The position numbers and the translations under genes are program-made. A stretch of 64,000 nt of DNA, from contig JACBFI010000013.1 of the NCBI GenBank assembly GCA_013391385.1, positions 1-64,000 of the forward strand. Reading direction: 5' to 3'. Positions 1 to 64,000 of the stretch are shown piece by piece. Source of the DNA: Sediminibacterium sp. Gen4 (lineage in GTDB: Bacteria; Bacteroidota; Bacteroidia; Chitinophagales; Chitinophagaceae). Each line of letters starts with the position of its first letter. Within the stretch, counting starts at the first letter, position 1. Under the pieces are notes generated by a model. That model had not been told where the DNA came from and did no database searches. It saw nothing but the letters and a program-made list of their open reading frames with translations.

Positions 1-25
1 CGATCATTCGTAACCTTTCTTTCAG

Positions 26-98
26 TGATCCCGCTGGGACTCGAACCCAGGACCCATACATTAAAAGTGTATTGCTCTACCAACTGAGCTACGGAATC
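26..98 (-). tRNA. tRNA-Lys (anticodon UUU)
   Basis: The minus strand folds into a full cloverleaf. The acceptor stem pairs GATTCCG with CGGGATC, the D arm contains AGCTCAGTTGGTAGAGC, and the T arm contains GGTTCGAGTCC. The anticodon loop CTTTTAA is closed by ATACA/TGTAT, giving anticodon TTT for lysine. The CCA tail is not encoded. A strong promoter lies about 50 bp upstream on the same strand. Confidence 0.97.
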
Positions 99-146
99 TC
101 CTTCCTTAGAACTGAAAATACATTGCTGTATTCCGTTTTGGGAGTG

Positions 147-177
147 CAAAAATAGGTGAAATAAAAAACCAGCCAAA
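147..177 (-). promoter_or_regulatory. Bacteroidota-type promoter of tRNA-Lys
   Basis: Read on the minus strand, TTTG (174-177) is followed by 19 bp and then TATTTTTG (147-154). This is an exact match to the known TTTG / TAnnTTTG consensus of the Bacteroidota housekeeping sigma factor. Transcription would start near 140, leaving a leader of about 40 nt before the tRNA 5' end. Confidence 0.8.
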
Positions 178-240
178 TTTTTATGCTTCTTTTTTAGAGT
201 ATTTACTCACATTCAATTCCTTATAAGTGATCTGAAGCTG

Positions 241-248
241 TATTTTTG
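241..248 (+). promoter_or_regulatory. -7 box upstream of the SDR gene
   Basis: TATTTTTG matches the TAnnTTTG -7 consensus exactly, 20 bp before the ATG at 268. No convincing TTTG -33 element is seen at the expected distance, so this is a half-supported promoter. Confidence 0.45.
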
Positions 249-267
249 TTCCTCAATGATTTGAATT

Positions 268-1074
268 ATGTCGCAATTCCTCAACAAAGTGGTAGTGGTT
301 ACCGGTGGTTCCGATGGAATCGGTAAAGCATTGGTAGAAGCATTTTTAGTCTTGGGTGCTAAAGTGGCTACTTGCGGAAGAAACTATGATAAGCTTTATC
401 AACTGCAGTCTGCACACCCTGGTGCCCCATTATTGATTCATACGGCTGATGTAAGTAAAGAACAGGATTGTAGACAATTCATCGATGTTACCATCAAATC
501 ATTTGGCACTATTGATATTCTGATCAATAACGCAGGCATTTCCATGCGCTCTATTTTTGAAGAAGTGGAATTGGATACTTTGCGTAAAGTCATGGACATC
601 AATTTCTGGGGTACTGTTTATTGTACGAAATTCGCTTTACCGCATATTTTGAAAAACAAAGGAACCATTGTAGGCATTTCATCCATTGCCGGTTATCGTG
701 GATTGCCGGGTAGAAGTGGTTACTCCGCTTCCAAATTTGCAGTCAATGGTTGGATGGAAGCTCTCAGAACCGAATTACTCGAAAGTGGAACCAATGTATT
801 GTGGGTTTGTCCGGGATTCACTACTTCCAATATTCGTAATGTTGCGTTGAATAAAACCGGACAATCACACGGAGAATCACCCATGGATGAAGGTAAAATG
901 ATGAGTTCTGAAGAATGTGCTACACATATCATCGCAGCCATCGAAAAAAGAAAAAGAACCCTTGTACTCACTTTCACCGGTAAGAGAACCGTTTTCATGA
1001 ATCGCTTTTTCCCTTCACTGACAGATAAGCTGGTTCGTAAGTTTTTCTTCAAAAATGGACAATTGGTGAAATAA
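268..1074 (+). CDS. Short-chain dehydrogenase/reductase (SDR), classical type
   Basis: This is a 268-residue NAD(P)-dependent oxidoreductase of unknown substrate. The cofactor-binding TGGSDGIG motif lies at residues 12-19 and NNAG at 87-90. The catalytic residues Ser139, Tyr152 and Lys156 are in the usual YxxxK arrangement. The aromatic and basic C-terminus (about residues 240-265) suggests membrane association, as in the DHRS7/SDR7-like branch. It is the first of three genes read to the right, with the next starting 29 bp downstream. The length is typical of the family. The family is certain, but the substrate cannot be predicted from sequence or context. Confidence 0.92.
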   Translation: MSQFLNKVVVVTGGSDGIGKALVEAFLVLGAKVATCGRNYDKLYQLQSAHPGAPLLIHTADVSKEQDCRQFIDVTIKSFGTIDILINNAGISMRSIFEEVELDTLRKVMDINFWGTVYCTKFALPHILKNKGTIVGISSIAGYRGLPGRSGYSASKFAVNGWMEALRTELLESGTNVLWVCPGFTTSNIRNVALNKTGQSHGESPMDEGKMMSSEECATHIIAAIEKRKRTLVLTFTGKRTVFMNRFFPSLTDKLVRKFFFKNGQLVK

Positions 1075-1103
1075 CCGACGTATCCTGACGTTACTATTGC
1101 GGC

Positions 1104-1925
1104 ATGCCCATACTAACGTTGACAACTGATATAGGCCAGCGAGATTTTCTCGTGGGTGCTATCAAAGGACAGTTCCTGCAACTGGATCCTTCTGTCAATA
1201 TTTGTGATATCACACACTACCTGCCCCAAACCAATTTCCCGCAGGCGGCTTATATCTGTGCGAATGCATTTCAACATTTCCCCTCGGGTACTTTTCATCT
1301 AATCATTGCTAATTTATTTGAATCACCCCTGAAATATGTGTTGATGGCCAAACACCGCCAGCAATACATCATCTGCTCCGATAATGGTTTATTGACCATG
1401 ATTACAGGTGAAAAACCTAAAGAGATCATCGCAATACCCTTGGGTGCTGCTAAAAATTTATTACAGATCACAAGTGCTATTGCCGTAGCTATCAACACTT
1501 TCTCTAAAACCGCACAGCTCAATAGCATCGGTCAGCCCATAGACACGATTGATGAAAAATACCCGCTCAGACCAACCGTAGGTCCAGATTGGATAGAAGG
1601 ACAGATACTGTTCATCGATCAGTTTGAAAATGTGGTGATCAATATCACAGAGGCTGAATTCAATGAACATCGTAAGGGAAGGAACTTTAAGATCGTTTTT
1701 AAAAGAAATGAAGTCATCGAAACGATCAGTGCCAACTATACGGCCGTTCCGGAAACCGAAAAATTGGCATGGTTCAATTCCGCCGGTTATCTCGAAATAG
1801 CCCTCAGGAATGGAAATATGGCCGGACTTTTCGGCTTACAGGGTTTCAATGAGCAACTCCAAAAGACACCCTCCATCGATACCAGCTGGTTTTACCAGAC
1901 CATCCGGGTATTCTTCGAGGGATAA
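1104..1925 (+). CDS. S-adenosyl-L-methionine hydroxide adenosyltransferase (DUF62 family)
   Basis: This 273-residue protein belongs to the family that splits SAM with a hydroxide ion into adenosine and methionine, related to the SalL and FlA halogenases. The N-terminal family motif TTDIGQRDFLVGAIKG (residues 7-22) carries the conserved aspartates Asp9 and Asp14. The two-domain length is normal. It follows the SDR gene by 29 bp and may be co-transcribed with it. A halogenase role is unlikely in a housekeeping context without a biosynthetic cluster. The physiological role of these hydrolases is poorly known. Confidence 0.88.
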   Translation: MPILTLTTDIGQRDFLVGAIKGQFLQLDPSVNICDITHYLPQTNFPQAAYICANAFQHFPSGTFHLIIANLFESPLKYVLMAKHRQQYIICSDNGLLTMITGEKPKEIIAIPLGAAKNLLQITSAIAVAINTFSKTAQLNSIGQPIDTIDEKYPLRPTVGPDWIEGQILFIDQFENVVINITEAEFNEHRKGRNFKIVFKRNEVIETISANYTAVPETEKLAWFNSAGYLEIALRNGNMAGLFGLQGFNEQLQKTPSIDTSWFYQTIRVFFEG

Positions 1926-1930
1926 GATAC

Positions 1931-1976
1931 TGGGTTCTTTCACTTTTCACCTTTCACTTCTCACTTTTCACTACTT
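1931..1976. repeat. Low-complexity word repeat (CACTTTTCAC words)
   Basis: The segment after the DUF62 stop consists of repeated TTTCACTTTTCACCTTTCAC-like words on the plus strand. It resembles the other short-word intergenic elements in this window but has no matching inverted arm here. It adds apparent codons to any frame crossing it and is not coding. Confidence 0.6.
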
Positions 1977-2036
1977 TCCAGTATTTTCGCATCCGCAATG
2001 ACATCGTCATTGGATCATTAAATCAATCAAAATCTT

Positions 2037-3443
2037 ATGGCATACGACGTAATCGTTATTGGAAGTGGTCCGGGTGGATATCCTGCTGCTATCCGTGCTT
2101 CTCAGCTGGGTTTTAAAGTAGCAATCATTGAAAAAGAAAGTCTGGGTGGTATCTGTCTGAACTGGGGCTGTATTCCTACCAAAGCATTGTTAAAAAGTGC
2201 ACAAGTATATGAATACCTAAAACATGCTTCTAACTATGGCATCAATGCAACCGGTACCCATGATTTCGGTGGTGTTATCAAACGTAGTCGTGGTGTTGCG
2301 GATAAAATGAGTAAAGGTGTTCAGTTCCTGATGAAAAAGAATAAGATCGATGTCATCATGGGCTATGGTAAAGTACAGTCTAAAGGAAAAGTGGAAGTAA
2401 CTGCAGCAGATGGCAGCAAACAAATTGTTGAAGCAAAATATATCGTGATCGCCACCGGTGGTCGCAGCCGTGAATTACCGAACCTGAAACAGGATGGTAA
2501 AAAAGTAATCGGTTATCGCGAAGCGATGGTATTACCTGAACAACCTAAGAGCATGATCGTTGTAGGAAGTGGTGCGATTGGTGTTGAATTTGCTTATGTA
2601 TACAATAGCATGGGTACCAAAGTAACCATCGTTGAATTCATGCCTCGTATTGTTCCGGTAGAAGATGAAGATGTTTCTAAAGAATTGGAGAAGCAATACA
2701 AAAAGCAAGGTATTGAGATCATGACCAATGCTTCTGTAGAATCAGTAGATACTTCAGGTGCGGGTGTGAAAGCACAAGTAAAAAAACAAGATGGTTCCAT
2801 CGTAACCCTTGAAGCAGATGTAGTATTGAGTGCAGTAGGTGTGGTAGCTAATATCGAAAATATTGGTCTGGAAGAAAACGGTATCAAAACTGAAAAAGGA
2901 AAGATCATCGTTGACAAATACCAGCAGACCTCTTTAGCAGGTGTGTATGCAATTGGTGACTGTTCACCCGGACAAGCACTTGCTCACGTTGCAGCCAAAG
3001 AAGGCATCAATGCAGCAGAGCACATGGCTTATCTGGAGAAGAAGCATCATCATTTACCTGAGGCTATCGATTATAACAATATCCCGGGTTGTACTTATTG
3101 CATCCCAGAAATTTCTAGTGTAGGTTATACTGAGAAAGCAGCTAAAGAAGCCGGATATGAAATCAAAGTAGGTAAGTTCCCATTTGTAGCCAGTGGTAAA
3201 GCCAGTGCTGCAGGAGCCACCGAAGGTTTTGTAAAAGTGATCTACGATGCGAAATATGGTGAATTTTTAGGATGCCATATGATCGGTTACAATGTTACTG
3301 AAATGATTGCTGAAGCAGTTGTTGCACGTAAATTGGAAACCACTGCACATGAAATTTTAAATGCAGTACATCCGCACCCAACCATGAGCGAAGGCTTGAA
3401 AGAAGCAACTGCTGCGGCTTATGGGGAAGCGATTGATATTTAG
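2037..3443 (+). CDS. lpdA: Dihydrolipoyl dehydrogenase (E3)
   Basis: This 468-residue flavoprotein re-oxidises dihydrolipoamide in 2-oxoacid dehydrogenase or glycine cleavage complexes with NAD+. The FAD motif GSGPGGYPAA is at residues 9-18 and the redox disulfide at Cys40 and Cys45 (GGICLNWGC). A second dinucleotide motif, VVGSGAIGVE, lies mid-protein. The catalytic pair His447 and Glu452 sits in the C-terminal HPTMSE motif. No E1/E2 genes are adjacent, so the partner complex is unknown. It is followed by a strong terminator and is probably the last gene of its unit. Confidence 0.97.
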   Translation: MAYDVIVIGSGPGGYPAAIRASQLGFKVAIIEKESLGGICLNWGCIPTKALLKSAQVYEYLKHASNYGINATGTHDFGGVIKRSRGVADKMSKGVQFLMKKNKIDVIMGYGKVQSKGKVEVTAADGSKQIVEAKYIVIATGGRSRELPNLKQDGKKVIGYREAMVLPEQPKSMIVVGSGAIGVEFAYVYNSMGTKVTIVEFMPRIVPVEDEDVSKELEKQYKKQGIEIMTNASVESVDTSGAGVKAQVKKQDGSIVTLEADVVLSAVGVVANIENIGLEENGIKTEKGKIIVDKYQQTSLAGVYAIGDCSPGQALAHVAAKEGINAAEHMAYLEKKHHHLPEAIDYNNIPGCTYCIPEISSVGYTEKAAKEAGYEIKVGKFPFVASGKASAAGATEGFVKVIYDAKYGEFLGCHMIGYNVTEMIAEAVVARKLETTAHEILNAVHPHPTMSEGLKEATAAAYGEAIDI

Positions 3444-3493
3444 GAAATTTAGGATGTCTGATGTAGGATGTCTGATTTGATATTTTTTTGAGT

Positions 3494-3527
3494 GATGCCG
3501 GATATTTTATCCGGCATCTTTTTTTTG
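3494..3527 (+). terminator. Rho-independent terminator after lpdA
   Basis: A perfect 11-bp stem (GATGCCGGATA paired with TATCCGGCATC) with a TTT loop is followed by eight T residues. It lies 50 bp after the lpdA stop. Between the stop and the stem is a duplicated word (GGATGTCTGAT twice, 3452-3475), one of the short-word repeats scattered through this window. Confidence 0.88.
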
Positions 3528-3692
3528 TTTTCAACTTTCATATTTGCTAAAAATTATAAACGATCCATTTTCATGTTAAGTGGGGGTGGTATTGTGTGGG
3601 GAAACTTCATTTTTGTTTGGAAGAAAAACTTTAACTTAAAGGGATTTTTCCGGACAGACCTATCCTCAATCATCATACCTTAAAATTACTAT

Positions 3693-4163
3693 ATGGCTAA
3701 GATTACACTAAAAGTCAATAAGAAAGAACATACGATTGATGCTGATCCCCAAATGCCGCTCTTATGGGCTATCCGCGATATCGTTGGATTAAAAGGAACC
3801 AAATATGGATGCGGCGTTGCACAATGTGGCGCCTGCACGGTTCATATGGAGGGGCAACCGGTTCGTTCTTGTTCCATTCCTGTGATCGGTGCCGCGAATA
3901 AGTCCATCACCACCATCGAAGGACTATCAGATGATAACTCACATCCGGTTCAGGCTGCCTGGATAGAAGAACAGGTGCCGCAATGTGGTTATTGTCAGTC
4001 CGGACAAATCATGGCGGCAGTTGCCTTACTACAAAAGAAAACTTCACCCACGGATGCGGATATTGATGCAGCCATGCAAGGACATATTTGCAGATGCGGT
4101 ACCTATCCAAGAATACGGGAAGCCATCAAGAAAGCTTCCAAGAAAATGACCGTAAAAGGGTAG
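3693..4163 (+). CDS. 2Fe-2S subunit of molybdo-hydroxylase 1 (IorA/CoxS-like)
   Basis: This 156-residue small subunit carries the two [2Fe-2S] clusters that take electrons from a molybdenum-dependent hydroxylase. Cluster one uses Cys40, Cys45, Cys48 and Cys60 (plant-ferredoxin fold). Cluster two uses Cys98, Cys101, Cys133 and Cys135 (CGYC and CRC). It has no signal peptide, so it would be exported by hitch-hiking on the Tat-targeted partner encoded 34 bp downstream. The family includes isoquinoline 1-oxidoreductase and aldehyde oxidase small subunits; the substrate is undetermined. It is a close paralogue of the protein at 15132-15596. Confidence 0.93.
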
Positions 4164-4197
4164 TACCTACATTATTCAACCACAACAATGACCAATC

Positions 4198-6354
4198 ATG
4201 GAACCAAAAGATATATCAAGAAGAAAATTCATTAGAGCCACCGGCTTATCAGCCACTGCGCTCACACTGGGTTTTTATTTTTCCGGTGAATCCAAAGCAT
4301 CTACCATTATCAAAGGAGAAGATGCAGAGAATTATGGCGTATCGCTGAATTCATGGATACACATAGATACCAATGGTAAAGTCACCATCGTGAGTCACCG
4401 CGCTGAAATGGGACAAGGTGCTTATCAGGCCATTCCTCAAATGATTGCAGAGGAATTAGAAGTGAATCTCGATGAAGTCAATATCATTTTCGGAAAAGGG
4501 GATACTGTAAAATATGGCAATCAGATTACCGGTGGTAGCTCTACTGTGCGTGGTACTTATAAGAACTTGTCCAAGTTGAGCGCCAGTGCTCGTGAAATGC
4601 TGATCACGGCTGCTGCAAATAAATGGAATGTTCCTGCTGCAGAATGTTATGCGGAAGCCGGACATGTGATCCATCGTCCATCCGGCAAAAAAATGCATTA
4701 TGGGGAGTTGGTAGTAGATGCTTCAAAATTGGAAGCGCCGAAAAATGTGCAACTGAAAAAAATAGAGGATTATAAATTGGTTCGAAAGCCACTTCCTCGT
4801 CAGGATACGCCACTCAAAACAAATGGTACGGCTGTTTTTGGTATTGATAAAACATTACCCGGCATGTTATATGCCATGGTAGAACGCAATCCACGTTTAA
4901 GAGGGAAAGTAAAATCCTATGATGATACTGCTGCCTTGAAAGTCCCCGGTGTGAAAAAAGTATTCAAAGTCACCATGAAAGTATTTGATACCGATCGTGA
5001 GGGAATAGCAGTGGTGGCAGAGTCTACCTGGGCGGCGATGCAGGGACGTAAAGCTTTGAAAGTAGTATGGGATGATACAGGCTTTGATTATGTGAATACG
5101 GAAGACATCTATAAAAAAATGAAAGCGGAGTTGCAATCTAAAGAAGGATTGTCTGCCAAAAAACAAGGTGATCCTGATCCGATCCTGGCACAACAAAAAA
5201 CCAAATTGGATGTGGTTTATGAAACACCCTATCAAGCCCATGCTTGTATGGAACCATTGAATTGTATAGCACATCATAAAGGAGACTCGATTGAGATTTG
5301 GGGACCTATTCAGGCACCTGACTGGGTACAGGGTGATATCAGTCAGAAAATGGGCGTGAAAAAAGAAAATGTGATCGTGAATATGACTTTCCTTGGTGGT
5401 GGTTTTGGTCGCAAAGCATTTTTAGATTATACGCATGAAGCCTGTTTGATTTCCAAAGAAGCAGGAGCACCGGTGCAAGTTATTTGGACAAGAGAAGATG
5501 ATATGACACAAGGACCTTTCCGTCCGGGAGTGAGTTACAGAGCGGAAGGTGCTGTGAATAATGGAGAGATCAGTGCGATCAAGTTCAGATTGTGCGGACA
5601 GAATATCGGACACTGGATGGGTAGCAAAAAAGATGTACCGAATGATAGTGTGTTGGAAGGTTTTCAACCACATTATTTTGACAGTATCAAAAATATCAGC
5701 TTTTCAGATGTGCCATTTGAAACGCCGATTCCGATTATGTGGTGGCGTTCAGTATATGCATCTACCAATGGGTTTGCTTATGAGAGTTTCATGGATGAAC
5801 TCGCTATTGCTGCGGGTAAAGATCCATTGGCATTCAGAAAGCAACACCTCAAGAGTGATCGTTGTCAAAAATTATTGGATAAAGTAGAAGAGGTGTCAGG
5901 ATGGAAAAACAGAAAACCCAAACAAGGTTATGGTATAGCGATCACAGAATGTTTCAGTAGTACGGTGGCGCAAGTGGTGAAAGTGTCTAAAGATGCAACG
6001 GGTAAAATCAAAATAGACAAAGTATGGGCGGTGATCGATTGTGGATGGTATGTAAATCCGGATACCGTTCGTGCACAAGTAGAAGGTTCTATTGTGATGG
6101 CATTGGGGGCGGCTACCAATCATGAAATTCATTTCAAAGATGGACTGACGGTAGAGAAAAATTTCAATACCTATCGCATGCCAAAGATTAATGAGATTCC
6201 GCCTATTGAAGTGTTTATCATGGATAACAATGAAGATGCAGGTGGTGTTGGAGAACCCGGATTGCCACCATTCACGCCGGCATTGACCAATGCGATTTAT
6301 GATTTAACAGGAAAACGAATCAGGAAATTACCCTTTGATCTAGCGAAGGTTTGA
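4198..6354 (+). CDS. Molybdopterin-binding subunit of molybdo-hydroxylase 1 (IorB/xanthine dehydrogenase family)
   Basis: This 718-residue catalytic subunit begins with a twin-arginine signal (SRRKFIRATG, residues 7-16) and a hydrophobic stretch, indicating folded export with cofactor bound. The cofactor-contacting GGGFGRK motif and the C-terminal GVGEPGLPP motif, with probable catalytic base Glu686, are those of the xanthine dehydrogenase family. There is no FAD subunit, which fits the IorAB type, where electrons pass to a cytochrome. A cytochrome c gene follows 27 bp later and is the likely acceptor. The substrate (aldehyde, N-heterocycle or other) cannot be read from the sequence. Confidence 0.92.
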   Translation: MEPKDISRRKFIRATGLSATALTLGFYFSGESKASTIIKGEDAENYGVSLNSWIHIDTNGKVTIVSHRAEMGQGAYQAIPQMIAEELEVNLDEVNIIFGKGDTVKYGNQITGGSSTVRGTYKNLSKLSASAREMLITAAANKWNVPAAECYAEAGHVIHRPSGKKMHYGELVVDASKLEAPKNVQLKKIEDYKLVRKPLPRQDTPLKTNGTAVFGIDKTLPGMLYAMVERNPRLRGKVKSYDDTAALKVPGVKKVFKVTMKVFDTDREGIAVVAESTWAAMQGRKALKVVWDDTGFDYVNTEDIYKKMKAELQSKEGLSAKKQGDPDPILAQQKTKLDVVYETPYQAHACMEPLNCIAHHKGDSIEIWGPIQAPDWVQGDISQKMGVKKENVIVNMTFLGGGFGRKAFLDYTHEACLISKEAGAPVQVIWTREDDMTQGPFRPGVSYRAEGAVNNGEISAIKFRLCGQNIGHWMGSKKDVPNDSVLEGFQPHYFDSIKNISFSDVPFETPIPIMWWRSVYASTNGFAYESFMDELAIAAGKDPLAFRKQHLKSDRCQKLLDKVEEVSGWKNRKPKQGYGIAITECFSSTVAQVVKVSKDATGKIKIDKVWAVIDCGWYVNPDTVRAQVEGSIVMALGAATNHEIHFKDGLTVEKNFNTYRMPKINEIPPIEVFIMDNNEDAGGVGEPGLPPFTPALTNAIYDLTGKRIRKLPFDLAKV

Positions 6355-6381
6355 TCGGATTTATTTTGATAATTTGCAGGT

Positions 6382-6789
6382 ATGAAAAAGAAGATATCGA
6401 TTGTAACAGTTGTATGTTCCATGGTCATCATTGGTAGTAGTTTTATACAAAGTGAGACACAAAAAAGTATTTCCAGAGGAAAAGAAGTATATGGATTGTA
6501 TTGCCAGAATTGTCATATGGAAGATGGGGCCGGTATGCCGGAAGTAAATCCTCCTTTGGCAAAAGCAGATTACATGAAAAGACCTTCCAAAGATTTGATC
6601 AATGTAATACTGAAAGGCTCTACCGCTAGTTTAACAGTGAATGGGAAAAAATATGTAGGAGCTATGCCTGCACAAGAATACCTCAGTGATGAACAGATCG
6701 CAGATGTATTAAATTATGCAAAAAACAGCTGGGGAAATAAAATTCCGGGTGTTATTACACCTGCGTTGGTAAAAGCGCAGCGTAAGTAA
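6382..6789 (+). CDS. Exported monohaem cytochrome c
   Basis: This 135-residue protein has an N-terminal hydrophobic export segment (residues 5-22). The haem-binding CQNCH motif is at Cys41, Cys44 and His45, and Met95 (in VGAMPAQ) is the probable sixth ligand. It is a small class I cytochrome c. Lying directly after the molybdo-hydroxylase catalytic subunit, it probably accepts electrons from that enzyme in the periplasm and passes them to the respiratory chain; this is inferred from position and from known IorAB-cytochrome arrangements. Confidence 0.9.
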   Translation: MKKKISIVTVVCSMVIIGSSFIQSETQKSISRGKEVYGLYCQNCHMEDGAGMPEVNPPLAKADYMKRPSKDLINVILKGSTASLTVNGKKYVGAMPAQEYLSDEQIADVLNYAKNSWGNKIPGVITPALVKAQRK

Positions 6790-6820
6790 TATATTCGTAT
6801 TGTTATAGAGCAGTTTGATC

Positions 6821-7984
6821 ATGCATGAAATCATTTCGATTATAAAATCTTATCAACAAGCAGTTGCAGAAGGTAAAAAAACAGCCTTGGCAACTGTTGT
6901 GCATGTAGAAGGTTCATCTTATCGAAGACCTGGAGCACGCATGCTGATTACAGAAGATGCCGAAATTACAGGATCGATCAGTGGTGGGTGTTTGGAAGGA
7001 GATGCTTTTCGCAAAGCTTTGCACGTTATTCTTTCTGATAAAGCCATGCTAGTAACTTATGATACTGCCGATGAAGATGATGCGAAATTCGGAATGGGTC
7101 TGGGTTGTCAGGGAGTGATACAAGTGTTGATAGAACCACTACAAGCTGAGAGAGGTGCAGCAATCATTGAACTTTTGCAAAAAGCGACAGCATCTAGACA
7201 ATATGCATCCTTGGTAACTTTTTTTTCCATGAGTGACAAAAAAGCGCCACAATATGGATCATGTTATTTATTCACAGAAAAAGAAGAAACAATAGGTTCT
7301 TTACCTGTTTTATCAAAAGATGTGATAGAGGAAGAAACAAGACAGGTAATAGGTCAGCGTAAATCCTCTTTCAAAAAATATCAGATCGATCAACAAGAGA
7401 TGATCGTATTTACAGAGTTGATACAGCCTCCGGTTTCATTGATAGTAGTAGGTGCCGGTAATGATGTGATTCCTGTAGTGAAAATGGCGGAGATGTTAGG
7501 ATGGCAATCCACCGTACTCGATGGAAGACCCATGTATGCCAGTAGAGAAAGATTTCCGATGCCTTCATGCCAAGTCTTTCATAGTAAAGCCGATCAAATA
7601 TTGGAACGTGTACAGATCGACGCAAGAACCGTATTTGTATTGATGTCGCATAATTATAACTATGATCTTGCGGTATTGAAAGTATTGCTGAATCATCCAA
7701 TCACTTATATAGGAGTATTGGGTCCTCACAAGAAAATGAAAATGATGATGGATGAATTAGCAGAAAATGGTATCGAGTTAACCGATAAGCAAAAAGAAGC
7801 TATTCATGGTCCGGTGGGTTTGCATATTGGCGCAGAAACAGCAGAAGAGATTGCAGTATCGATTATCGCAGAAATACAAGCCAAGCTTACATCTACGGAT
7901 ACACGTCCACTCAAAGAGAAGCAAGATGCGATTCATCGCCGAGCGGATCTAGTGATTGAATCTACTTCTTCAACAGCCATTTAA
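6821..7984 (+). CDS. xdhC: XdhC/CoxI family molybdenum-cofactor insertion chaperone
   Basis: This 387-residue protein has an N-terminal XdhC domain (GSSYRRPGARM at 31-41, GSISGGCLEG at 51-60) and a C-terminal Rossmann domain with VVGAGND near residue 210. XdhC proteins bind sulfurated cofactor and load it into xanthine-dehydrogenase-family enzymes, here presumably both hydroxylases in the block. A TTG two codons upstream is possible, but the ATG at 6821 is preferred. It lies 31 bp after the cytochrome gene and 8 bp before mocA, within one operon. Confidence 0.92.
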   Translation: MHEIISIIKSYQQAVAEGKKTALATVVHVEGSSYRRPGARMLITEDAEITGSISGGCLEGDAFRKALHVILSDKAMLVTYDTADEDDAKFGMGLGCQGVIQVLIEPLQAERGAAIIELLQKATASRQYASLVTFFSMSDKKAPQYGSCYLFTEKEETIGSLPVLSKDVIEEETRQVIGQRKSSFKKYQIDQQEMIVFTELIQPPVSLIVVGAGNDVIPVVKMAEMLGWQSTVLDGRPMYASRERFPMPSCQVFHSKADQILERVQIDARTVFVLMSHNYNYDLAVLKVLLNHPITYIGVLGPHKKMKMMMDELAENGIELTDKQKEAIHGPVGLHIGAETAEEIAVSIIAEIQAKLTSTDTRPLKEKQDAIHRRADLVIESTSSTAI

Positions 7985-7992
7985 TACCTATC

Positions 7993-8577
7993 ATGCAAAA
8001 CCCATCAACAGCAGTATTGATCTTGGCTGCAGGCGCTTCTGTTCGTTTGGGTAGACCTAAACAAAGTTTGCTTTTTCAGGGACAAACATTGGTACAAAAA
8101 ATTGTTTCAACGGCTTTGGCGCTTCAATCAGGTCCTGTATTGTTGGTGTTGAAAGAAGGAGATGGTATAGATGTACAGGAAGATGTAATCAAGATATATA
8201 ATTCGGATGCAGCTTTGGGTATGGCCACTTCTATACATTCTGGAATCAGGTATTTAGAAACACAGCATCCGAATATCGAAACAGTGATCATCACGGTTTG
8301 TGATCAACCCTTTATTACGAGCAGTTTGTTACAAGAAATGATCACCCATTACAGGGAGACAAAGTTGCGCATCGTTGCTTGTAAGTATGATAATATTGTT
8401 GGGACTCCTGTTTTGTTTCATAAAACCATGTTCAAAGCTTTATACGGGTTAAACGGAGACAAGGGTGCTAAACAACTGATAAATCAGCATATACAACAGG
8501 TTGGATTGATTAACTTTCCACTCGGAAACATCGATGTGGATACAGAAGAAGACTATGAGCGATTGATTAAATTATAA
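7993..8577 (+). CDS. mocA: Molybdenum cofactor nucleotidyltransferase (MocA/MobA-like)
   Basis: This 194-residue NTP-transferase has the LAAGASVRLGRPK signature (residues 11-23). The family attaches CMP (MocA) or GMP (MobA) to molybdopterin. Enzymes of the xanthine dehydrogenase family usually carry the cytosine dinucleotide, and the gene lies between xdhC and moaA, so a CTP-specific MocA role is most likely. It ends 3 bp before moaA, suggesting translational coupling. Sequence alone does not settle CTP versus GTP. Confidence 0.85.
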   Translation: MQNPSTAVLILAAGASVRLGRPKQSLLFQGQTLVQKIVSTALALQSGPVLLVLKEGDGIDVQEDVIKIYNSDAALGMATSIHSGIRYLETQHPNIETVIITVCDQPFITSSLLQEMITHYRETKLRIVACKYDNIVGTPVLFHKTMFKALYGLNGDKGAKQLINQHIQQVGLINFPLGNIDVDTEEDYERLIKL

Positions 8578-8580
8578 AGA

Positions 8581-9561
8581 ATGATTGTAGACAACCATCA
8601 ACGGATACATAATTACTTAAGGATATCATTGACTGATAACTGTAATCTTCGATGCTTTTATTGCATGCCGGAAGATGAATATGATTTTGCCTCGGCTGCT
8701 CAGTTGATGCAGGTAGATGAGATTGAGCAGCTGGCTAAAATATTTGTAGCACAGGGAGTGAATAAAATTCGGCTCACAGGCGGAGAACCGTTGGTGAGAA
8801 AAGATGCCAAAGAGATCATCAAAAGATTGGCACAGTTACCGGTTACACTTACTCTTACAACAAACGGTACTCGGTTACATGAGTTCGCTGCTTTGTTAAA
8901 AGAAAGCAATGTCCGATCTGTTAATATTAGTCTGGATACTTTACAGTCTGATAAATTCAAGCTACTTACTAAAAGAGATCAGTTTGAGATCGTTCAACAG
9001 AATATTCAACTAATGATCGATCAGGGCTTTCATACAAAAGTCAATATGGTAGTGCTGCGTGGTATGAATGATAGGGAGATCCATGATTTTATTGAATGGA
9101 CAAAAGACCAACCCGTACATGTTCGCTTTATTGAGTTCATGCCTTTTGAGGGGAATCGTTGGACGAGTAATAAGGTTTTTACGATGGATGAGATACTGTC
9201 AACCATCGCGGAAAAATATCCAATCGTTCCATTACAGGCTGAGAAACATGATACAGCAAAGAAATTCATGGTTCCCGGGCATCAGGGGACCTTTGCTGTA
9301 ATTAGCACTATGAGTGCTCATTTTTGTGGGGATTGTAATCGCATGCGATTGACAGCAGATGGTAAAATGAAAAACTGTTTGTTCTCCAAAGATGAAGTGG
9401 ATTTGTTGACACCTTTACGAAAAGGAGAAGATGTGTTGCCTTTGATTTATCAATCTATTGCAGCAAAAGCAGCGCAGTTGGGTGGACAATTCACGCAAGA
9501 CTATCAGCAATTGCAAGCGGAGAGTATTCAAAACAGAAGTATGATCACGATCGGAGGATAA
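8581..9561 (+). CDS. moaA: GTP 3',8-cyclase MoaA
   Basis: This 326-residue radical SAM enzyme starts molybdopterin synthesis from GTP. The N-terminal cluster uses Cys21, Cys25 and Cys28 (CNLRCFYC). The C-terminal GTP-site cluster uses Cys249, Cys252 and Cys266. The protein ends in the Gly-Gly tail (residues 325-326) needed for activity in known MoaA enzymes. Its product feeds the MoaC domain encoded at 14103. The gene is followed by 267 bp without a gene, containing a candidate structured RNA. Confidence 0.96.
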   Translation: MIVDNHQRIHNYLRISLTDNCNLRCFYCMPEDEYDFASAAQLMQVDEIEQLAKIFVAQGVNKIRLTGGEPLVRKDAKEIIKRLAQLPVTLTLTTNGTRLHEFAALLKESNVRSVNISLDTLQSDKFKLLTKRDQFEIVQQNIQLMIDQGFHTKVNMVVLRGMNDREIHDFIEWTKDQPVHVRFIEFMPFEGNRWTSNKVFTMDEILSTIAEKYPIVPLQAEKHDTAKKFMVPGHQGTFAVISTMSAHFCGDCNRMRLTADGKMKNCLFSKDEVDLLTPLRKGEDVLPLIYQSIAAKAAQLGGQFTQDYQQLQAESIQNRSMITIGG

Positions 9562-9638
9562 ACCAGTGATTAAACAATAAACAAATCATTAAGAAAATTC
9601 AGATGTACTGAAACCTTTAAATAAATAATTCTTAATCA

Positions 9639-9756
9639 GTCCCTGTGGACGGGCCTCATTGGGGTCGGTGTCAAGCGAAGCGTTGACAGATCATCCGCCG
9701 CGGCGGATGATCAGAGGCCAATGCAGCCCGGGAACAGGGACGGGGCCATTCGGCCC
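9639..9756 (+). ncRNA. GC-rich structured RNA candidate in the molybdenum cofactor operon
   Basis: This GC-rich stretch lies in an AT-rich gap between moaA and moeA. Closing stem: 9639-9646 with 9734-9741 (8 bp). Inside it: 9650-9654 with 9726-9730 (5 bp) and 9657-9662 with 9718-9723 (6 bp). Two hairpins branch from the centre: 9669-9688 and a perfect 24-nt palindrome at 9689-9712. A further 5-bp hairpin follows at 9743-9756. GGCCTC (9652-9657) can alternatively pair with GAGGCC (9714-9719), so two folds compete. The position suggests a cofactor-sensing leader for moeA, but I cannot match it with confidence to the known Moco riboswitch. A dispersed GC-rich repeat is the main alternative. Confidence 0.5.
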
Positions 9757-9828
9757 AGGAGAAATAATTGGGTTTGAATTTTAGAGTGATTAAGTATAGT
9801 AGTGTAATTATGTTAATGTAGTATAACT

Positions 9829-11013
9829 ATGATCAGCGTTTCAGAAGCTCGGGCAATCATTCAACAACATATCGTTACCCTATCTCCGGTATTACGAATA
9901 TTACCTGATGTACTGGGTTATACAATTGCCGCTGATGTTTTTGCAACCGTAGATATCCCCGCCTATCCACAATCGTCGATGGATGGATATGCTTTTTCCT
10001 ATACAGATTGGCAACAAAACAAATCATTGCAGATTAGCGGCGAAATGGCGGCCGGAACTAAGGAGTCTATTTCATTGCCATCAAAAACAGCTGTGCGCAT
10101 TTTTACAGGTGCTCCCGTGCCTCCGGGAGCTGATACGGTGGTGATGCAAGAAAAAGTAGTAGTAGAAAAAGGCATATTAACAATTCAAGATGATCAATTA
10201 CAAGCCGGTGCCAATGTTCGACCAAAAGGATCAGAAATCAAGGTAGGAGAACTGGCTTTGCCATCAGGCACTTTATTGACTCCGGCAGCTATTGGATTTC
10301 TTGCAGGTATTGGTGTTACAGAAGTAATGGTATATCCTTCGCCGGTTGTTACTATCATCATCACAGGAAATGAATTGCAAAAACCCGGACAACCCCTAGA
10401 GTACGGACAAGTATATGATGCCAATTCATTTGCATTATCTGCGGTGTTACAGCAATACGGTGTTCAACAAATTGAAGTGATACAAGTGCCTGATGTGATA
10501 GAACGATTGAATGAATCATTATCTCAGGCATTAGAAAAAAGTGATCTGGTCTTATTAACAGGAGGTGTTAGTGTTGGAGACTATGATTTTGTAACCCGTT
10601 CCGCAGAATATTGTGGCATTACTACCCAATTTCATAGGCTCAAACAAAGACCCGGAAAACCTTTGTTCTTTGGTACAAAAGGTCGGCAAATGATATTTGG
10701 ATTGCCCGGTAATCCATCTTCTGTACTCACTTGTTTTTATATGTATGTGCTGCCTGTGATCATGGGTATGAAAAAAACGGGAACCGGGTTAATCCGACAA
10801 CAGGTGCCGCTCTCTCAAAGCTATACTAAAACAACACAGCTGACCCATTTTTTGAAAGGTTGGTATGATGGACAAACAGCTGCACCATTGGGGGCGCAAG
10901 AGTCCTATAGGATGCGTTCATTTGCAGGTGCAAATTGTTTGATAGAAATAGAGGAGAAAGCAGAACGTATGGAGCAAGGAGCGTTGGTTACCATTCATTT
11001 GTTATCTGCTTAA
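9829..11013 (+). CDS. moeA: Molybdopterin molybdotransferase MoeA
   Basis: This 394-residue protein inserts molybdate into adenylated molybdopterin. It shows the MoeA domain order. The MPT-binding domain contains GGVSVGDYDFV and the strongly conserved GLPGNPSS loop, and the PQSSMDGYAF motif is in the N-terminal domain. Length is typical. It is the first gene after the structured RNA candidate and is followed 9 bp later by the TSUP permease gene. MogA-type adenylation would be supplied by the MoaB half of the fusion at 14103. Confidence 0.95.
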   Translation: MISVSEARAIIQQHIVTLSPVLRILPDVLGYTIAADVFATVDIPAYPQSSMDGYAFSYTDWQQNKSLQISGEMAAGTKESISLPSKTAVRIFTGAPVPPGADTVVMQEKVVVEKGILTIQDDQLQAGANVRPKGSEIKVGELALPSGTLLTPAAIGFLAGIGVTEVMVYPSPVVTIIITGNELQKPGQPLEYGQVYDANSFALSAVLQQYGVQQIEVIQVPDVIERLNESLSQALEKSDLVLLTGGVSVGDYDFVTRSAEYCGITTQFHRLKQRPGKPLFFGTKGRQMIFGLPGNPSSVLTCFYMYVLPVIMGMKKTGTGLIRQQVPLSQSYTKTTQLTHFLKGWYDGQTAAPLGAQESYRMRSFAGANCLIEIEEKAERMEQGALVTIHLLSA

Positions 11014-11022
11014 AACTATTGT

Positions 11023-11760
11023 ATGGATCCCTTTTATTGGTTTTATATATTATTGTTCATCGTGGCTTTTCTATATGCTTCAGTTGGGCATGGAGGTGCT
11101 AGCGGTTATTTAGCACTGATGGCTTTATTTAGTGTGGCGCCTGAAGTGATGAAGCCAACGGCATTATTGCTCAATTTATTCGTATCACTCACCGCCTTTA
11201 TTCAATTTTATCGAGGTAGGCATTTTGTATGGAAAGTGTTTTTACCGCTGGCATTGGCTTCTGTGCCCATGGCATTTGTGGGTGGATTGATCACCATTGA
11301 TGCAACACTCTATAAAAAAATATTAGGGCTGCTTTTATTGTTTTCTGTGGTTCGTTTATTGATTCCGTCGAAAAAGAATATTGGTGATTTGCAGCCATCG
11401 CATTTTTACGGAGCTTTGTTAATGGGGGGAGTGATTGGATTGTTATCCGGAATGATTGGTATCGGAGGTGGAATTATTCTATCTCCCTTGTTATTATTTT
11501 TCAAATGGACAGACCAAAAACAAACTGCTGCTATCAGCGCACTGTTTATTTTTGTAAATTCTGCATCAGGATTAATGGGGCAGCTGACCAATGGTATTCA
11601 GTTCAGCACAGATATGTACGGTTATGTAGGGGTTGCTTTTGTAGGAGGAGTAGGAGGTGCTTATTTTGGCGCGATGAAGTTTAAACAGACAAGCATGCAG
11701 AAAATTTTAGCAATTGTATTAGCAGTTGCATCATATAAGTTATTATTTACAACCGCTTAA
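11023..11760 (+). CDS. TSUP (TauE/SafE) family membrane transporter
   Basis: This 245-residue protein has about seven or eight hydrophobic segments and the two glycine-rich halves typical of TSUP transporters (SVGHGGASGYLA near residue 21, SGMIGIGGGIILSP near 140). Characterised relatives move sulfite, sulfonates or related anions. It sits between moeA and a molybdopterin-domain protein inside the cofactor operon, and no modABC genes are present here. A role in molybdate or sulfur-oxyanion movement is therefore possible but is inference only. Confidence 0.85.
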   Translation: MDPFYWFYILLFIVAFLYASVGHGGASGYLALMALFSVAPEVMKPTALLLNLFVSLTAFIQFYRGRHFVWKVFLPLALASVPMAFVGGLITIDATLYKKILGLLLLFSVVRLLIPSKKNIGDLQPSHFYGALLMGGVIGLLSGMIGIGGGIILSPLLLFFKWTDQKQTAAISALFIFVNSASGLMGQLTNGIQFSTDMYGYVGVAFVGGVGGAYFGAMKFKQTSMQKILAIVLAVASYKLLFTTA

Positions 11761-11768
11761 TTGTAACT

Positions 11769-12290
11769 ATGAAATATTTGATTCTTTTATCTATGCTATG
11801 TGTATCTCAGTTTGTATCTGCACAGCATGATACAAAACCTACCGATTATTTTGCAGTAGAAGGTAAAGTGAAACAAACAGTGAGGTTTACATTGGAAGAT
11901 GCTACTGCCTTGAATAGTATTTCTTTTGATAGTATCGTTATTTATAATCATCTGGTATTGCAGAAGTCTGTATTGAGAAAAGTAAAAGGTGTTTTATTGA
12001 AAGATGTTTTAGCAAAAGCCTCATTTGATAGTAATGATCCAAAGTCTTTGAGTGAATATTACATTACTTGTATCGCATCAGATGGGTACAAAGTGGTGTT
12101 CTCTTGGAATGAAATATTTAATACTGCCATTGGAAAGCAACTGATGATTATTACGGAAGCTGATGGTGTAAAAGCATCTGCTTTATCACAGCGTATAGCT
12201 ATCATTTCTCCTGCTGACGTCGCTACAGGTAGAAGATATATACATGGGCTTTCGAGAATTGTTGTGAGTAGAGTTGAATCATTAAATTAA
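11769..12290 (+). CDS. Exported SUOX-like molybdopterin-domain protein, probably non-catalytic
   Basis: This 173-residue protein starts with a clear signal peptide (cleavage near residue 18, VSAQ). The rest resembles the oxidoreductase molybdopterin-binding (sulfite oxidase/YedY) fold, with motifs such as GVLLKDVLAKA and the C-terminal ATGRRYIHGLSRIVV. The usual molybdenum-ligating cysteine in a QCxGN context is absent; the equivalent region reads FDSIVIYNH. It may be a cofactor- or oxyanion-binding accessory protein rather than an enzyme. It lies 8 bp after the TSUP gene. The fold assignment is moderate; the function is not known. Confidence 0.65.
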   Translation: MKYLILLSMLCVSQFVSAQHDTKPTDYFAVEGKVKQTVRFTLEDATALNSISFDSIVIYNHLVLQKSVLRKVKGVLLKDVLAKASFDSNDPKSLSEYYITCIASDGYKVVFSWNEIFNTAIGKQLMIITEADGVKASALSQRIAIISPADVATGRRYIHGLSRIVVSRVESLN

Positions 12291-12301
12291 TGCAGTAGAT
12301 A

Positions 12302-12529
12302 ATGAAGATCCTTTTTTTTGGACAATTGGTTGAAGTGGTAGGGGCAAAGGAACTAAGTATTGAGGGTGGTACAGATATACATGCTTTGACTTCTTCTCTT
12401 CATCAGCTATTTCCTTTGTTAGCCCAAGCAAAATATGTAATAGCAGTAGATCAGGAAATAATTTCTGATAATCGGAATTTACAAGAACACAATATTGTAG
12501 CATTCATGCCCCCTTTTTCCGGAGGATAA
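12302..12529 (+). CDS. moaD: Molybdopterin synthase small subunit MoaD
   Basis: This 75-residue ubiquitin-like sulfur carrier ends in the required Gly-Gly (FMPPFSGG). The C-terminus is adenylated and thiocarboxylated by the MoeB-like protein encoded one base downstream, and it donates sulfur through MoaE. The codons for its terminal glycines form a GGAGG sequence that can serve as ribosome binding site for the next gene. Confidence 0.93.
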   Translation: MKILFFGQLVEVVGAKELSIEGGTDIHALTSSLHQLFPLLAQAKYVIAVDQEIISDNRNLQEHNIVAFMPPFSGG

Positions 12530-12530
12530 T

Positions 12531-13655
12531 ATGAGCCAAGAATCATCATATGAACGATATCATCGACAAATGATCTTGCCGAATTTCGGTACAAGGGCGC
12601 AACAGCTTTTACAGGAATCAAAGGTGTTGGTGATTGGTGCGGGTGGATTGGGTTGTCCGGCACTACAATATTTGGTGGGTGCTGGTGTTGGGCATATCGG
12701 AATTGTTGATGGAGATCAAGTATCATTAAGTAATCTACACAGACAAACATTATTTACTTCCGATGATATTGGACAGAACAAAGCGGAAGTTGCAGCAAAA
12801 AAATTAAGTCGGTTAAATTCAGATATTCATATAGAAGCCATTTCGCTTCATCTCACCAATCACTATGCATTGGATGTGATAAAAGGCTATGATATCATCG
12901 TAGATGGTACCGATAATTTTGCTACCCGTTATATGATCAATGATGCTTGTGTGTTGTTGGATAAAACATTAGTGTATGGTGCTGTATCACAATATGAAGG
13001 TCAGGTAGCTGTATTCAACCATCTTTTACCAACAGGAGAACATTCTGCCAATTATCGGGATATCTTCCCTGATCCACCCAAAGAGGGTTCTGTACTGAAT
13101 TGTGTGGATGCAGGAGTATTAGGTGTGTTGCCCGGTATCATCGGTGCTATGCAGGCTGCAGAAGTTATTAAATTGATTACAGGTATCGGAGAGCCGTTGG
13201 TGAATCAGTTATTAACCTATCAATTCAATAACCATCAGGTATTTACTGTTAAAATAACGCCACAGTCCAAGACATCCTCATTCATACCTACTGATGCAAC
13301 TGCATTTAAATCCATTGATTATGTATGGCTTTGTTCATCACCCCAAAATACTTTAGAAGTCAACGCAGATGAATTTGATCAGTTGGCGAGTCAGAAAAAT
13401 ATTGATATTGTTGATGTAAGGGAACTGCATGAATTGCCGGTTGTTCACACATTCAGCCATCTACGTATTCCGCTTTCAGATTTAAAAGAATCAGCCGGAC
13501 AACTTAAAAATGATACAGTTGTTGTATTTTGTCAGTCAGGAATGAGGAGCCTACAAGCTGCAAAAGAGTTGTCAGCTTTATGGGGCGATACAAAAAGAGT
13601 ATATAGTTTACAAGGCGGTATTTTGTCTTGGATCAGATTTGCAGAAAAGAAATAG
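12531..13655 (+). CDS. moeB: MoaD-activating adenylyltransferase fused to rhodanese (MoeB/ThiF family)
   Basis: This 374-residue two-domain protein has an N-terminal ThiF/MoeB domain with the ATP-binding GAGGLG loop (residues 36-41) and the SNLHRQTLF motif. The rhodanese domain (about residues 275-374) has active-site Cys334 in CQSGMRS. It would adenylate the MoaD C-terminus and supply the persulfide sulfur on one chain, like eukaryotic MOCS3. The paired CxxC zinc motifs of E. coli MoeB are not seen. Its position between moaD and moaE strongly supports MoaD as substrate rather than ThiS. Confidence 0.9.
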   Translation: MSQESSYERYHRQMILPNFGTRAQQLLQESKVLVIGAGGLGCPALQYLVGAGVGHIGIVDGDQVSLSNLHRQTLFTSDDIGQNKAEVAAKKLSRLNSDIHIEAISLHLTNHYALDVIKGYDIIVDGTDNFATRYMINDACVLLDKTLVYGAVSQYEGQVAVFNHLLPTGEHSANYRDIFPDPPKEGSVLNCVDAGVLGVLPGIIGAMQAAEVIKLITGIGEPLVNQLLTYQFNNHQVFTVKITPQSKTSSFIPTDATAFKSIDYVWLCSSPQNTLEVNADEFDQLASQKNIDIVDVRELHELPVVHTFSHLRIPLSDLKESAGQLKNDTVVVFCQSGMRSLQAAKELSALWGDTKRVYSLQGGILSWIRFAEKK

Positions 13656-13656
13656 T

Positions 13657-14100
13657 ATGAAAGAACGTACACCTAAAAATATTTTTATTCAAGGAGCTAT
13701 CAGTAGTGCATTTATTGCGGATAGCATACAAAAACACAGTACTAAAACAGACATTGGTGGACATAGTATTTTTCTGGGTCAGGTACGTGCGGATGAAATA
13801 GAAGGTAAAAAGGTAGTAGCCATTGAGTATACAGCGTATGAAGAAATGGCATTACAGAAAATGCATGAGATAAGAGAGGCTGTTTTTGCTGAATACCCAC
13901 TTACATGTATGCATGTGTATCATAGTCTCGGTAAAGTAGCAGCAGGTGAAATCTGTTTATTTGTGTTTACATCATCTGCACATCGAAAAGCTGCAACAGA
14001 AGCCTGTAACGTATTGGTAGAAAGAATCAAGGCAGAATTGCCGGTTTGGGGAGCTGAAATATTGGAAGATGAAACCCATCAATGGAAAGTGAATCAATAA
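13657..14100 (+). CDS. moaE: Molybdopterin synthase large subunit MoaE
   Basis: This 147-residue protein, with MoaD, converts cyclic pyranopterin monophosphate to molybdopterin. The GQVRADEIEGKKV motif, the YTAYEEMA motif and the C-terminal SSAHRKAA and RIKAELPVW segments are those of MoaE. The lysine matching E. coli Lys119 is present (RIKAE), but the position matching Lys126 is glycine (PVWGAE instead of PxWK). An ATG 18 bp upstream, inside moeB, is also in frame; the start one base after the moeB stop is preferred. Confidence 0.93.
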   Translation: MKERTPKNIFIQGAISSAFIADSIQKHSTKTDIGGHSIFLGQVRADEIEGKKVVAIEYTAYEEMALQKMHEIREAVFAEYPLTCMHVYHSLGKVAAGEICLFVFTSSAHRKAATEACNVLVERIKAELPVWGAEILEDETHQWKVNQ

Positions 14101-14102
14101 TT

Positions 14103-15014
14103 ATGGTAGATATCACATCAAAATCAAATACGCTTAGACAAGCCATTGCCATTGCTACTGTAACAGTATCAAAGCAGGAAACCATTGATGCGATTCTGGG
14201 AAAAAAAGTACCCAAAGGAGATGTATTTGAATTTTCACGTGCAGCCGGATTATTGGCCATCAAAAAAACCAGCGATGTTATACCTGATTGCCATCCCTTG
14301 CCAATAGAGTATGCAGCCATCAAACATGAAGTTGATGGTTTGAACATATTAATTACAGTTGAAGTCCATACCATCTATAAAACCGGTGTAGAAGTAGAAG
14401 CGATGCATGGAGCATCGGTGACTGCATTGACCATGTACGATATGCTAAAGCCCTTGGATAAAGGAGTGGAGATATCTAATATTAAATTGGTACAAAAATC
14501 AGGTGGTAAATCAGATAAGTCTGGAATGGATAGATCCGCTATTAATTGTGCGGTGATTGTTTGCTCCGACACCGTATCAGCGGGCAAACAAGAAGATGTA
14601 TCCGGAAAAACAGTGATGAAGAGACTTGAAAAATGGGATGTTTCAATTGCACATTATGAAATCATTCCGGATGATCGCGATCAAATTCAACATTTGGTAA
14701 AAAAGTTTTCAGCAGAGGGATGTAAGTTGATTTTATTAAGCGGAGGAACCGGTTTATCCCCAAGAGACATCACACCTGAAGCCGTTGCACCCTTGATCGA
14801 TCGTCCCATTCCCGGTATCATGGAAACAGCCCGTCAATACGGACAGCAAAGAACTCCATTTGCCATGTTATCAAGAGGGGTTGCTGGATTTGTAAATGAC
14901 AGTTTGGTGATCACTTTACCCGGTTCTGTTAAAGGAGTAGCTGAAACTATGGATGCATTGTTTCCACAAATTTTGCATGTTTTCAAAGTAGTAGATGGAA
15001 GTCGACATGAATAA
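14103..15014 (+). CDS. moaCB: Bifunctional MoaC-MoaB fusion (cPMP synthase / molybdopterin adenylyltransferase-like)
   Basis: Residues 1 to about 145 form a MoaC domain (KGDVFEFSRAAG, IPDCHPLP, KTGVEVEAMHGASVTALTMYD split over the domain). MoaC makes cyclic pyranopterin monophosphate from the MoaA product. The second half is a MoaB/MogA domain (VIVCSDTVSAG, LSGGTGLSPRD, TLPGSVKG) that would adenylate molybdopterin before MoeA acts. This fusion recurs in Bacteroidota. The start chosen lies 2 bp after the moaE stop; an upstream in-frame ATG would overlap moaE. Confidence 0.93.
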   Translation: MVDITSKSNTLRQAIAIATVTVSKQETIDAILGKKVPKGDVFEFSRAAGLLAIKKTSDVIPDCHPLPIEYAAIKHEVDGLNILITVEVHTIYKTGVEVEAMHGASVTALTMYDMLKPLDKGVEISNIKLVQKSGGKSDKSGMDRSAINCAVIVCSDTVSAGKQEDVSGKTVMKRLEKWDVSIAHYEIIPDDRDQIQHLVKKFSAEGCKLILLSGGTGLSPRDITPEAVAPLIDRPIPGIMETARQYGQQRTPFAMLSRGVAGFVNDSLVITLPGSVKGVAETMDALFPQILHVFKVVDGSRHE

Positions 15015-15131
15015 GTATTTTCTATCTAAAGGTCAATAGATTGATTGACCGATTTTAATTCCTTGTCTTTCATTGTTTCTGATATAATGCTTAGCTTACA
15101 ATCGTTTTATTACGTCAATAAATTTTTTCAA

Positions 15132-15596
15132 ATGCCAAAGTATACGCTCTCTGTCAACAACAAGCAAATGTCTGTTGAAGTAGATGCAGATACCCCACTT
15201 CTTTGGGTACTGCGAGATCAATTGAATCTGGTTGGAACCAAATATGGATGTGGTGTTGCACAATGCGGAGCCTGCACCATTCATTACAACGGAAGTCCTG
15301 TACGTTCTTGTCAGTTACCTGTTTCTGCAGTGGGTAATGGAAAGGTGGTTACCATTGAAGGGCTGAGTGAAAACGGAGACCATCCTGTACAGCAAGCGTG
15401 GATAGAGATGGATGTGGCGCAATGTGGTTATTGTCAGGCCGGACAAATCATGGCAGCTGCAGCATTGTTGAAAAAAAATCCGAATCCATCTGATGAAGAG
15501 ATTGATACAACGATCACCAATATTTGTCGTTGTGGTACCAATGTTCGTATACGTAAAGCCATTCATCTGGCTGCATCAAAAGGAGGTAAGTCATGA
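15132..15596 (+). CDS. 2Fe-2S subunit of molybdo-hydroxylase 2 (IorA-like)
   Basis: This 154-residue paralogue of the protein at 3693-4163 has the same eight-cysteine pattern for two [2Fe-2S] clusters (CGVAQCGAC, then CGYCQAGQ and CRCG). The ATG at 15132 gives the family-typical N-terminus ([10 protein letters not shown]); a longer frame to 15045 adds 29 unrelated residues and is not accepted. Its stop overlaps the start of the catalytic subunit by 4 bases (ATGA), so the two are translationally coupled. It forms the right flank of the cofactor operon. Confidence 0.93.
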
Positions 15597-17704
15597 GTCA
15601 TCCATCTGTATCCAGAAGAAACTTTTTAAGAGTAAGCATGATCGCCGGTGGCGGTATGCTGGTTGGTTTTTCTGCATTGAGTAATTCCGAGACCGGAGAC
15701 AATACAGAAGCCACTCCATTTTCCCCCAATGCTTATATCAAAATTTCACCGGATGGAAAGATCACACTGATGTCTCCCAATCCAGAGATTGGTCAGGGTG
15801 TGAAAACGTCGTTGGTCATGTTGATCGCTGAAGAAATGAATGTAGATTGGCAAACCATAGATGTAGAGATCGCCCCATTGGATGCCAAGTATGGCAGTCA
15901 GACCACAGGCGGTAGTGGCGCTATCAGAAGCCGATACGCACCACTCAGACAAGCCGGTGCTACAGCTAAAGCCATGTTGATAGCTGCTGCTGCCGATACA
16001 TGGAATGTACCTGTAACTGATTGTTATGCTGAGAAAGGTTTTGTGATCCATAAAAGTTCCGGAAAGAAATTATCCTACGGAGAGCTGGCTACTAAAGCTG
16101 CCGGAATGCCGGTACCTACGAATGTTCCTTTAAAAGATCCCAAAGATTTTACCATCATTGGAACACGTGTTAAAGACGTGGATGCAAAAGCCATTGTAAC
16201 CGGTAAACCTTTATTTGGTATTGATACCAGAAAAGAAGGAATGTTATTTGCTGTGGTAGCTCGTCCGCCTGCACATGGAAAAAAACTGCAGTCATTTGAT
16301 GACAGTGCTGCTTTGAAAGTGAATGGAGTGAAAAAAGTAGTACAAGTGAAAAATAGTGTAGCAGTACTAGCTACTTCTACCTGGGCTGCCATGAAAGGAA
16401 GAACCGCTTTAAAAATCAATTGGGAAGATGCTTCCAAACTAGAAAGTACAGCAGACCATGAAAAAGCATTTCGCGAATTATTGAGTAAGCCCGCCGCTAC
16501 TCCTAATAGAAACGATGGTGATGTTGATGCTGCTATGTCTGCTGCTACCAAAGTATTGGATGTGATGTATGAAGTGCCTGTTCTTTCACATGCGCAAATG
16601 GAGCCTTTGAATTTTTATGCAGATGTACGTGATGGAAAAGCAGAACTCTATGGTCCTACACAAGTACCACAAAGTCTGGTGTCAGCAGTTGCTAAAGAGC
16701 TGAATATACCGGCAACCAATGTGTCATTGGGTTTGCCCAGACAAGGGGGAGGATTTGGTAGAAAACTACGTCCTGATAATGGTGTAGAAGCTGCGTTGGT
16801 ATCTCAGGCAGCACAATGTCCTGTTCAAGTGCAATGGTCGCGTGAAGATGATATGCAGAATGATTTTTATCGGCCCAGTGGTATGTTCCGGTTCAAAGCG
16901 GCTATTAAAGACGGTAATTTGGAAGCATGGCATCAATCTTTTGCATCTTTAAGTAATGGAAGAAGTCCGGATACTTATCCTGCAGGTGCAATTCAAAATC
17001 TGAAAATCGAAAGCCATAGTTTGCCCACTAATATTCCTACGGGTCCATGGCGTGCTCCTACACATAATGTTCAGGCATTTGCCAATGAATCTTTTATGGA
17101 TGAAGTAGCACATGAACTCAAAAAAGATCCGGTAGCATTTCGTTTGGAATTATTGAAAAAAGCGAAAGAGCAACCGGTTGGGAAATTGGCCTATGATCCT
17201 GATAAATTCATCAGCGTGATAGAACTCGTTGCAAAAATGTGTAATTGGGGTAAAACACCTGCGAATACGTATCGTGGATTCTCTACTTGGTTTTCATTCA
17301 ATAGTTATGTGGCGCAAGTAGTAGAAATACAAATGCTAAAAGGGAAGCCTCGCATTACAAAAGTGTATTGTGCGGTGCATTGTGGTAAAGTGGTGAATGT
17401 GAGTGGTGCTGAAAATCAGGTACAAGGTGCTGTGGTAGATGGGTTGGGACATGCCGTATACACCAAACTCACTTTTAATAATGGTGCTGCTGTACAAACC
17501 AATTTCGGTCCTTACAATTTTGTAAGGATGCGTAATACACCATTGGATGTGGTGGTTCAATTTGTACCATCAGAAGAAAATCCAACCGGTTTAGGAGAAC
17601 CCGGTTTGCCACCTATCGCTCCGGCATTGGCTAACGCACTTTTTGCAGCAACCGGTAAACGATTCAGGAAAATGCCTTTTGTGGATGATATTCAGTTTGC
17701 TTGA
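15593..17704 (+). CDS. Molybdopterin-binding subunit of molybdo-hydroxylase 2 (IorB-like)
   Basis: This 703-residue catalytic subunit has a twin-arginine signal ([10 protein letters not shown] near residue 7). The cofactor motif QGGGFGRK is present, and the C-terminal GLGEPGLPP carries the probable catalytic Glu669. It is a paralogue of the enzyme at 4198-6354, clearly diverged in the substrate-binding half. No cytochrome gene follows it, unlike module 1, so it may share that cytochrome. Substrate unknown. Confidence 0.92.
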
Positions 17705-17743
17705 TGGGGAGTTGAAGTCAAAAGTAAAAAGTAAAAAGTCAAA

Positions 17744-17840
17744 AAAAACTGTGTAACTCCGTTTTCAACTCTGCGAAACTCTGTGGTAAAAAATTAACCA
17801 CAGAGTTTCGCAGAGTAAGTAATAGAGTTGCACAGTTTTT
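17744..17840. repeat. Nested long hairpin element (CTCTGTGG/CACAGAGTT words)
   Basis: The outer arms 17744-17759 and 17825-17840 pair over 16 bp with one G-U wobble. The inner arms 17768-17787 and 17797-17816 pair over 20 bp without mismatch. The words are shared with the elements at 43657 and 34265. It lies between two convergent genes and may terminate transcription from both sides. Confidence 0.85.
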
Positions 17841-17888
17841 CCCGTATTTCAAATCAGACAACAGACATCCGACATCAGAAATCCCTCT

Positions 17889-18614
17889 CTATTTCGCTCC
17901 AAACACTTTTTTCAGGATATCACTTGTCCTCGCCAAAGGATTTTTTCTGATTTCTTTTTCTTCTACTGCTACTTGATAGAAAATACCGCTCAATGATCGC
18001 TCAGTAACATAAGCTGCTAAATCCGGATTGATTTTATCGCGAACCAATGGTAATTTGTTGTAACTGGTAATGAGTGTATTCCAATGCTTAGTGGCATCAA
18101 CTTTCTCGAGTGAGCTTTCTATTACAGGACGAAATGCTTCTGTAAGAGGGTTCGTGGTTTTGCTTTTCAGATAGGAAGTCGCAGCAGTATCAGATCCTTT
18201 TAAAATGCCAACTGCATCCTGAAAACTCATTTGTTTGATCGCATTTGAGAAAATGGGCGCTGCGCTTTTACAGGCGTCTTCGGCAGCACGGTTCATGCTT
18301 AGAATAGCATCATCTACTTGCTTACCTAGTCCAACACTTCTTAATGTTTTTTCGATTTTTTGCGCTTCCGGTGGCAACAATATTTTTAGTGCAGCATTCG
18401 CAAAAAACCCATCTGTTTGCGATAAAAGATTCGCCCCTTTTGTGGAACCTGTTACCAACGCTTCTTTCAATCCGGATACAATATCATCATTGCTCAAACC
18501 TGTTTGATTTCCGCTCACAGCATTCTTGGCTTTGTTTAATAAACCGCCCAATCCTTGTGCTTGCAGTCCCTGATACAATACAATGAGCAATACCAGTGTA
18601 ATGATTCTTTTCAT
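17889..18614 (-). CDS. DUF4197 exported protein
   Basis: This 241-residue protein has a signal peptide (MKRIITLVLLIVLYQGLQAQ, cleavage near residue 20). The mature part matches DUF4197 in its key features: GLKEAL near residue 48, ALKILLPPE in the middle, and an NPDLAAYVTERSLSGIF block toward the C-terminus. It is predicted to be periplasmic and helical. No function is established for the family. It is transcribed alone, convergent with the molybdenum block. Confidence 0.85.
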   Translation of the reverse strand: MKRIITLVLLIVLYQGLQAQGLGGLLNKAKNAVSGNQTGLSNDDIVSGLKEALVTGSTKGANLLSQTDGFFANAALKILLPPEAQKIEKTLRSVGLGKQVDDAILSMNRAAEDACKSAAPIFSNAIKQMSFQDAVGILKGSDTAATSYLKSKTTNPLTEAFRPVIESSLEKVDATKHWNTLITSYNKLPLVRDKINPDLAAYVTERSLSGIFYQVAVEEKEIRKNPLARTSDILKKVFGAK

Positions 18615-18789
18615 AATCGATTTGTTTAAAATGAATGGCAGATCGTATACTCCAAAAATGATACCAATCCTAACAGATCAAAAATAACAGTGAAGGATGG
18701 AAAAAGATGTGAAGAATACCTTATAAAATGGACTAACGGTATGGACACAACAGGGTATACACTTATCTTAGGCTCGAAAATTGTCAAAA

Positions 18790-19302
18790 ATGAAACAGAT
18801 ATTTACTCGTTTTCTGGTTGCTTTGTTATTCCTTACAGCAACAGAAGCCTACGCACAAACCAGTACTTTTATTTTGATGCGCCATGCTGAGAAAGATACC
18901 ACTGCCCAAGGTTCTACCATGATGCAGGCAGATCCGCCATTAAGTGCTGAAGGTACAGCTCGTGCTGCTCGTATACCCGAGGTGTTAAAAATGTATCAGC
19001 CGGATGCTATCTATTCTACCAATTTTAAACGCACCAAATCAACTGTTGATCCATTGTCAGTTAAAACAGGTAAAGAAATTCAGGTGTATGATCACAGAAA
19101 CCTAAAAGGCTTTGCAGAGGAATTATTAAAAATGCAGGGTAAAACAGTGGTGGTAGCCGGACATTCCAACTCCACGCCCATGCTGGTCAATTTGCTGCTA
19201 AAAGAAAATAAATACCAGAACCTGGATGAATCGGTGTATGATACCTATTGGGTTGTAACTGTTACAGATGGCAAAGCAGAAGCCAAGATCATGAAGTATT
19301 AG
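18790..19302 (+). CDS. Exported histidine phosphatase (phosphoglycerate mutase-like, SixA type)
   Basis: This 170-residue protein has a signal peptide (cleavage near TEAYAQ, residues 18-23). It has the phospho-accepting RHAEK motif (Arg31, His32) and the second catalytic histidine in VAGHSNSTP (His125). It is a small branch-2 histidine phosphatase, and export makes a periplasmic phosphatase role likely. The substrate is unknown. The ATG at 18790 was chosen over a TTG 9 bp upstream because it begins a typical signal peptide. Confidence 0.88.
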   Translation: MKQIFTRFLVALLFLTATEAYAQTSTFILMRHAEKDTTAQGSTMMQADPPLSAEGTARAARIPEVLKMYQPDAIYSTNFKRTKSTVDPLSVKTGKEIQVYDHRNLKGFAEELLKMQGKTVVVAGHSNSTPMLVNLLLKENKYQNLDESVYDTYWVVTVTDGKAEAKIMKY

Positions 19303-19351
19303 ATTAGATGAACGGGTTTCTTGCAACCTTTTTTCTTTTTTTCATCAGTAG

Positions 19352-19386
19352 AACCAGCTTAGATCACCATGCTAAGCTGGTTTTTT
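19352..19386 (+). terminator. Rho-independent terminator after the histidine phosphatase gene
   Basis: A perfect 11-bp stem, AACCAGCTTAG (19352-19362) with CTAAGCTGGTT (19372-19382), is closed by a 9-nt loop and followed by TTTT. It separates the phosphatase gene from the prfC promoter. Confidence 0.88.
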
Positions 19387-19409
19387 ATAGGTAGAAGAGC
19401 GTCCTGTAA

Positions 19410-19439
19410 TTTGTCATAACCCAACAAATTGTACCTTTG
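19410..19439 (+). promoter_or_regulatory. Bacteroidota-type promoter of prfC
   Basis: TTTG (19410-19413), an 18-bp spacer and TACCTTTG (19432-19439) match the TTTG / TAnnTTTG consensus. The predicted transcription start is near 19446, giving a leader of about 40 nt before the ATG at 19487. Confidence 0.8.
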
Positions 19440-19486
19440 CGCCCTGAAAGAAAGAGCAAATACCCTTTCTTTCGGATCTATTGAAC

Positions 19487-21073
19487 ATGAAGTACGAAAA
19501 AGAGATCAACCGTCGCAAGACTTTTGCCATTATTTCCCACCCGGATGCCGGTAAAACAACCCTTACGGAGAAATTACTCTTATTTGGTGGTGCTATTCAA
19601 ACAGCGGGTGCTGTTAAAAGCAACAAGATCAAGAAGCACGCCACTTCTGATTTTATGGAAATCGAGCGTCAAAGAGGTATCTCAGTGGCTACTTCCGTGA
19701 TGTCTTTTGAGTACAAGGATATTTTGATCAATCTCCTGGATACACCCGGACACAAAGACTTTGCTGAAGATACTTATCGAACACTCACTGCAGTGGATAG
19801 TGTTATTCTGGTAGTAGACAGTGTGAATGGGGTAGAAGACCAAACCAGAAGATTGATGGAAGTATGTAGGATGCGCGATACACCGGTGATCGTTTTCATC
19901 AATAAAATGGACCGTGACGGTAAAAATCGCTTTGATCTACTGGAAGAAATTGAAAAAGAACTGCATATCTCTCTTCACCCCATGACCTGGCCGATTAATA
20001 GCGGTAAGGAATTCAAAGGGGTGTATAATTTGCATGATAAGAATCTGCGTTTATTTACTGCGAGTACAAAAGCAGAAGAGGATGATACCATTGCCATTGA
20101 TGATTTGTCGTCTGCTTTGCTCGATGAAAAAGTAGGAGAAAAAGACGCTGCACAATTAAGGGAAGATGTAGAGTTAATAGATGGCGTATACGGAGAATTA
20201 AAAGTAGACGATTATCTCACCGCTAGAATTGCTCCGGTATTTTTTGGTAGTGCAGTGAACAATTTCGGTGTAAAAGAAATGCTGGATACTTTCATTCGAA
20301 TTGCACCTGTTCCTCGCAGCAGAAATACTTCAACACGTACCATTGAAGTAGGGGAAGATAAATTCAGCGGGTTCATCTTTAAAATACATGCCAACCTAGA
20401 TCCCAAGCACCGTGATCGTATTGCATTCATGCGTGTATGTAGTGGAAAGTTTGAGCGTAACAAATATTATCACCATGTTCGTTTGGATAAGGATATGCGT
20501 TTTAGTAACCCTTATACATTCATGGCACGCAGTAAAGATGTGATCGATGATGCCTATGCAGGTGATGTGGTAGGTTTATTTGATACCGGCAACTTCAAAA
20601 TTGGTGATACGTTGACAGAAGGAGAGGATTTCTATTTCACCGGGATACCCACTTTTTCACCGGAAATATTCAAGGAGTTGGTGAATAAAGATCCCATGAA
20701 GACCAAGCAATTGGAAAAAGGGATCAGTCAGTTAACAGATGAAGGGGTTGCACAATTGTTTACGCAATATGGCGGTACCAAAAAGATCATTGGCTGTGTG
20801 GGTGAACTCCAGTTTGAAGTGATACAATACCGTTTGTTACAAGAATATGGAGCAGCCTGTGAATTCAGGACCTTACCTTTTTACAAAGCTTGTTGGCTAA
20901 CCAGTAATGATGCGAAGAAGCTGGAAGATTTTCTGCGATTCAAACAACAAAATTCAGCTGAGGATAAAGATGGTCATCCGGTATACTTGGCACAAAGCGA
21001 ATGGTTTTTGAATACAGAGATCACCAATAATCCTGATATCAGTTTCCATTTCTCAAGTGAGATCCATAAATAA
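19487..21073 (+). CDS. prfC: Peptide chain release factor 3 (GTPase)
   Basis: This 528-residue translational GTPase removes RF1/RF2 from the ribosome after termination. The P-loop is SHPDAGKTT (residues 17-25), G3 is DTPGH and G4 is NKMD. The EF-G-like second and third domains follow, ending with the family-typical [13 protein letters not shown] two codons upstream is possible; the ATG at 19487 is preferred. It is a single-gene unit with its own promoter. Confidence 0.96.
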
Positions 21074-21076
21074 CAC

Positions 21077-22129
21077 TTAGCTGGCAATCGGCAACTGTAT
21101 CGTGAATACGGCTCCTTTATTCTTTCCCTCACTAAAAGCAGCAATCATACCATCATGGTTTTGGATGATCTTGCGTGTGAGATAAAGCCCAATACCTGCG
21201 GATATTTCACCCTCAGTACCGGATTGCCCTTCGGAAGTAAATTTTTGAAAAATAAGTTCCGCCTTTCCTGATTCAAATCCCACCCCTTTATCAGCAATCA
21301 GGATATGAATATGTCCACTGAATAAATGCACTTTTATAATGACTTCCCCACCTCTGTGAGAAAACTTAATGGCATTACCGATAATATTCGAAATGGCTTG
21401 CGATAATAAACGAAGATTGCACTTCACCCATACATCCGGAATATTATGTTTCTGTACTTGAATCTGTTTCGACAAAGCGGATATATGTTGTGCATCAACC
21501 GCCAGACTAATCACCTGATCAATCTTTATACTTTCATACACATGCGATTGATTTTCTTCATTTCCTCCTTCAAGAATCATAACCATGTCTTCTATAAAGC
21601 GAAGTTGTTCAGTAGCTGTTTTATGCACCAATACACCATAGTGTTGAATCGTATCCAGGTTTTTTTCTGTCTGGATCAAAGACCCAATATGACTCATTTG
21701 TGCAAAAGGCGTTCTTAGATCATGTGATAATAAAGCCAATAAATCTTTTCTTTCTCTTAATAACCCATCCATTGAGTCAATCGTCAACTGTACTTGTTGA
21801 AGCAATTGTCCGGCCTCATCTGGATAATGCAAGGGTAGTGTTGGGATGATTTTTTTACCGGTATAATCAGATAATGCTTTTTTTGCTTCATGTAAAGGCC
21901 ATAATAACCCTCGTAATAGATATAAGGTGCCTCCTGTTGCAACCAATGTGGCCAATAATGCAACAAAAACAATATTCCAGCCATCCAAAGTGATCCAATG
22001 AAATGCAATTGCCATGATCAAAACGATCAACGGTATGTGTACACCTATAAATGCAATGAATAAAAACTTCATTGTATAGTTGGTGGACAGGAATCCGGGT
22101 TTGGAGAAAAATCGGTAAACATTCTTCAT
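21077..22129 (-). CDS. Sensor histidine kinase, two transmembrane segments
   Basis: This 350-residue protein has membrane segments at about residues 21-43 and 52-72 with almost no periplasmic loop, so it probably senses at or within the membrane. A HAMP-like linker follows. The HisKA motif has phospho-accepting His136 (LLSHDLRTPF). The HATPase domain has an N box (NIIGNAIKFSHRGG), a G1 box (DKGVGFE) and a later GIGLYLTRKI block. No response regulator gene is adjacent, so it is an orphan kinase. It is convergent with prfC, only 3 bp apart. Confidence 0.92.
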   Translation of the reverse strand: MKNVYRFFSKPGFLSTNYTMKFLFIAFIGVHIPLIVLIMAIAFHWITLDGWNIVFVALLATLVATGGTLYLLRGLLWPLHEAKKALSDYTGKKIIPTLPLHYPDEAGQLLQQVQLTIDSMDGLLRERKDLLALLSHDLRTPFAQMSHIGSLIQTEKNLDTIQHYGVLVHKTATEQLRFIEDMVMILEGGNEENQSHVYESIKIDQVISLAVDAQHISALSKQIQVQKHNIPDVWVKCNLRLLSQAISNIIGNAIKFSHRGGEVIIKVHLFSGHIHILIADKGVGFESGKAELIFQKFTSEGQSGTEGEISAGIGLYLTRKIIQNHDGMIAAFSEGKNKGAVFTIQLPIAS

Positions 22130-22210
22130 ACGACGGAAAATTGCCCTGCAAAAATGCTTCCTTTACATCGGATAATGGGTAAAAACTTAAAAAAAGATTA
22201 AAAAATAAAT

Positions 22211-22708
22211 ATGTTTCATACTAATCAGTTGGTAGTCAATCGGTTTAATGCTACCCATGAAGCCGATTTTTTTGCTCTCAATAGCCATCCCGAAGTGATG
22301 CGTTATATCCGTCCGGTCAAAACCGAGGAAGAATGTCGTGCTTTTTTAAAGGAAAATATCCATTTGTACAAGGATGGTTCCGTAATTGGACGGTATCATG
22401 TAGCTGAAAAATCAACCCTTGCATTTGCAGGAACATTTTCTGTTTTAATGATGCCGGATCGAGATGGTTTTCATATTGGATACGCCCTGATGCCTTGGGC
22501 ACAGGGAAAAGGATGGGCAAAGGAACTGGTAATCAATGGTCTCCGTTGGGTTTTTGAACATACCGATCAGCGGCAAATTTTTGCCATTACGGAACCTGAC
22601 AATACAGCTTCCACATTTGTTTTGGTCAAGACGGGGTTTTCGAAATTGGAATCCATTCAGCAAAGCGGAAAGTTGTTGGATGTATATGTCATCCATAGAA
22701 ACGCGTAA
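22211..22708 (+). CDS. GNAT N-acetyltransferase, RimJ/RimL-like
   Basis: This 165-residue acetyltransferase shows the Acetyltransf_3 layout, with HIGYALMPWAQGKGWAKEL as the acetyl-CoA binding loop (Q/R-x-x-G-x-A type) and ITEPDNTAS plus KTGFSKLE near the C-terminus. Such proteins acetylate amino groups of proteins or small molecules; the substrate is not predictable. The stop region overlaps the longest frame of the next gene, but the likely rimO start is 45 bp further on. Confidence 0.85.
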   Translation: MFHTNQLVVNRFNATHEADFFALNSHPEVMRYIRPVKTEEECRAFLKENIHLYKDGSVIGRYHVAEKSTLAFAGTFSVLMMPDRDGFHIGYALMPWAQGKGWAKELVINGLRWVFEHTDQRQIFAITEPDNTASTFVLVKTGFSKLESIQQSGKLLDVYVIHRNA

Positions 22709-22735
22709 TGCTTAATGGCTTCATCTTCGAATCCC

Positions 22736-22743
22736 TACCTTTG
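22736..22743 (+). promoter_or_regulatory. -7 box for rimO, implying a very short leader
   Basis: TACCTTTG is identical to the prfC -7 box and lies 9 bp before the ATG at 22753, so the transcript would start within a few bases of that codon. It supports the downstream ATG as rimO start. No clear TTTG -33 is seen. Confidence 0.45.
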
Positions 22744-22752
22744 CAGCCAGCT

Positions 22753-24060
22753 ATGAAGTCGAAAACACTCAAAAAAGACAAGGTTAATATCATTACACTA
22801 GGTTGTAGTAAGAATCTGGTAGACAGTGAAGTACTCAGCGGACAATTAAGTGCGAATGATATTGATGTGGTACATGAGAATAAAAAACTGGATCACAATA
22901 TTGTAGTCGTAAATACTTGCGGATTCATTGATAAAGCCAAAGAAGAGAGTATCAATACCATTTTGGATCAGGTGGAATTGAAACGCAGAGGGAAATTGGA
23001 TAAAGTATATGTGACCGGATGTTTAAGTGAACGTTACCGTGGTGATCTGGAGGCTGAAATGCCTGAAGTAGATGCCTGGTTTGGAACTATGGAACTTCCA
23101 TTGATCCTGAAAAAATTTGAAGCAGATTATAAATCTGAATTAGTAGGGGAAAGATTGCTCAGTACGCCACAGCATTATGCATATATGAAGATCAGTGAAG
23201 GTTGTAACCGTACCTGTTCTTTTTGTGCCATTCCACTCATGCGTGGACAACATGTCAGCAAACCCATTGAAGAGTTGGTAGCAGAAGCAGAGAGCTTGGT
23301 GAAGAAAGGAGTCAAAGAGATTATGCTGATTGCCCAGGAGCTGACTTATTACGGATTGGATATTTATAAGAAGAGAGAACTGCCCCGTTTATTGAATGCA
23401 TTGGCAGATGTAAAAGGATTGGAATGGATTCGATTGCATTATGCTTATCCCAGTAAGTTTCCATTGGAAGTACTGGATGTAATGCGTGAACGGGATAATA
23501 TCTGCAAGTACTTGGATATGCCTTTGCAACATGCCAGCAATAACATGCTCAAAGCCATGCGCAGAAATATTACGCGCGAAGAAATGACTGAATTGATCCA
23601 TCAGATCAGAGAGCGTGTGCCGGGTATTTGTTTAAGAACCACACTTATCGCCGGTTTTCCCGGTGAGACAGAACAAGATGTAGAAGAATTGAAAGATTTT
23701 CTTCGTGAACATCGCTTTGATCGGGTAGGTATTTTCAGTTATAGTCATGAAGAAAATACCAGTGCGTATGATCTGGAAGATAATATTCCCGCTGAAGTAA
23801 AAGCTGAACGCGCACAGGAAGTGATGGAAGTACAACAGGAAATCAGCTACGAAAAAAATCAAGAGAAAATCGGTAAGATCTTCAAAGTATTAATCGATAA
23901 AAAAGAAGCCGGCCGCTATTTAGGTCGTACCGAATTTGATAGTGTAGAAGTAGATAATGAAGTAGTGGTACACTCATCCAAAAAACTCACACCGGGAACT
24001 TTTGTACAGGTAAAAATTACCAAAGCATATGATTATGATTTGGAAGGGGAAACGGTTTAG
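22753..24060 (+). CDS. rimO: Ribosomal protein S12 methylthiotransferase RimO
   Basis: This 435-residue radical SAM enzyme adds a methylthio group to an aspartate of ribosomal protein S12. The N-terminal auxiliary cluster uses Cys18 (LGCSKNLVDSE), Cys56 and Cys90. The radical SAM cluster uses Cys151, Cys155 and Cys158 (CNRTCSFC). A C-terminal TRAM domain follows. The LGCSKN motif separates RimO from the related MiaB. An ATG at 22708 adds 15 non-conserved residues and lies upstream of the -7 box, so 22753 is preferred. Confidence 0.95.
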   Translation: MKSKTLKKDKVNIITLGCSKNLVDSEVLSGQLSANDIDVVHENKKLDHNIVVVNTCGFIDKAKEESINTILDQVELKRRGKLDKVYVTGCLSERYRGDLEAEMPEVDAWFGTMELPLILKKFEADYKSELVGERLLSTPQHYAYMKISEGCNRTCSFCAIPLMRGQHVSKPIEELVAEAESLVKKGVKEIMLIAQELTYYGLDIYKKRELPRLLNALADVKGLEWIRLHYAYPSKFPLEVLDVMRERDNICKYLDMPLQHASNNMLKAMRRNITREEMTELIHQIRERVPGICLRTTLIAGFPGETEQDVEELKDFLREHRFDRVGIFSYSHEENTSAYDLEDNIPAEVKAERAQEVMEVQQEISYEKNQEKIGKIFKVLIDKKEAGRYLGRTEFDSVEVDNEVVVHSSKKLTPGTFVQVKITKAYDYDLEGETV

Positions 24061-24070
24061 AAGAAAAGAA

Positions 24071-24345
24071 ACAAGGCGCAAGGTACAAGACACAAGGAAG
24101 TTTCAAGGAACAAGATACAAGACAGAAAGTTTTGATAAACAAGGCACAAGGTACAAGACACAAGGAAGTTTCGAGGAGTAAGATACAAGACAGAAAGTTT
24201 TGATAAACAAGGCACAAGGTACGAGACACAAGGAAGTTTCAAGGAGCAAGATACAAGACAGAAAGTTTTGATAAACAAGGCTCACTTGTGTCTTGAAACT
24301 TGTTTCTTGAACCTTTCTTGTACCCTGTACCTTGTTTCTTGTATC
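24071..24345. repeat. Tandem 68-bp repeat (three copies) with an inverted tail
   Basis: ACAAGGCxCAAGGTAC starts at 24071, 24139 and 24207, and ACAAGGC recurs at 24275, giving three full units of exactly 68 bp with few differences. Each unit is built from ACAAG/CAAGG words. From about 24283 the sequence turns into the complement of those words (CTTGTGTCTTG, CTTGTTTCTTG), so the end of the array can fold back on it. It fills the gap between convergent rimO and the desaturase-like gene. Apparent minus-strand reading frames across it are translated repeats, not genes. Confidence 0.9.
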
Positions 24346-25608
24346 TTATTTTACATTTCTTATTTCTATATTTTCTTTGAGTACAAAATAGAGGCAGACC
24401 ATCAGAGATAATACAAAGTATCCTGTGAGAACTGGAACAGCTAATGATGTGTATTGGGATAAGCCAAACCAATCGTTGCTTTGCAATAGTATCGATAATC
24501 CGAATATTGTTTTGAATGTCTCCCAAATCCAGGCATATTTACTTCTGTCCATCAGTTCCGTGAAAGCATAGACCTGAAGAAAAACAAAAGCGCCGTATAT
24601 AAACATGTTGGGACTTCCAATGGCTGCAATATTTCCAAATAAGTAGCTGATGAACAATAGTGTGATGGTAAGTTGTACCCATGACCAAGTCACCATCGTT
24701 TTTGTATGACCGGTATCATATTTTTCAAAATGATAAACATCTTCAATTTTATAAACAGGAAATTTTGCGGCAACATCATCGGGTCTCCATCCGGTAGGCA
24801 TGAACCAGATGCGCAATTTATCTTTCCAACGCTGCGCATGCCAGGCATCCTTGATCAATAACCATAAATGCATAAAATTGATCTTGATCGGATTCCAGGT
24901 TCTTACCGGTCTTGTAATGCCATACACGGCAGGTACATCAGCCAACTCTTCCTGATAAGTACCAAACAGTTTATCCCAAATAATGAAAATCTGTCCATAG
25001 TTCTTATCCATGTACTCCTTATTGATCGCATGATGTACACGGTGATGTGAAGGCGTAACAATGATATTTTCCAGAAAACCCATTTTGCCAATATGCTGGG
25101 TATGATACCAGAACTGCGCAAACAAATGCAAAGGCGCTACGATGGCAATCACTTGTCCGGGTACACCCAAGATGGCTGCAGGTAAAAGAAATACGGTGAA
25201 GATTTTTATGATCGATGAAATACTTTGTCTCAATGCACAAGCCAGATTAAAATCTTCACTGCTGTGGTGTATGATATGATTGTTCCAAAAAATATTGTAT
25301 TCATGTGCTATGCGGTGGATCCAGTATCCGGCAAAATCAAGCGCAATAAAAGCGATCAAATAAGTGAAGAATCCATTGGGTACTTGGGTAATAGCCAGTT
25401 TATTTACCATCCACTCATAGCTGATTACTACCAGACTCAATCCCAATACATCTTTTGTTACATTGGTAATGCCTGAACTCAAACTGGAAATCATATCCAG
25501 TGTACGAACGGTCTCTTTTCCTCGATACCAGCCATACCATTTTTCAAATAATACCAGCAATAAGAAAGCGGGCATGGCAATCAAAATAATCTTTCCGTAA
25601 GTTTCCAT
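24346..25608 (-). CDS. Sterol desaturase/fatty acid hydroxylase family membrane protein
   Basis: This 420-residue integral membrane protein has the eight-histidine di-iron motif: His98 and His102 (HRIAH), His111, His114 and His115 (HIIHH), then His188-189 and His192-193 (HHRVHH). Several membrane segments flank the motif and continue to the C-terminus, longer than minimal hydroxylases. The WNNHIIHHSSEDFN region resembles alkylglycerol monooxygenase-like proteins. It probably oxidises a lipid, but which one is unknown. Confidence 0.85.
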   Translation of the reverse strand: METYGKIILIAMPAFLLLVLFEKWYGWYRGKETVRTLDMISSLSSGITNVTKDVLGLSLVVISYEWMVNKLAITQVPNGFFTYLIAFIALDFAGYWIHRIAHEYNIFWNNHIIHHSSEDFNLACALRQSISSIIKIFTVFLLPAAILGVPGQVIAIVAPLHLFAQFWYHTQHIGKMGFLENIIVTPSHHRVHHAINKEYMDKNYGQIFIIWDKLFGTYQEELADVPAVYGITRPVRTWNPIKINFMHLWLLIKDAWHAQRWKDKLRIWFMPTGWRPDDVAAKFPVYKIEDVYHFEKYDTGHTKTMVTWSWVQLTITLLFISYLFGNIAAIGSPNMFIYGAFVFLQVYAFTELMDRSKYAWIWETFKTIFGLSILLQSNDWFGLSQYTSLAVPVLTGYFVLSLMVCLYFVLKENIEIRNVK

Positions 25609-25717
25609 ATGGCAATCGTATCTGTAAATTTAAAACTCCTTTTTCATAAATGAACAGTCTTAAAAAAAGATGAAAAGGAACCAGTTTTGAGCGACATTTG
25701 TGACTCAAAACTCAGTT

Positions 25718-26968
25718 ATGAAAGTTGTTATTATTGGCGGGGGTATTGTTGGATTGAGCAGCGCTTACTATTTGTCTGAATCAGGTCATGAAGTGACAGT
25801 GATCGATAAAACGGATATCTCCGGTAATTGCTCTTACGGTAACGCAGGATATGTTTGTCCGAGCCATTTTGTGCCTTTGGCAACACCCGGTATCGTAAAA
25901 CAAGGTCTTAAATGGATGTGGAACAGTAAAAGTCCATTTTACGTGCAGCCTAGACTGAATTTGAGTCTCATCGACTGGGGATTAAAATTTATGCGCAGTG
26001 CTACACCCGAGCATGTGGAACGTTCGGCCATTCCTTTACGTGATATTGCGATCCTGAGTCAGAAAATGTATGAAGATTGGACAAAGCTCCCTCAATTTCA
26101 GTTTGCCTATGAACACAAGGGTTTATTGGAAGTGTTTCAGACAGACAAGGGTGGCGATCATGCAAAACATATCATGCATCGTGCCCATGATTTGGGATTG
26201 ACAGACACGGTACTGCTGGATGCATCGGAATTACAAGCGCTAGAGCCTCACACTACTGTAGAAGCTAAAGGTGCAGTATGGTTTAAGTGCGATGCTCATT
26301 TATACCCCAATAAGCTAATGACGCAACTGGTTGCTGATTTAAAAAATAAAGGAGTTCATTTTATATTGAATGATGAGGTAATCGGTTTTGAAAAGAATCA
26401 GCAGCAAGTAACCAAGGTAAGAACGACCAAGCAGGTCGTAGATGCCGATTCAGTAGTCATAGCAGCGGGTTCTTGGAGTCGTGAGCTCTCTGCATTACTA
26501 CAGCTAAAAATACCCCTGATGCCCGGACGTGGTTATTCCGTTACATTAGAGAATTCTCCGCATCGACTCAATTACCCATCCGTATTGATAGAGGGGCGTG
26601 TAGCTTTAACTCCCATGGATGGCAATAAAATTCGTTTTGGTGGAACGATGGAAATTACATCCACCCAAACACCTCCGCGTTATCAAAGGGTACAAGGTAT
26701 TTTAGATGCTGTAAAACGCTATTATCCTGAATTTGATGTTCCGATGCCTGCACCTGAACATATCTGGTATGGATACAGACCTTGTTCGGCAGATGGATTA
26801 CCGTATTTAGGTCGCACCCAAAAGTGGAAAAACGTTGTCATGGCAACCGGACACGCCATGGTAGGATTGAGCCTGGGAGCCGGAACCGGAAAGCTGGTCA
26901 GCGAAATAGTCAATGAATCATCCCTCAGCATGGACATCTCAGCGTTTAAGCCAGAGAGGTTTGGGTAG
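25718..26968 (+). CDS. FAD-dependent D-amino acid dehydrogenase-like oxidoreductase (DadA family)
   Basis: This 416-residue flavoprotein has the dinucleotide-binding GGGIVGLSSAYYL motif (residues 7-19) and an acidic residue ending strand two (VIDK). The C-terminal family block includes YGYRPCSADGLPYLG and ATGHAMVGLSLGAGTG. The DadA family deaminates D-amino acids, passing electrons to the respiratory chain; related enzymes act on hydroxyproline or glycine. A GTG 18 bp upstream is possible, but the ATG at 25718 starts directly before the FAD motif. No racemase is adjacent. Confidence 0.85.
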   Translation: MKVVIIGGGIVGLSSAYYLSESGHEVTVIDKTDISGNCSYGNAGYVCPSHFVPLATPGIVKQGLKWMWNSKSPFYVQPRLNLSLIDWGLKFMRSATPEHVERSAIPLRDIAILSQKMYEDWTKLPQFQFAYEHKGLLEVFQTDKGGDHAKHIMHRAHDLGLTDTVLLDASELQALEPHTTVEAKGAVWFKCDAHLYPNKLMTQLVADLKNKGVHFILNDEVIGFEKNQQQVTKVRTTKQVVDADSVVIAAGSWSRELSALLQLKIPLMPGRGYSVTLENSPHRLNYPSVLIEGRVALTPMDGNKIRFGGTMEITSTQTPPRYQRVQGILDAVKRYYPEFDVPMPAPEHIWYGYRPCSADGLPYLGRTQKWKNVVMATGHAMVGLSLGAGTGKLVSEIVNESSLSMDISAFKPERFG

Positions 26969-26970
26969 GT

Positions 26971-27045
26971 AGTCCATAGTCGATGGTTCATAGTCCATGG
27001 TCAATGGGCTTTTACCATGGACTATGGACTATGGTCCATCAACTA
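26971..27045. repeat. Word-type hairpin repeat (GTCCATAGT/ACTATGGAC)
   Basis: The plus strand has AGTCCATAGTCGATGG and TAGTCCATGGT, then the reverse-complement words ACCATGGACTATGGAC. The core arms 26991-27001 and 27014-27024 pair perfectly over 11 bp, with imperfect pairing extending outward on both sides. It lies between dadA-like and bshC genes and may act as a terminator or mobile palindrome. Confidence 0.8.
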
Positions 27046-27104
27046 TCATAAAATTGACCAGCGGCATAAGCAATATCAGGTAAGTTGTACTTTTATTCCT
27101 TATT

Positions 27105-28706
27105 ATGAAGCATCACTGTAGCCGATTATCATACGAAAGCACCGGATATTTTTCAAAGATCGTGACCGATTATCTTGTTCAGGCTGATACTGTCAGACCT
27201 TTTTTTGTGCATACGCCCGATCTTAAAGGAATCAAAGAAGCCATCGCTACCAGAGAGTCATTTCAAACACCCAGAACAGTTTTGGTAAAAGCATTGGAGG
27301 AACAATATGCTCAAATAACCACCTCCGCATTGGTTCAGCAACAAATACAGTCTTTATTATCAGAGAAAACTTTCACCGTCGTCACTGCCCATCAGCCCAA
27401 TATTTTTACTGGTCCCTTGTATTTCATTTATAAAATCTTACATGCCATACAATTGGCAGATGCGCTCAAGAATGAAATGCCTGATCTGCATTTTGTACCG
27501 GTTTATTATATGGGTAGTGAAGATGCAGATTTGGATGAACTCGGACAGATTCATATCGATGGACAACCGCTGACCTGGAAAACCAATCAAACCGGGGCGG
27601 TAGGGAGAATGAAGGCTGATAAAAAGCTCTTGGAACTATTGGCGGCTATCGAAGGACAAACCGGAGTGCTTCCTTACGGAAAAGAATTGACAGATATATT
27701 CAGGAAAGCCTATGTTGAAGGAAGATCGATACAGGAAGCCACGCTTTATTTGGTCAATGAATTATTCGGTCGGTTTGGGTTGGTGGTATTGATCCCTGAT
27801 CAGGCAAAACTCAAACAGTGCTTTGCATCCGTTATTGAAAAAGAATTGTTGGAAGGATTTTCACATACAATCGTCTCAAAGACCATCAGTGAGCTTGAAA
27901 AAAATTATAAAGTTCAGGCAGGTGGAAGAGCGATCAACTTGTTTTATCTGATCGACAATCAACGTGAGCGAATTGAAAAAGAGGGGGACTTGTTTGTTGT
28001 TCCTGCTTTAGGACTTCAATTCACGCATGATCAAATACTGGAAGAATTACGCACACACCCCGAGCGTTTTAGTCCCAATGTGATTTTGAGGGGCGCTTTC
28101 CAGGAAACCATTTTACCCAATATTGCTTTTATTGGTGGCGGCGGAGAATTGGCTTATTGGTTGGAATTGAAAGATGTATTCGCTGCGATTCATGTTCCTT
28201 ACCCGGTGTTAATCTTACGCAACTCTTTTTTGTTAATCACTGAAGAACAAGAAAAAAGAATGCAACAACTCGGTCTGAGTACGAACAATATTTTTCAAAA
28301 AGCAGATCAGTTATTTACCGCAATGGTAAAATCGAGGACTTCAAAACAAATTAGTTTGAGTCGGGAACAGGAAGTCTTACAACAATGGTATGATCAAATT
28401 GCACAATTGGCAGCAGGTATTGATGAAACATTATTGCCTCATGTACAATCTCTACAAACAAAGTCCTTGAAAAGAATCGAGGAGTTGGAGAAAAAAATGT
28501 TGCGGGCAGAAAAACGAAAGTTTCAAACCGAAGAGCAACAACTCAAAAAATGGAAAGCACAATTATTTCCCAATGATAGTTTACAGGAAAGAGTAGATAA
28601 TATTTCAGGATGGTATGCACGCTACGGTAGCAGTTGGATTGACATGCTGAAGGAATCCTCCCTGTCACTCGAAGCACAATTCACATTATTAGCGATCGAT
28701 AAATAA
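27105..28706 (+). CDS. bshC: Bacillithiol biosynthesis cysteine-adding enzyme BshC
   Basis: This 533-residue protein catalyses the last step of bacillithiol synthesis, adding cysteine to glucosaminyl-malate. Family motifs are VTAHQPNIFTGPLYFIYK, YYMGSEDADLDEL and PYPVLILRNSF, followed by a long C-terminal coiled coil (about residues 400-500). Its presence indicates bacillithiol as a low-molecular-weight thiol, as in many Bacteroidota. The other bsh genes are not in this window. Confidence 0.92.
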   Translation: MKHHCSRLSYESTGYFSKIVTDYLVQADTVRPFFVHTPDLKGIKEAIATRESFQTPRTVLVKALEEQYAQITTSALVQQQIQSLLSEKTFTVVTAHQPNIFTGPLYFIYKILHAIQLADALKNEMPDLHFVPVYYMGSEDADLDELGQIHIDGQPLTWKTNQTGAVGRMKADKKLLELLAAIEGQTGVLPYGKELTDIFRKAYVEGRSIQEATLYLVNELFGRFGLVVLIPDQAKLKQCFASVIEKELLEGFSHTIVSKTISELEKNYKVQAGGRAINLFYLIDNQRERIEKEGDLFVVPALGLQFTHDQILEELRTHPERFSPNVILRGAFQETILPNIAFIGGGGELAYWLELKDVFAAIHVPYPVLILRNSFLLITEEQEKRMQQLGLSTNNIFQKADQLFTAMVKSRTSKQISLSREQEVLQQWYDQIAQLAAGIDETLLPHVQSLQTKSLKRIEELEKKMLRAEKRKFQTEEQQLKKWKAQLFPNDSLQERVDNISGWYARYGSSWIDMLKESSLSLEAQFTLLAIDK

Positions 28707-28840
28707 TGTAAAAATCAGACATTCGCTTTTTGCCCATTTACCGCCCTTATGCTGCTTGATACTTTTGTCCTCAACCACATAACCATGTGATAGGAGAGGT
28801 TGTTTTGATGTTTCATTTTCGTATCCTAAAATCGAACAAC

Positions 28841-29929
28841 ATGAAACATGTATGGATCGCTTGTTTACTGATTTCTTTTCAGTTGCAGGCACAAACTGAG
28901 ACCTCAAAAAAGCTCCTGACTTCAACCGACCTCTCTGTCTTAGCGAGCAAAGCAAAGGCCAATCAGTTTTCCGGAACCCTTTTGATGGTACAGGGAAAGG
29001 ACAATGGATGGTCATGGTCTAATGGCTTGGCTCAGGAAGAACTGAAGATCGCTAATGGAGATGGTGTTCGTTATAACTTGGGTTCTATTGGTAAATCATT
29101 GACAGCAGTCTTGATCATGCAACTGGTAGAACAAAAGAAAATGGTGTTGGATGAACCGGTTAAAAAGTATTTACCTGCGGGAACATTGACCACAGGATCG
29201 GATGCCATTACGATCCGGCATTTGCTCAACAATACATCCGGTTTGGGCGACTTCTTTGAAAGTCCGGATTACAGTGAGTCCAAGACCATTAGCATTGATG
29301 ACCACATGAAATTGGTCAATGGAATGAAACCGGTATCGATGGAGCCGGGTAAGTCGTTACATTATTCCAATTCCGGGTTCATTGTGCTGGGTAAATTGTT
29401 AGAGTTGCATTATGGTAAACCCTACCAACAAATTGTAAAAGAGCGATTGCTACAACCGGTAGGAATTCATTACGATGCGAAAAAGCCCATTGCAACTGGC
29501 TATTATGTTGAAAAAGATAGCCTAAAAATTGGAGAGGGTAATGATCCATCCAAATGGAGTTCTGCTGGAGGCTTGTTTTTAACGGTTCAGGAATTACATC
29601 TCTTGATCAAAGGAATGATGGATGGGAAACTGATCAGTAAGGAAAGTCTGCAAAGACTTTGGACCAAAGAATCAAGACCGGAACAAGAACCACCATTTGT
29701 ACACTATGGATTGGGCTGGATGCTGGAAGATCCGAATTGTATTCAATTACGTGGACACAATGGCGGTGTTAAAGGTTTTCAGGCTGCATTTCGTTATTTG
29801 CCGCAAGAAGATACCTTTATTTATTTCCTCTCCAATAGAGATGGAGGTATTGAAAGCATATTTATGGAAACCATCTTTCTGTTGATGGAAAGAAAAGGTT
29901 GTAAAATGGAAATGCCGGGGAATAATTGA
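28841..29929 (+). CDS. Exported serine hydrolase of the beta-lactamase/PBP-like family
   Basis: From the ATG at 28841 the protein is 362 residues with a signal peptide (cleavage near QLQAQ, residue 18). The catalytic SxxK motif is Ser82-Lys85 (GSIGK), the YxN motif is in LHYSNSG, and HNGG replaces the KTG box. These are features of class C beta-lactamase-like esterases and peptidases. A longer frame to 28787 adds 18 residues before the signal peptide and is rejected. The substrate is unknown; antibiotic resistance should not be assumed. Confidence 0.88.
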   Translation: MKHVWIACLLISFQLQAQTETSKKLLTSTDLSVLASKAKANQFSGTLLMVQGKDNGWSWSNGLAQEELKIANGDGVRYNLGSIGKSLTAVLIMQLVEQKKMVLDEPVKKYLPAGTLTTGSDAITIRHLLNNTSGLGDFFESPDYSESKTISIDDHMKLVNGMKPVSMEPGKSLHYSNSGFIVLGKLLELHYGKPYQQIVKERLLQPVGIHYDAKKPIATGYYVEKDSLKIGEGNDPSKWSSAGGLFLTVQELHLLIKGMMDGKLISKESLQRLWTKESRPEQEPPFVHYGLGWMLEDPNCIQLRGHNGGVKGFQAAFRYLPQEDTFIYFLSNRDGGIESIFMETIFLLMERKGCKMEMPGNN

Positions 29930-30020
29930 TCGCCATGATAAAATAATCAATCATTCAGTACAATCATTAACATCTTCTCAAAGTAATTATCAGTAATTTG
30001 AAAGCACAAACAATGATGCT

Positions 30021-31493
30021 ATGAGAAGTTGTATAATGGTTGTACTGTTTATTTTTAGCTATCAATACTTGATGGCACAGACTCAAGTAGCAAGGATTCA
30101 ATATACTTTTCTGAATCGTCCCCATACAGAAGTTTCCATTATAAAACCGGTGAATAATGCCATTTTCTTTGCAGCTAGAAAAAATGTCTTATTAGATGAG
30201 AAGGGTTCTATTAGCATATCTTGTTCTCCTACTGAGACAGGCTTTCTAAAAGTAATTTGTAAGGATCGTGTGATAGACCTATTTGTGCAGTCTGGCGACA
30301 ATATAGAAGTGATCATTGATACAGCTACTTCTGCAAAGCCTATGATTACAGGCTCAAATAAAGATGGGCAGGTTTTATTGAATGAATCTTTTATCCCTAA
30401 ATACTATCGGGATATTCTTCCTTTATTCAGAAATGATAGCACCATTGAGCTTTTATCTAAACATGTAGAAGCCGAGAAACAAAAATATACCGAACAATTC
30501 GGTAAACTATACGATGCCAAATTGGTCGATAGTAGTTTCTTTAATTTTGCTAAAAAAAATATCGACTATTTGTATGCAACCATATTGGTGCAAAAAATGG
30601 CAGAGCGATTTTATCCAATTACTTATTCGCCAACAAGTCCTGCGTATCGTTCTGAATTTCCGAAAGAGTATGCTGCCTATTGGGATGCAGTATTGGATCA
30701 CTTTCCTTTGAATGACTCTTCTGTTAAATTCCTGCCTGCATATCAGTGGTATGCTGAAAATATGATCAATGCAAACTTGTATAGAATACGTTGGTTCAAA
30801 GGTGATACTACTATTAAGGATGAAAGTGCTTTTATCCGAAAAAAATTTGAAGATATCCAGCAATATTTCAAAGGAGAAATCGGAGTACTAACGCAAGCCA
30901 GAGAATTGCATTTCATGTATATTCAGGAAAAGTTTGAACAACCTTTGATTGATATCTATGAAAACTTTTCTAAACTACCTTCGGCTGCACCTTATCTTCC
31001 ATTCTTACAGCCTTATCATCAAAAAATAAAAGCTTTCCATGGAGTGGTTAGTCAAAAAAATAAAGGCATTTCCTTTATCAAAAACCCTACTCAAATCAAT
31101 AGCTTCAAAGCGCTCAAAGAAGTATTTAAAGGGAAGAAACTCTATATTGACTTATGGGCTACTTGGTGCGGACCTTGTAAGGATGAGTTTAAATATCAAG
31201 AGGAAGCAAAAAAAGTATTGGCATCCCGATCCGTGGAGACATTGTATATTTCTATGGATGTTGCTGAACGCGATGATCAGTGGAAAAAAATGGTTCAATA
31301 TTTTCAATTGACTGGACACCATATTCGAACATCTGATGCATTGAGAGATGATCTGATGAAACTTTTCTGGGATGGAAAATCCTACACGATCCCTCGCTAT
31401 TTATTAATTGATGATAAAGGAGTGATACGGGAACTGAATGCTGCTCGTCCATCGGATGTAAAAGGACTAAAGGAGCAAATCGAAAAACTATAA
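30021..31493 (+). CDS. Exported thioredoxin-fold protein (TlpA/ResA-like) with long N-terminal domain
   Basis: This 490-residue protein has a signal peptide (cleavage near YLMAQ, residue 20), a large N-terminal region of the type found in Bacteroidota TlpA proteins, and a C-terminal thioredoxin domain with redox-active Cys383 and Cys386 (WCGPC). The cis-proline-containing YTIPRYLLID motif is conserved. It probably reduces or isomerises disulfides in the periplasm; the partner is unknown. Confidence 0.85.
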   Translation: MRSCIMVVLFIFSYQYLMAQTQVARIQYTFLNRPHTEVSIIKPVNNAIFFAARKNVLLDEKGSISISCSPTETGFLKVICKDRVIDLFVQSGDNIEVIIDTATSAKPMITGSNKDGQVLLNESFIPKYYRDILPLFRNDSTIELLSKHVEAEKQKYTEQFGKLYDAKLVDSSFFNFAKKNIDYLYATILVQKMAERFYPITYSPTSPAYRSEFPKEYAAYWDAVLDHFPLNDSSVKFLPAYQWYAENMINANLYRIRWFKGDTTIKDESAFIRKKFEDIQQYFKGEIGVLTQARELHFMYIQEKFEQPLIDIYENFSKLPSAAPYLPFLQPYHQKIKAFHGVVSQKNKGISFIKNPTQINSFKALKEVFKGKKLYIDLWATWCGPCKDEFKYQEEAKKVLASRSVETLYISMDVAERDDQWKKMVQYFQLTGHHIRTSDALRDDLMKLFWDGKSYTIPRYLLIDDKGVIRELNAARPSDVKGLKEQIEKL

Positions 31494-31502
31494 AGAAGGT
31501 AT

Positions 31503-32021
31503 TTAATCAAATTGATTCGGCCAGGCATTCTTTAACCCATCAATTTTTTCTCCTACCTCATCCTTCATTTGCTTTTTGTAAGCAGCTAGTTTTTCGGCTA
31601 TTTTATTGTGATGGCTACCGATGATCTGAGCTGCCAATATACCTGCATTCTTAGCAGCATTCAATGCTACAGTAGCAACAGGTACGCCGTTTGGCATTTG
31701 TAAAATCGACAAGACTGAATCCCAGCCATCAATCGAGTTCGAAGATTTGATGGGCACACCAATCACAGGTAATGTGGTGATGGCTGCAACCATACCGGGT
31801 AAATGAGCTGCTCCACCCGCACCAGCAATGATCACTTGTAATCCTCTTGTTCTAGCTGTTTCTGCATAAGTAACCATTCTTTCCGGCGTACGATGCGCAG
31901 AAACTACGGTTAGCTCAAAAGGAATATCAAAATGAGTAAGGATATCAGCAGCAGCCTGCATGATCTTTAAATCACTGTCACTGCCCATGATAATACCAAC
32001 AATAGGAGTAGATGCTGTCAT
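31503..32021 (-). CDS. purE: N5-carboxyaminoimidazole ribonucleotide mutase PurE
   Basis: This 172-residue enzyme of purine synthesis moves the carboxylate of N5-CAIR to C4. The GSDSDLKIM motif (residues 13-21), [11 protein letters not shown] and [12 protein letters not shown] are class I PurE signatures. PurK is not adjacent. It is convergent with the thioredoxin-fold gene, ending 10 bp from it. Confidence 0.95.
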
Positions 32022-32079
32022 GATACAAAGATAATTAATTTATGGAGTTGGGGGTTGGCTAATTGCGTATGGGTGATGG

Positions 32080-33504
32080 CTAATCCATGGATTGAATATA
32101 GAATGCAGATAAACTTCTTAACACAGGTGACGCTTTCGATTCATGAATGATGATCTTGATTTCATTGGTTGTTACTTTAGGAAAAGTTGCGATCTTTTTT
32201 CGGCCGATCGTTGTTCCATCAAATACTTTTACAAACTGGTCTTCTTGTTTCGCTTCAATCGAAAAACGAATCACCCTTTGTCCGTAAGCAATCATTTCTT
32301 CCAATACTACCGCATTCAAAGTTTCCGCGTAGGGAAGCTTTAGTTGAATGACAGCCTGATCATTCCTGTCTGATGTCCAATAAGTATTACTATTTTCATC
32401 TATCAAATGTCTGAGTGCTGTCTCCCTTTGATTATTGGTAGAAACGGATGCTTTTTTGAAAAGATTATGGCTAAATGCTTCCGCTCTTTTCTTAGCAAAA
32501 CCCATCAAAGCCGCAGAATCTTTAGGATGAAACAACCCTCTTCGGTCGGGTGGGACATTCAGCAATAAGTTGCCACCATTGCCAACAGACTTCAGGTACA
32601 AATTGAATAGTTCATCCGGTGTTTTTACTCGATCATCTTCACTGGCATGATAAAACCAGCCCGGACGAATAGATACATCTGCTTCAGCAGGTATCCAATG
32701 TTTACCATTGAAATTACCTTGATTCAGGGTATCCACATGTGGTGCGCCCAGTCCTCTCGTAAAACCTGCGGTATCCAATAAATTCCAATTGGTATTGCCA
32801 ATGAATCCTTTTTCATTGCCACACCAGCGAATGCTTGGACCAATATCACTGAAGATGATCAGCGGTTGTTGAAAGGAAAAAGCCGCTTGTTCAAATCTTT
32901 TGAAATCATACACTTGCTTTTTTCCATTGGGGCCTTCGCCATTCGCGCCATCCCACCACAATTCAAAAAATGGTCCATAGTGGGTAAACAGCTCTTTCAT
33001 CGTTGCGATGTACACATCATTGTATTCCGGAGTTCCATATTTCGGATGGTTTCTGTCCCAGGGCGATAAATAAACACCCATTTCAATCCCTTCTTTTTTA
33101 CAAGCTTCGGATAACGCTTTTACCACATCACCTTTGCCATTTTTCCATTTACTTTCTCTAACCGTATGGGTACTTTGTTTGCTAGGCCACAATGAAAATC
33201 CGTCATGATGTTTAGCTGTGAGGATGATGCCCTTGGCCCCGGCTTGCCTCGCAATACGCGCCCATTGTCTGCAGTCTAGTTCGGTAGGATTGAAAATATT
33301 CGGGTCTTCATTTCCTTCACCCCATTCTTTATCGGTAAAGGTATTCGGACCAAAATGGATAAAGAGATAAAACTCTTTTTCATGCCAAGCCAATTGTTCT
33401 TTTGTAGGAATGGGGTAGAGGGGTTGTACTTTTTGAGCAGCACATTGTAATGAAATGATCGTTGTACAAAGCAGGATGAATCTGTTAATCTGTGGCTGCA
33501 TCAT
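32080..33504 (-). CDS. Secreted alpha-L-fucosidase (GH29)
   Basis: This 474-residue protein has an N-terminal signal segment (residues 8-23). The GH29 motifs are FIHFGPNTFTDKEWG, TAKHHDGFSLWPS (near residue 96) and ELWWDGANGE, with the probable nucleophile Asp185. The C-terminal part (after about 340) looks like a sugar-binding beta-sandwich. It removes L-fucose from glycans in the periplasm or outside. Its start overlaps the pdxJ stop by one base (TAATG), so the two genes are probably co-translated, an odd pairing of sugar and vitamin B6 functions. Confidence 0.92.
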   Translation of the reverse strand: MMQPQINRFILLCTTIISLQCAAQKVQPLYPIPTKEQLAWHEKEFYLFIHFGPNTFTDKEWGEGNEDPNIFNPTELDCRQWARIARQAGAKGIILTAKHHDGFSLWPSKQSTHTVRESKWKNGKGDVVKALSEACKKEGIEMGVYLSPWDRNHPKYGTPEYNDVYIATMKELFTHYGPFFELWWDGANGEGPNGKKQVYDFKRFEQAAFSFQQPLIIFSDIGPSIRWCGNEKGFIGNTNWNLLDTAGFTRGLGAPHVDTLNQGNFNGKHWIPAEADVSIRPGWFYHASEDDRVKTPDELFNLYLKSVGNGGNLLLNVPPDRRGLFHPKDSAALMGFAKKRAEAFSHNLFKKASVSTNNQRETALRHLIDENSNTYWTSDRNDQAVIQLKLPYAETLNAVVLEEMIAYGQRVIRFSIEAKQEDQFVKVFDGTTIGRKKIATFPKVTTNEIKIIIHESKASPVLRSLSAFYIQSMD

Positions 33505-34223
33505 TAAATGAGTTGACGCTTATACATCTGCACAGTATTCTCATATCCCAAATAAATAGCATCACAAACCAATGCATGACCAATGCTCACTTCATCTAAA
33601 TAGGGAATATGTTGTTTCAGGTATTTCAGGTTGCTGAGATCCAGATCATGTCCGGCATTGATACCCAATCCCAATGCTTTTGCTTTTTCTGCAGCTGCAA
33701 CATAGGGTGCAACAGCGGCCGCATGATTGCCGGATGCAAATGTTTTGGCATAACCTTCTGTATATAGCTCTATACGATCAGTACCTGTTAAAGCGGCACC
33801 CTCCACCATTGCAATCACCGGATCCACAAATATGGAAACGCGAATACCCGCTTTTTTAAAAACACTGATGATATCAATCAAGTATGATTGGTACTTGATG
33901 GTATCCCATCCATGATCACTGGTGAGTTGTCCCAATGCATCCGGTACCAATGTTACTTGATGAGGTTTTGTTTCCAATACCAGGTCTACAAATTTTTGTT
34001 CTGTTGGATTGCCTTCAATATTAAATTCAGTGGTGATGATTTTTCGAATGGCTCTTGTGTCATCATAGCGAATATGTCTTTCATCCGGACGAGGATGTAC
34101 GGTCACGCCATCTGCTCCAAAACGTTCAGCATCCATGGCAGCCTTAATGACATCCGGATTATTTCCACCTCTACTATTTCTTAGGGTGGCGAATTTATTG
34201 ATGTTCACACTGAGTTTTGTCAT
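33504..34223 (-). CDS. pdxJ: Pyridoxine 5'-phosphate synthase PdxJ
   Basis: This 239-residue TIM-barrel enzyme condenses 1-deoxyxylulose 5-phosphate with aminoacetone phosphate to make pyridoxine phosphate. Family motifs are VNINKFATLRNSRGG, TVHPRPDERHI and LGINAGHDLDLSNL. Length is typical. It precedes and overlaps the fucosidase gene by one base. Confidence 0.95.
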   Translation of the reverse strand: MTKLSVNINKFATLRNSRGGNNPDVIKAAMDAERFGADGVTVHPRPDERHIRYDDTRAIRKIITTEFNIEGNPTEQKFVDLVLETKPHQVTLVPDALGQLTSDHGWDTIKYQSYLIDIISVFKKAGIRVSIFVDPVIAMVEGAALTGTDRIELYTEGYAKTFASGNHAAAVAPYVAAAEKAKALGLGINAGHDLDLSNLKYLKQHIPYLDEVSIGHALVCDAIYLGYENTVQMYKRQLI

Positions 34224-34264
34224 AATACAAAGGTACTCAGAACTAAAGAAATTCTCCGCGATAT

Positions 34265-34332
34265 CTCTTTTACGCTTATTCTCTGCGGTTAATGTAGCGT
34301 ATTTTTTACCGCAGAGAACAAGAGTAAAAGAG
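34265..34332. repeat. Word-type hairpin repeat (CTCTGCGGT/ACCGCAGAG)
   Basis: Arms 34265-34289 and 34308-34332 are complementary over 25 bp with two mismatches around an 18-nt loop. The words resemble those of the elements at 17744 and 43657. It sits between pdxJ and the DUF1761 gene. Confidence 0.82.
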
Positions 34333-34335
34333 GAG

Positions 34336-34755
34336 CTATCCTAAGTAGTGCATCACAACACTGGCAGCAGTAAGACCCACAATATGATACCCACAATCGA
34401 TGAGATAAAGAGCAAATGGCTTTTTCGTATACAAGTACCCAATACTAATAGCCGGAGTACTGAATCCTATTGATAATAGGATACCCAGATGAAAAGCATC
34501 CATATAGTTATTCATAGGAACCATTTGTCTAAAAATAGTCAACCCAACACAAGAAATAGCCATGAAAATAAAGCTGATACCCATGATAGCACCGGCTCCT
34601 TTTTTGGCATTAGGATCATTCATATCAATATTGGATAAACGTACCCAGGCTTTCGAAAATAAAAAGCTGTACCAAATGGCACCAATCAGAAAATAGGCGA
34701 GCGTGCTCAGAAAGAAAGATAGCCAATTGACATGGTCTGTAAAATGATGTAACAT
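34336..34755 (-). CDS. DUF1761 integral membrane protein
   Basis: From the ATG at 34755 the protein is 139 residues with four hydrophobic segments. The family signature GAIWYSFLFSKAWVRLSN lies near residue 25. The longest frame would add 21 residues lacking family similarity. The function of DUF1761 proteins is unknown. It is transcribed alone, divergent from ubiD. Confidence 0.8.
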   Translation of the reverse strand: MLHHFTDHVNWLSFFLSTLAYFLIGAIWYSFLFSKAWVRLSNIDMNDPNAKKGAGAIMGISFIFMAISCVGLTIFRQMVPMNNYMDAFHLGILLSIGFSTPAISIGYLYTKKPFALYLIDCGYHIVGLTAASVVMHYLG

Positions 34756-34893
34756 AGTTTGGTTGTTTAGGGTTTTGAATGGTATTAAGGTCGGAAATAA
34801 AACGCAGTTCCGCAACACACTTATGGGTAATGACTTATTTTGCAGGTGGAATACTTCTGCTCAACTATTTGCAGCCAACAATGTTTTAAAGCT

Positions 34894-36744
34894 ATGTCTT
34901 ACCCATCACTCGAATCCTGCCTGATTGATCTGGAAAAAAATGGTCAGTTAATACGCATTAAAGAAGAAGTAGATCCATATTTGGAAATGGCGGCTATTCA
35001 CTTACGTGTATACGAGATGGGAGGTCCGGCACTACTATTTGAAAATGTAAAAGGAACAGAGTTCAGAGCAGCTTCCAATATCTTCGGAACACTGGATAGA
35101 AGCAGGTTTATATTCCGCGAAACCCTGGCGCAAGTTCAAAAGTTGATTGAACTGAAGGGTGACCCGATCAAGGCGATTAAACAACCTTTGCAAAATATTC
35201 GTACTGGCATTGCCGCGCTCAAAGCATTACCCTTAAAAGATCCGTGGAATAAACCGGTGTTGTACCGTGAAATAAAAATCAGTGATCTGCCCTTAATACA
35301 TCATTGGCCGATGGATGGTGGTGCTTTTGTTACTTTACCCCAAGTGTATACAGAAGATGTGGATCAGCCGGGTATCATGAAAGCCAATCTGGGTATGTAT
35401 CGTATCCAATTGAATGGGAATGATTATGCAAAAGACAAAGAGATTGGATTGCATTATCAGCTACACAGAGGCATTGGTGTTCACCAAACAAAAGCGAACA
35501 AAAAAGGGTTGCCGTTAAAAGTAAGTTGTTTTGTAGGCGGACCACCTTCACATACCGTTGCAGCAGTCATGCCTTTGCCGGAAGGAATCAGTGAAATGAC
35601 TTTTGCCGGTGTATTGGGCGGAAGGCGTTTTCGATACACATATGAAGATGGATTTTGTTTGAGTACCGATGCTGATTTTGTCATTACCGGTGAAGTGTAT
35701 CCGGGTGAAAACAAACCGGAAGGTCCTTTTGGAGATCATTTGGGGTATTATAGTTTACAACATCCCTTTCCGTTAATGCGTGTACACAAAGTATACGCCA
35801 AGAAAAATGCAATCTGGCCTTTTACGGTCGTTGGAAGGCCCCCACAAGAAGATACCAGTTTTGGACAACTGATCCATGAAATTACCGGAGATGCAATACC
35901 GCAGGAAATTCCCGGTGTGAAAGAAGTACACGCGGTAGATGCTGCAGGCGTGCACCCTTTGTTATTGGCTATTGGAAGTGAGAGATATACACCTTATTTG
36001 CCTACTAAACAACCGGCAGAACTCTTAACAATCGCTAACCATATTTTAGGAACAGGACAATTGAGTCTGGCTAAGTTTTTATTCATAACAGCAGACGATA
36101 CACAACAATTAACTACACATCATGTGCAGGAATTTTTTGAATACCTGTTTGAACGTATCGATCTAACACGTGATATTCATTTTCACACCAATACAACCAT
36201 TGATACGTTGGATTATTCCGGAACAGGCTTGAATACAGGAAGTAAAGTCGTATTTGCGGCGTATGGAGAAGTGTTGAGAACATTGGCTACCGAAATACCT
36301 TCTGTGTTGAATGGTTTAAATGGATTCGGTAAAGCATCACTTGCAATGCCCGGTGTTATTTGCTTAGAAGCGGATGCTTTTGTAAATGCAGAAAAAACAG
36401 CTTTACAGATCGAACAGTTGAATGCACAATTAGCACATCATTTACCAGCGTTAAAAGGAATTGTACAAATAGTTCTTTGTGATGATGCTTCATTTACCGG
36501 AGAAAAACTAGGTAATTATTTATGGGTGACTTATACAAGAAGTAATCCATCGCATGATATATATGGTATTGCTTCGTTTATACGCAATAAACACTGGGGC
36601 TGCGAAGGACCGATGATCGTAGACGCACGCATCAAACCGCATCATGCACCGCCTGTTATGAAAGATCCTGCAACAGAAAAAAGAATTGATCGATTATTCT
36701 CGAAGGGGGGGAGTCTTTATGGGATTAAAGATCATCTCAAATAA
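34894..36744 (+). CDS. UbiD-family decarboxylase
   Basis: From the ATG at 34894 this is a 616-residue protein with the UbiD fold. N-terminal family motifs are LLFENVKGTEFRAASNIFG and the later VGRPPQEDTSFGQLIHE and PGVKEVHAVDAAG. UbiD enzymes use prenylated FMN to decarboxylate aromatic or unsaturated acids; in Bacteroidota this long form is usually linked to menaquinone synthesis, though neither ubiX nor mqn genes are adjacent. An in-frame ATG at 34840 adds 18 unconserved residues. Confidence 0.88.
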   Translation: MSYPSLESCLIDLEKNGQLIRIKEEVDPYLEMAAIHLRVYEMGGPALLFENVKGTEFRAASNIFGTLDRSRFIFRETLAQVQKLIELKGDPIKAIKQPLQNIRTGIAALKALPLKDPWNKPVLYREIKISDLPLIHHWPMDGGAFVTLPQVYTEDVDQPGIMKANLGMYRIQLNGNDYAKDKEIGLHYQLHRGIGVHQTKANKKGLPLKVSCFVGGPPSHTVAAVMPLPEGISEMTFAGVLGGRRFRYTYEDGFCLSTDADFVITGEVYPGENKPEGPFGDHLGYYSLQHPFPLMRVHKVYAKKNAIWPFTVVGRPPQEDTSFGQLIHEITGDAIPQEIPGVKEVHAVDAAGVHPLLLAIGSERYTPYLPTKQPAELLTIANHILGTGQLSLAKFLFITADDTQQLTTHHVQEFFEYLFERIDLTRDIHFHTNTTIDTLDYSGTGLNTGSKVVFAAYGEVLRTLATEIPSVLNGLNGFGKASLAMPGVICLEADAFVNAEKTALQIEQLNAQLAHHLPALKGIVQIVLCDDASFTGEKLGNYLWVTYTRSNPSHDIYGIASFIRNKHWGCEGPMIVDARIKPHHAPPVMKDPATEKRIDRLFSKGGSLYGIKDHLK

Positions 36745-37198
36745 AATCTACACCCACTTTGACCACTACTTTTTTAATCAAAGTAGATTGTTGATGAAGA
36801 ATACAAGGCATGTGCAGGTCTGATGGATAAAAAATGGTGAACATACCTTCTGTAACAAGGGAAAAGAAATCAGGCGCTTCATCAAACAACATAAAATCAT
36901 CTTCTGGTTGATATTCGCGAGATGGAACTTGTGCTTTAAGAAGCGCATGTCCCATTTTTTCTTGTCCACTCACTACATATTGAACGTCGATATATTTTTT
37001 GTGTGCCTCTAATTTTTCAGTGGAAGGATCTTTGGTATCATATGTTTGTACGATAGCAAATACTTGTTCTCCCGCTATTTCATATTTACCATTTTCCAGT
37101 TTCGAGAAATCGGTGGTTTGAATATAACGAAGTGCAATTTCTATTCCTGGATGAAGTTGATAGTAAATGGCTGCACGTGCGATATGATCTATTACCAT
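36737..37198 (-). CDS. YhcH/YjgK/YiaL family protein (DUF386)
   Basis: This 153-residue cupin-like protein has the family motifs LEAHKKYIDVQYVVSGQE and MFTIFYPSDLHMPCI. Relatives are linked to sialic acid or other sugar metabolism and annotated as beta-galactosidase beta subunit, but the reaction is unsettled. Its 3' end overlaps the ubiD 3' end by 8 bp in convergent orientation. Confidence 0.85.
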   Translation of the reverse strand: MVIDHIARAAIYYQLHPGIEIALRYIQTTDFSKLENGKYEIAGEQVFAIVQTYDTKDPSTEKLEAHKKYIDVQYVVSGQEKMGHALLKAQVPSREYQPEDDFMLFDEAPDFFSLVTEGMFTIFYPSDLHMPCILHQQSTLIKKVVVKVGVDFI

Positions 37199-37240
37199 GT
37201 TTCAAATATACTCTTTTCAATGGGAGAGCAGAACCTGCAA

Positions 37241-38032
37241 TTAATTCACTTCAACCCATGTATGATCAGCCAATAAACGGACGGATGAGACAAACTGTTT
37301 AAAAGGCCCTGAGCCACCCCATTCCTGAGGTGCTACCAGAGAAAGAATATGTTGTCCGTCATTTTTTTCATAGAGATGATAGATATGTCCGATCTGCGGT
37401 TTGAAGCTGAGTTTCGCTTCATAGATCATCATGCTGAGTTCTTTTCTTTTTCTGATCTCTTGTGCTTGTCTCGCCAATAACTCAATCTGCTGACGTATCT
37501 GATCCAATTGCATATTGGTTTGATCTTCCATAGCCGACAATGCTTTGTGTTTGATCACACCTTCTTTAGTAGGTCTGATGGCGACTCCGGCTACAGATGA
37601 TGCGTATGGTAGAACACTCAGTTGCTTATGATACATTTCAATATTTACAAAAGGCTTATTGTCTTTGTCATATCCCTGTTGAGTCAGTTTCAAATAACCA
37701 TTGGGCATGATCTCATGCTTGACTTCCAAAATGATCTGCTGGGTCTTATAAAACTTGAATAAAAGGGTAGAAGAGTTTTCGATACTGGCTTCAGCCTCAT
37801 CTGCCAGCTCTGTATTTTCAAAATGGTGTAATTGACCGTCAGGAATGATCTTGTATTGGGTATAATAAGCTTCATTATCCATCGACACCCAGTTGATGCT
37901 AATACTCAAAGCATGACCATGATCTATAGACTCTATTTTGTAATTACCACTTTTCGGAGGGATCCCGGATTGAAAATCACATTTTTCGGGAAAGAGTTGC
38001 CAACTTGCTAAAAAATTATATGCCTGTACCAT
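37241..38032 (-). CDS. DUF2452-domain protein
   Basis: In this 263-residue soluble protein, the C-terminal half (about residues 150-263) matches the DUF2452 type, with IRPTKEGVIKHKALSAM, a short coiled coil rich in Gln and Leu, and SFKPQIGHIYHLYEK. The N-terminal 140 residues form a beta-rich domain of unknown function. No signal peptide is present. The role is unknown. Confidence 0.72.
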   Translation of the reverse strand: MVQAYNFLASWQLFPEKCDFQSGIPPKSGNYKIESIDHGHALSISINWVSMDNEAYYTQYKIIPDGQLHHFENTELADEAEASIENSSTLLFKFYKTQQIILEVKHEIMPNGYLKLTQQGYDKDNKPFVNIEMYHKQLSVLPYASSVAGVAIRPTKEGVIKHKALSAMEDQTNMQLDQIRQQIELLARQAQEIRKRKELSMMIYEAKLSFKPQIGHIYHLYEKNDGQHILSLVAPQEWGGSGPFKQFVSSVRLLADHTWVEVN

Positions 38033-38082
38033 AACTCTAAACTACATATGACGAACACAAAGGTTCTGTTTTTACACGAAAA

Positions 38083-38120
38083 AGCCACAGAATCAAGAAA
38101 TAATCTGTGAATCTGTGGCT
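38083..38120. repeat. Word-type hairpin (AGCCACAGA/TCTGTGGCT), possible terminator
   Basis: Arms 38083-38095 and 38108-38120 pair over 13 bp with one mismatch. The element lies just downstream of the DUF2911 gene on the minus strand and so may end its transcript. It belongs to the same short-word hairpin group as the elements at 17744 and 43657. Confidence 0.75.
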
Positions 38121-38136
38121 AAAATATATGTACGGA

Positions 38137-38652
38137 TTATTTTACCGTAAAACCAACCCTCATGGTGCCCCAAGCGAGGGTAACCACGCCAGCCTTTGAA
38201 ATGGTATAAGTCAATTGCTCTTCAGAAGCACCATCTGCAGCTTGCTTTACATTCACTCTCAATGCATCATCTGATTCATTGTATTGCGTTCCCCATCCAT
38301 CCCATTTTTTGCTGAAGATCAGTGTCCAGTCTTTGCCATTTTTAAGTGTGAAAAAGCCATATTTACCGGCAGCCAATGGCTTGCCTTCAATGGTCACATC
38401 TTTACTGAATTCAATCCATGTTTTTTCATTGGCACCTGCACGCCATATTTTTCCTTCTTTTGGTTCAATCTCTTTTCCAAACTCACGTCCTTTTAAAGAA
38501 GGTTGACTGTAGTCGATGGTAATCTTTGTATCTCCAACAGTCTCGGATACTGTTGCGGGTGGACTCGGTCTTTTTGATTTATCCTGTGCACAAGCTGAAA
38601 TAGATGTGAACAAAAGGCCGGTCATAGCCATCATGGTAAATAATTTCTTCAT
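38137..38652 (-). CDS. DUF2911 lipoprotein
   Basis: In this 171-residue protein, a lipobox ISAC with Cys21 ends the signal peptide, so it is probably a lipoprotein. The DUF2911 domain follows, including ITIDYSQPSLKGREFG, KIWRAGANEKTWIEFS and LAAGKYGFFTLK. The function is unknown. Such proteins are frequent and often exported in Bacteroidota. Confidence 0.85.
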   Translation of the reverse strand: MKKLFTMMAMTGLLFTSISACAQDKSKRPSPPATVSETVGDTKITIDYSQPSLKGREFGKEIEPKEGKIWRAGANEKTWIEFSKDVTIEGKPLAAGKYGFFTLKNGKDWTLIFSKKWDGWGTQYNESDDALRVNVKQAADGASEEQLTYTISKAGVVTLAWGTMRVGFTVK

Positions 38653-38862
38653 AGTAATTGTGTTTATGTTTATAAACGAAAATTAGACGAAAAGGTTGAC
38701 GTTCAGGTACATTTTATGATGATCGGAATGTTAAAAACCATGAGTCTACACTTGCTTGATGAGTAATCTCCAATTATAACTCCATCTAATCTGCGCTGAT
38801 CATAAAAAATCATGATCATCCGCGTTCAATCATCATACATAATCAGCTGAATGCTATTCATT

Positions 38863-40725
38863 CTAATTCACCTGAACAAAATCAGGGCGTTTCAATAACT
38901 GGCTATTGTATTTGAAGCGTAAACCCGTATTGAATGTCAGATTCCAGGGTGTCATCCGATCGGTAGTACGTGGATAATAAAATACTTTTAATTCCATAGT
39001 GCCAAAAACAAGGTTTTCATTTCTGGTTCTTACACCTGTTCCAAATGAGGTGAAAATATCTCCCTTATCAAATCCTTCTCCGATACTTTTGAGATAAGTA
39101 ATATTACTGAAAATAAAAGGCGCAAAACTAAATCCATAATTCTTTTGGGTATTGTAAAACACAGATTCGCAATTAGCGGTAATTCGGGTAGACGCCCTTG
39201 TTAATTCATTTCTAAATTCCGGTATACCAAAAATACTGGTCAATCTCAACGGTTCATTCAAAACCGTTTTTACTTGTTGGGTAATGCTACCACTTAAGAA
39301 GTGACGAGTGTACCAATTCGAGCCACTGATCTTACGCAGTCGGGTGAAATACTCAATGCTTGTTAATCCACTGATATCTTCAAACCTGTTTTGATTGAAA
39401 TAAGTGCCAAAGCGAATGATATAATTCACATAATTCTTACTATCCGAAAAATAATTTCTTTGATAATCAAAGCCGGCATAGGGTCTTTCTACCTGATTTC
39501 TTTTGACCCATCCTCCAAGAAAAGTCATGCTGAAGCCTTCCGGAACGTCTTCATTACGACCAAAACCGTATAGAAAGTTGGTATGATAATAATCTTGTTG
39601 AAAAATGGTGAAAGCACCTAAGACTGCTTCGACATTTGAGTAATAAAAATTATAGGTGGTTTTAAACTGTTCCGGAATATCGTTGAATAACCGTTGTACA
39701 GCCCGTACGCCTATAAATTTTTTTAATCTCGAAGTAAAATTCTTTTTGAGTTGTTTCTTGGCGCCAATATTATGTGCCAACCATCCGTCTATATTTTGGT
39801 ATTTGTATTTGAAGTCTACTTTATACAATGAATCATTGATATAACCATTTTCTGTGTGCCTTTCAGAAAGCTCAAATCCGCCAGTCCATGAATGATAAGG
39901 ACTCACCAGAGGTAATTCTCCACGTAAATACAAGGCTTTCTCTTCTCTTCTGCCACTATTGAAAGCCGGAGCATGTGTTTGGTATCCAAACATCAGGTTT
40001 AAAAAACTACCGCCTATATTTCGCTTGATGTATTCAAAGCCAGAACCAAAATCCGGTCTTCTGTCCAGATCATATAATCCACGAAATTGAATTCTATCAC
40101 CTGAGCCAAATAAGTTATCATTATTCAGCTCTAAACTGATGGTTTTGAGTGAGCCTATTTCAGCACTACCTCCAATTGGGAATAGGTCTTTCCAGCGAAT
40201 AGTAATGTCAACAGCAGTTTCATCATCTTCTACCTCTGTAGCAACGATTTTGGCATCCTGAAGAAAAGAGAGTTCGCGTAGGAATCGTTCATTATCAGCA
40301 ATGAGATAAGGATACAATGTATCTCCGGTTACAAAAAAAAGGTTACGTAGAATGGTCTTGTTGGTAGTTCCGGTATACAATGCATCGCTGATATCATTGA
40401 TCAATCGACGTTGTACTTTTATTGTATCATTGACTGACTTATCAAATGATAGTTTTTCAACTCTTATTTGACGGATGATTTTTCCGCGAAAAGGGTTGAA
40501 AACTTCTTCGTTTTTAATGGCTCCTTTATTTTCAGTGATAATATCTTCTCTACCACTTACGGATACGGCTCTTCCCAGTTTACCCAATAACCCCTTTTTA
40601 TTGGCCAGAAAAAAAACAGTGTCTTCTTTAAGTTTGGATTCTTGTGCCATGCATGGGATGATGCTGATACATGCAGAGAAAAAAAATAAGAATCGATATA
40701 TAGAAGCATGGCAATTCATTCCCAA
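38863..40725 (-). CDS. Outer-membrane beta-barrel protein with POTRA-like N-terminus (BamA/Omp85-related)
   Basis: This 620-residue protein has an N-terminal signal segment ending near CMAQ (residue 27). Residues about 80-175 resemble a POTRA repeat (IIRQIRVEKLSFD and a FLRELSFLQDAKIV block). The remaining part consists of alternating amphipathic strands rich in aromatic residues, as in a 16-strand barrel. It is shorter than BamA, so it is more likely an accessory Omp85 or surface-antigen-like protein. The substrate is unknown. Confidence 0.72.
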   Translation of the reverse strand: MGMNCHASIYRFLFFFSACISIIPCMAQESKLKEDTVFFLANKKGLLGKLGRAVSVSGREDIITENKGAIKNEEVFNPFRGKIIRQIRVEKLSFDKSVNDTIKVQRRLINDISDALYTGTTNKTILRNLFFVTGDTLYPYLIADNERFLRELSFLQDAKIVATEVEDDETAVDITIRWKDLFPIGGSAEIGSLKTISLELNNDNLFGSGDRIQFRGLYDLDRRPDFGSGFEYIKRNIGGSFLNLMFGYQTHAPAFNSGRREEKALYLRGELPLVSPYHSWTGGFELSERHTENGYINDSLYKVDFKYKYQNIDGWLAHNIGAKKQLKKNFTSRLKKFIGVRAVQRLFNDIPEQFKTTYNFYYSNVEAVLGAFTIFQQDYYHTNFLYGFGRNEDVPEGFSMTFLGGWVKRNQVERPYAGFDYQRNYFSDSKNYVNYIIRFGTYFNQNRFEDISGLTSIEYFTRLRKISGSNWYTRHFLSGSITQQVKTVLNEPLRLTSIFGIPEFRNELTRASTRITANCESVFYNTQKNYGFSFAPFIFSNITYLKSIGEGFDKGDIFTSFGTGVRTRNENLVFGTMELKVFYYPRTTDRMTPWNLTFNTGLRFKYNSQLLKRPDFVQVN

Positions 40726-40811
40726 AATCCGCGGTTACAGTTGAGTAATAATCCGAACGGAAGTTAAGGAATAGGACTAAGTATCTGACAAAATGTTCGT
40801 GAGGATGATTG

Positions 40812-40841
40812 TTAAAAGAAAACCCGGCTTACGGGCCGGGT
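40812..40841 (-). terminator. Rho-independent terminator of the secreted protein gene at 40869
   Basis: On the minus strand a 7-bp GC-rich stem, ACCCGGC (40835-40841) with GCCGGGT (40822-40828), is followed by TTTCTTTTA. It lies 28 bp after the stop. Confidence 0.85.
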
Positions 40842-40868
40842 AGATATATAGACTGAGAAAATTGCGTC

Positions 40869-41318
40869 TTATTTATTCTCTTTTGAGAAAATGCTCACAC
40901 TGCCTGCTTCAGAGATCTCAAGTACCAATTTCTGATTTGTTTTTTCCATAGAGATAAAATAGCTGGTTTCTCCTACTGAATTCGTGAATTCAATACATTC
41001 TTCCAACTGATACTCAGGGTAAGTGTATTTAGTGGTAATGGTTTGTAATGCAGCCTTAGGTAATTTATCAAAAGCATAGGTCTTGGTAGAACCGATCAAC
41101 TCACCATCGTGGGTATAGAATACTTCTTTCTTAATACCATTCTCCAAAAAGCTGGCTTTTTCAAATTTTTCATCAGCGCTCCAGCTCACTTCTTTCACAC
41201 CTGTGAAAGTAGAACTGAAATGGCTGGCACCATTGTATTTTGTTTTTTTGTTGGTATCAGCAAAAGCGCTGGTTCCAAGGGCGATGACCGCTAAGGTCAA
41301 GATGAATAACTTTTTCAT
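40869..41318 (-). CDS. Small exported protein, possibly PepSY/BLIP-like fold
   Basis: This 149-residue protein has a clear signal peptide (cleavage after SAFA, residue 20). The mature protein has a repeated pattern of short strands and helices (GVKEVSWSADEKFEKASF, then YPEYQLEECIEFTNS) like periplasmic PepSY-like proteins of Bacteroidota. No catalytic residues are recognised. It has its own terminator. Function unknown. Confidence 0.68.
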   Translation of the reverse strand: MKKLFILTLAVIALGTSAFADTNKKTKYNGASHFSSTFTGVKEVSWSADEKFEKASFLENGIKKEVFYTHDGELIGSTKTYAFDKLPKAALQTITTKYTYPEYQLEECIEFTNSVGETSYFISMEKTNQKLVLEISEAGSVSIFSKENK

Positions 41319-41631
41319 TTTGTTTCTTTATTAATGTTGTTATAAATAGTTTGTCGTTTTCTTTTGTTTGATTGACAAGTCAAAAGTAGAACGTGTTGAT
41401 ATATAGACGAAGTGGATTGTGATTAGTTACAAGCGTTGCAGCAACCTTATTATGAGTGGTGTTAATGCCAATGTTAAGCAATGTTAACATTGCCCTGAAA
41501 TGCAGTACAGATAGGCATTGCAGCCGATTTCTTAATGAAATATTAAAGGGCTGTTTCCTGTGACGAGTTACAGGAGCGGGGGAGGGTGTTTGGGATGAAC
41601 GGCGGGAGGGTCGGCGAGTTTTGAGCTTCAA

Positions 41632-41695
41632 GCTTCACGCTACAAGCTGCACGTGAGAAATAAAGGAATACTACTTGCAGCTTGTAGCGTGAAGC
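41632..41695. repeat. Word-type hairpin repeat (GCTTCACGCTACAAGCTGCA arms)
   Basis: Arms 41632-41651 and 41676-41695 are perfectly complementary over 20 bp with a 24-nt loop. The element starts 11 bp beyond the 3' end of the hexosaminidase gene. Its AAGCTTCA/AGCTGCA words recur at 45731-45786. Confidence 0.85.
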
Positions 41696-41705
41696 GTGCG
41701 GCTTA

Positions 41706-43607
41706 TTATCTTACCCTCTTCTTCAACTCCTCCACCGAAATATTGATCTGTCTTCCTACCTGTTTGCCATTTTTGTAGCAGACGAATTTTACTGTGGCAA
41801 CATCTTTGGGTAGGGTGTATGGGGCGGTATATTTAGGATAAGTGTGATCAGGATTACTTTCATCAATCGAAAAATGAATATCCATATCGGGAATTTCCTT
41901 ATCAACAACCAATGCCAGGTTCTTTTGGGCATCATAACGTGCAGAAATAATCGGATCATACATGGCAGTGCTATACCTGATTTTGGCATGATTCATACGG
42001 TCAAACTGATGTTCAACACGATTTACGAAGTCTGCCCAGTTTTTGCGTTCTTTTGGTGACCATACCGATTCTGCAATGGCTAAAGCACGTGGCCATAACA
42101 TATATTGTACGGTTCTGAAATTCTGGATTTGTTCAGTCCAGAGATTGGCTTGTCCACCTAAAATAAATTTGGGATCAACACTATCCGGCAAAGGATCGAA
42201 TTGATAAGCTTTCTGCAGTCTTAGTCCTGCGTATACCGGAGGCTCTACCGTTTTCTCGCCCTGATAATAATCCAGGTATGCAAAGTCTGTTGGCGACATC
42301 ACTACGGTATGATTGGCTTTTGCAGCAGCAATACCTCCTTTCATACCTCTCCAACTCATGACGGAAGCACCTTCAGCCAGACCGCCTTCTAGAATTTCAT
42401 CCCATCCCATCATCTTCTTGCCTTTTGAACGAATGATTTTTTCTACTCGTTTAACAAAATAGCTCTGAACAGCATCCATGTCTTTCAGGTTCTCTCTTTT
42501 CATCAGTTCTTTGATCTCTTCACTTTTTTCCCAAAAATTCTTCGCTGTTTCATCACCGCCCATGTGTATGTACTCAAATGGGAAGAGTTGTGCAACCTCT
42601 GTAAATACCTTATCTAATACCTGGTATACTTTTTCGTTAGCAGGAGAGAGGTTATTGTCTTTTAAAGCATAGAAATGTGCACCTGCAGGCCATTCCATGA
42701 ATTTTTCACCTGCATTCACCCAATATTTTGTGCCGGGAGTGGCAGACAAATCCGGGAAAGCTGCCAGCATCGCCATGCTATGACCGGGAATATCTATTTC
42801 TGGTAAGATGTTTACAAAACGTTCTTTGGCATATTGAACCAGTTCTTTAATGTCTTCATGCGTGTAAAATCCACCATAATTTTTTGGCTCATCAGGAGCA
42901 GGGTCGGGTGTATTGGCCCATTTGCCTTCACGTTTAGGTCTCCAGGCGCCCACATCTGTTAATTGTGGTAATGATTTGATCTGAATTCTCCATCCTTGAT
43001 CATCGGTTAAGTGCAGGTGCAATAAATTGAATTTATATCGCACCATTTCATCAATGAATTGTTTTACTTCCTGTTTGGTGAAGAAATGACGACTGACATC
43101 AAACATGAGTCCACGCCAACCAAAACGAGGGGTGTCGGTGATGGTAACAACCGGGATTTTCCAGTCGTGGATCTGTTTTATGCGAATGGCATTATTCGCT
43201 TCTGATCTTTTAGGTAACAATTGAAAAAATGATTGCATACCATAAAACAATCCGGCAGGTTTATTTGCACGAATCGTTATGTTGGTTGGTGTTACGATCA
43301 GACGATATCCTTCTGTCCCCAATGCAGGGTCTTCATTTTTTGACAACTGAAGTTCAATATCTGCGCTACTTTGTACAATTTTAGAACGGGTGTCCGTTGC
43401 TTTTGAGAGTCTGTCTTTGAATTGATCAATGATATGCTCTATACCTTCTCCATCAACGCGAATGGTGATATCACGTTTTAATGATAAGTATCCATTACCT
43501 ACCATTACAGAAGATGGATTCGGAATAATATGTATGGGTTCAGTATCCTGAGCAGTCAACAACAAAACAGATACTGACAATACAACAAAGACAAAAATTT
43601 TTTTCAT
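41706..43607 (-). CDS. Secreted beta-N-acetylhexosaminidase (GH20)
   Basis: This 633-residue protein has a signal peptide (cleavage near LLLTAQ, residue 20). The N-terminal GH20b domain covers about residues 25-150. The catalytic barrel includes RGLMFDVSRHFF, LLHLHLTDDQGWRI and the catalytic Asp352-Glu353 pair in HMGGDET. A C-terminal beta-sandwich resembles a chitobiase-type extension. It removes terminal N-acetylhexosamines from glycans, chitin fragments or peptidoglycan. Confidence 0.94.
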   Translation of the reverse strand: MKKIFVFVVLSVSVLLLTAQDTEPIHIIPNPSSVMVGNGYLSLKRDITIRVDGEGIEHIIDQFKDRLSKATDTRSKIVQSSADIELQLSKNEDPALGTEGYRLIVTPTNITIRANKPAGLFYGMQSFFQLLPKRSEANNAIRIKQIHDWKIPVVTITDTPRFGWRGLMFDVSRHFFTKQEVKQFIDEMVRYKFNLLHLHLTDDQGWRIQIKSLPQLTDVGAWRPKREGKWANTPDPAPDEPKNYGGFYTHEDIKELVQYAKERFVNILPEIDIPGHSMAMLAAFPDLSATPGTKYWVNAGEKFMEWPAGAHFYALKDNNLSPANEKVYQVLDKVFTEVAQLFPFEYIHMGGDETAKNFWEKSEEIKELMKRENLKDMDAVQSYFVKRVEKIIRSKGKKMMGWDEILEGGLAEGASVMSWRGMKGGIAAAKANHTVVMSPTDFAYLDYYQGEKTVEPPVYAGLRLQKAYQFDPLPDSVDPKFILGGQANLWTEQIQNFRTVQYMLWPRALAIAESVWSPKERKNWADFVNRVEHQFDRMNHAKIRYSTAMYDPIISARYDAQKNLALVVDKEIPDMDIHFSIDESNPDHTYPKYTAPYTLPKDVATVKFVCYKNGKQVGRQINISVEELKKRVR

Positions 43608-43656
43608 GAAGGCAAGTTTGAAACTGAAAAATAAGTAAAAAAAACAGCAACAAAAA

Positions 43657-43728
43657 CACCGTGCAACTCTGTGCGACTCCGTGGTTAACCACAGTGTTAC
43701 TCAGAGTTCGGCACAGAGTTGCACGGTG
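43657..43728. repeat. Word-type hairpin repeat (CACCGTGCAACTCTGTGC arms)
   Basis: Arms 43657-43674 and 43711-43728 match perfectly over 18 bp. The 36-nt interior holds a further palindrome, GTGGTTAACCAC. The same words (GTGCAACTCTG, CACAGAGTTGCAC) form the element at 17744. Confidence 0.85.
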
Positions 43729-43736
43729 GCCATCCT

Positions 43737-43766
43737 ATAAAAAAGCCCGGTAACTAGTACCGGGCT
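43737..43766 (-). terminator. Rho-independent terminator after ahcY
   Basis: On the minus strand a perfect 9-bp stem (AGCCCGGTA with TACCGGGCT, loop of 5) is followed by a T run. It lies 21 bp after the ahcY stop. Confidence 0.9.
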
Positions 43767-43786
43767 CTATAAAAATCACACTAGGA

Positions 43787-45112
43787 TTAATAACGATAAT
43801 GTTCAGCTTTGAACGGACCTACTTTAGAGATGCCGAGGTACTCAGCTTGCTCATCAGTTAATTCATCCAGTTCAGCACCTACTTTAGCAAGGTGTAAACG
43901 AGCTACTTTCTCATCTAAGTGCTTAGGTAACACATACACTTTGTTCTCATAGTTCTTATGGTTGTTCCACAATTCAATCTGAGCCAGTGTTTGGTTAGAG
44001 AAAGAGTTACTCATTACGAAAGAAGGGTGTCCGGTTGCACAACCAAGGTTCACCAAACGACCTTCAGCCAAAATGATCACATCTTTACCATCAATATTAT
44101 ACAAGTCAACCTGTGGCTTGATGGTATCTTTTGTATGACCGTAATTGTTGTTCAACCAAGCAATATCAATTTCAATATCAAAGTGACCGATGTTACAAAC
44201 GATCGCTTTGTCTTTCATCAAACGGAAATGTTTTTCAGTTAACAGATCACGACAACCGGAAGCAGTTACAACGATATCCGCTTCTTTCACCGCATCAATC
44301 ATTTTCTTGACTTCAAAGCCATCCATTGCAGCTTGTAATGCACAGATCGGATCGATCTCGGTAACGATCACGCGACAACCGGCACCACGCAGAGATAATG
44401 CAGAACCTTTACCCACATCACCATAACCACCTACAACAGCTACTTTACCTGCCATCATTACATCAGTAGCACGACGGATCGCATCTACCAATGATTCCTG
44501 ACAACCGTATTTGTTATCGAATTTAGATTTGGTAACAGAATCGTTCACGTTGATCGCAGGAATGGGTAAAGTACCTTTTGCCATGCGCTCATACAAACGG
44601 TGAACACCGGTAGTGGTTTCTTCAGATAAACCTTTGATATGCTGAACCAGTTCAGGGTATTTATCAAATACCATGTTGGTCAAATCACCACCATCATCCA
44701 GGATCATATTCAATGGACGATCAGCACCGCCAAAGAATAAAGTTTGCTCAATACACCAATCAGCTTCTTCCAAAGTCTGACCTTTCCATGCAAATACACC
44801 AATACCTGCAGCAGCAATTGCAGCAGCAGCCTGATCCTGTGTAGAGAAGATATTACAAGAGCTCCATTTCACTTCAGCACCCAAAGCCACCAATGTTTCA
44901 ATCAAAACAGCAGTTTGGATGGTCATGTGCAGACATCCTGCGATACGAGCACCTTTCAAGGGCTGTGAAGCGCCATACTCAGCACGTAATGCCATCAAAC
45001 CCGGCATTTCAGCCTCAGCCAAACGAATTTCTTTACGGCCCCAGTCTGCCAGACTGATATCGGCCACTTTATACTTCAGGTTGAAGTCGATAGAAGATGT
45101 TAGTGTAGACAT
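43787..45112 (-). CDS. ahcY: Adenosylhomocysteinase
   Basis: This 441-residue enzyme hydrolyses S-adenosylhomocysteine to adenosine and homocysteine, clearing the product of SAM-dependent methylation. The NAD-binding [13 protein letters not shown] loop, [11 protein letters not shown] and the C-terminal end FKAEHYRY are characteristic. It has its own -7 box and terminator and is divergent from an Lrp-family regulator gene. Confidence 0.97.
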
Positions 45113-45131
45113 ATAGTGTTTTTATGAAGTG

Positions 45132-45139
45132 CAAATCTA
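45132..45139 (-). promoter_or_regulatory. -7 box of ahcY
   Basis: On the minus strand TAGATTTG matches TAnnTTTG exactly, 19 bp before the ahcY start. No TTTG -33 is present at the normal spacing, which may mean activation by a regulator, for instance the Lrp-like protein encoded divergently. Confidence 0.5.
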
Positions 45140-45198
45140 TATTTATAGATGAATATTCTACATTATTAAATAAAATTAGGATAAAATAGATAAAAATG

Positions 45199-45206
45199 TA
45201 ATTTTG
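45199..45206 (+). promoter_or_regulatory. -7 box of the Lrp-family regulator gene
   Basis: TAATTTTG matches TAnnTTTG exactly, 23 bp before the ATG at 45230. As with ahcY, the -33 region lacks TTTG. The intervening DNA is very AT-rich. Confidence 0.45.
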
Positions 45207-45229
45207 AAAGAATAAAACGTGTAAATCAT

Positions 45230-45730
45230 ATGGCTAAAACCCGTCAAACAGCCGAATCCACTATGAGTCCATTGGTATTGGACGATAAGGATTTGGCCAT
45301 ACTACGCATTCTCCAGCAAAATGCACGGGCTACGGTAAAGGAAATATCTGATAAAGTATTGTTGAGTACCACACCTGTTCATGAGCGAATCAAAAGAATG
45401 GAAGAGCAGGGGGTGATCAGACAGTATGCTACTTTATTGGATCATTCCAAAGTCAAGAAAGGATTGATGGTGATCTGTTATGTATCCCTCAAACAACACA
45501 ATCGCAATGCAGGAGAACGCTTTATTAAAAGTATTTTGGAAATGCATGAAGTGATCGAATGCTATAATATTTCAGGTGAGTTCGATTTCATGCTAAAAGT
45601 AGTAGCCGAAAACATGGATGACTATTACAATTTTCATGTGAACAAACTCAGTCAGGCAGAGAATCTAGGACATGTACAAAGTGTGTTTGTGATGGGGGTT
45701 ATTAAGCAGACGCATGTGTTGGTGTATTGA
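45230..45730 (+). CDS. Lrp/AsnC family transcriptional regulator
   Basis: In this 166-residue protein, residues about 20-75 form the winged helix (DLAILRILQQNARATVKE and STTPVHERIKRMEEQG), followed by the ligand-binding RAM domain with the ECYNISGEFDFML motif. Such regulators sense amino acids or related metabolites. The divergent position with ahcY suggests control of that gene, and possibly of its own, but this is inference. Confidence 0.93.
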   Translation: MAKTRQTAESTMSPLVLDDKDLAILRILQQNARATVKEISDKVLLSTTPVHERIKRMEEQGVIRQYATLLDHSKVKKGLMVICYVSLKQHNRNAGERFIKSILEMHEVIECYNISGEFDFMLKVVAENMDDYYNFHVNKLSQAENLGHVQSVFVMGVIKQTHVLVY

Positions 45731-45786
45731 GCTGTGAGCTGCTAGCATCTAGCTTCAAGCTGCAAGCGACAAGCTGCAAATGGCGG
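45731..45786. repeat. Word-type repeat (GAGCTGTGAGCTGC, AGCTTCAAGCTGCAAGC)
   Basis: Starting at the stop of the Lrp gene, the sequence is built from AGCT-containing words shared with the hairpin at 41632 and the in-gene insertion at 47185. The AAGCTGCAAG and CAAGCTGCAAA words are near-duplicates. No single long perfect hairpin forms. Confidence 0.7.
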
Positions 45787-45873
45787 ATGGATCATGGCAA
45801 ATAGTAATACAGTTTTATTACTCAATACTCCCAACCCGATCACCTGATTACCCGATCGCCCGATACCCAACAC

Positions 45874-46383
45874 CTATCTCGCCTCAGGAGAGACCAACTC
45901 CATGATAAAATCATCCATAAAAAATCCATTCCCTATATCCAGTTTTACTTCTTCAGCAATAGTGAACCCCATACGCGTGTAGAAATCCTTTGCAGGGTTG
46001 TTTTTGTTGACTTGTAAGAAGAGTCGGGTGTGATTTTTTTCTTTTGTGTACGCAATAACTTTTTGTAAAAGCGCTTTTCCGGCTCCTGATTTTTGAATGG
46101 TGGGAAGGATGTAAAGCTTATTTAGTTTACATCCTTGATTCCCTTCTTCTGATACAGAAGCAAATCCAATCGGTTGATCGTTGAGTTCAGCGAGATAAAA
46201 TTGATGTCCCTTTTGCATTTGTTCCAACAATGCATCATCGCTGTAGATCATGTCTAACATGTAACGTATCTGTTCTTGTGATATGATCTTTCCATATGCT
46301 TCAGGCCAAGTGTTTTCCGCTAATGATCTGATGACAGTTCTGTCATTTGAATTGGCTTCTCTGATATGTAAGTTGGCAGACAT
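45874..46383 (-). CDS. GNAT N-acetyltransferase
   Basis: This 169-residue protein has the standard acetyltransferase core: KLNKLYILPTIQKSGAGKAL carries the acetyl-CoA binding loop (Q-K-S-G-A-G) and FLQVNKNNPAKDFYTRMGF the C-terminal motif B. The start lies 1 bp after the valS stop on the same strand, so it is probably co-transcribed with valS. Substrate unknown. Confidence 0.88.
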   Translation of the reverse strand: MSANLHIREANSNDRTVIRSLAENTWPEAYGKIISQEQIRYMLDMIYSDDALLEQMQKGHQFYLAELNDQPIGFASVSEEGNQGCKLNKLYILPTIQKSGAGKALLQKVIAYTKEKNHTRLFLQVNKNNPAKDFYTRMGFTIAEEVKLDIGNGFFMDDFIMELVSPEAR

Positions 46384-46384
46384 G

Positions 46385-49060
46385 TTACAGGTTCTTCAAA
46401 CTCTCTTCAATGTTTTGAATACGTGCTTCAGCATCTGCTAATTTCTTTTGCTCGAGTGCAACTACCTCCGGTTTTGCATTTTGAACAAATCTCTCGTTGC
46501 TCAATTTTTTCATGACGCTATCACGGAAATTTTTCTGATACTCCAGATCTTTCAGTAACTCTGATTTTAATGCAGTGGTATCCAGTTGACGTTCTGTCTC
46601 AATAAAGAATTTATCTTTTTCAACAGCTACCACAATGGTATTGGATACAGTAGTCTCAAAATCTATAGAAGCAGCATTGATCTGTTTCGCGAGAATACTT
46701 GAGATGCTTTCATATTGCTTTTGTTGATTGGTTTCAATATGCAGCTTGATAGGATCTTTAGGTTTGATCTGATTTTTATTTCTGGCGTCTCTCAAAGCAG
46801 AAATCACTTGCTTCAATAATTCTCCAGCATCAAGTATCCCTTTGTTCACCTGACCGGCAACTGTTTGTTGTTTCACACATAAATCAACAGGCTGATCTCT
46901 TAGCAGATGATAGATTTCTTCTGTAATAAAAGGCATATAAGGATGCAATAATTGCATCATCTCTTCAAAATAGGTAAGGGTTTTTTCGTACACCACTGGA
47001 TCAACGGGTTGCTCAAATCCGGGTTTCGCCCATTCGAGGTACCAGCTACAGAAATCATCCCATATCAATGAATACAATACTTTCAATGCTTCACTTAAAC
47101 GGAATTGCTGCATCAGAGTTTCTACTTCTGCTTTGGCTTGTTGTAAGCGCGATTCGAACCAGTCGGTAGCGAAGGTGGGAGAAGGCTGTGAGCTGTGAGC
47201 TGCGAGCTGTGAGCTTTTTTCTATTCTGGTTTCCCAGCTTTTGATAAGCTTTAATGCATTCCAGAGTTTGTTGTTGAAGTTGCGGCCTTGCTCTAGTGCA
47301 GCTTCGTCAAATAAGATGTCATTACCTGCGGGAGAGGAGATCATGATACCAAATCTTACAGCATCGGCTCCATATTGATCAATGAGTGCTAGGAGATCAG
47401 GAGAGTTACCTAAACTCTTGCTCATTTTTCTTCCTTGCTTATCCCTTACAATACCCGTAAAGTATACATGTTTGAAAGGAATTTCTTTCATGTATTCTTC
47501 ACCTGCCATGATCATACGCGCTACCCAGAAGAAAATAATCTCAGGGGCTGTTACCAATGTGTTGGTTGGGTAATAATATTTTACTTCTGCATTACCCGGA
47601 TTGGATAATCCCTTGAACACTTCAAAAGGCCATAGCCAACTGGAGAACCAAGTATCTAAGCAATCATCGTCTTGACGAATTTCGTCAATTGTGAGTTGTG
47701 AATTGTGAGTAGTGAGTTTTTGAAATGCTTCTTCTTTTGTTGCCGCTACCGCATAAGTTCCATCAGGAGCATACCATGCAGGTATGCGGTGTCCCCACCA
47801 TAATTGGCGACTGATACACCAATCTTTAATATTCTCCATCCAATGGCGATAGAGATTTTTGAATTTGGCAGGATGGAATTCAATTTCCCCTTCCATCACT
47901 GCTTTCAATGCAGGCTCAGATATTTTTTTCATATCTACCCACCACTGTAAACTCAGTCGAGGTTCTACTACGGCATCAGTTCTTTCACTGAATCCAATCT
48001 GATTGGTATAATCTTCAATTTTAACGATATGTCCTTTTGCTTCTAGTTCGGGAACAATTTTCTTACGTACTTCAAAACGATCTTCACCAATATATAACTG
48101 CGCAGCTTCGCTTAAGGTGCCATCATCATTCATCGTATCAATGACTTCCAGATTGTACTTCTGTCCTAGCTGATAATCATTCATATCATGAGCCGGCGTC
48201 ACTTTTAAAGCGCCGGTTCCAAATTCTGTGGTCACATAATCATCTGCAATGATGGGAATTCTTCTGCCAATCAAAGGAACAATGGCATATTTACCGTGTA
48301 AGTGTTGGTAACGCTCATCATTCGGATTCACACAAATAGCAGTATCTCCTAAAATGGTCTCAGGTCTAACCGTAGCAATGGCAATGTACTCCTTCTCTTT
48401 ATTACTACTGTCATCTGTCAACTCCAAACTGTCAACTATCTCATATCGAATATAATACAACTTACTCTGTACCTCTTTATAGATCACTTCTTCATCACTC
48501 AAAGCAGTTTTTGCTTTGACATCCCAGTTGATCATGCGTTTGCCACGATAGATCCAACCTTTTTTATGGAGGTCTACAAACACATTGATCACAGAACGAT
48601 AGTAATCTTCATCCATGGTGAAAGAAGTACGGTTCCAATCCAGACTGCAGCCCATTTTTTTCAACTGCTGCAAAATGATACCACCATATTTTTCTTTCCA
48701 CTCCCAAGCATATTGTAGAAACTCATCTCGACCAATAGCAGATTTGGCAATACCTCTCTCGCGCAACATAGCTACTACCTTAGCCTCTGTTGCAATAGAA
48801 GCATGGTCGGTACCCGGTACCCAACAAGCATTTTTACCCTGCATACGGGCGCGACGAACCAGAATATCCTGAATGGTATTGTTGAGGCAATGTCCCATAT
48901 GAAGCACTCCGGTAACATTGGGTGGGGGTATTACAACGGTGAAAGACTCTCTTTCATCAGGGGTACTGTTGAAATAACCTTTGCTTAGCCAATGTTGGTA
49001 CCATCTGGCTTCAATATCTCCCGGGATATAATTCTTACTCAATTCCATTCCTGAACTCAT
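46385..49060 (-). CDS. valS: Valyl-tRNA synthetase
   Basis: From the ATG at 49060 the protein is 891 residues, the usual size of bacterial ValRS. The HIGH-type motif is in PPNVTGVLHMGH and the KMSKS motif in GRKMSKSLGNSPD. The C-terminal coiled coil (about the last 60 residues) is present. A longer frame to 49267 adds 69 residues without family likeness and overlaps the terminator of the next gene. Three short segments are encoded by intergenic-type word repeats in frame (see 47185, 47686 and 48406). Confidence 0.95.
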   Translation of the reverse strand: MSSGMELSKNYIPGDIEARWYQHWLSKGYFNSTPDERESFTVVIPPPNVTGVLHMGHCLNNTIQDILVRRARMQGKNACWVPGTDHASIATEAKVVAMLRERGIAKSAIGRDEFLQYAWEWKEKYGGIILQQLKKMGCSLDWNRTSFTMDEDYYRSVINVFVDLHKKGWIYRGKRMINWDVKAKTALSDEEVIYKEVQSKLYYIRYEIVDSLELTDDSSNKEKEYIAIATVRPETILGDTAICVNPNDERYQHLHGKYAIVPLIGRRIPIIADDYVTTEFGTGALKVTPAHDMNDYQLGQKYNLEVIDTMNDDGTLSEAAQLYIGEDRFEVRKKIVPELEAKGHIVKIEDYTNQIGFSERTDAVVEPRLSLQWWVDMKKISEPALKAVMEGEIEFHPAKFKNLYRHWMENIKDWCISRQLWWGHRIPAWYAPDGTYAVAATKEEAFQKLTTHNSQLTIDEIRQDDDCLDTWFSSWLWPFEVFKGLSNPGNAEVKYYYPTNTLVTAPEIIFFWVARMIMAGEEYMKEIPFKHVYFTGIVRDKQGRKMSKSLGNSPDLLALIDQYGADAVRFGIMISSPAGNDILFDEAALEQGRNFNNKLWNALKLIKSWETRIEKSSQLAAHSSQPSPTFATDWFESRLQQAKAEVETLMQQFRLSEALKVLYSLIWDDFCSWYLEWAKPGFEQPVDPVVYEKTLTYFEEMMQLLHPYMPFITEEIYHLLRDQPVDLCVKQQTVAGQVNKGILDAGELLKQVISALRDARNKNQIKPKDPIKLHIETNQQKQYESISSILAKQINAASIDFETTVSNTIVVAVEKDKFFIETERQLDTTALKSELLKDLEYQKNFRDSVMKKLSNERFVQNAKPEVVALEQKKLADAEARIQNIEESLKNL
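47185..47215. repeat. Word repeat inside valS (GCTGTGAGCTGTGAGCTGC)
   Basis: The plus strand has GAGCTGTGAGCT words identical in style to those at 45731. On the minus strand they encode a SSQLAAHSSQPS segment in ValRS, between the catalytic core and the anticodon-binding domain. Confidence 0.75.
47686..47722. repeat. Word repeat inside valS (AATTGTGAGTTGTGAATTGTG)
   Basis: ATTGTGAGT and TTGTGAATTGTGAGTAGTGAG words are repeated. They encode LTTHNSQLTI in ValRS, just before the DTWFSSWLWPF motif of the catalytic domain. Confidence 0.75.
48406..48443. repeat. Word repeat inside valS (CTGTCAACTCCAAACTGTCAAC)
   Basis: CTGTCA(T/A)CTGTCAACTC and ACTGTCAACT words recur. They encode an EIVDSLELTDDSS segment in the editing-domain region, before the conserved IAIATVRPETILGD block. 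Confidence 0.65.
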
Positions 49061-49108
49061 TTTTAAGGCTGGCAAAACTACGAAAATAGTGGGGGAGAAC
49101 GAGGGGGT

Positions 49109-49134
49109 ATAAAAAAACCACGCATCGCGTGGTT
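49109..49134 (-). terminator. Rho-independent terminator of the small lipoprotein gene
   Basis: On the minus strand an 8-bp stem (AACCACGC with GCGTGGTT, 3-nt loop) is followed by a T run. It lies 26 bp beyond the stop at 49161 and upstream of valS. Confidence 0.87.
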
Positions 49135-49160
49135 CATATATACAATACAAGGGGATTTGC

Positions 49161-49400
49161 TTACCAGATGAATACGGCTTCATTCCATTCCAATAAGGAG
49201 ATAGCTGCCGGCTGTTGTTGTTCTGTTTTTTCGTCCTTAGGTGCTTTTTTAAGCTGTTCCAACGCATTACGTTGCTTTAGAGACATAGAAGTGCAGCAAC
49301 TTGCTACTTTCTTTCCTGCTGTTTTGCAGAAATTGCGAACTTGATGGGTACTGCAAGCTGTAAAAGCCATCAAGAGACAAATCAAAACAATATTCTTCAT
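49161..49400 (-). CDS. Small cysteine-containing exported protein, probable lipoprotein
   Basis: From the ATG at 49400 it is 79 residues, with a hydrophobic N-terminus ending in FTAC (Cys15), close to a lipobox. The rest has four more cysteines (NFC, SCC) and a Lys/Gln-rich C-terminal half. A longer frame to 49457 adds 19 residues before the signal sequence and is rejected. It has its own terminator. Function unknown. Confidence 0.68.
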   Translation of the reverse strand: MKNIVLICLLMAFTACSTHQVRNFCKTAGKKVASCCTSMSLKQRNALEQLKKAPKDEKTEQQQPAAISLLEWNEAVFIW

Positions 49401-49615
49401 GTCAGTTGTTTTCTGGTACAAAGCTAACCTGCTCATATGAACCATCAGGTTAACCATTGTTAATTATACCTAACGTTCCTTTATGAATTAGGTTACAGTT
49501 TTACTGCATTTTTTTCTGACTTATTGGTCTCCGTAAGGGCAAAAACATTACAGTCTGCTGTTTAAAAGCAGAAAAATCCAGAAAACACAGGGATGAAGCG
49601 AGAAATGCGCGTTTT

Positions 49616-49735
49616 TTAGGAGCGGCCCTTCCATTCGAGATAAGACAATACAACAACAGCAATCAGGATAATGGCTACAATGGCAGCATTACGTGCATTT
49701 TCACTAATGTGAAATTGTGATTTTGTGTTTGACAT
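49616..49735 (-). CDS. Small single-pass membrane protein, 39 residues
   Basis: ATG to TAA on the minus strand encodes 39 residues. It has a polar N-terminus (MSNTKSQFHISENARN), one membrane segment at residues 17-32 (AAIVAIILIAVVVLSY) and a short basic tail (LEWKGRS). The hydrophobic and charge pattern is what a real small membrane protein shows. No Shine-Dalgarno sequence is seen, common in Bacteroidota. It is the last host-type gene before the interrupted exonuclease gene. Confidence 0.55.
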   Translation of the reverse strand: MSNTKSQFHISENARNAAIVAIILIAVVVLSYLEWKGRS

Positions 49736-49899
49736 GGCAAGTAGATTTGGTACGTAAAAAGGTTTTTACGGTCTTCCAGAGGATATTTTATATCGTTCAG
49801 AAGAAATCCAAGCTGTCAATAAAACCGGGGCTGTCGGGGGTGAATTGAATCTTTGTTTGTAAGATATGGTTTAATTCCCGAATTTACAAGCCTTATTAT

Positions 49900-50050
49900 A
49901 TGCGATTTGCTATTGTGGATATCGAGACAACGGGCGGTTTTCCGGAACAACATGGGATGACCGAAATCGCTATCGTATTACACAATGGTACCGAAGTGGA
50001 AGGTAAATATGAGACCCTGATCAATCCCCACCAGGAAATTCCGCCCCACA
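49900..50050 (+). pseudogene. 5' fragment of a DnaQ-type 3'-5' exonuclease gene, cut by the island
   Basis: The first 49 or so codons encode an intact start of a DEDD exonuclease: FAIVDIETTGGFPEQHG with the catalytic Asp-x-Glu (residues 7-9), then TEIAIVLHNGTEVEGKYETL and INPHQEIPP. Family members then continue through a Thr-Gly-Ile motif and Exo II/III. Here, from about 50042, the frame changes abruptly to a low-complexity tail and stops at 50166. In relatives the gene is much longer (around 450 codons, often fused to a GIY-YIG domain). The missing part may lie beyond the right end of the island, outside this window. Confidence 0.82.
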
Positions 50051-50064
50051 CCACAAACACTAAC

Positions 50065-50101
50065 AAAAAGCCTTATAAATCAATAATTTATGAGGCTTTT
50101 T
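50065..50101. terminator. Strong bidirectional hairpin at the island edge
   Basis: A 16-bp stem (50065-50080 with 50086-50101) with a 5-nt loop has one G-U wobble. An A run on the left and a T run on the right let it terminate in both directions. It isolates island genes from the truncated exonuclease gene. Confidence 0.85.
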
Positions 50102-50107
50102 TTATTT

Positions 50108-50131
50108 GGGGTACACAGTGGGGTACACTTT
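50108..50131. repeat. Direct repeat GGGGTACAC, 12-bp period, possible attachment or recombinase site
   Basis: GGGGTACAC occurs at 50108-50116 and 50120-50128, in phase as GGGGTACACAGT then GGGGTACACTTT. A related TTAGGGTGCACAG follows at about 50223. The location next to the gene breakpoint suggests a recombination site. This is inference, as no recombinase is visible. Confidence 0.45.
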
Positions 50132-50613
50132 ATTTGGTCCAAATAATTACAAATCAACATTACTAATATAATAATATTTTGCCACTACGCCTTCTCTTGC
50201 ACACACAAATGCTTTTTTATTTAGGGTGCACAGATTTTGTGATTTCCCTTTCAGGATTCTGATTTGACTTATCTATTTTATAAGATAAGTCTATTGAATT
50301 AAAATGTGAAGGGAATAGCTTTGATTTCTAATTTTTCATCTCAAATAAGGGTGTTTAAAAAATAAAGCTACGGGGGAATATGAAGGGTATTGAAATAAAT
50401 TTAAAAGAATCACATAAATTGAGCCACTCAAATAAAGACTAGGTAATGAACTAATTATTTTGTTTTACTGAGACAAATATTTATTATAACTCCAGCTCTT
50501 TATTTTAAATGCACCAGAACAACTGAATATGAAAAATGAAATAACATCTTAAGAATTCCTTTACTGGAGATCAAATTGGCTCTTTTCATTGGCATAATAT
50601 ATCAATTCATCAT
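50132..50613. other. AT-rich non-coding stretch at the left of the island
   Basis: About 480 bp without a credible gene. It holds one perfect 9-bp dyad (GACTTATCT at 50268-50276, AGATAAGTC at 50285-50293, 8-nt spacer) that could be an operator or hairpin. No TAnnTTTG promoter or copy of the TAGAAA-N4-TTTCTA dyad is found here. The first regulator gene begins at its right end. Confidence 0.6.
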
Positions 50614-51225
50614 TTGAAGCCTACAAAAAAACATATAAAGGATCACGCATTAAAACTCTTTAATGAAAAAGGATTTGTGAATGTACGTCTACAACATATC
50701 GCAGATGCTGCTTTTGTGAGTGTAGGCCATCTTGCGTATCATTTCAAAAATAAAGATTTAATCATTGAAGATCTTTATGATGAGTTAAGAAGAAATCAAG
50801 AAGGGTTATTGAATAAGTTTAGGGTGGTTCCATTATTTGAAGACATCAACTTTTATTTGATTGAAATATATATGCAACAGTCAGAGCATATTTTCTTTTA
50901 TGCTGATATGCTTGAGGTGTTACGATCATTTCCAGAGATACAAACCAAACATTCCAAACACCTGATGTGGCAATCTGCACAAATTAAAATGATGATTGCA
51001 TTTAATTGTGCAAGGGGGTCAATGATAATGTTGACTGACCAACAGCAAGATTATCTTGCATGGCAGTTGCGCTCTATGATTGATATGTGGCATTATATTA
51101 AAAAAACCGAAGGGAAGAATGATGTATTATTACAACATTTTTTGGAAGATATTTGGGGTATTCTAAATCCATTTTTTACCGATATGGGTACCAGAGAATA
51201 TCATCAGCTATCTGGGGGTATATAA
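50614..51225 (+). CDS. TetR-family transcriptional regulator (first of a related pair)
   Basis: This 203-residue protein from a TTG start has the helix-turn-helix in about residues 8-50 (GFVNVRLQHIADAAFVSVG, then LAYHFKNKDLI), followed by a helical ligand domain. It is clearly related to the second regulator at 51642: both share RLQ-IADA, SVG-LAYHFKNK and a C-terminal aromatic region. The position before the hydrogenase genes suggests control of H2 metabolism, with an unknown ligand. No ATG start is available near the conserved N-terminus. Confidence 0.88.
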   Translation: MKPTKKHIKDHALKLFNEKGFVNVRLQHIADAAFVSVGHLAYHFKNKDLIIEDLYDELRRNQEGLLNKFRVVPLFEDINFYLIEIYMQQSEHIFFYADMLEVLRSFPEIQTKHSKHLMWQSAQIKMMIAFNCARGSMIMLTDQQQDYLAWQLRSMIDMWHYIKKTEGKNDVLLQHFLEDIWGILNPFFTDMGTREYHQLSGGI

Positions 51226-51239
51226 TTTTAATGTTTCTT

Positions 51240-51255
51240 TAGAGTATTTTTTCTA
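51240..51255. promoter_or_regulatory. Degenerate operator-like dyad between the TetR genes
   Basis: TAGAGT-ATTT-TTTCTA keeps the geometry of the hupS and hypA dyads (6-4-6), with the right half identical and the left half differing at two positions. It lies 24 bp before the possible start at 51280 and may give autoregulation of the second regulator transcript. Confidence 0.5.
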
Positions 51256-51279
51256 ATTTCAAGCAAATAAATTTTAGAA

Positions 51280-51639
51280 TTGTTTTCGAGATTTAAAATT
51301 GATTCTGAAGTATATGCTTCCATGTTGAAGTATATTGATGGATTTTCCTCTACTGAAGTAAATGGAATGAATGAGGATGCAACATTTATTAATGAAGATT
51401 TCTGGCTTCAAAATACCGCAGTAATAGAAAATGTAGAACGCAGGAATGGAGAATGGAATATCTATCTCATTTTTGCCCACCACCTTATTCCCCTGAAATT
51501 CATAAAGCGCAAGATTGTTAATATGTCTTGCCCCAAAAAAGCATTCCTGACTGCACATTATATGCGCAGACAGGCAGCAAAGGATCAAAGAGGAACTTTA
51601 GTATTAAATATGAAATTATTCCAAACTAATTTCAGTTAA
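51280..51639 (+). CDS. Unrecognised small protein between the TetR genes
   Basis: An open frame of up to 119 residues starts with TTG at 51280, or ATG at 51322 or 51367. It ends 2 bp before the second TetR start, as a co-translated gene would. The product is mixed alpha/beta with a basic C-terminal third (FIKRKIVNMSCPKKAF and HYMRRQAAKDQRG). No family is recognised. A minus-strand frame of 104 codons over the same DNA is less likely because it lacks operon context. It could be a third regulator component or an adaptor. Confidence 0.5.
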   Translation: MFSRFKIDSEVYASMLKYIDGFSSTEVNGMNEDATFINEDFWLQNTAVIENVERRNGEWNIYLIFAHHLIPLKFIKRKIVNMSCPKKAFLTAHYMRRQAAKDQRGTLVLNMKLFQTNFS

Positions 51640-51641
51640 TT

Positions 51642-52262
51642 ATGAGTGGTACAAAAGAAAAAATAATAGCCGAAAGCAAAGACCTTTTTTTTGAAACTGG
51701 TATTGCTAACACTAGGCTACAACAAATTGCAGATGCCTGTAGCATCAGTGTTGGTAACCTTGCCTATCATTTTAAAAACAAAGAGACAATAGTTGAGGCA
51801 GTGTATGACAATCTCTTTGAAGAATTGTCATCAATTTTATCTCAATATATTAACCATAAGCATTTACAAGGGTTTGATATTTTGTTTTCCCGACTCTATT
51901 TCTTTTATGAACATAATCGGTTTACTTTCAATAATACTTGGGAAATTGAACGCAACCATCCGGAGATTCAAAAAGAATGGCTCACTGTCAATAATAAAAT
52001 TCTACAACAGTTAAAACGAAAAATTCAAGTTTGTCAGCAAGATGAAATCTTCAAACCCGAGCCTGTAAAGGGAAATTATGACTTACTAGCCCACAGTCTA
52101 CTGATTCTGATCAACAGCTGGATTCCTCAACAAATACTACGACAAATGCCAGTTACAGAGAAATTATACAAAAATTGTTTATGGAATCTTCTTTATCCAA
52201 ATTTTTCAAAAAAAGGGGCTTCCATTTATCATGAGATTATTGTCCCCGAAAGATTTATATAA
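51642..52262 (+). CDS. TetR-family transcriptional regulator (second of a related pair)
   Basis: This 206-residue protein has an ATG start and its helix-turn-helix at about residues 8-52 (GIANTRLQQIADACSISVG, LAYHFKNKETI). The ligand domain has several Trp and Phe residues. It ends 76 bp before hupS. That gap contains two copies of the TAGAAA-N4-TTTCTA dyad over the promoter, so one or both TetR proteins probably repress (or activate) hupSL. The pair is diverged enough to sense different ligands or to form heterodimers. Confidence 0.9.
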   Translation: MSGTKEKIIAESKDLFFETGIANTRLQQIADACSISVGNLAYHFKNKETIVEAVYDNLFEELSSILSQYINHKHLQGFDILFSRLYFFYEHNRFTFNNTWEIERNHPEIQKEWLTVNNKILQQLKRKIQVCQQDEIFKPEPVKGNYDLLAHSLLILINSWIPQQILRQMPVTEKLYKNCLWNLLYPNFSKKGASIYHEIIVPERFI

Positions 52263-52266
52263 AAAA

Positions 52267-52314
52267 TTTGCTAGGTTAGAAAATTCTTTCTAGATTTAGA
52301 AATAATTTTCTAAA
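52267..52314 (+). promoter_or_regulatory. hupSL promoter with two operator dyads 20 bp apart
   Basis: TTTG (52267-52270), a 20-bp spacer and TAGATTTA (52291-52298) match the Bacteroidota promoter in all but one base. Dyad 1 (TAGAAA-ATTC-TTTCTA, 52277-52292) fills the spacer. Dyad 2 (TTTAGAAA-TAAT-TTTCTAAA, 52295-52314) covers the -7 box and start site. Their centres are exactly 20 bp apart, two helical turns, so two dimers would bind the same face of the DNA. The layout predicts repression by the neighbouring TetR proteins. Confidence 0.75.
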
Positions 52315-52338
52315 TCAACAGTATAAAAACGATTGCTT

Positions 52339-53319
52339 ATGGCTAATGTTTTATGGTTACAAGGTGGTGCCTGTAGTGGTAACACAATGTCTTTTTTAAA
52401 TGCTGAGGAACCTACGGTTGTAGAATTGGTTGTGGATTTCGGTGTCAATATTTTATGGCATCCATCCATAGGTTTGGAGATTGGCCATCAGGTAACTCAT
52501 CTTTTACATGATATTTTGGCAGGTAAAGTACAAATGGATATTCTTGTTTATGAAGGTTCTATAATTGAGGGACCGAATGGAACAGGGACTATGAACTATT
52601 TCTGCGACAGACCAATGAAAGATTGGGTGAAAGAACTTGCAGCAGTAGCTGGTTATGTAGTAGCCATTGGAGATTGTGCTACTTGGGGAGGTATCCCAGC
52701 AGTACCACCTAATCCTAGTGAAAGTACAGGTATGCAGTTTCTAAAAAAAGAAAAAGGAGGTTTCCTTGGAGCTGATTATAAATCAAAAGGCGGACTACCT
52801 GTTATTAATATTCCTGGTTGTCCTGCGCATCCAGATTGGATTACTCAAATTTTGGTAGCCATTTCTACAGGTAGAATTGGAGATGTTTTGATTGACGAAT
52901 TTCATCGTCCTAAAACTTTCTTTACAGATTTTGTACAAACTGGATGTCCTAATGCCATCAGCTTTGCCCAAAAAATGGATGGTGGCTTTGGTAAAAGAGG
53001 CGGATGTCTCTTTTATGAAGTAGGCTGTCGTGGACCAATGACCAGAGCAAGTTGTAACAGAATTTTATGGAACAGAACAAGTAGTAAGACCAGGGCTAAT
53101 CATCCATGTCTGGGTTGTACAGAGCCAGGCTTCCCACATAACGATCTTGTAAAAGGTTCTGTGTTTAAAACCATGAAGTATCTAGGCTTCTTGCCAAAAG
53201 AAGTACCAACTGGTGTTTCCAAACTTGGCTATTATTCAAGAGCCGGAGTTGAAAAGGTAATGGGATCTATAGAACGGGTTATGGGAACAGAACAGGAACA
53301 TTTTGAAACCAGTAAATAA
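52339..53319 (+). CDS. hupS: Uptake [NiFe]-hydrogenase small subunit, cyanobacterial HupS type (group 2a)
   Basis: This 326-residue electron-transfer subunit starts at once with the cluster-binding fold (NVLWLQGGACSGNT), without a Tat signal, so the enzyme stays in the cytoplasm. The sequence follows the cyanobacterial/actinobacterial group 2a subunit throughout. Conserved cysteines are Cys12, Cys113 and Cys161 for the proximal cluster. The fourth ligand position is Asn15 instead of Cys. Cys203, 223, 230, 239, 257 and 260 can bind the medial and distal clusters. A TTG two codons upstream is an alternative start. It pairs with hupL, 27 bp downstream. Confidence 0.95.
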   Translation: MANVLWLQGGACSGNTMSFLNAEEPTVVELVVDFGVNILWHPSIGLEIGHQVTHLLHDILAGKVQMDILVYEGSIIEGPNGTGTMNYFCDRPMKDWVKELAAVAGYVVAIGDCATWGGIPAVPPNPSESTGMQFLKKEKGGFLGADYKSKGGLPVINIPGCPAHPDWITQILVAISTGRIGDVLIDEFHRPKTFFTDFVQTGCPNAISFAQKMDGGFGKRGGCLFYEVGCRGPMTRASCNRILWNRTSSKTRANHPCLGCTEPGFPHNDLVKGSVFKTMKYLGFLPKEVPTGVSKLGYYSRAGVEKVMGSIERVMGTEQEHFETSK

Positions 53320-53346
53320 TCTTCAAATAAAATTCAAATAAAGAAT

Positions 53347-54945
53347 ATGTCTACAGTAAAAGAACTGAATATATCTCCAGTTGGTCGAGTTGAGGGTGAT
53401 TTGGATGTGAAAGTCTACATGGAAAATGGAGTTGTTACCCGCGCACACACGCAGGCTGCGATGTTTCGTGGTTTTGAAAGAATCATGCAGGGCAAAGATC
53501 CGCAAAGCGGATTAATTGTAACCCCACGTATTTGTGGTATATGTGGTGGATCGCATTTATATTGTGCATCCTCAGCTTTAGATACGGCATGGAAGACACA
53601 ACTTCCTCCTAACGCATTACTTTTAAGGGCACTAGGTCAGGCTACTGAAACAATCCAGAGTATACCCCGTTGGTTTTATGCCATCTTTGCAACAGATATG
53701 GCAAATAAAAAATTTGCAAACAAAAAACTCTACGATGAAGTTGTAAAAAGATTTGCTGCCTATGTAGGTACATCATTTCAATCAGGAGTTACTGCCAGCG
53801 GTAGACCGGTTGAGGTGTATGCACTTTTTGGAGGTCAGTGGCCGCATAGTAGCTATATGGTCCCTGGAGGTGTAATGTGCGCCCCTACTTTAAAGGATAT
53901 TACAAGGGCACATTCCATTATGAATCAATTCAGGAATGACTGGCTTGAAACCACTTGGCTGGGTTGTTCTATTGAAAAATACAGAAGGGTACAGAGTTGG
54001 GACGACTTAATGGCGTGGGTAGACGAAAATGAAAGCCAACGTAATAGTGATTTGGGGCTGTTCATTAGGGCTTCATTAGAATTTGGACTTGATAAGTTTG
54101 GTCAGGGTTGTGGAAATTATGTGGCTTATGGTACTTATTTGCACAAGGACAAATATAATAATCCAACAATTGAAGGTAGAAATGATGCTTTGATTAGTCC
54201 TTCAGGATACTATGACAGTCATTCAAAAAAGTATAGCGACTTCGATCATTTGCAGATTAAAGAGCATGTTACGCATAGCTGGTATCAGGATCACAAAGCA
54301 GCTCACCCATGGGATGAACCTATACCAACTCCAGTAACTTCAAAAAATCTTGAAGAGACTGATTTCAGTGGAAAATATAGCTGGTCAAAGGCTCCTAGAT
54401 ATATGAATAATGCTGCAGAGGCTGGCCCATTGTCAAGATGTTTAATGTATGCAAAACCAAATAATCTAGAGCACCAAACCAAGGACTTTCTTATTAAGGA
54501 TGCCATGGATAAAATGGGACCGAGTGTGTTCTTAAGAACATTGGCGCGTGTGCATGAAGCTCCAATGTTGTATGATAATATTGATACTTGGTTAAGACAA
54601 ATCAGGCTCGATGATGAATTTTATATCAAGCCTGAAGAAAGAGATGGTAAGGGCTTTGGAGCTACTGAAGCGGCTCGTGGCGCATTGGCACATTGGATCG
54701 AAATTGAAGATGGGGTGATAAAGAATTATCAGGTAATGGCACCTACCACTTGGAATGTAGGTCCAAATGATTCCGAAGGAAAGTCAGGCCCTATTGAATC
54801 AGCCCTTGAAGGAATTGAAATTGAAGATGCCAACGATCCAGTTGAAGTTGGTATGGTGGCTCGCTCTTTTGATAGTTGTTTGGTTTGTACGGTGCATGCA
54901 CATGATGCCAAGACAGGTAAACAATTAGCTAAGTTCAAGCTCTAA
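53347..54945 (+). CDS. hupL: Uptake [NiFe]-hydrogenase large subunit, HupL type (group 2a)
   Basis: This 532-residue catalytic subunit binds the Ni-Fe(CN)2CO centre. The N-terminal ligand motif is RICGICGGSH with Cys63 and Cys66. The C-terminal motif is DSCLVCTVH with Cys511 and Cys514. A 15-residue tail after His517 would be removed by the HupD protease once nickel is inserted. All four ligands are present, so the enzyme should be active. It is followed by a strong terminator before hupD. Confidence 0.96.
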   Translation: MSTVKELNISPVGRVEGDLDVKVYMENGVVTRAHTQAAMFRGFERIMQGKDPQSGLIVTPRICGICGGSHLYCASSALDTAWKTQLPPNALLLRALGQATETIQSIPRWFYAIFATDMANKKFANKKLYDEVVKRFAAYVGTSFQSGVTASGRPVEVYALFGGQWPHSSYMVPGGVMCAPTLKDITRAHSIMNQFRNDWLETTWLGCSIEKYRRVQSWDDLMAWVDENESQRNSDLGLFIRASLEFGLDKFGQGCGNYVAYGTYLHKDKYNNPTIEGRNDALISPSGYYDSHSKKYSDFDHLQIKEHVTHSWYQDHKAAHPWDEPIPTPVTSKNLEETDFSGKYSWSKAPRYMNNAAEAGPLSRCLMYAKPNNLEHQTKDFLIKDAMDKMGPSVFLRTLARVHEAPMLYDNIDTWLRQIRLDDEFYIKPEERDGKGFGATEAARGALAHWIEIEDGVIKNYQVMAPTTWNVGPNDSEGKSGPIESALEGIEIEDANDPVEVGMVARSFDSCLVCTVHAHDAKTGKQLAKFKL

Positions 54946-54960
54946 ATTCATAAATATCAA

Positions 54961-54994
54961 AAGAAAAAGCCTAACGAAAGTTGGGCTTTTTCTT
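54961..54994 (+). terminator. Terminator between hupL and hupD
   Basis: A 14-bp stem (54961-54974 with 54981-54994) around a CGAAAG loop has one G-U wobble. It is AT-rich outside and GC-rich at the tip, with U-rich 3' arm TTTTTCTTT. It should end most hupSL transcripts and give less message for the maturation genes. Confidence 0.85.
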
Positions 54995-55064
54995 TGAGGT
55001 AACTAAATTTTTTTTAGCTTTTACCACGAATTTCTACTCTCCTTACATTAATATTGGAATCAGA

Positions 55065-55550
55065 ATGAGAAGTAAAGCAACAGCCATAATGGGCTTTGGG
55101 AATCCCTGTAGAAGTGATGACGCCATTGGTATTTATGTTATAGACCAGCTAAGGAAATATGTCGGTGAAGAACCCAATATTTCAATATTAGATATGGGTA
55201 CAAGTGCATTTGAAGTACTTTACCAATTGAAAGGTCATCAAAAAATAATTTTGGTGGATGCAGTCGTAAATACAGGAGAGCAGATTGGGACCTTATACAA
55301 GGTGCCTGCACAAGAAGTGATGACGGCTCCTCAAGAAGACCCCATGGTTTTCTTGCATAGTATAAAGTGGGATCAGGCATTGAGCTATGCAAAAAAAATT
55401 ATGCAGAGCGATTACCCTGAAGATATACAAGTATACCTGATAGCAATTGAAAATACAAAATTAGATATGGAATTGAGTGACGAAGTAAAAAAAGCTGGAG
55501 ATAAAGTAGTCCAAATCATTCTTAAAGAAGAACTCTCGTATATAGTTTAA
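55065..55550 (+). CDS. hupD: Hydrogenase maturation protease HupD
   Basis: This 161-residue HybD-type endopeptidase cuts the C-terminal tail of HupL after nickel insertion. Family features are IMGFGNPCRSDDAIG near the start (acidic nickel-sensing residue), ILVDAV mid-protein and the LHSIKW histidine region. The longest frame starts at 54981, inside the 3' arm of the upstream terminator, and adds residues without family likeness, so the ATG at 55065 is preferred. Confidence 0.9.
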   Translation: MRSKATAIMGFGNPCRSDDAIGIYVIDQLRKYVGEEPNISILDMGTSAFEVLYQLKGHQKIILVDAVVNTGEQIGTLYKVPAQEVMTAPQEDPMVFLHSIKWDQALSYAKKIMQSDYPEDIQVYLIAIENTKLDMELSDEVKKAGDKVVQIILKEELSYIV

Positions 55551-55571
55551 GCAATCTAAGAAAATTCAACA

Positions 55572-55883
55572 TTGATTACACTTACAAACAGGCACTTGAT
55601 CATCAGCAACGAGATCGTTGAAAGTATTTTTGGGTTTTCTTCTCAGGTAAACTGGGTATATTATGATGTCAAGAAAATATTGATGATTGCATCGCAGCAT
55701 GATGATATTTTTAAAGGCCTGCATAAAACTTCTATGAGTATGCTGAAATTCAAAAACAGTAAAGGTGACAGAAGTATATCGTTAGAAGAAATGCTGATTG
55801 ACAACGAACTGGATAGTAGTGATAGGTCATTGGAATTTAATGCAGACGAAAAAATGAAAATACTGACAGTACATTTTTCATAA
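55572..55883 (+). CDS. Unrecognised small protein in the hydrogenase locus
   Basis: This is 103 residues from a TTG start, ending 3 bp before the TPR protein gene and so probably co-translated with it. It is acidic with no cysteine pair, membrane segment or signal. The N-terminal half (FGFSSQVNWVYYDVKKILMIA) looks like alternating strands and helices. I do not recognise the family. The position between hupD and the TPR gene suggests a hydrogenase accessory role. Confidence 0.62.
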   Translation: MITLTNRHLIISNEIVESIFGFSSQVNWVYYDVKKILMIASQHDDIFKGLHKTSMSMLKFKNSKGDRSISLEEMLIDNELDSSDRSLEFNADEKMKILTVHFS

Positions 55884-55886
55884 ATT

Positions 55887-57359
55887 ATGATTACAATATT
55901 TGTTTCGACAGAACTAAGAGAATCAGTAAAAAATCTGATTAATCAGGAGGATAGACTAAATGAATTAGTCAATTTATCCGTTGAAGACGCTGATGCAATT
56001 ACAATTAAAGTTTCTTCTATAATTGAAGTGTTACCCGACTGGGAGAATCTGCAACCACCAGTTCTATTTCCTAGTGTTTCATATAAGGATAAAATTTTAC
56101 TAGGGATTATTTATGCCAAACTAAATAATTACGAGAAGGCCTATGAGATCTTAGAAGAATATCCGGATATATTACAAACTGTTGATATTTTAAACCGACT
56201 CCAAAATTCAGTACCATTTCAAGGATATGAATGGCAATTTGATTCCTTTGAAAATCTGCACAATAAAGCAATTGCAATCCACTATGGATCACAGAATGAA
56301 AGCGCTTCAAGTTTAGATATAGCAGAGGCATATGAATCTGCCATTAACTGTAGTAAAGAAAAATCAAGAAGACAATTCACTGCGTATCATCTTGCACAAT
56401 TTTATCTTGATCAGAATATTGAAGCAAAAGCACTGAATATCATCAATACTATTTTAAATGAATGTGATTCTCCTAAAATATGCATTGCATTTAAAGATAT
56501 TCTTTGTAAAATATGGCAGAAAAATTTAGTAGTACCTTATGATGTTAAAGTACTAGGAGAATTGAAGACTACATTATGGGAATGCCTAGAATATTATGAG
56601 TTGAATGGTAGGATGACAGAAGCTGCAATGATTTTGATGGATGCTACTTATATTGCTACAATTAGCGAAAGTTTTAGTGAAGCGCTGGGTTATATCAGTA
56701 GGGCAATTACCATAATTGAAAAGGAACAACTTCTTGAGCTTCTAGCCCAAGCACAATTTTCAAAGGGAAATCTACTCCAAACATGGGCACAAAATGGGAA
56801 TCCTCAGTTCTATCGGGCAGCAGTTCAATCATATCAGGCAGCATTGAAGACATTTACCAAAGAGGATTATCCAGATATTTTTGCTGAAATTCATCATCAA
56901 TTAGGGAAAGTTTATGCAGAAATTCCAGACGAGGTAAAGAAGAAAGGGGTATGGGCTGCTGTTTCAGTTTCATCTTTCAACGAGGCACTCAATTATTATA
57001 ATAAGATTGATTTTCCTTATCAGTTTGCAATGATTTGTAATAGTATGGGGAATGCCTATACCAAATATCCGGCTGCTTTGCATACAGACAACTTCGATAA
57101 GGCACTTGCCTGGTATAGGGAAGCATTGGATATTAGAACCACAGCAACATATCCCTTAGAACGTGTTTTAACGCTCTGTAACTATTTAGAAGCTAGCTGG
57201 TTTGTTGGAAATAAGGAGGAATTTGACGAAGATCGATTCAACGAAATGATGAATGTAGCTAATGAAATCATCCTGCTTAGTAATGATGAGAAGATTCTCA
57301 ATAGCGCTAAGAATGATATTCAAAGACTAGAAGCGCTCAAGGCAGAAACTCAAAATTAG
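55887..57359 (+). CDS. TPR-repeat protein in the hydrogenase locus
   Basis: This 490-residue all-helical protein has several tetratricopeptide-like repeats, clearest at about residues 240-460 (for example EALGYISRAITIIEKE, AAVQSYQAALKTF, KALAWYREALDI). It has no signal peptide and is predicted to be a cytoplasmic protein-protein scaffold. Its place with hupD and hypA suggests a chaperone or assembly factor for the hydrogenase. The stop codon lies inside the operator-like dyad of hypA. Confidence 0.85.
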   Translation: MITIFVSTELRESVKNLINQEDRLNELVNLSVEDADAITIKVSSIIEVLPDWENLQPPVLFPSVSYKDKILLGIIYAKLNNYEKAYEILEEYPDILQTVDILNRLQNSVPFQGYEWQFDSFENLHNKAIAIHYGSQNESASSLDIAEAYESAINCSKEKSRRQFTAYHLAQFYLDQNIEAKALNIINTILNECDSPKICIAFKDILCKIWQKNLVVPYDVKVLGELKTTLWECLEYYELNGRMTEAAMILMDATYIATISESFSEALGYISRAITIIEKEQLLELLAQAQFSKGNLLQTWAQNGNPQFYRAAVQSYQAALKTFTKEDYPDIFAEIHHQLGKVYAEIPDEVKKKGVWAAVSVSSFNEALNYYNKIDFPYQFAMICNSMGNAYTKYPAALHTDNFDKALAWYREALDIRTTATYPLERVLTLCNYLEASWFVGNKEEFDEDRFNEMMNVANEIILLSNDEKILNSAKNDIQRLEALKAETQN

Positions 57360-57373
57360 AAAATATTTTCTAA
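57356..57373. promoter_or_regulatory. Operator-like dyad upstream of hypA
   Basis: TTAGAAAATATTTTCTAA is a perfect 18-bp palindrome containing the same core, TAGAAA-N4-TTTCTA, as the two dyads on the hupS promoter. It overlaps the TPR gene stop codon and lies 72 bp before hypA. It suggests that hypA onward has a second promoter under the same regulator, though I see no clear TTTG/TAnnTTTG pair. Confidence 0.65.
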
Positions 57374-57445
57374 GGACTCATTTTATATGTTGTTTCTAGT
57401 CTATGTTGACTTATTTTCAAGGTTCATTAGTTATGACTATGTTCC

Positions 57446-57790
57446 ATGCATGAAATATCACTTGTTAGAAATATTTTTAATACTCTTGAGGCTGAATTCC
57501 CCGACAGATTCAGCGAAATCCGAAATATCTATTTAACTGTAGGAGAGTTGAGTAACGTACAACCTATCTTAATGCAAAATGCATTTGAGGCAGTGAAGGA
57601 AGATGACCCTAAATATAGAAATACAATACTTAATGTTGAAGTATTACCCATCAAAATATTTTGTGATTCATGTAATCAGGAGACTATTGTAAGTCAATAT
57701 AAATTTATTTGTAAATATTGCCAGTCTTCCTCCCGCAACGTGATACAAGGGGAAGAATTATTAATCAGTAAAATTGAATTTATAACTTAA
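57446..57790 (+). CDS. hypA: Hydrogenase nickel incorporation protein HypA
   Basis: This 114-residue protein starts with the nickel-binding MHE motif. Its zinc site uses Cys73, Cys76, Cys89 and Cys92 (two CxxC pairs). It delivers nickel to HupL together with HypB, whose gene follows 5 bp downstream. Confidence 0.95.
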   Translation: MHEISLVRNIFNTLEAEFPDRFSEIRNIYLTVGELSNVQPILMQNAFEAVKEDDPKYRNTILNVEVLPIKIFCDSCNQETIVSQYKFICKYCQSSSRNVIQGEELLISKIEFIT

Positions 57791-57795
57791 AAGCT

Positions 57796-58509
57796 ATGAG
57801 TCAACCCAAAAGTAACAGAGCTCCAGTTGGAAGTGTACAATGTGAGAATACCACTTTGAATCTATTGAAGGCAAATGATTTTGTTGCAAAAGCAATTAAG
57901 GAGAAACTTGCTCCTTATAATGTGCTAGTATTAAATATATGTTCTTCTCCAGGAAGTGGTAAGACAACATTGATGCAGGAAACAGGGAAAAAATTAAAAG
58001 ATACTTTGAATATTGGTGTTTTAGTAGGTGATCCCGAAACAGAAAGAGATGCTATTCGAATCAGGGAGTCAGGAATTGATTGTTTACAAATTGTAACTGG
58101 AGGAATGTGCCATATTGAAGCGCAGATGATATTACAAGCACTAGATCATTTTGATTATCAGCATCTGGATATATTATTTATTGAAAATGTTGGCAACCTG
58201 GTTTGCCCTGCTGCATTCGATCTTGGGGAAGATTACAGAATTACATTAATTGCCAGCACAGAGGGTGATGATAAACCCAAAAAATATCCACGAATGTTTT
58301 TGACTAGTGAGTTGATGGTGGTAAGTAAATCAGATCTTCTGCCTTATGTGCCATTTAGTGTAGAGGCTGTTACAAAAGATGCAAGGGAGATTAATCCTGA
58401 TATAGAGGTTATAACTATAAGTAGCCTAAACGGTATGGGAATAGATGAATGGTGTAGTTGGCTGAAACAAAAAGTAAGTGAGAAAAAACAAAATTTAGTT
58501 ACAACCTAA
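57796..58509 (+). CDS. hypB: Hydrogenase nickel incorporation GTPase HypB
   Basis: This 237-residue GTPase has its P-loop at residues 53-58 (SSPGSGKTT context), the metal-site segment TGGMCHIEA and ENVGNLVCPA. It supplies energy and nickel for hydrogenase maturation. The N-terminus has no histidine-rich nickel store. The base-specificity motif reads SKSD rather than NKxD, a mild departure from the usual GTPase motif. Confidence 0.94.
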   Translation: MSQPKSNRAPVGSVQCENTTLNLLKANDFVAKAIKEKLAPYNVLVLNICSSPGSGKTTLMQETGKKLKDTLNIGVLVGDPETERDAIRIRESGIDCLQIVTGGMCHIEAQMILQALDHFDYQHLDILFIENVGNLVCPAAFDLGEDYRITLIASTEGDDKPKKYPRMFLTSELMVVSKSDLLPYVPFSVEAVTKDAREINPDIEVITISSLNGMGIDEWCSWLKQKVSEKKQNLVTT

Positions 58510-58515
58510 GTTCAT

Positions 58516-60900
58516 TTGCAAAACATTCATACATATCATATTCACCTGACTGGTATAGTACAAGGAGTTGGCATGAGACCATTTGTTGTGCAGCTAGCGC
58601 TTCATTTTAAATTAAATGGTTGGATCAATAACACAACTGATGGGGTACATATTGAATTCAATGGTACTGAATATCAGGCAAATCAATTCCTTGATCGAAT
58701 TATAAGTGCTCCACCTCCTTTTGCTTTAATTAGAAAGTATACTTTATTTAAAACCGATAATAAACTTTTCGATTCTTTTGAAATAATTGAGAGTGATGTT
58801 AATTCTATTCCAGATCTTTTATTAACTCCAGATTTTGGATTGTGTTTTGAATGCAGAACTGAACTGCATAGTGTTTCAAACAGAAGATTTCATTATCCAT
58901 TCATAACTTGTACAAATTGTGGTCCGAGATTTTCAATAACCAAAAAACTTCCTTACGACCGATTGAATACTTCGATGAAAAATTTTTCAATCTGTGATAC
59001 GTGTAGTCATGAGTATAGCACTGTTAGTGACCGGAGATTTTACTCTCAAACTAATTCTTGTCACAAATGCAGTATTTCAATGAAATTGTTTGAAAATGGT
59101 AAAGAGACAGAAACATTAAACCCGGAAATGATCTTGGAGATAATTCAACAATTTCTCAAAGAGGGTAAGATCGTTTCGGTAAAAGGTGTTGGGGGATATG
59201 TATTACTTTGTGATGCGACTATTTCCAGTAGTATACAATTATTAAGAAAGCGCAAACAGCGACAAGCTAAACCGTTTGCTTTATTGTTCCACTCAGTGGA
59301 ACAGATGAAAACTTTTGTAGAATGGAGTGAATCTGAAAAGAAATGTCTTCAATCATCTGTCGCTCCAATTCTACTTCTCAAAAGCAAAAAAAATAGTGAA
59401 CTTGCAATAGATGATATTGCCCCTGGCCTTTCCCATCTGGGTTGTATGCTTCCAAATTCACCACTATTGGAATTGATTGCTGAATCGTTCAATAAACCTT
59501 TGATTTGTACCAGTGCTAATATCAGTGAAAGTCCTATACTATTTCGAGATATAGATGCTTTGACCCATCTACATCACATTGCAGATATTATCTTGAGCCA
59601 TAACAGAGAGATTGTAGCAGCACAGGATGATAGTGTGATCAAGTTCGCCAGATATTCAAATCAAAAAATTATTATCCGCCGGGCAAGAGGCTTAGCTCCG
59701 AATTTTCTGGGGTATATTCAAAATCAAGATAAATCTATTCTTGCTACAGGAGCGTTGATGAAAAGTAGCTTTACCTTTCAAACTCGTCAAAAAACATTTG
59801 TAAGTCAGTATCTTGGTAGCACGGGTACAATTGAGGCTCAAGAAATGTATCGGAATTCGTTGAAAAATCTGACTGATCTGTTGCAATTTAAACCTGAGAA
59901 AATTGTGTCAGACAATCATCCTGATTATTTTTCAACTCAGTTAGCGAAGGAAATATCTACTATTCATGCTATCCCGTTTAATCAGGTTCAACACCATAAG
60001 GCACACTTTGCAGCAGTCCTTGCAGAGCATTCACTTCTCGATAGTCATGAATCAATCCTTGGAGTAATTTGGGATGGAACAGGAATTGGTGATGATGCAC
60101 AAATATGGGGGAGTGAATTTTTTAAATTTGAGAATAACAGTATGCTGAGGTGTTATCATTTTGACTATTTTCCTCAAGTACTTTATGATAAAATGTCAAG
60201 AGAGCCCAGGCTTTCTGCTATGGCAATTTGTGATGATGTATTAGGGAGTGATACTTTGTTGAAAGAGAAATTTACTGATGTTGAATGGTCCTATTATAAA
60301 AAGTTACTTGGAACAGGAACGAAAATCAATTGCTGTTCTCTGGGCAGAGTTTTTGATGCTGTTGCTTCTTTACTAGGTCTATCAGATAAGCAAAGTTATG
60401 AAGGGGAGGCAGCTATGCTTTTACAGGATCTTGCCGAGAAGTATACTGATGAATATGGTTATGATATCGGTGAGAGTTATTTTATGGAAGGAGCTCACTA
60501 CTACCGAATCTCCACTAGTTCTTTATTCAGTTCAATCATACGGGATATTCACAAAAATAAAACTAACTCATTTATTGCTGCAAAATTTCATTTTTCGCTT
60601 GTTCATCTTGTCGAAATTATAGCTGGTAATATTGGTGTCAAAAAGGTAGCTTTTAGTGGAGGTGTATTTCAGAATAGTCTGCTCGTTGATATGCTTCAAC
60701 AGTTGCTTCAAAAAAAGTTAGAACTTTTTTTTCACGATCAATTACCGCCTAATGATGAAAATATTTCATTTGGGCAGATGGTTTACGTTGATCGACAGAT
60801 TGATAGCTCCTTAATTATCGATTTGAATGATGTTAGAAATCATGTTACTATAGAACAACCAGAAAATCAATTATTGATAACAGAAAAAGATAAATTTTAA
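58516..60900 (+). CDS. hypF: Carbamoyltransferase HypF
   Basis: This 794-residue enzyme makes the cyanide ligands of the Ni-Fe centre from carbamoyl phosphate and hands the carbamoyl group to HypE. The domain order is complete: acylphosphatase (VQGVGMRPF at residues 15-23), zinc fingers (CFEC, CTNCGPRF, CDTC and CHKC between about 110 and 195), YrdC-like (GVGGYVLLCDA) and the Kae1-like transferase half (VQHHKAHFAAV, FSGGVFQN). The start is TTG, 6 bp after hypB; no ATG exists before the conserved N-terminus. Confidence 0.95.
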   Translation: MQNIHTYHIHLTGIVQGVGMRPFVVQLALHFKLNGWINNTTDGVHIEFNGTEYQANQFLDRIISAPPPFALIRKYTLFKTDNKLFDSFEIIESDVNSIPDLLLTPDFGLCFECRTELHSVSNRRFHYPFITCTNCGPRFSITKKLPYDRLNTSMKNFSICDTCSHEYSTVSDRRFYSQTNSCHKCSISMKLFENGKETETLNPEMILEIIQQFLKEGKIVSVKGVGGYVLLCDATISSSIQLLRKRKQRQAKPFALLFHSVEQMKTFVEWSESEKKCLQSSVAPILLLKSKKNSELAIDDIAPGLSHLGCMLPNSPLLELIAESFNKPLICTSANISESPILFRDIDALTHLHHIADIILSHNREIVAAQDDSVIKFARYSNQKIIIRRARGLAPNFLGYIQNQDKSILATGALMKSSFTFQTRQKTFVSQYLGSTGTIEAQEMYRNSLKNLTDLLQFKPEKIVSDNHPDYFSTQLAKEISTIHAIPFNQVQHHKAHFAAVLAEHSLLDSHESILGVIWDGTGIGDDAQIWGSEFFKFENNSMLRCYHFDYFPQVLYDKMSREPRLSAMAICDDVLGSDTLLKEKFTDVEWSYYKKLLGTGTKINCCSLGRVFDAVASLLGLSDKQSYEGEAAMLLQDLAEKYTDEYGYDIGESYFMEGAHYYRISTSSLFSSIIRDIHKNKTNSFIAAKFHFSLVHLVEIIAGNIGVKKVAFSGGVFQNSLLVDMLQQLLQKKLELFFHDQLPPNDENISFGQMVYVDRQIDSSLIIDLNDVRNHVTIEQPENQLLITEKDKF

Positions 60901-60904
60901 TACT

Positions 60905-61174
60905 ATGTGTTTAGCAATTCCAGGTAAAATTCAAAGTATTGATACCATTCACAATGGGATGGTACGCATGGCAAAGGTCTCTTTTGGCGGAATCATTAAG
61001 GAAGCTTCGCTAGAGATGTTGCCTGCAGCTGATATTGGCGATTATGTTCTTGTACATGTAGGAGTAGCCATAAGTAAAATTGATGAAGCTGAAGCAGCAA
61101 AGACATTTGAATACCTTAAGGAAATCGGCGAAATCGATGAACTTATAGAACATACACAGGTAGATAAAAATTAA
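60905..61174 (+). CDS. hypC: Hydrogenase assembly chaperone HypC
   Basis: This 89-residue chaperone begins with MCLAIPGKI; the essential Cys2 binds the Fe(CN)2CO unit with HypD and then HupL. Length and the VLVHVGVAISKID motif are normal. It starts 4 bp after the hypF stop and ends 10 bp before hypD. Confidence 0.95.
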   Translation: MCLAIPGKIQSIDTIHNGMVRMAKVSFGGIIKEASLEMLPAADIGDYVLVHVGVAISKIDEAEAAKTFEYLKEIGEIDELIEHTQVDKN

Positions 61175-61184
61175 TGAATCGTCT

Positions 61185-62282
61185 ATGAAATTTATTAATG
61201 AATATAGGGATGCTTCGGTTGTAAAGGAATATATTTCTGAATTGCATAGGATTACTACAAGGCCATGGACAATCATGGAAGTATGTGGTGGTCAAACACA
61301 TAGTCTTGTAAAAAACGGAATTATTGGTCTTTTGCCTGACAACATTACTATGGTGCACGGTCCGGGTTGTCCGGTATGTGTTACTCCATTACACTTGATT
61401 GACAAAGCTGTTTATCTTGCAATGGAAAGAAATGTTATACTTTGTTCCTATGGTGATATGATTCGTGTCCCAGGCAGTAAAAATAGTTTACTCGAAGCAA
61501 AAGCAAATGGTGCTGATGTTAGAATACTTTATTCTCCACTAGAAGCAGTTACTCTTGCAAAACAAAATCCTGATAAAGAAGTGGTGTTTTTTGCAGTTGG
61601 ATTTGAAACAACTGCACCTGCCAATGCACTCAGTGTATTACATGCGAAGAGGGAAGGGATAAAGAATTACTCCATACTTACTTCTCATGTTTTAGTACCT
61701 CCAGCTATTGAAGCCATTGTAAATGATCAAACAAATATTGTTCAGGGTTTCCTTGCTGCAGGCCATGTTTGCACTATTATGGGAATTGGAGATTACTATC
61801 CCCTTGTAGAAAAAAATAAACTCCCTATTGTTATTACCGGGTTTGAGCCTGTAGATTTACTTCAGGGTATTACAATGCTCATAAAACAACTGGAGAACGG
61901 TGAAAATAAATTGGAAAATCAATACAGTAGGGTAGTAAAGCCAGAAGGTAATCCGGAAGCAGTCAAGGTAATTGAGCAGGTTTTTGAAATTACTCATCGT
62001 GACTGGAGGGGTATTGGTGAAATTCCTTATAGTGGCTACGAAGTGAGAAAGGAGTTAGAAGCATATAACGCTAATGTTAAGTTTGATATTCAACTTGAAA
62101 AAGCAGAAGAAAGTCCTGATTGTATTGCAGGGGAAATTTTAAGAGGTATCAAAAAACCAAATCAATGCCCGCAATTTGGAAAAAGATGCACGCCACTGAA
62201 TCCACTTGGTGCTCCCATGGTGAGCAGCGAGGGGGCTTGCGCTGCCTATTATCATTTTAGTAATGTAGATGTACTTGTTTAG
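61185..62282 (+). CDS. hypD: Hydrogenase maturation protein HypD
   Basis: This 365-residue iron-sulfur protein is the scaffold where cyanide and CO ligands are put on iron. The CGGQTH motif contains Cys34. GPGCPVC contains Cys62 and Cys65. GFETTAP and the C-terminal cluster cysteines (CPQFGKRC, EGACAAY) are present. It works with HypC and HypE, encoded on either side. Confidence 0.95.
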   Translation: MKFINEYRDASVVKEYISELHRITTRPWTIMEVCGGQTHSLVKNGIIGLLPDNITMVHGPGCPVCVTPLHLIDKAVYLAMERNVILCSYGDMIRVPGSKNSLLEAKANGADVRILYSPLEAVTLAKQNPDKEVVFFAVGFETTAPANALSVLHAKREGIKNYSILTSHVLVPPAIEAIVNDQTNIVQGFLAAGHVCTIMGIGDYYPLVEKNKLPIVITGFEPVDLLQGITMLIKQLENGENKLENQYSRVVKPEGNPEAVKVIEQVFEITHRDWRGIGEIPYSGYEVRKELEAYNANVKFDIQLEKAEESPDCIAGEILRGIKKPNQCPQFGKRCTPLNPLGAPMVSSEGACAAYYHFSNVDVLV

Positions 62283-62305
62283 GTTCCCCTCAAAAATAAG
62301 CTTCA

Positions 62306-63361
62306 ATGGATGCTAATATAAAAATGCAATTATCTTGTCCCATGCCCAAATTCGATTTTGATACCATTAATTTAGGACATGGTAGTGGAGGAGTATTGAC
62401 GCATAAATTATTGAGTAGTGGTGTATTTGATGTACTCAAAAATGATCAGCTTAATCAAAAGCATGATGGTGCTATATTTGATTTGAAAGGACAACTTGCT
62501 TTCAGTACAGATAGTTATGTAGTAAATCCTATTTTTTTCCCGGGCGGTGATATTGGAGAACTTGCTATTAATGGAACTGTAAACGACCTTGCTATGTGCG
62601 GAGCAATGGCTAAATATCTATCATTGGCGTTTATTATTGAAGAAGGTTTGCGAATGGAAACATTTTGGCAAATACTTGACAGTATTAAAAAATGCTGCGA
62701 CAAGGCAGGAGTGCAAGTTGTAACTGGCGATACAAAAGTGGTAGAGAAGGGGAAAGGTGATCAGATTTTTATCAATACTTCCGGAATAGGGTTAGTTCAT
62801 GAACACGCCAGAATTGGGTTGTCCAGTATTCAAAAAGGAGATGTTCTTATTGTGAGTGGGAATTTAGCGGCACATGGCATTGCTATCATGAGTAAGAGAG
62901 AAGGATTAGAATTTGAAACTGATATTGTGAGTGATACTACAAACTTGAATTTTACAGTTGAAAAATTACTTAATAAGTTCGGATTGGATATTCATTTTCT
63001 TAGAGATGCTACTAGAGGTGGATTGGCTTCAGTGCTTAATGAGATAGCAAAGGATGGTTCACAAGGAATCGATATTCGACAGATAGATATTCCTATGGAA
63101 GAGCAGGTAAGTGGAGCATGCGAAATGCTTGGACTTGACCCGCTGTATGTGGCTAACGAAGGTGTATTTATTTTAGTTGTAAAAAAAGAAATTGCTAAAG
63201 AAGTCCTTGATTTTCTTAAAAATGATGAAAACGGGAAAATGGCATCTATAATGGGGAGTATCACAGATCAACATATTGGACAGGTAATACTTGAAAGTAG
63301 CATAGGCGGTAAGCGTGTTGTCAATATGTTGCCTGGTGAACAATTACCACGTATATGTTAA
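62306..63361 (+). CDS. hypE: Hydrogenase expression/formation protein HypE
   Basis: This 351-residue ATP-dependent dehydratase turns the carbamoyl group on its C-terminal cysteine into thiocyanate. The HGSGG motif is near residue 25, RDATRGGLA mid-protein, and the protein ends in PRIC with the acceptor Cys351. An inner ATG at residue 7 is also possible. Confidence 0.95.
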   Translation: MDANIKMQLSCPMPKFDFDTINLGHGSGGVLTHKLLSSGVFDVLKNDQLNQKHDGAIFDLKGQLAFSTDSYVVNPIFFPGGDIGELAINGTVNDLAMCGAMAKYLSLAFIIEEGLRMETFWQILDSIKKCCDKAGVQVVTGDTKVVEKGKGDQIFINTSGIGLVHEHARIGLSSIQKGDVLIVSGNLAAHGIAIMSKREGLEFETDIVSDTTNLNFTVEKLLNKFGLDIHFLRDATRGGLASVLNEIAKDGSQGIDIRQIDIPMEEQVSGACEMLGLDPLYVANEGVFILVVKKEIAKEVLDFLKNDENGKMASIMGSITDQHIGQVILESSIGGKRVVNMLPGEQLPRIC

Positions 63362-63376
63362 TTGAAATAATTATAA

Positions 63377-64000
63377 TTGAATAAAATTAAAAAGATAGCA
63401 GAATTTTATGGGCAGTTGGATAATCCATTGCTTGCTCCTCGAGGGGTATTTATGCATGATAACACCTTAGTCGTTTCAGATACAGGTCAAAACAGAGTTT
63501 TTATATGGCATGATTTTAATTTTCAAACATTTCAAAAGCCAAATGTCATTTTGGGACAAAAAGATGATCATCAGATGGATCGTAATGCTGGTAAAGAGGT
63601 CTCAGGCTCTTCTTTGCAATATCCATCCGGCATTTGGACCAATGGTGAAAAAATAATAGTTGCAGATGCATGGAACCATCGAGTTTTGGTTTGGAATCAA
63701 ATGCCAACTAAAAATTTCCAAGAAGCGGACATAGTAATTGGTCAAAAAGATTTCAATAGTAATCTCCCGAACATTGAAGGTATAGGAAAGTCTCCAGACA
63801 ATAATACATTGAATTGGCCTTATGGTGTTTATAGTAATGGCTCAGAACTTTGGATTGCTGATACTGGAAATCGTCGAGTATTGTATTTTGAAAAAATCCC
63901 TTCTAAAAATTTTGCTAATGCTAGTGAAGTGATTGGGCAGAATAATTTTTTTGAGAAAGATTATGATAATAATAATGCGGTCTGGCCATATTCAATAAAA
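63377..64000 (+). CDS. NHL-repeat beta-propeller protein, 3' end beyond the window
   Basis: An open frame of 208 codons from a TTG runs off the right edge. Three NHL-type repeats are visible: LVVSDTGQNRVFIW, IIVADAWNHRVLVW and LWIADTGNRRVLYF, separated by about 60-75 residues and each followed by an (V/I)IGQ motif. No signal peptide is seen in the chosen start. It follows hypE by 15 bp and therefore belongs to the hydrogenase locus. It may serve in electron transfer, assembly or protein binding; the function is not known. Confidence 0.8.
   Translation, partial: MNKIKKIAEFYGQLDNPLLAPRGVFMHDNTLVVSDTGQNRVFIWHDFNFQTFQKPNVILGQKDDHQMDRNAGKEVSGSSLQYPSGIWTNGEKIIVADAWNHRVLVWNQMPTKNFQEADIVIGQKDFNSNLPNIEGIGKSPDNNTLNWPYGVYSNGSELWIADTGNRRVLYFEKIPSKNFANASEVIGQNNFFEKDYDNNNAVWPYSIK

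Follow-up and report, generated by a model that had tools for sequence, protein, structure and literature searches.

The DNA analysed here, called the window throughout, is a stretch of 64,000 nucleotides from the Bacteroidota member Sediminibacterium sp. Gen4. Towards its right-hand end two TetR-family regulator genes precede the structural and maturation genes of a [NiFe]-hydrogenase, accompanied by inverted repeats of the form TAGAAA-N4-TTTCTA. The features, with their window positions, are as follows.

50614..51225, + strand: tetR1, TetR-family regulator of 203 aa (PF00440, 2e-9; PF13972, 1e-8)
51240..51255, + strand: degenerate dyad TAGAGTATTTTTTCTA before orf119, 2 mismatches, a predicted and probably weak operator
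51280..51639, + strand: orf119, small conserved protein between both tetR genes (42-sequence alignment)
51642..52262, + strand: tetR2, TetR-family regulator of 206 aa (PF00440, 6e-10)
52267..52270, + strand: TTTG, weak candidate -33 element of hupS
52277..52292, + strand: predicted operator 1 of hupS, TAGAAA-ATTC-TTTCTA, exact dyad
52291..52298, + strand: TAGATTTA, doubtful candidate -7 box proposed in an earlier note, departing from TAHHTTTG at two places
52297..52312, + strand: predicted operator 2 of hupS, TAGAAA-TAAT-TTTCTA, exact dyad
52339..53319, + strand: hupS/hucS, group 2a-like [NiFe]-hydrogenase small subunit (PF01058, PF14720)
53347..54945, + strand: hupL/hucL, large subunit (PF00374)
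54981..55550, + strand: hupD, maturation protease (PF01750; TIGR00072 above cut-off)
55572..55883, + strand: orf103, small conserved hup-operon protein (tblastn matches in relatives)
55887..57359, + strand: TPR-like hup-operon protein (TPR_2 below cut-off; tblastn matches in relatives)
57357..57372, + strand: predicted hyp-operon operator, TAGAAA-ATAT-TTTCTA, exact dyad, at the same place in relatives
57412..57419, + strand: TATTTTCA, weak candidate -7 box of hyp, 2 departures from consensus
57446..57790, + strand: hypA (PF01155)
57796..58509, + strand: hypB (PF02492)
58516..60900, 60905..61174, 61185..62282 and 62306..63361, + strand: hypF, hypC, hypD and hypE, respectively (syntenic tblastn matches in relatives)
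63377..64000, + strand: NHL-repeat protein (PF01436, 6e-16), running beyond the window (contig 63377-64450)
Contig 64452-65087: NicO-like membrane protein after the NHL-repeat gene (NicO 6.5e-4 and DsbD_2 3e-5, both below cut-offs)

The start of hupS was taken as the ATG at 52339, an in-frame TTG lying at 52333, and hupD likely begins at the ATG at 55065. The names hypF, hypC, hypD and hypE were assigned from gene order, and are to be read as presumptive. No Pfam or NCBIfam family matched orf103, and an Rfam scan of positions 44000-64000 at gathering thresholds returned nothing. The best PDB matches of both HupS (465 bits vs 123 for the next kind) and HupL (675 bits vs 215) are Huc chains, from entries 7utd and 7uur, which we take to be Huc of M. 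smegmatis. Judged by sequence, the operon encodes a [NiFe]-hydrogenase resembling group 2a (Huc-type), and hypABFCDE accompany it. Maturation and NHL-repeat genes also lie near the group 2a clusters described in the available text of PMC7784904, which gives the Rieske protein HucE as a common associate of such clusters, counts 34 Bacteroidota genomes in a Bacteroidota radiation of HucL, and names Runella as a group 2a bearer. Unlike in that account, in whose available main text the string 'tetr' has 0 occurrences, the present cluster adjoins a TetR pair and a predicted operator.

Both TetR1 and TetR2 carry an N-terminal TetR helix-turn-helix domain (PF00440 above cut-off), and their relatives fall into two clean paralogue clades of 46 and 56 members, respectively. 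The two proteins have most of the recognition helix in common; across 42 pairs their identity is 66% over residues 25-50 versus 25% over the C-domain. The AlphaFold model of TetR2 (pLDDT 92.8) has an all-helical TetR fold and lies nearest to the solved TetR-family structure 3nnr (TM 0.84), with 3rh2 also near. The intervening orf119 has an invariant AAKDQRG near its C-terminus in the 42 aligned sequences; it had no Pfam or NCBIfam match, and its AlphaFold model, of middling quality (pLDDT 78), resembled nothing in the PDB at E<=0.001.

The exact dyads reported in the earlier note are all present at 52277-52292, 52297-52312 and 57357-57372, the first two centred 20 bp apart as described there, and the TAG stop codon of the TPR-like gene supplies the first three bases of the third. 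Its statement that the window holds no further copy is likewise correct, with three exact occurrences found where 0.03 are expected and 0 of 100 shuffles reaching three. When up to 2 mismatches are allowed 13 sites appear versus 6.4 expected, a count reached by 3 of 100 shuffles. Since some perfect 6-4-6 dyad occurs in three copies in 3 of 200 Markov shuffles when the word is chosen freely, the statistics within the window are only moderate, and this is what can be said for attributing the dyads to chance or to the base composition of AT-rich intergenic DNA. The genome as a whole (3,522,122 bases on 59 contigs; assembly 98% complete) contains the exact dyad only at the three window sites, and a reversed control word 2 times.

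It is the comparison with relatives that is decisive for the dyads being real. Our survey set comprised 80 named relatives' loci, 59 with linked tetR and 21 without. With at most 1 mismatch and within 260 bp of hupS, the dyad is kept in 58 of the 59 tetR-linked loci (exactly in 55), against 0-1 of 59 for each of six control dyads. The lone miss is L067, where a second hupS is preceded by two exact dyads. Conservation on this scale, together with the genome-wide counts, rules out a chance origin, to which we assign almost no probability. Among the loci lacking tetR, 20 of 21 also lack the dyad; the exception is L022, whose genome keeps the hupS dyad and carries tetR1-orf119-tetR2 on another contig. 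The 12 kb retrieved around that trans locus contain no dyad. These distributions agree with the dedicated regulon under the adjacent TetR proteins that had been predicted from the window. The degenerate dyad of the earlier note at 51240-51255 is also there, its right half perfect, and 13 of 57 loci have, between tetR1 and orf119, a dyad with no more than 1 mismatch (eight control dyads: mean 0.25, maximum 2).

For whole-genome searches we used the extended 18-mer TTAGAAA-N4-TTTCTAA in 50 genomes. It is present in 41 of 43 genomes with TetR and in 0 of 7 TetR-less hup genomes, and G060 and G069, the two TetR genomes that have no exact copy, show 1-mismatch 16-mers at hupS. Of its 88 copies, 86 belong to hup/hyp loci or precede one TonB-receptor gene; a reversed control 18-mer gave 17 copies in the same genomes. 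Nor are dyads scattered more widely, as 60 other same-genus genomes yielded 16 isolated copies, in 14 of them. The exact double dyad occurs once in 395 class genomes, at a hupS, in a search of low sensitivity, which overlooks even the window because a G follows its first dyad. TetR2-like genes (E<=1e-20) were found in 12 of 395 phylum genomes and exceed 250 bits in three (the window's, G053 and G373), all with hydrogenase. The small loci fetched from G667 and G758, hydrogenase genomes of the phylum sample, contained no dyad or tetR, and the other places with TetR2-like genes (L124-L132, about 3.5 kb each) no hup gene and no dyad.

Could another, unlinked regulator bind the dyad, the TetR pair having different targets and merely travelling with the hydrogenase genes? 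Linkage of tetR and hydrogenase genes would by itself produce some co-occurrence, and on the HupS tree only 3 changes of the TetR label are seen (4 before L022 and L067 were corrected), so that the independent pairs behind the co-occurrence are few, namely 3, or 1 if counted on starred branches, and reach no significance. Against this explanation, the L022 genome retains its hupS dyad with the pair on a different contig, the seven TetR-less hup genomes are devoid of the 18-mer, and loci with a single regulator keep the dyad: one copy each in three loci with TetR1 alone (L037, L041 and L045), and one (Spirosoma) or two (four Runella) in those with TetR2 alone. We therefore consider an unlinked binder very unlikely. 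That TetR1 and TetR2 each read a separate dyad finds no support either way.

Because it is kept together with the tetR pair across distantly related Bacteroidota, the dyad is very probably a hydrogenase switch. Comparison shows a predicted operator, its putative targets and its linkage to the tetR genes, and from these we infer that the TetR proteins are its binders. We hold with good confidence that TTAGAAA-N4-TTTCTAA is the operator of TetR1 and TetR2, controlling a dedicated Huc/hyp regulon. TetR1 and TetR2, whose genes lie just upstream, would bind it and thereby control the Huc-type hydrogenase operon and the hyp maturation operon. Further targets in relatives would be the gene that separates the two regulators, a TonB-dependent receptor gene (adjoining a HupE/UreJ-like gene in at least 2 genomes) and possibly an ABC transporter. 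As guesses, the signal might be starvation, redox state or nickel.

Promoters of F. johnsoniae have the -7 consensus TAHHTTTG, with virtually no G at one place, according to the available text of PMC6847099. The near-consensus promoter proposed earlier for hupS, TTTG-N20-TAGATTTA, does not hold up, for the final G is missing and a G stands where F. johnsoniae has virtually none; TAGATTTA is largely a by-product, since dyads 20 bp apart almost force a TAnn(T)TTA string. Its upstream TTTG, at the window's distance, recurs only in the near relatives L024 and L047 among nine loci compared.

Most relatives instead place the dyad in one of two slots, 15-17 or 37-40 bp upstream of a Bacteroidota -7 box and centred near -36 and near -59, respectively. 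Of the unique sequences, 43 of 58 at hup and 20 of 34 at hyp or the receptor gene have such a box, compared with shuffle means of 0.66 and 0.61 and a maximum of 4 (1000 shuffles), the slots having been defined after inspection of the relatives' spacings and the shuffles preserving single-base composition only. The near slot is without a -7 box in 15 of the 58 hup sequences, the window's own included, and likewise in L085, which was left out of the 58. Neither slot has one in 14 of the 34 hyp/receptor sequences, again including the window's, where only TATTTTCA lies in the slot, 39 bp after the predicted hyp operator (the hyp spacing is 39 bp in L024 and L055 and 38 bp in L047). The 34 are exact dyads only, and the 1-mismatch Cyclobacteriaceae sites left out of them fit the slots in 0 of 4 (hypB) and 0 of 6 (ABC transporter) cases. 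A -33 TTTG is present in 1 of 16 far-slot promoters, which says little because F. johnsoniae promoters themselves hardly show this element (PMC6847099, available text).

In many hyp and receptor promoters the far-slot dyad alone is present, and from there a bound protein could hardly block RNA polymerase. For this reason, and because in most relatives the distance from a dyad to the -7 box downstream takes one of two fixed values, we lean towards activation as the sign of control. Classical repression, in which the TetR pair on the dyads would block hupS and hyp transcription until released by a ligand, is a serious possibility that we nonetheless judge the less probable. Most TetR proteins are repressors (PMC7652896, available text), a dyad in the near slot overlaps the -33 region, and in some loci orf119 is preceded by a dyad, as might be expected under autoregulation. 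The slot rule fails for the window's own hupS promoter: its two dyads cover the core promoter, and 26 bp separate the end of the second from the ATG. When the start is extrapolated from the query's first codon, the second dyad begins only 35-39 bp ahead of it in the window, L024, L047 and L005, which hardly leaves room for a promoter further downstream. What occlusion explains poorly are the far-only dyads near -59, whose spacing from the -7 box barely varies (37-40 bp).

TetR/AcrR regulators such as MtrR, AcrR, TtgR and RutR have palindromic operators, and LuxR and HapR are TetR-type activators. Like members of this family, TetR1 and TetR2 combine a TetR_N domain and TetR fold with near-perfect palindromes close to promoter and regulator genes. 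They differ in that two old paralogues flank a small protein and apparently share one predicted common operator, in the pair of fixed positions that the dyads of most relatives take ahead of the -7 box, and in their predicted targets, the genes for a Huc hydrogenase and for its maturation. FasR, a TetR-like activator that binds three inverted repeats (PMC7652896, available text), is a parallel for activation, with no kinship to TetR1 or TetR2 claimed.

Known control of uptake hydrogenases is of other kinds. The HupUV/HoxBC-HupT/HoxJ-HupR/HoxA systems are hydrogen-sensing, and share with the present case an uptake hydrogenase regulon with a dedicated, here predicted, regulator. They differ from it in that one-component TetR regulators are predicted here and that no regulatory hydrogenase was seen, the [NiFe] small-subunit search of the 98% complete genome (E<=0.001) having a single match, HupS itself. 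The contrast with two-component control drawn in the earlier note is thus upheld as regards a second small subunit, and in part only, the small subunit being what was searched for. The C. necator case of hydrogen-sensing control is treated in the available text of PMC13289019. Another parallel concerning a group 2a Huc hydrogenase is M. smegmatis, where huc is under GylR-dependent catabolite control without GylR binding the huc promoter, according to the available text of PMC13098282, in whose main text 'tetr' has 0 occurrences; there and in PMC13289019, as far as available, direct huc regulators are called unidentified. Among the matches listed from the open-licence literature, none describing this regulon was found.

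Tentatively, and with rather less confidence than in the operator itself, we picture a paralogous TetR pair, possibly cooperating or forming a heterodimer, that would activate from slots near -36 and near -59 the Bacteroidota Huc regulon together with metal import (through a TonB receptor/HupE-type system in some genomes and through an ABC transporter in others), as one-component control, not sensing hydrogen, of an atmospheric-type hydrogenase.

Huc hydrogenase lets bacteria live on trace hydrogen, and for the Bacteroidota radiation, in which Runella, Spirosoma, Emticicia and Cecembia are among the named strains, our comparison yields two candidate regulator genes, an 18-bp predicted operator and a small list of targets. 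The near-constant distance to the -7 box, if true, would be a case of a TetR activator with a promoter geometry, and it would come from a phylum whose promoters are unlike the classical type.

The hydrogenase locus of the window and its neighbouring regulators are arranged as follows:

50614-51225, tetR1, a TetR-family regulator gene
51280-51639, orf119, a small gene
51642-52262, tetR2, a second TetR-family regulator gene
after tetR2, in order: hupS, hupL, a maturation protease gene, orf103, a TPR-like gene, and the maturation operon from hypA onward
3' of hypE: an NHL-repeat gene and, beside it, a gene for a NicO-like membrane protein whose NicO match falls below the Pfam cut-off

Against the PDB, HupS and HupL scored 465 and 675 bits with Huc chains (7uur, 7utd and 7uus, which we take to be from M. 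smegmatis), far above the 123 and 215 bits of the next kind, so by sequence the enzyme is a group 2a-like (Huc-type) uptake hydrogenase. Searches with HupS returned no second small-subunit match in its own genome and no close relative in 36 same-genus genomes (best E 6e-26, 32% identity), and because of the latter the locus looks to have been acquired, or else widely lost in the genus. A tyrosine-recombinase gene lies on the same contig roughly 11 kb beyond hypE (14121-15395 of L094, our fetched stretch of that contig).

The earlier note had described the dyad TAGAAA-N4-TTTCTA, a putative operator, at 52277, 52297 and 57357 as the only exact copies in the window, which is correct, and the genome search that it proposed returned the same three sites alone in 3.52 Mb, with 2 copies of a reversed control word. 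By chance 0.03 exact dyads are expected per window, and if the word may be chosen freely a triple 6-4-6 dyad arises in 3 of 200 Markov shuffles; the case from the window alone is therefore moderate, and comparison with relatives was needed.

Among the best 80 loci of at least 554 confirmed relatives, 59 carried at least one tetR of the window's kind upstream in the stretch examined. Within 260 bp of hupS, 58 of these 59 carry a dyad with one mismatch or none (exact in 55 of the 58), while six control dyads counted in the same way gave 0 or 1 each. Of the 21 loci with no tetR in the stretch examined, some of them on short contigs, one has the dyad. In the sole tetR-linked miss (L067) a second hupS follows, and two exact dyads precede that copy. 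The sole tetR-less locus with a dyad (L022) comes from a genome whose tetR1-orf119-tetR2 set lies on a different contig, and the 12 kb examined there showed no dyad. In the whole genomes of 7 of the 21 tetR-less loci we found no extended 18-mer (TTAGAAA-N4-TTTCTAA), and the best TetR2 match reached E 9.7e-14 in a single genome and was no better than 1.5e-8 in the remaining six. On the HupS tree the TetR label changes three times after correction for L022 and L067 (four before) and the dyad label follows, but so few independent events allow no claim of significance for this co-change.

Two tandem hupS genes occur in 13 loci (L009, L010, L012, L013, L035, L067, L068, L071, L075, L078, L081, L083, L085), where the dyads precede the second; the first copy shares 66-80% identity with the window's hupS and retains the cysteines present in its neighbour. 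A solitary additional small subunit next to the regulators might sense electrons or serve as an alternative subunit. Since a weaker relative of orf119 sits inside the hup operon, between orf103 and the TPR gene, in many loci (L005, L028, L033, L034, L039, L042, L048, L050, L052, L068, L110 and others), orf119 appears to be paralogous to a gene of the hydrogenase operon.

Specificity was examined by searching for the 18-mer in 50 whole genomes, selected from those to which the loci belong. Of the 43 that have TetR, 41 contain it, versus 0 of 7 without, the two exceptions having 1-mismatch 16-mers at hupS (L004, L018). Of 88 copies, 71 fall inside hup loci (reaching at most 10 kb from hupS in each direction). 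The remaining 17, examined in separate stretches (15, plus 2 in small loci), comprise 9 associated with hyp operons or with the hup locus in one genome (G053), 6 before one TonB-dependent receptor gene (four Runella genomes, Emticicia and Lacihabitans), and two that look unrelated (genomes G080 and G088). Next to the receptor gene, L096 (one Runella) and L099 (Emticicia) each carry a HupE_UreJ_2 gene; with the L096 protein as query, no such gene turned up in the Lacihabitans stretch. In this set of 50 the reversed pattern occurs 17 times, 9 of those in TetR-less genomes. Sixty other same-genus genomes, among them the 36 searched with HupS, hold 16 isolated copies in 14 genomes (reversed control, 68), with no regulon gene near the 4 copies inspected. 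A 1-mismatch dyad also lies about 8.2 kb 3' of hupS in 6/6 Cyclobacteriaceae-type loci (L014, L015, L018, L026, L029, L030); the gene pair after it in L015, on the opposite strand, encodes Peripla_BP_2 and FecCD proteins, possibly a metal importer within the regulon.

The regulators themselves (102 proteins, with a minimum length of 150 residues that excluded fragments such as the broken tetR2 of L047) form two unmixed clades, TetR1 (n=46) and TetR2 (n=56). Partners from the same locus (42 pairs) share 66% identity over residues 25-50 and 25% in the C-domain. Recognition-helix residues S36, G38, Y42, H43 and K47 are invariant in 56/56 TetR2 and in the 45/45 TetR1 with letters there; N39 is found in 56/56 and 39/45, with H in six TetR1 including the window's. 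Because comparable helices are present in other TetRs of Bacteroidota, this likeness is only consistent with two regulators of one operator. Dyads persist where TetR1 was not found (four Spirosoma and 4 of 5 Runella genomes) and where TetR2 was not found at the locus (L037, L041, L045), so either one alone probably suffices.

The sign of control was approached through promoter geometry. The 60 bp downstream of the hupS-proximal dyad in 58 sequences (near-copies dropped, L085 left out) gave 41 copies of the Bacteroidota -7 box as TAnnTTTG, 37 of which start 15-17 bp past the dyad. Using slots picked after inspection of the data and shuffles that preserve single-base composition only, TAnnTTTR lies 15-18 bp from the hupS dyad in 43/58 (mean 0.66, maximum 4, in 1000 shuffles), and 20 of 34 exact hyp/receptor dyads (near-copies dropped, 1-mismatch Cyclobacteriaceae sites excluded) have a box at 15-18 or 37-40 bp (shuffles: mean 0.61, maximum 4), 5 in the near slot and 15 in the far. 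The F. johnsoniae promoters described in PMC6847099 have the first T of this box at -12, which would place dyad centres near -36 and -59, some 23 bp apart; neighbouring hupS dyads are spaced by 23 or 24 bp in 21/42. We lean towards activation as the mode of the putative TetR control, since a lone dyad near -59 would suit polymerase contact better than occlusion. Against activation, the 1-mismatch Cyclobacteriaceae sites fit the slots in 0/4 (hypB) and 0/6 (ABC transporter) cases, and the window's hyp operator offers nothing but TATTTTCA at 39 bp. Repression would suit dyads that lack a slot box and lie close to the start codon: the window and seven loci (L004, L005, L024, L046, L047, L055, L057) have dyads 19-20 bp apart and no box in the slot, the pairs being near the start codon in four (the window, L005, L024, L047). 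For the activation that we favour, FasR is a TetR-family precedent (PMC7652896). Across 96 different hupS dyad sites (at most one mismatch) the promoter-side half TTTCTA is stricter than the far half TAGAAA, whose fourth base is A in 83%, as if one half had an extra role or one subunit read loosely.

TetR-family control through palindromes is common, and the same is proposed here for the window's dyads. PMC13098282 calls the direct regulators of M. smegmatis huc unidentified. Searches of open-licence papers gave no prior report linking a TetR pair to a Huc hydrogenase in Bacteroidota, and as far as these searches show, a paired TetR module tied to this enzyme in the phylum would be new.
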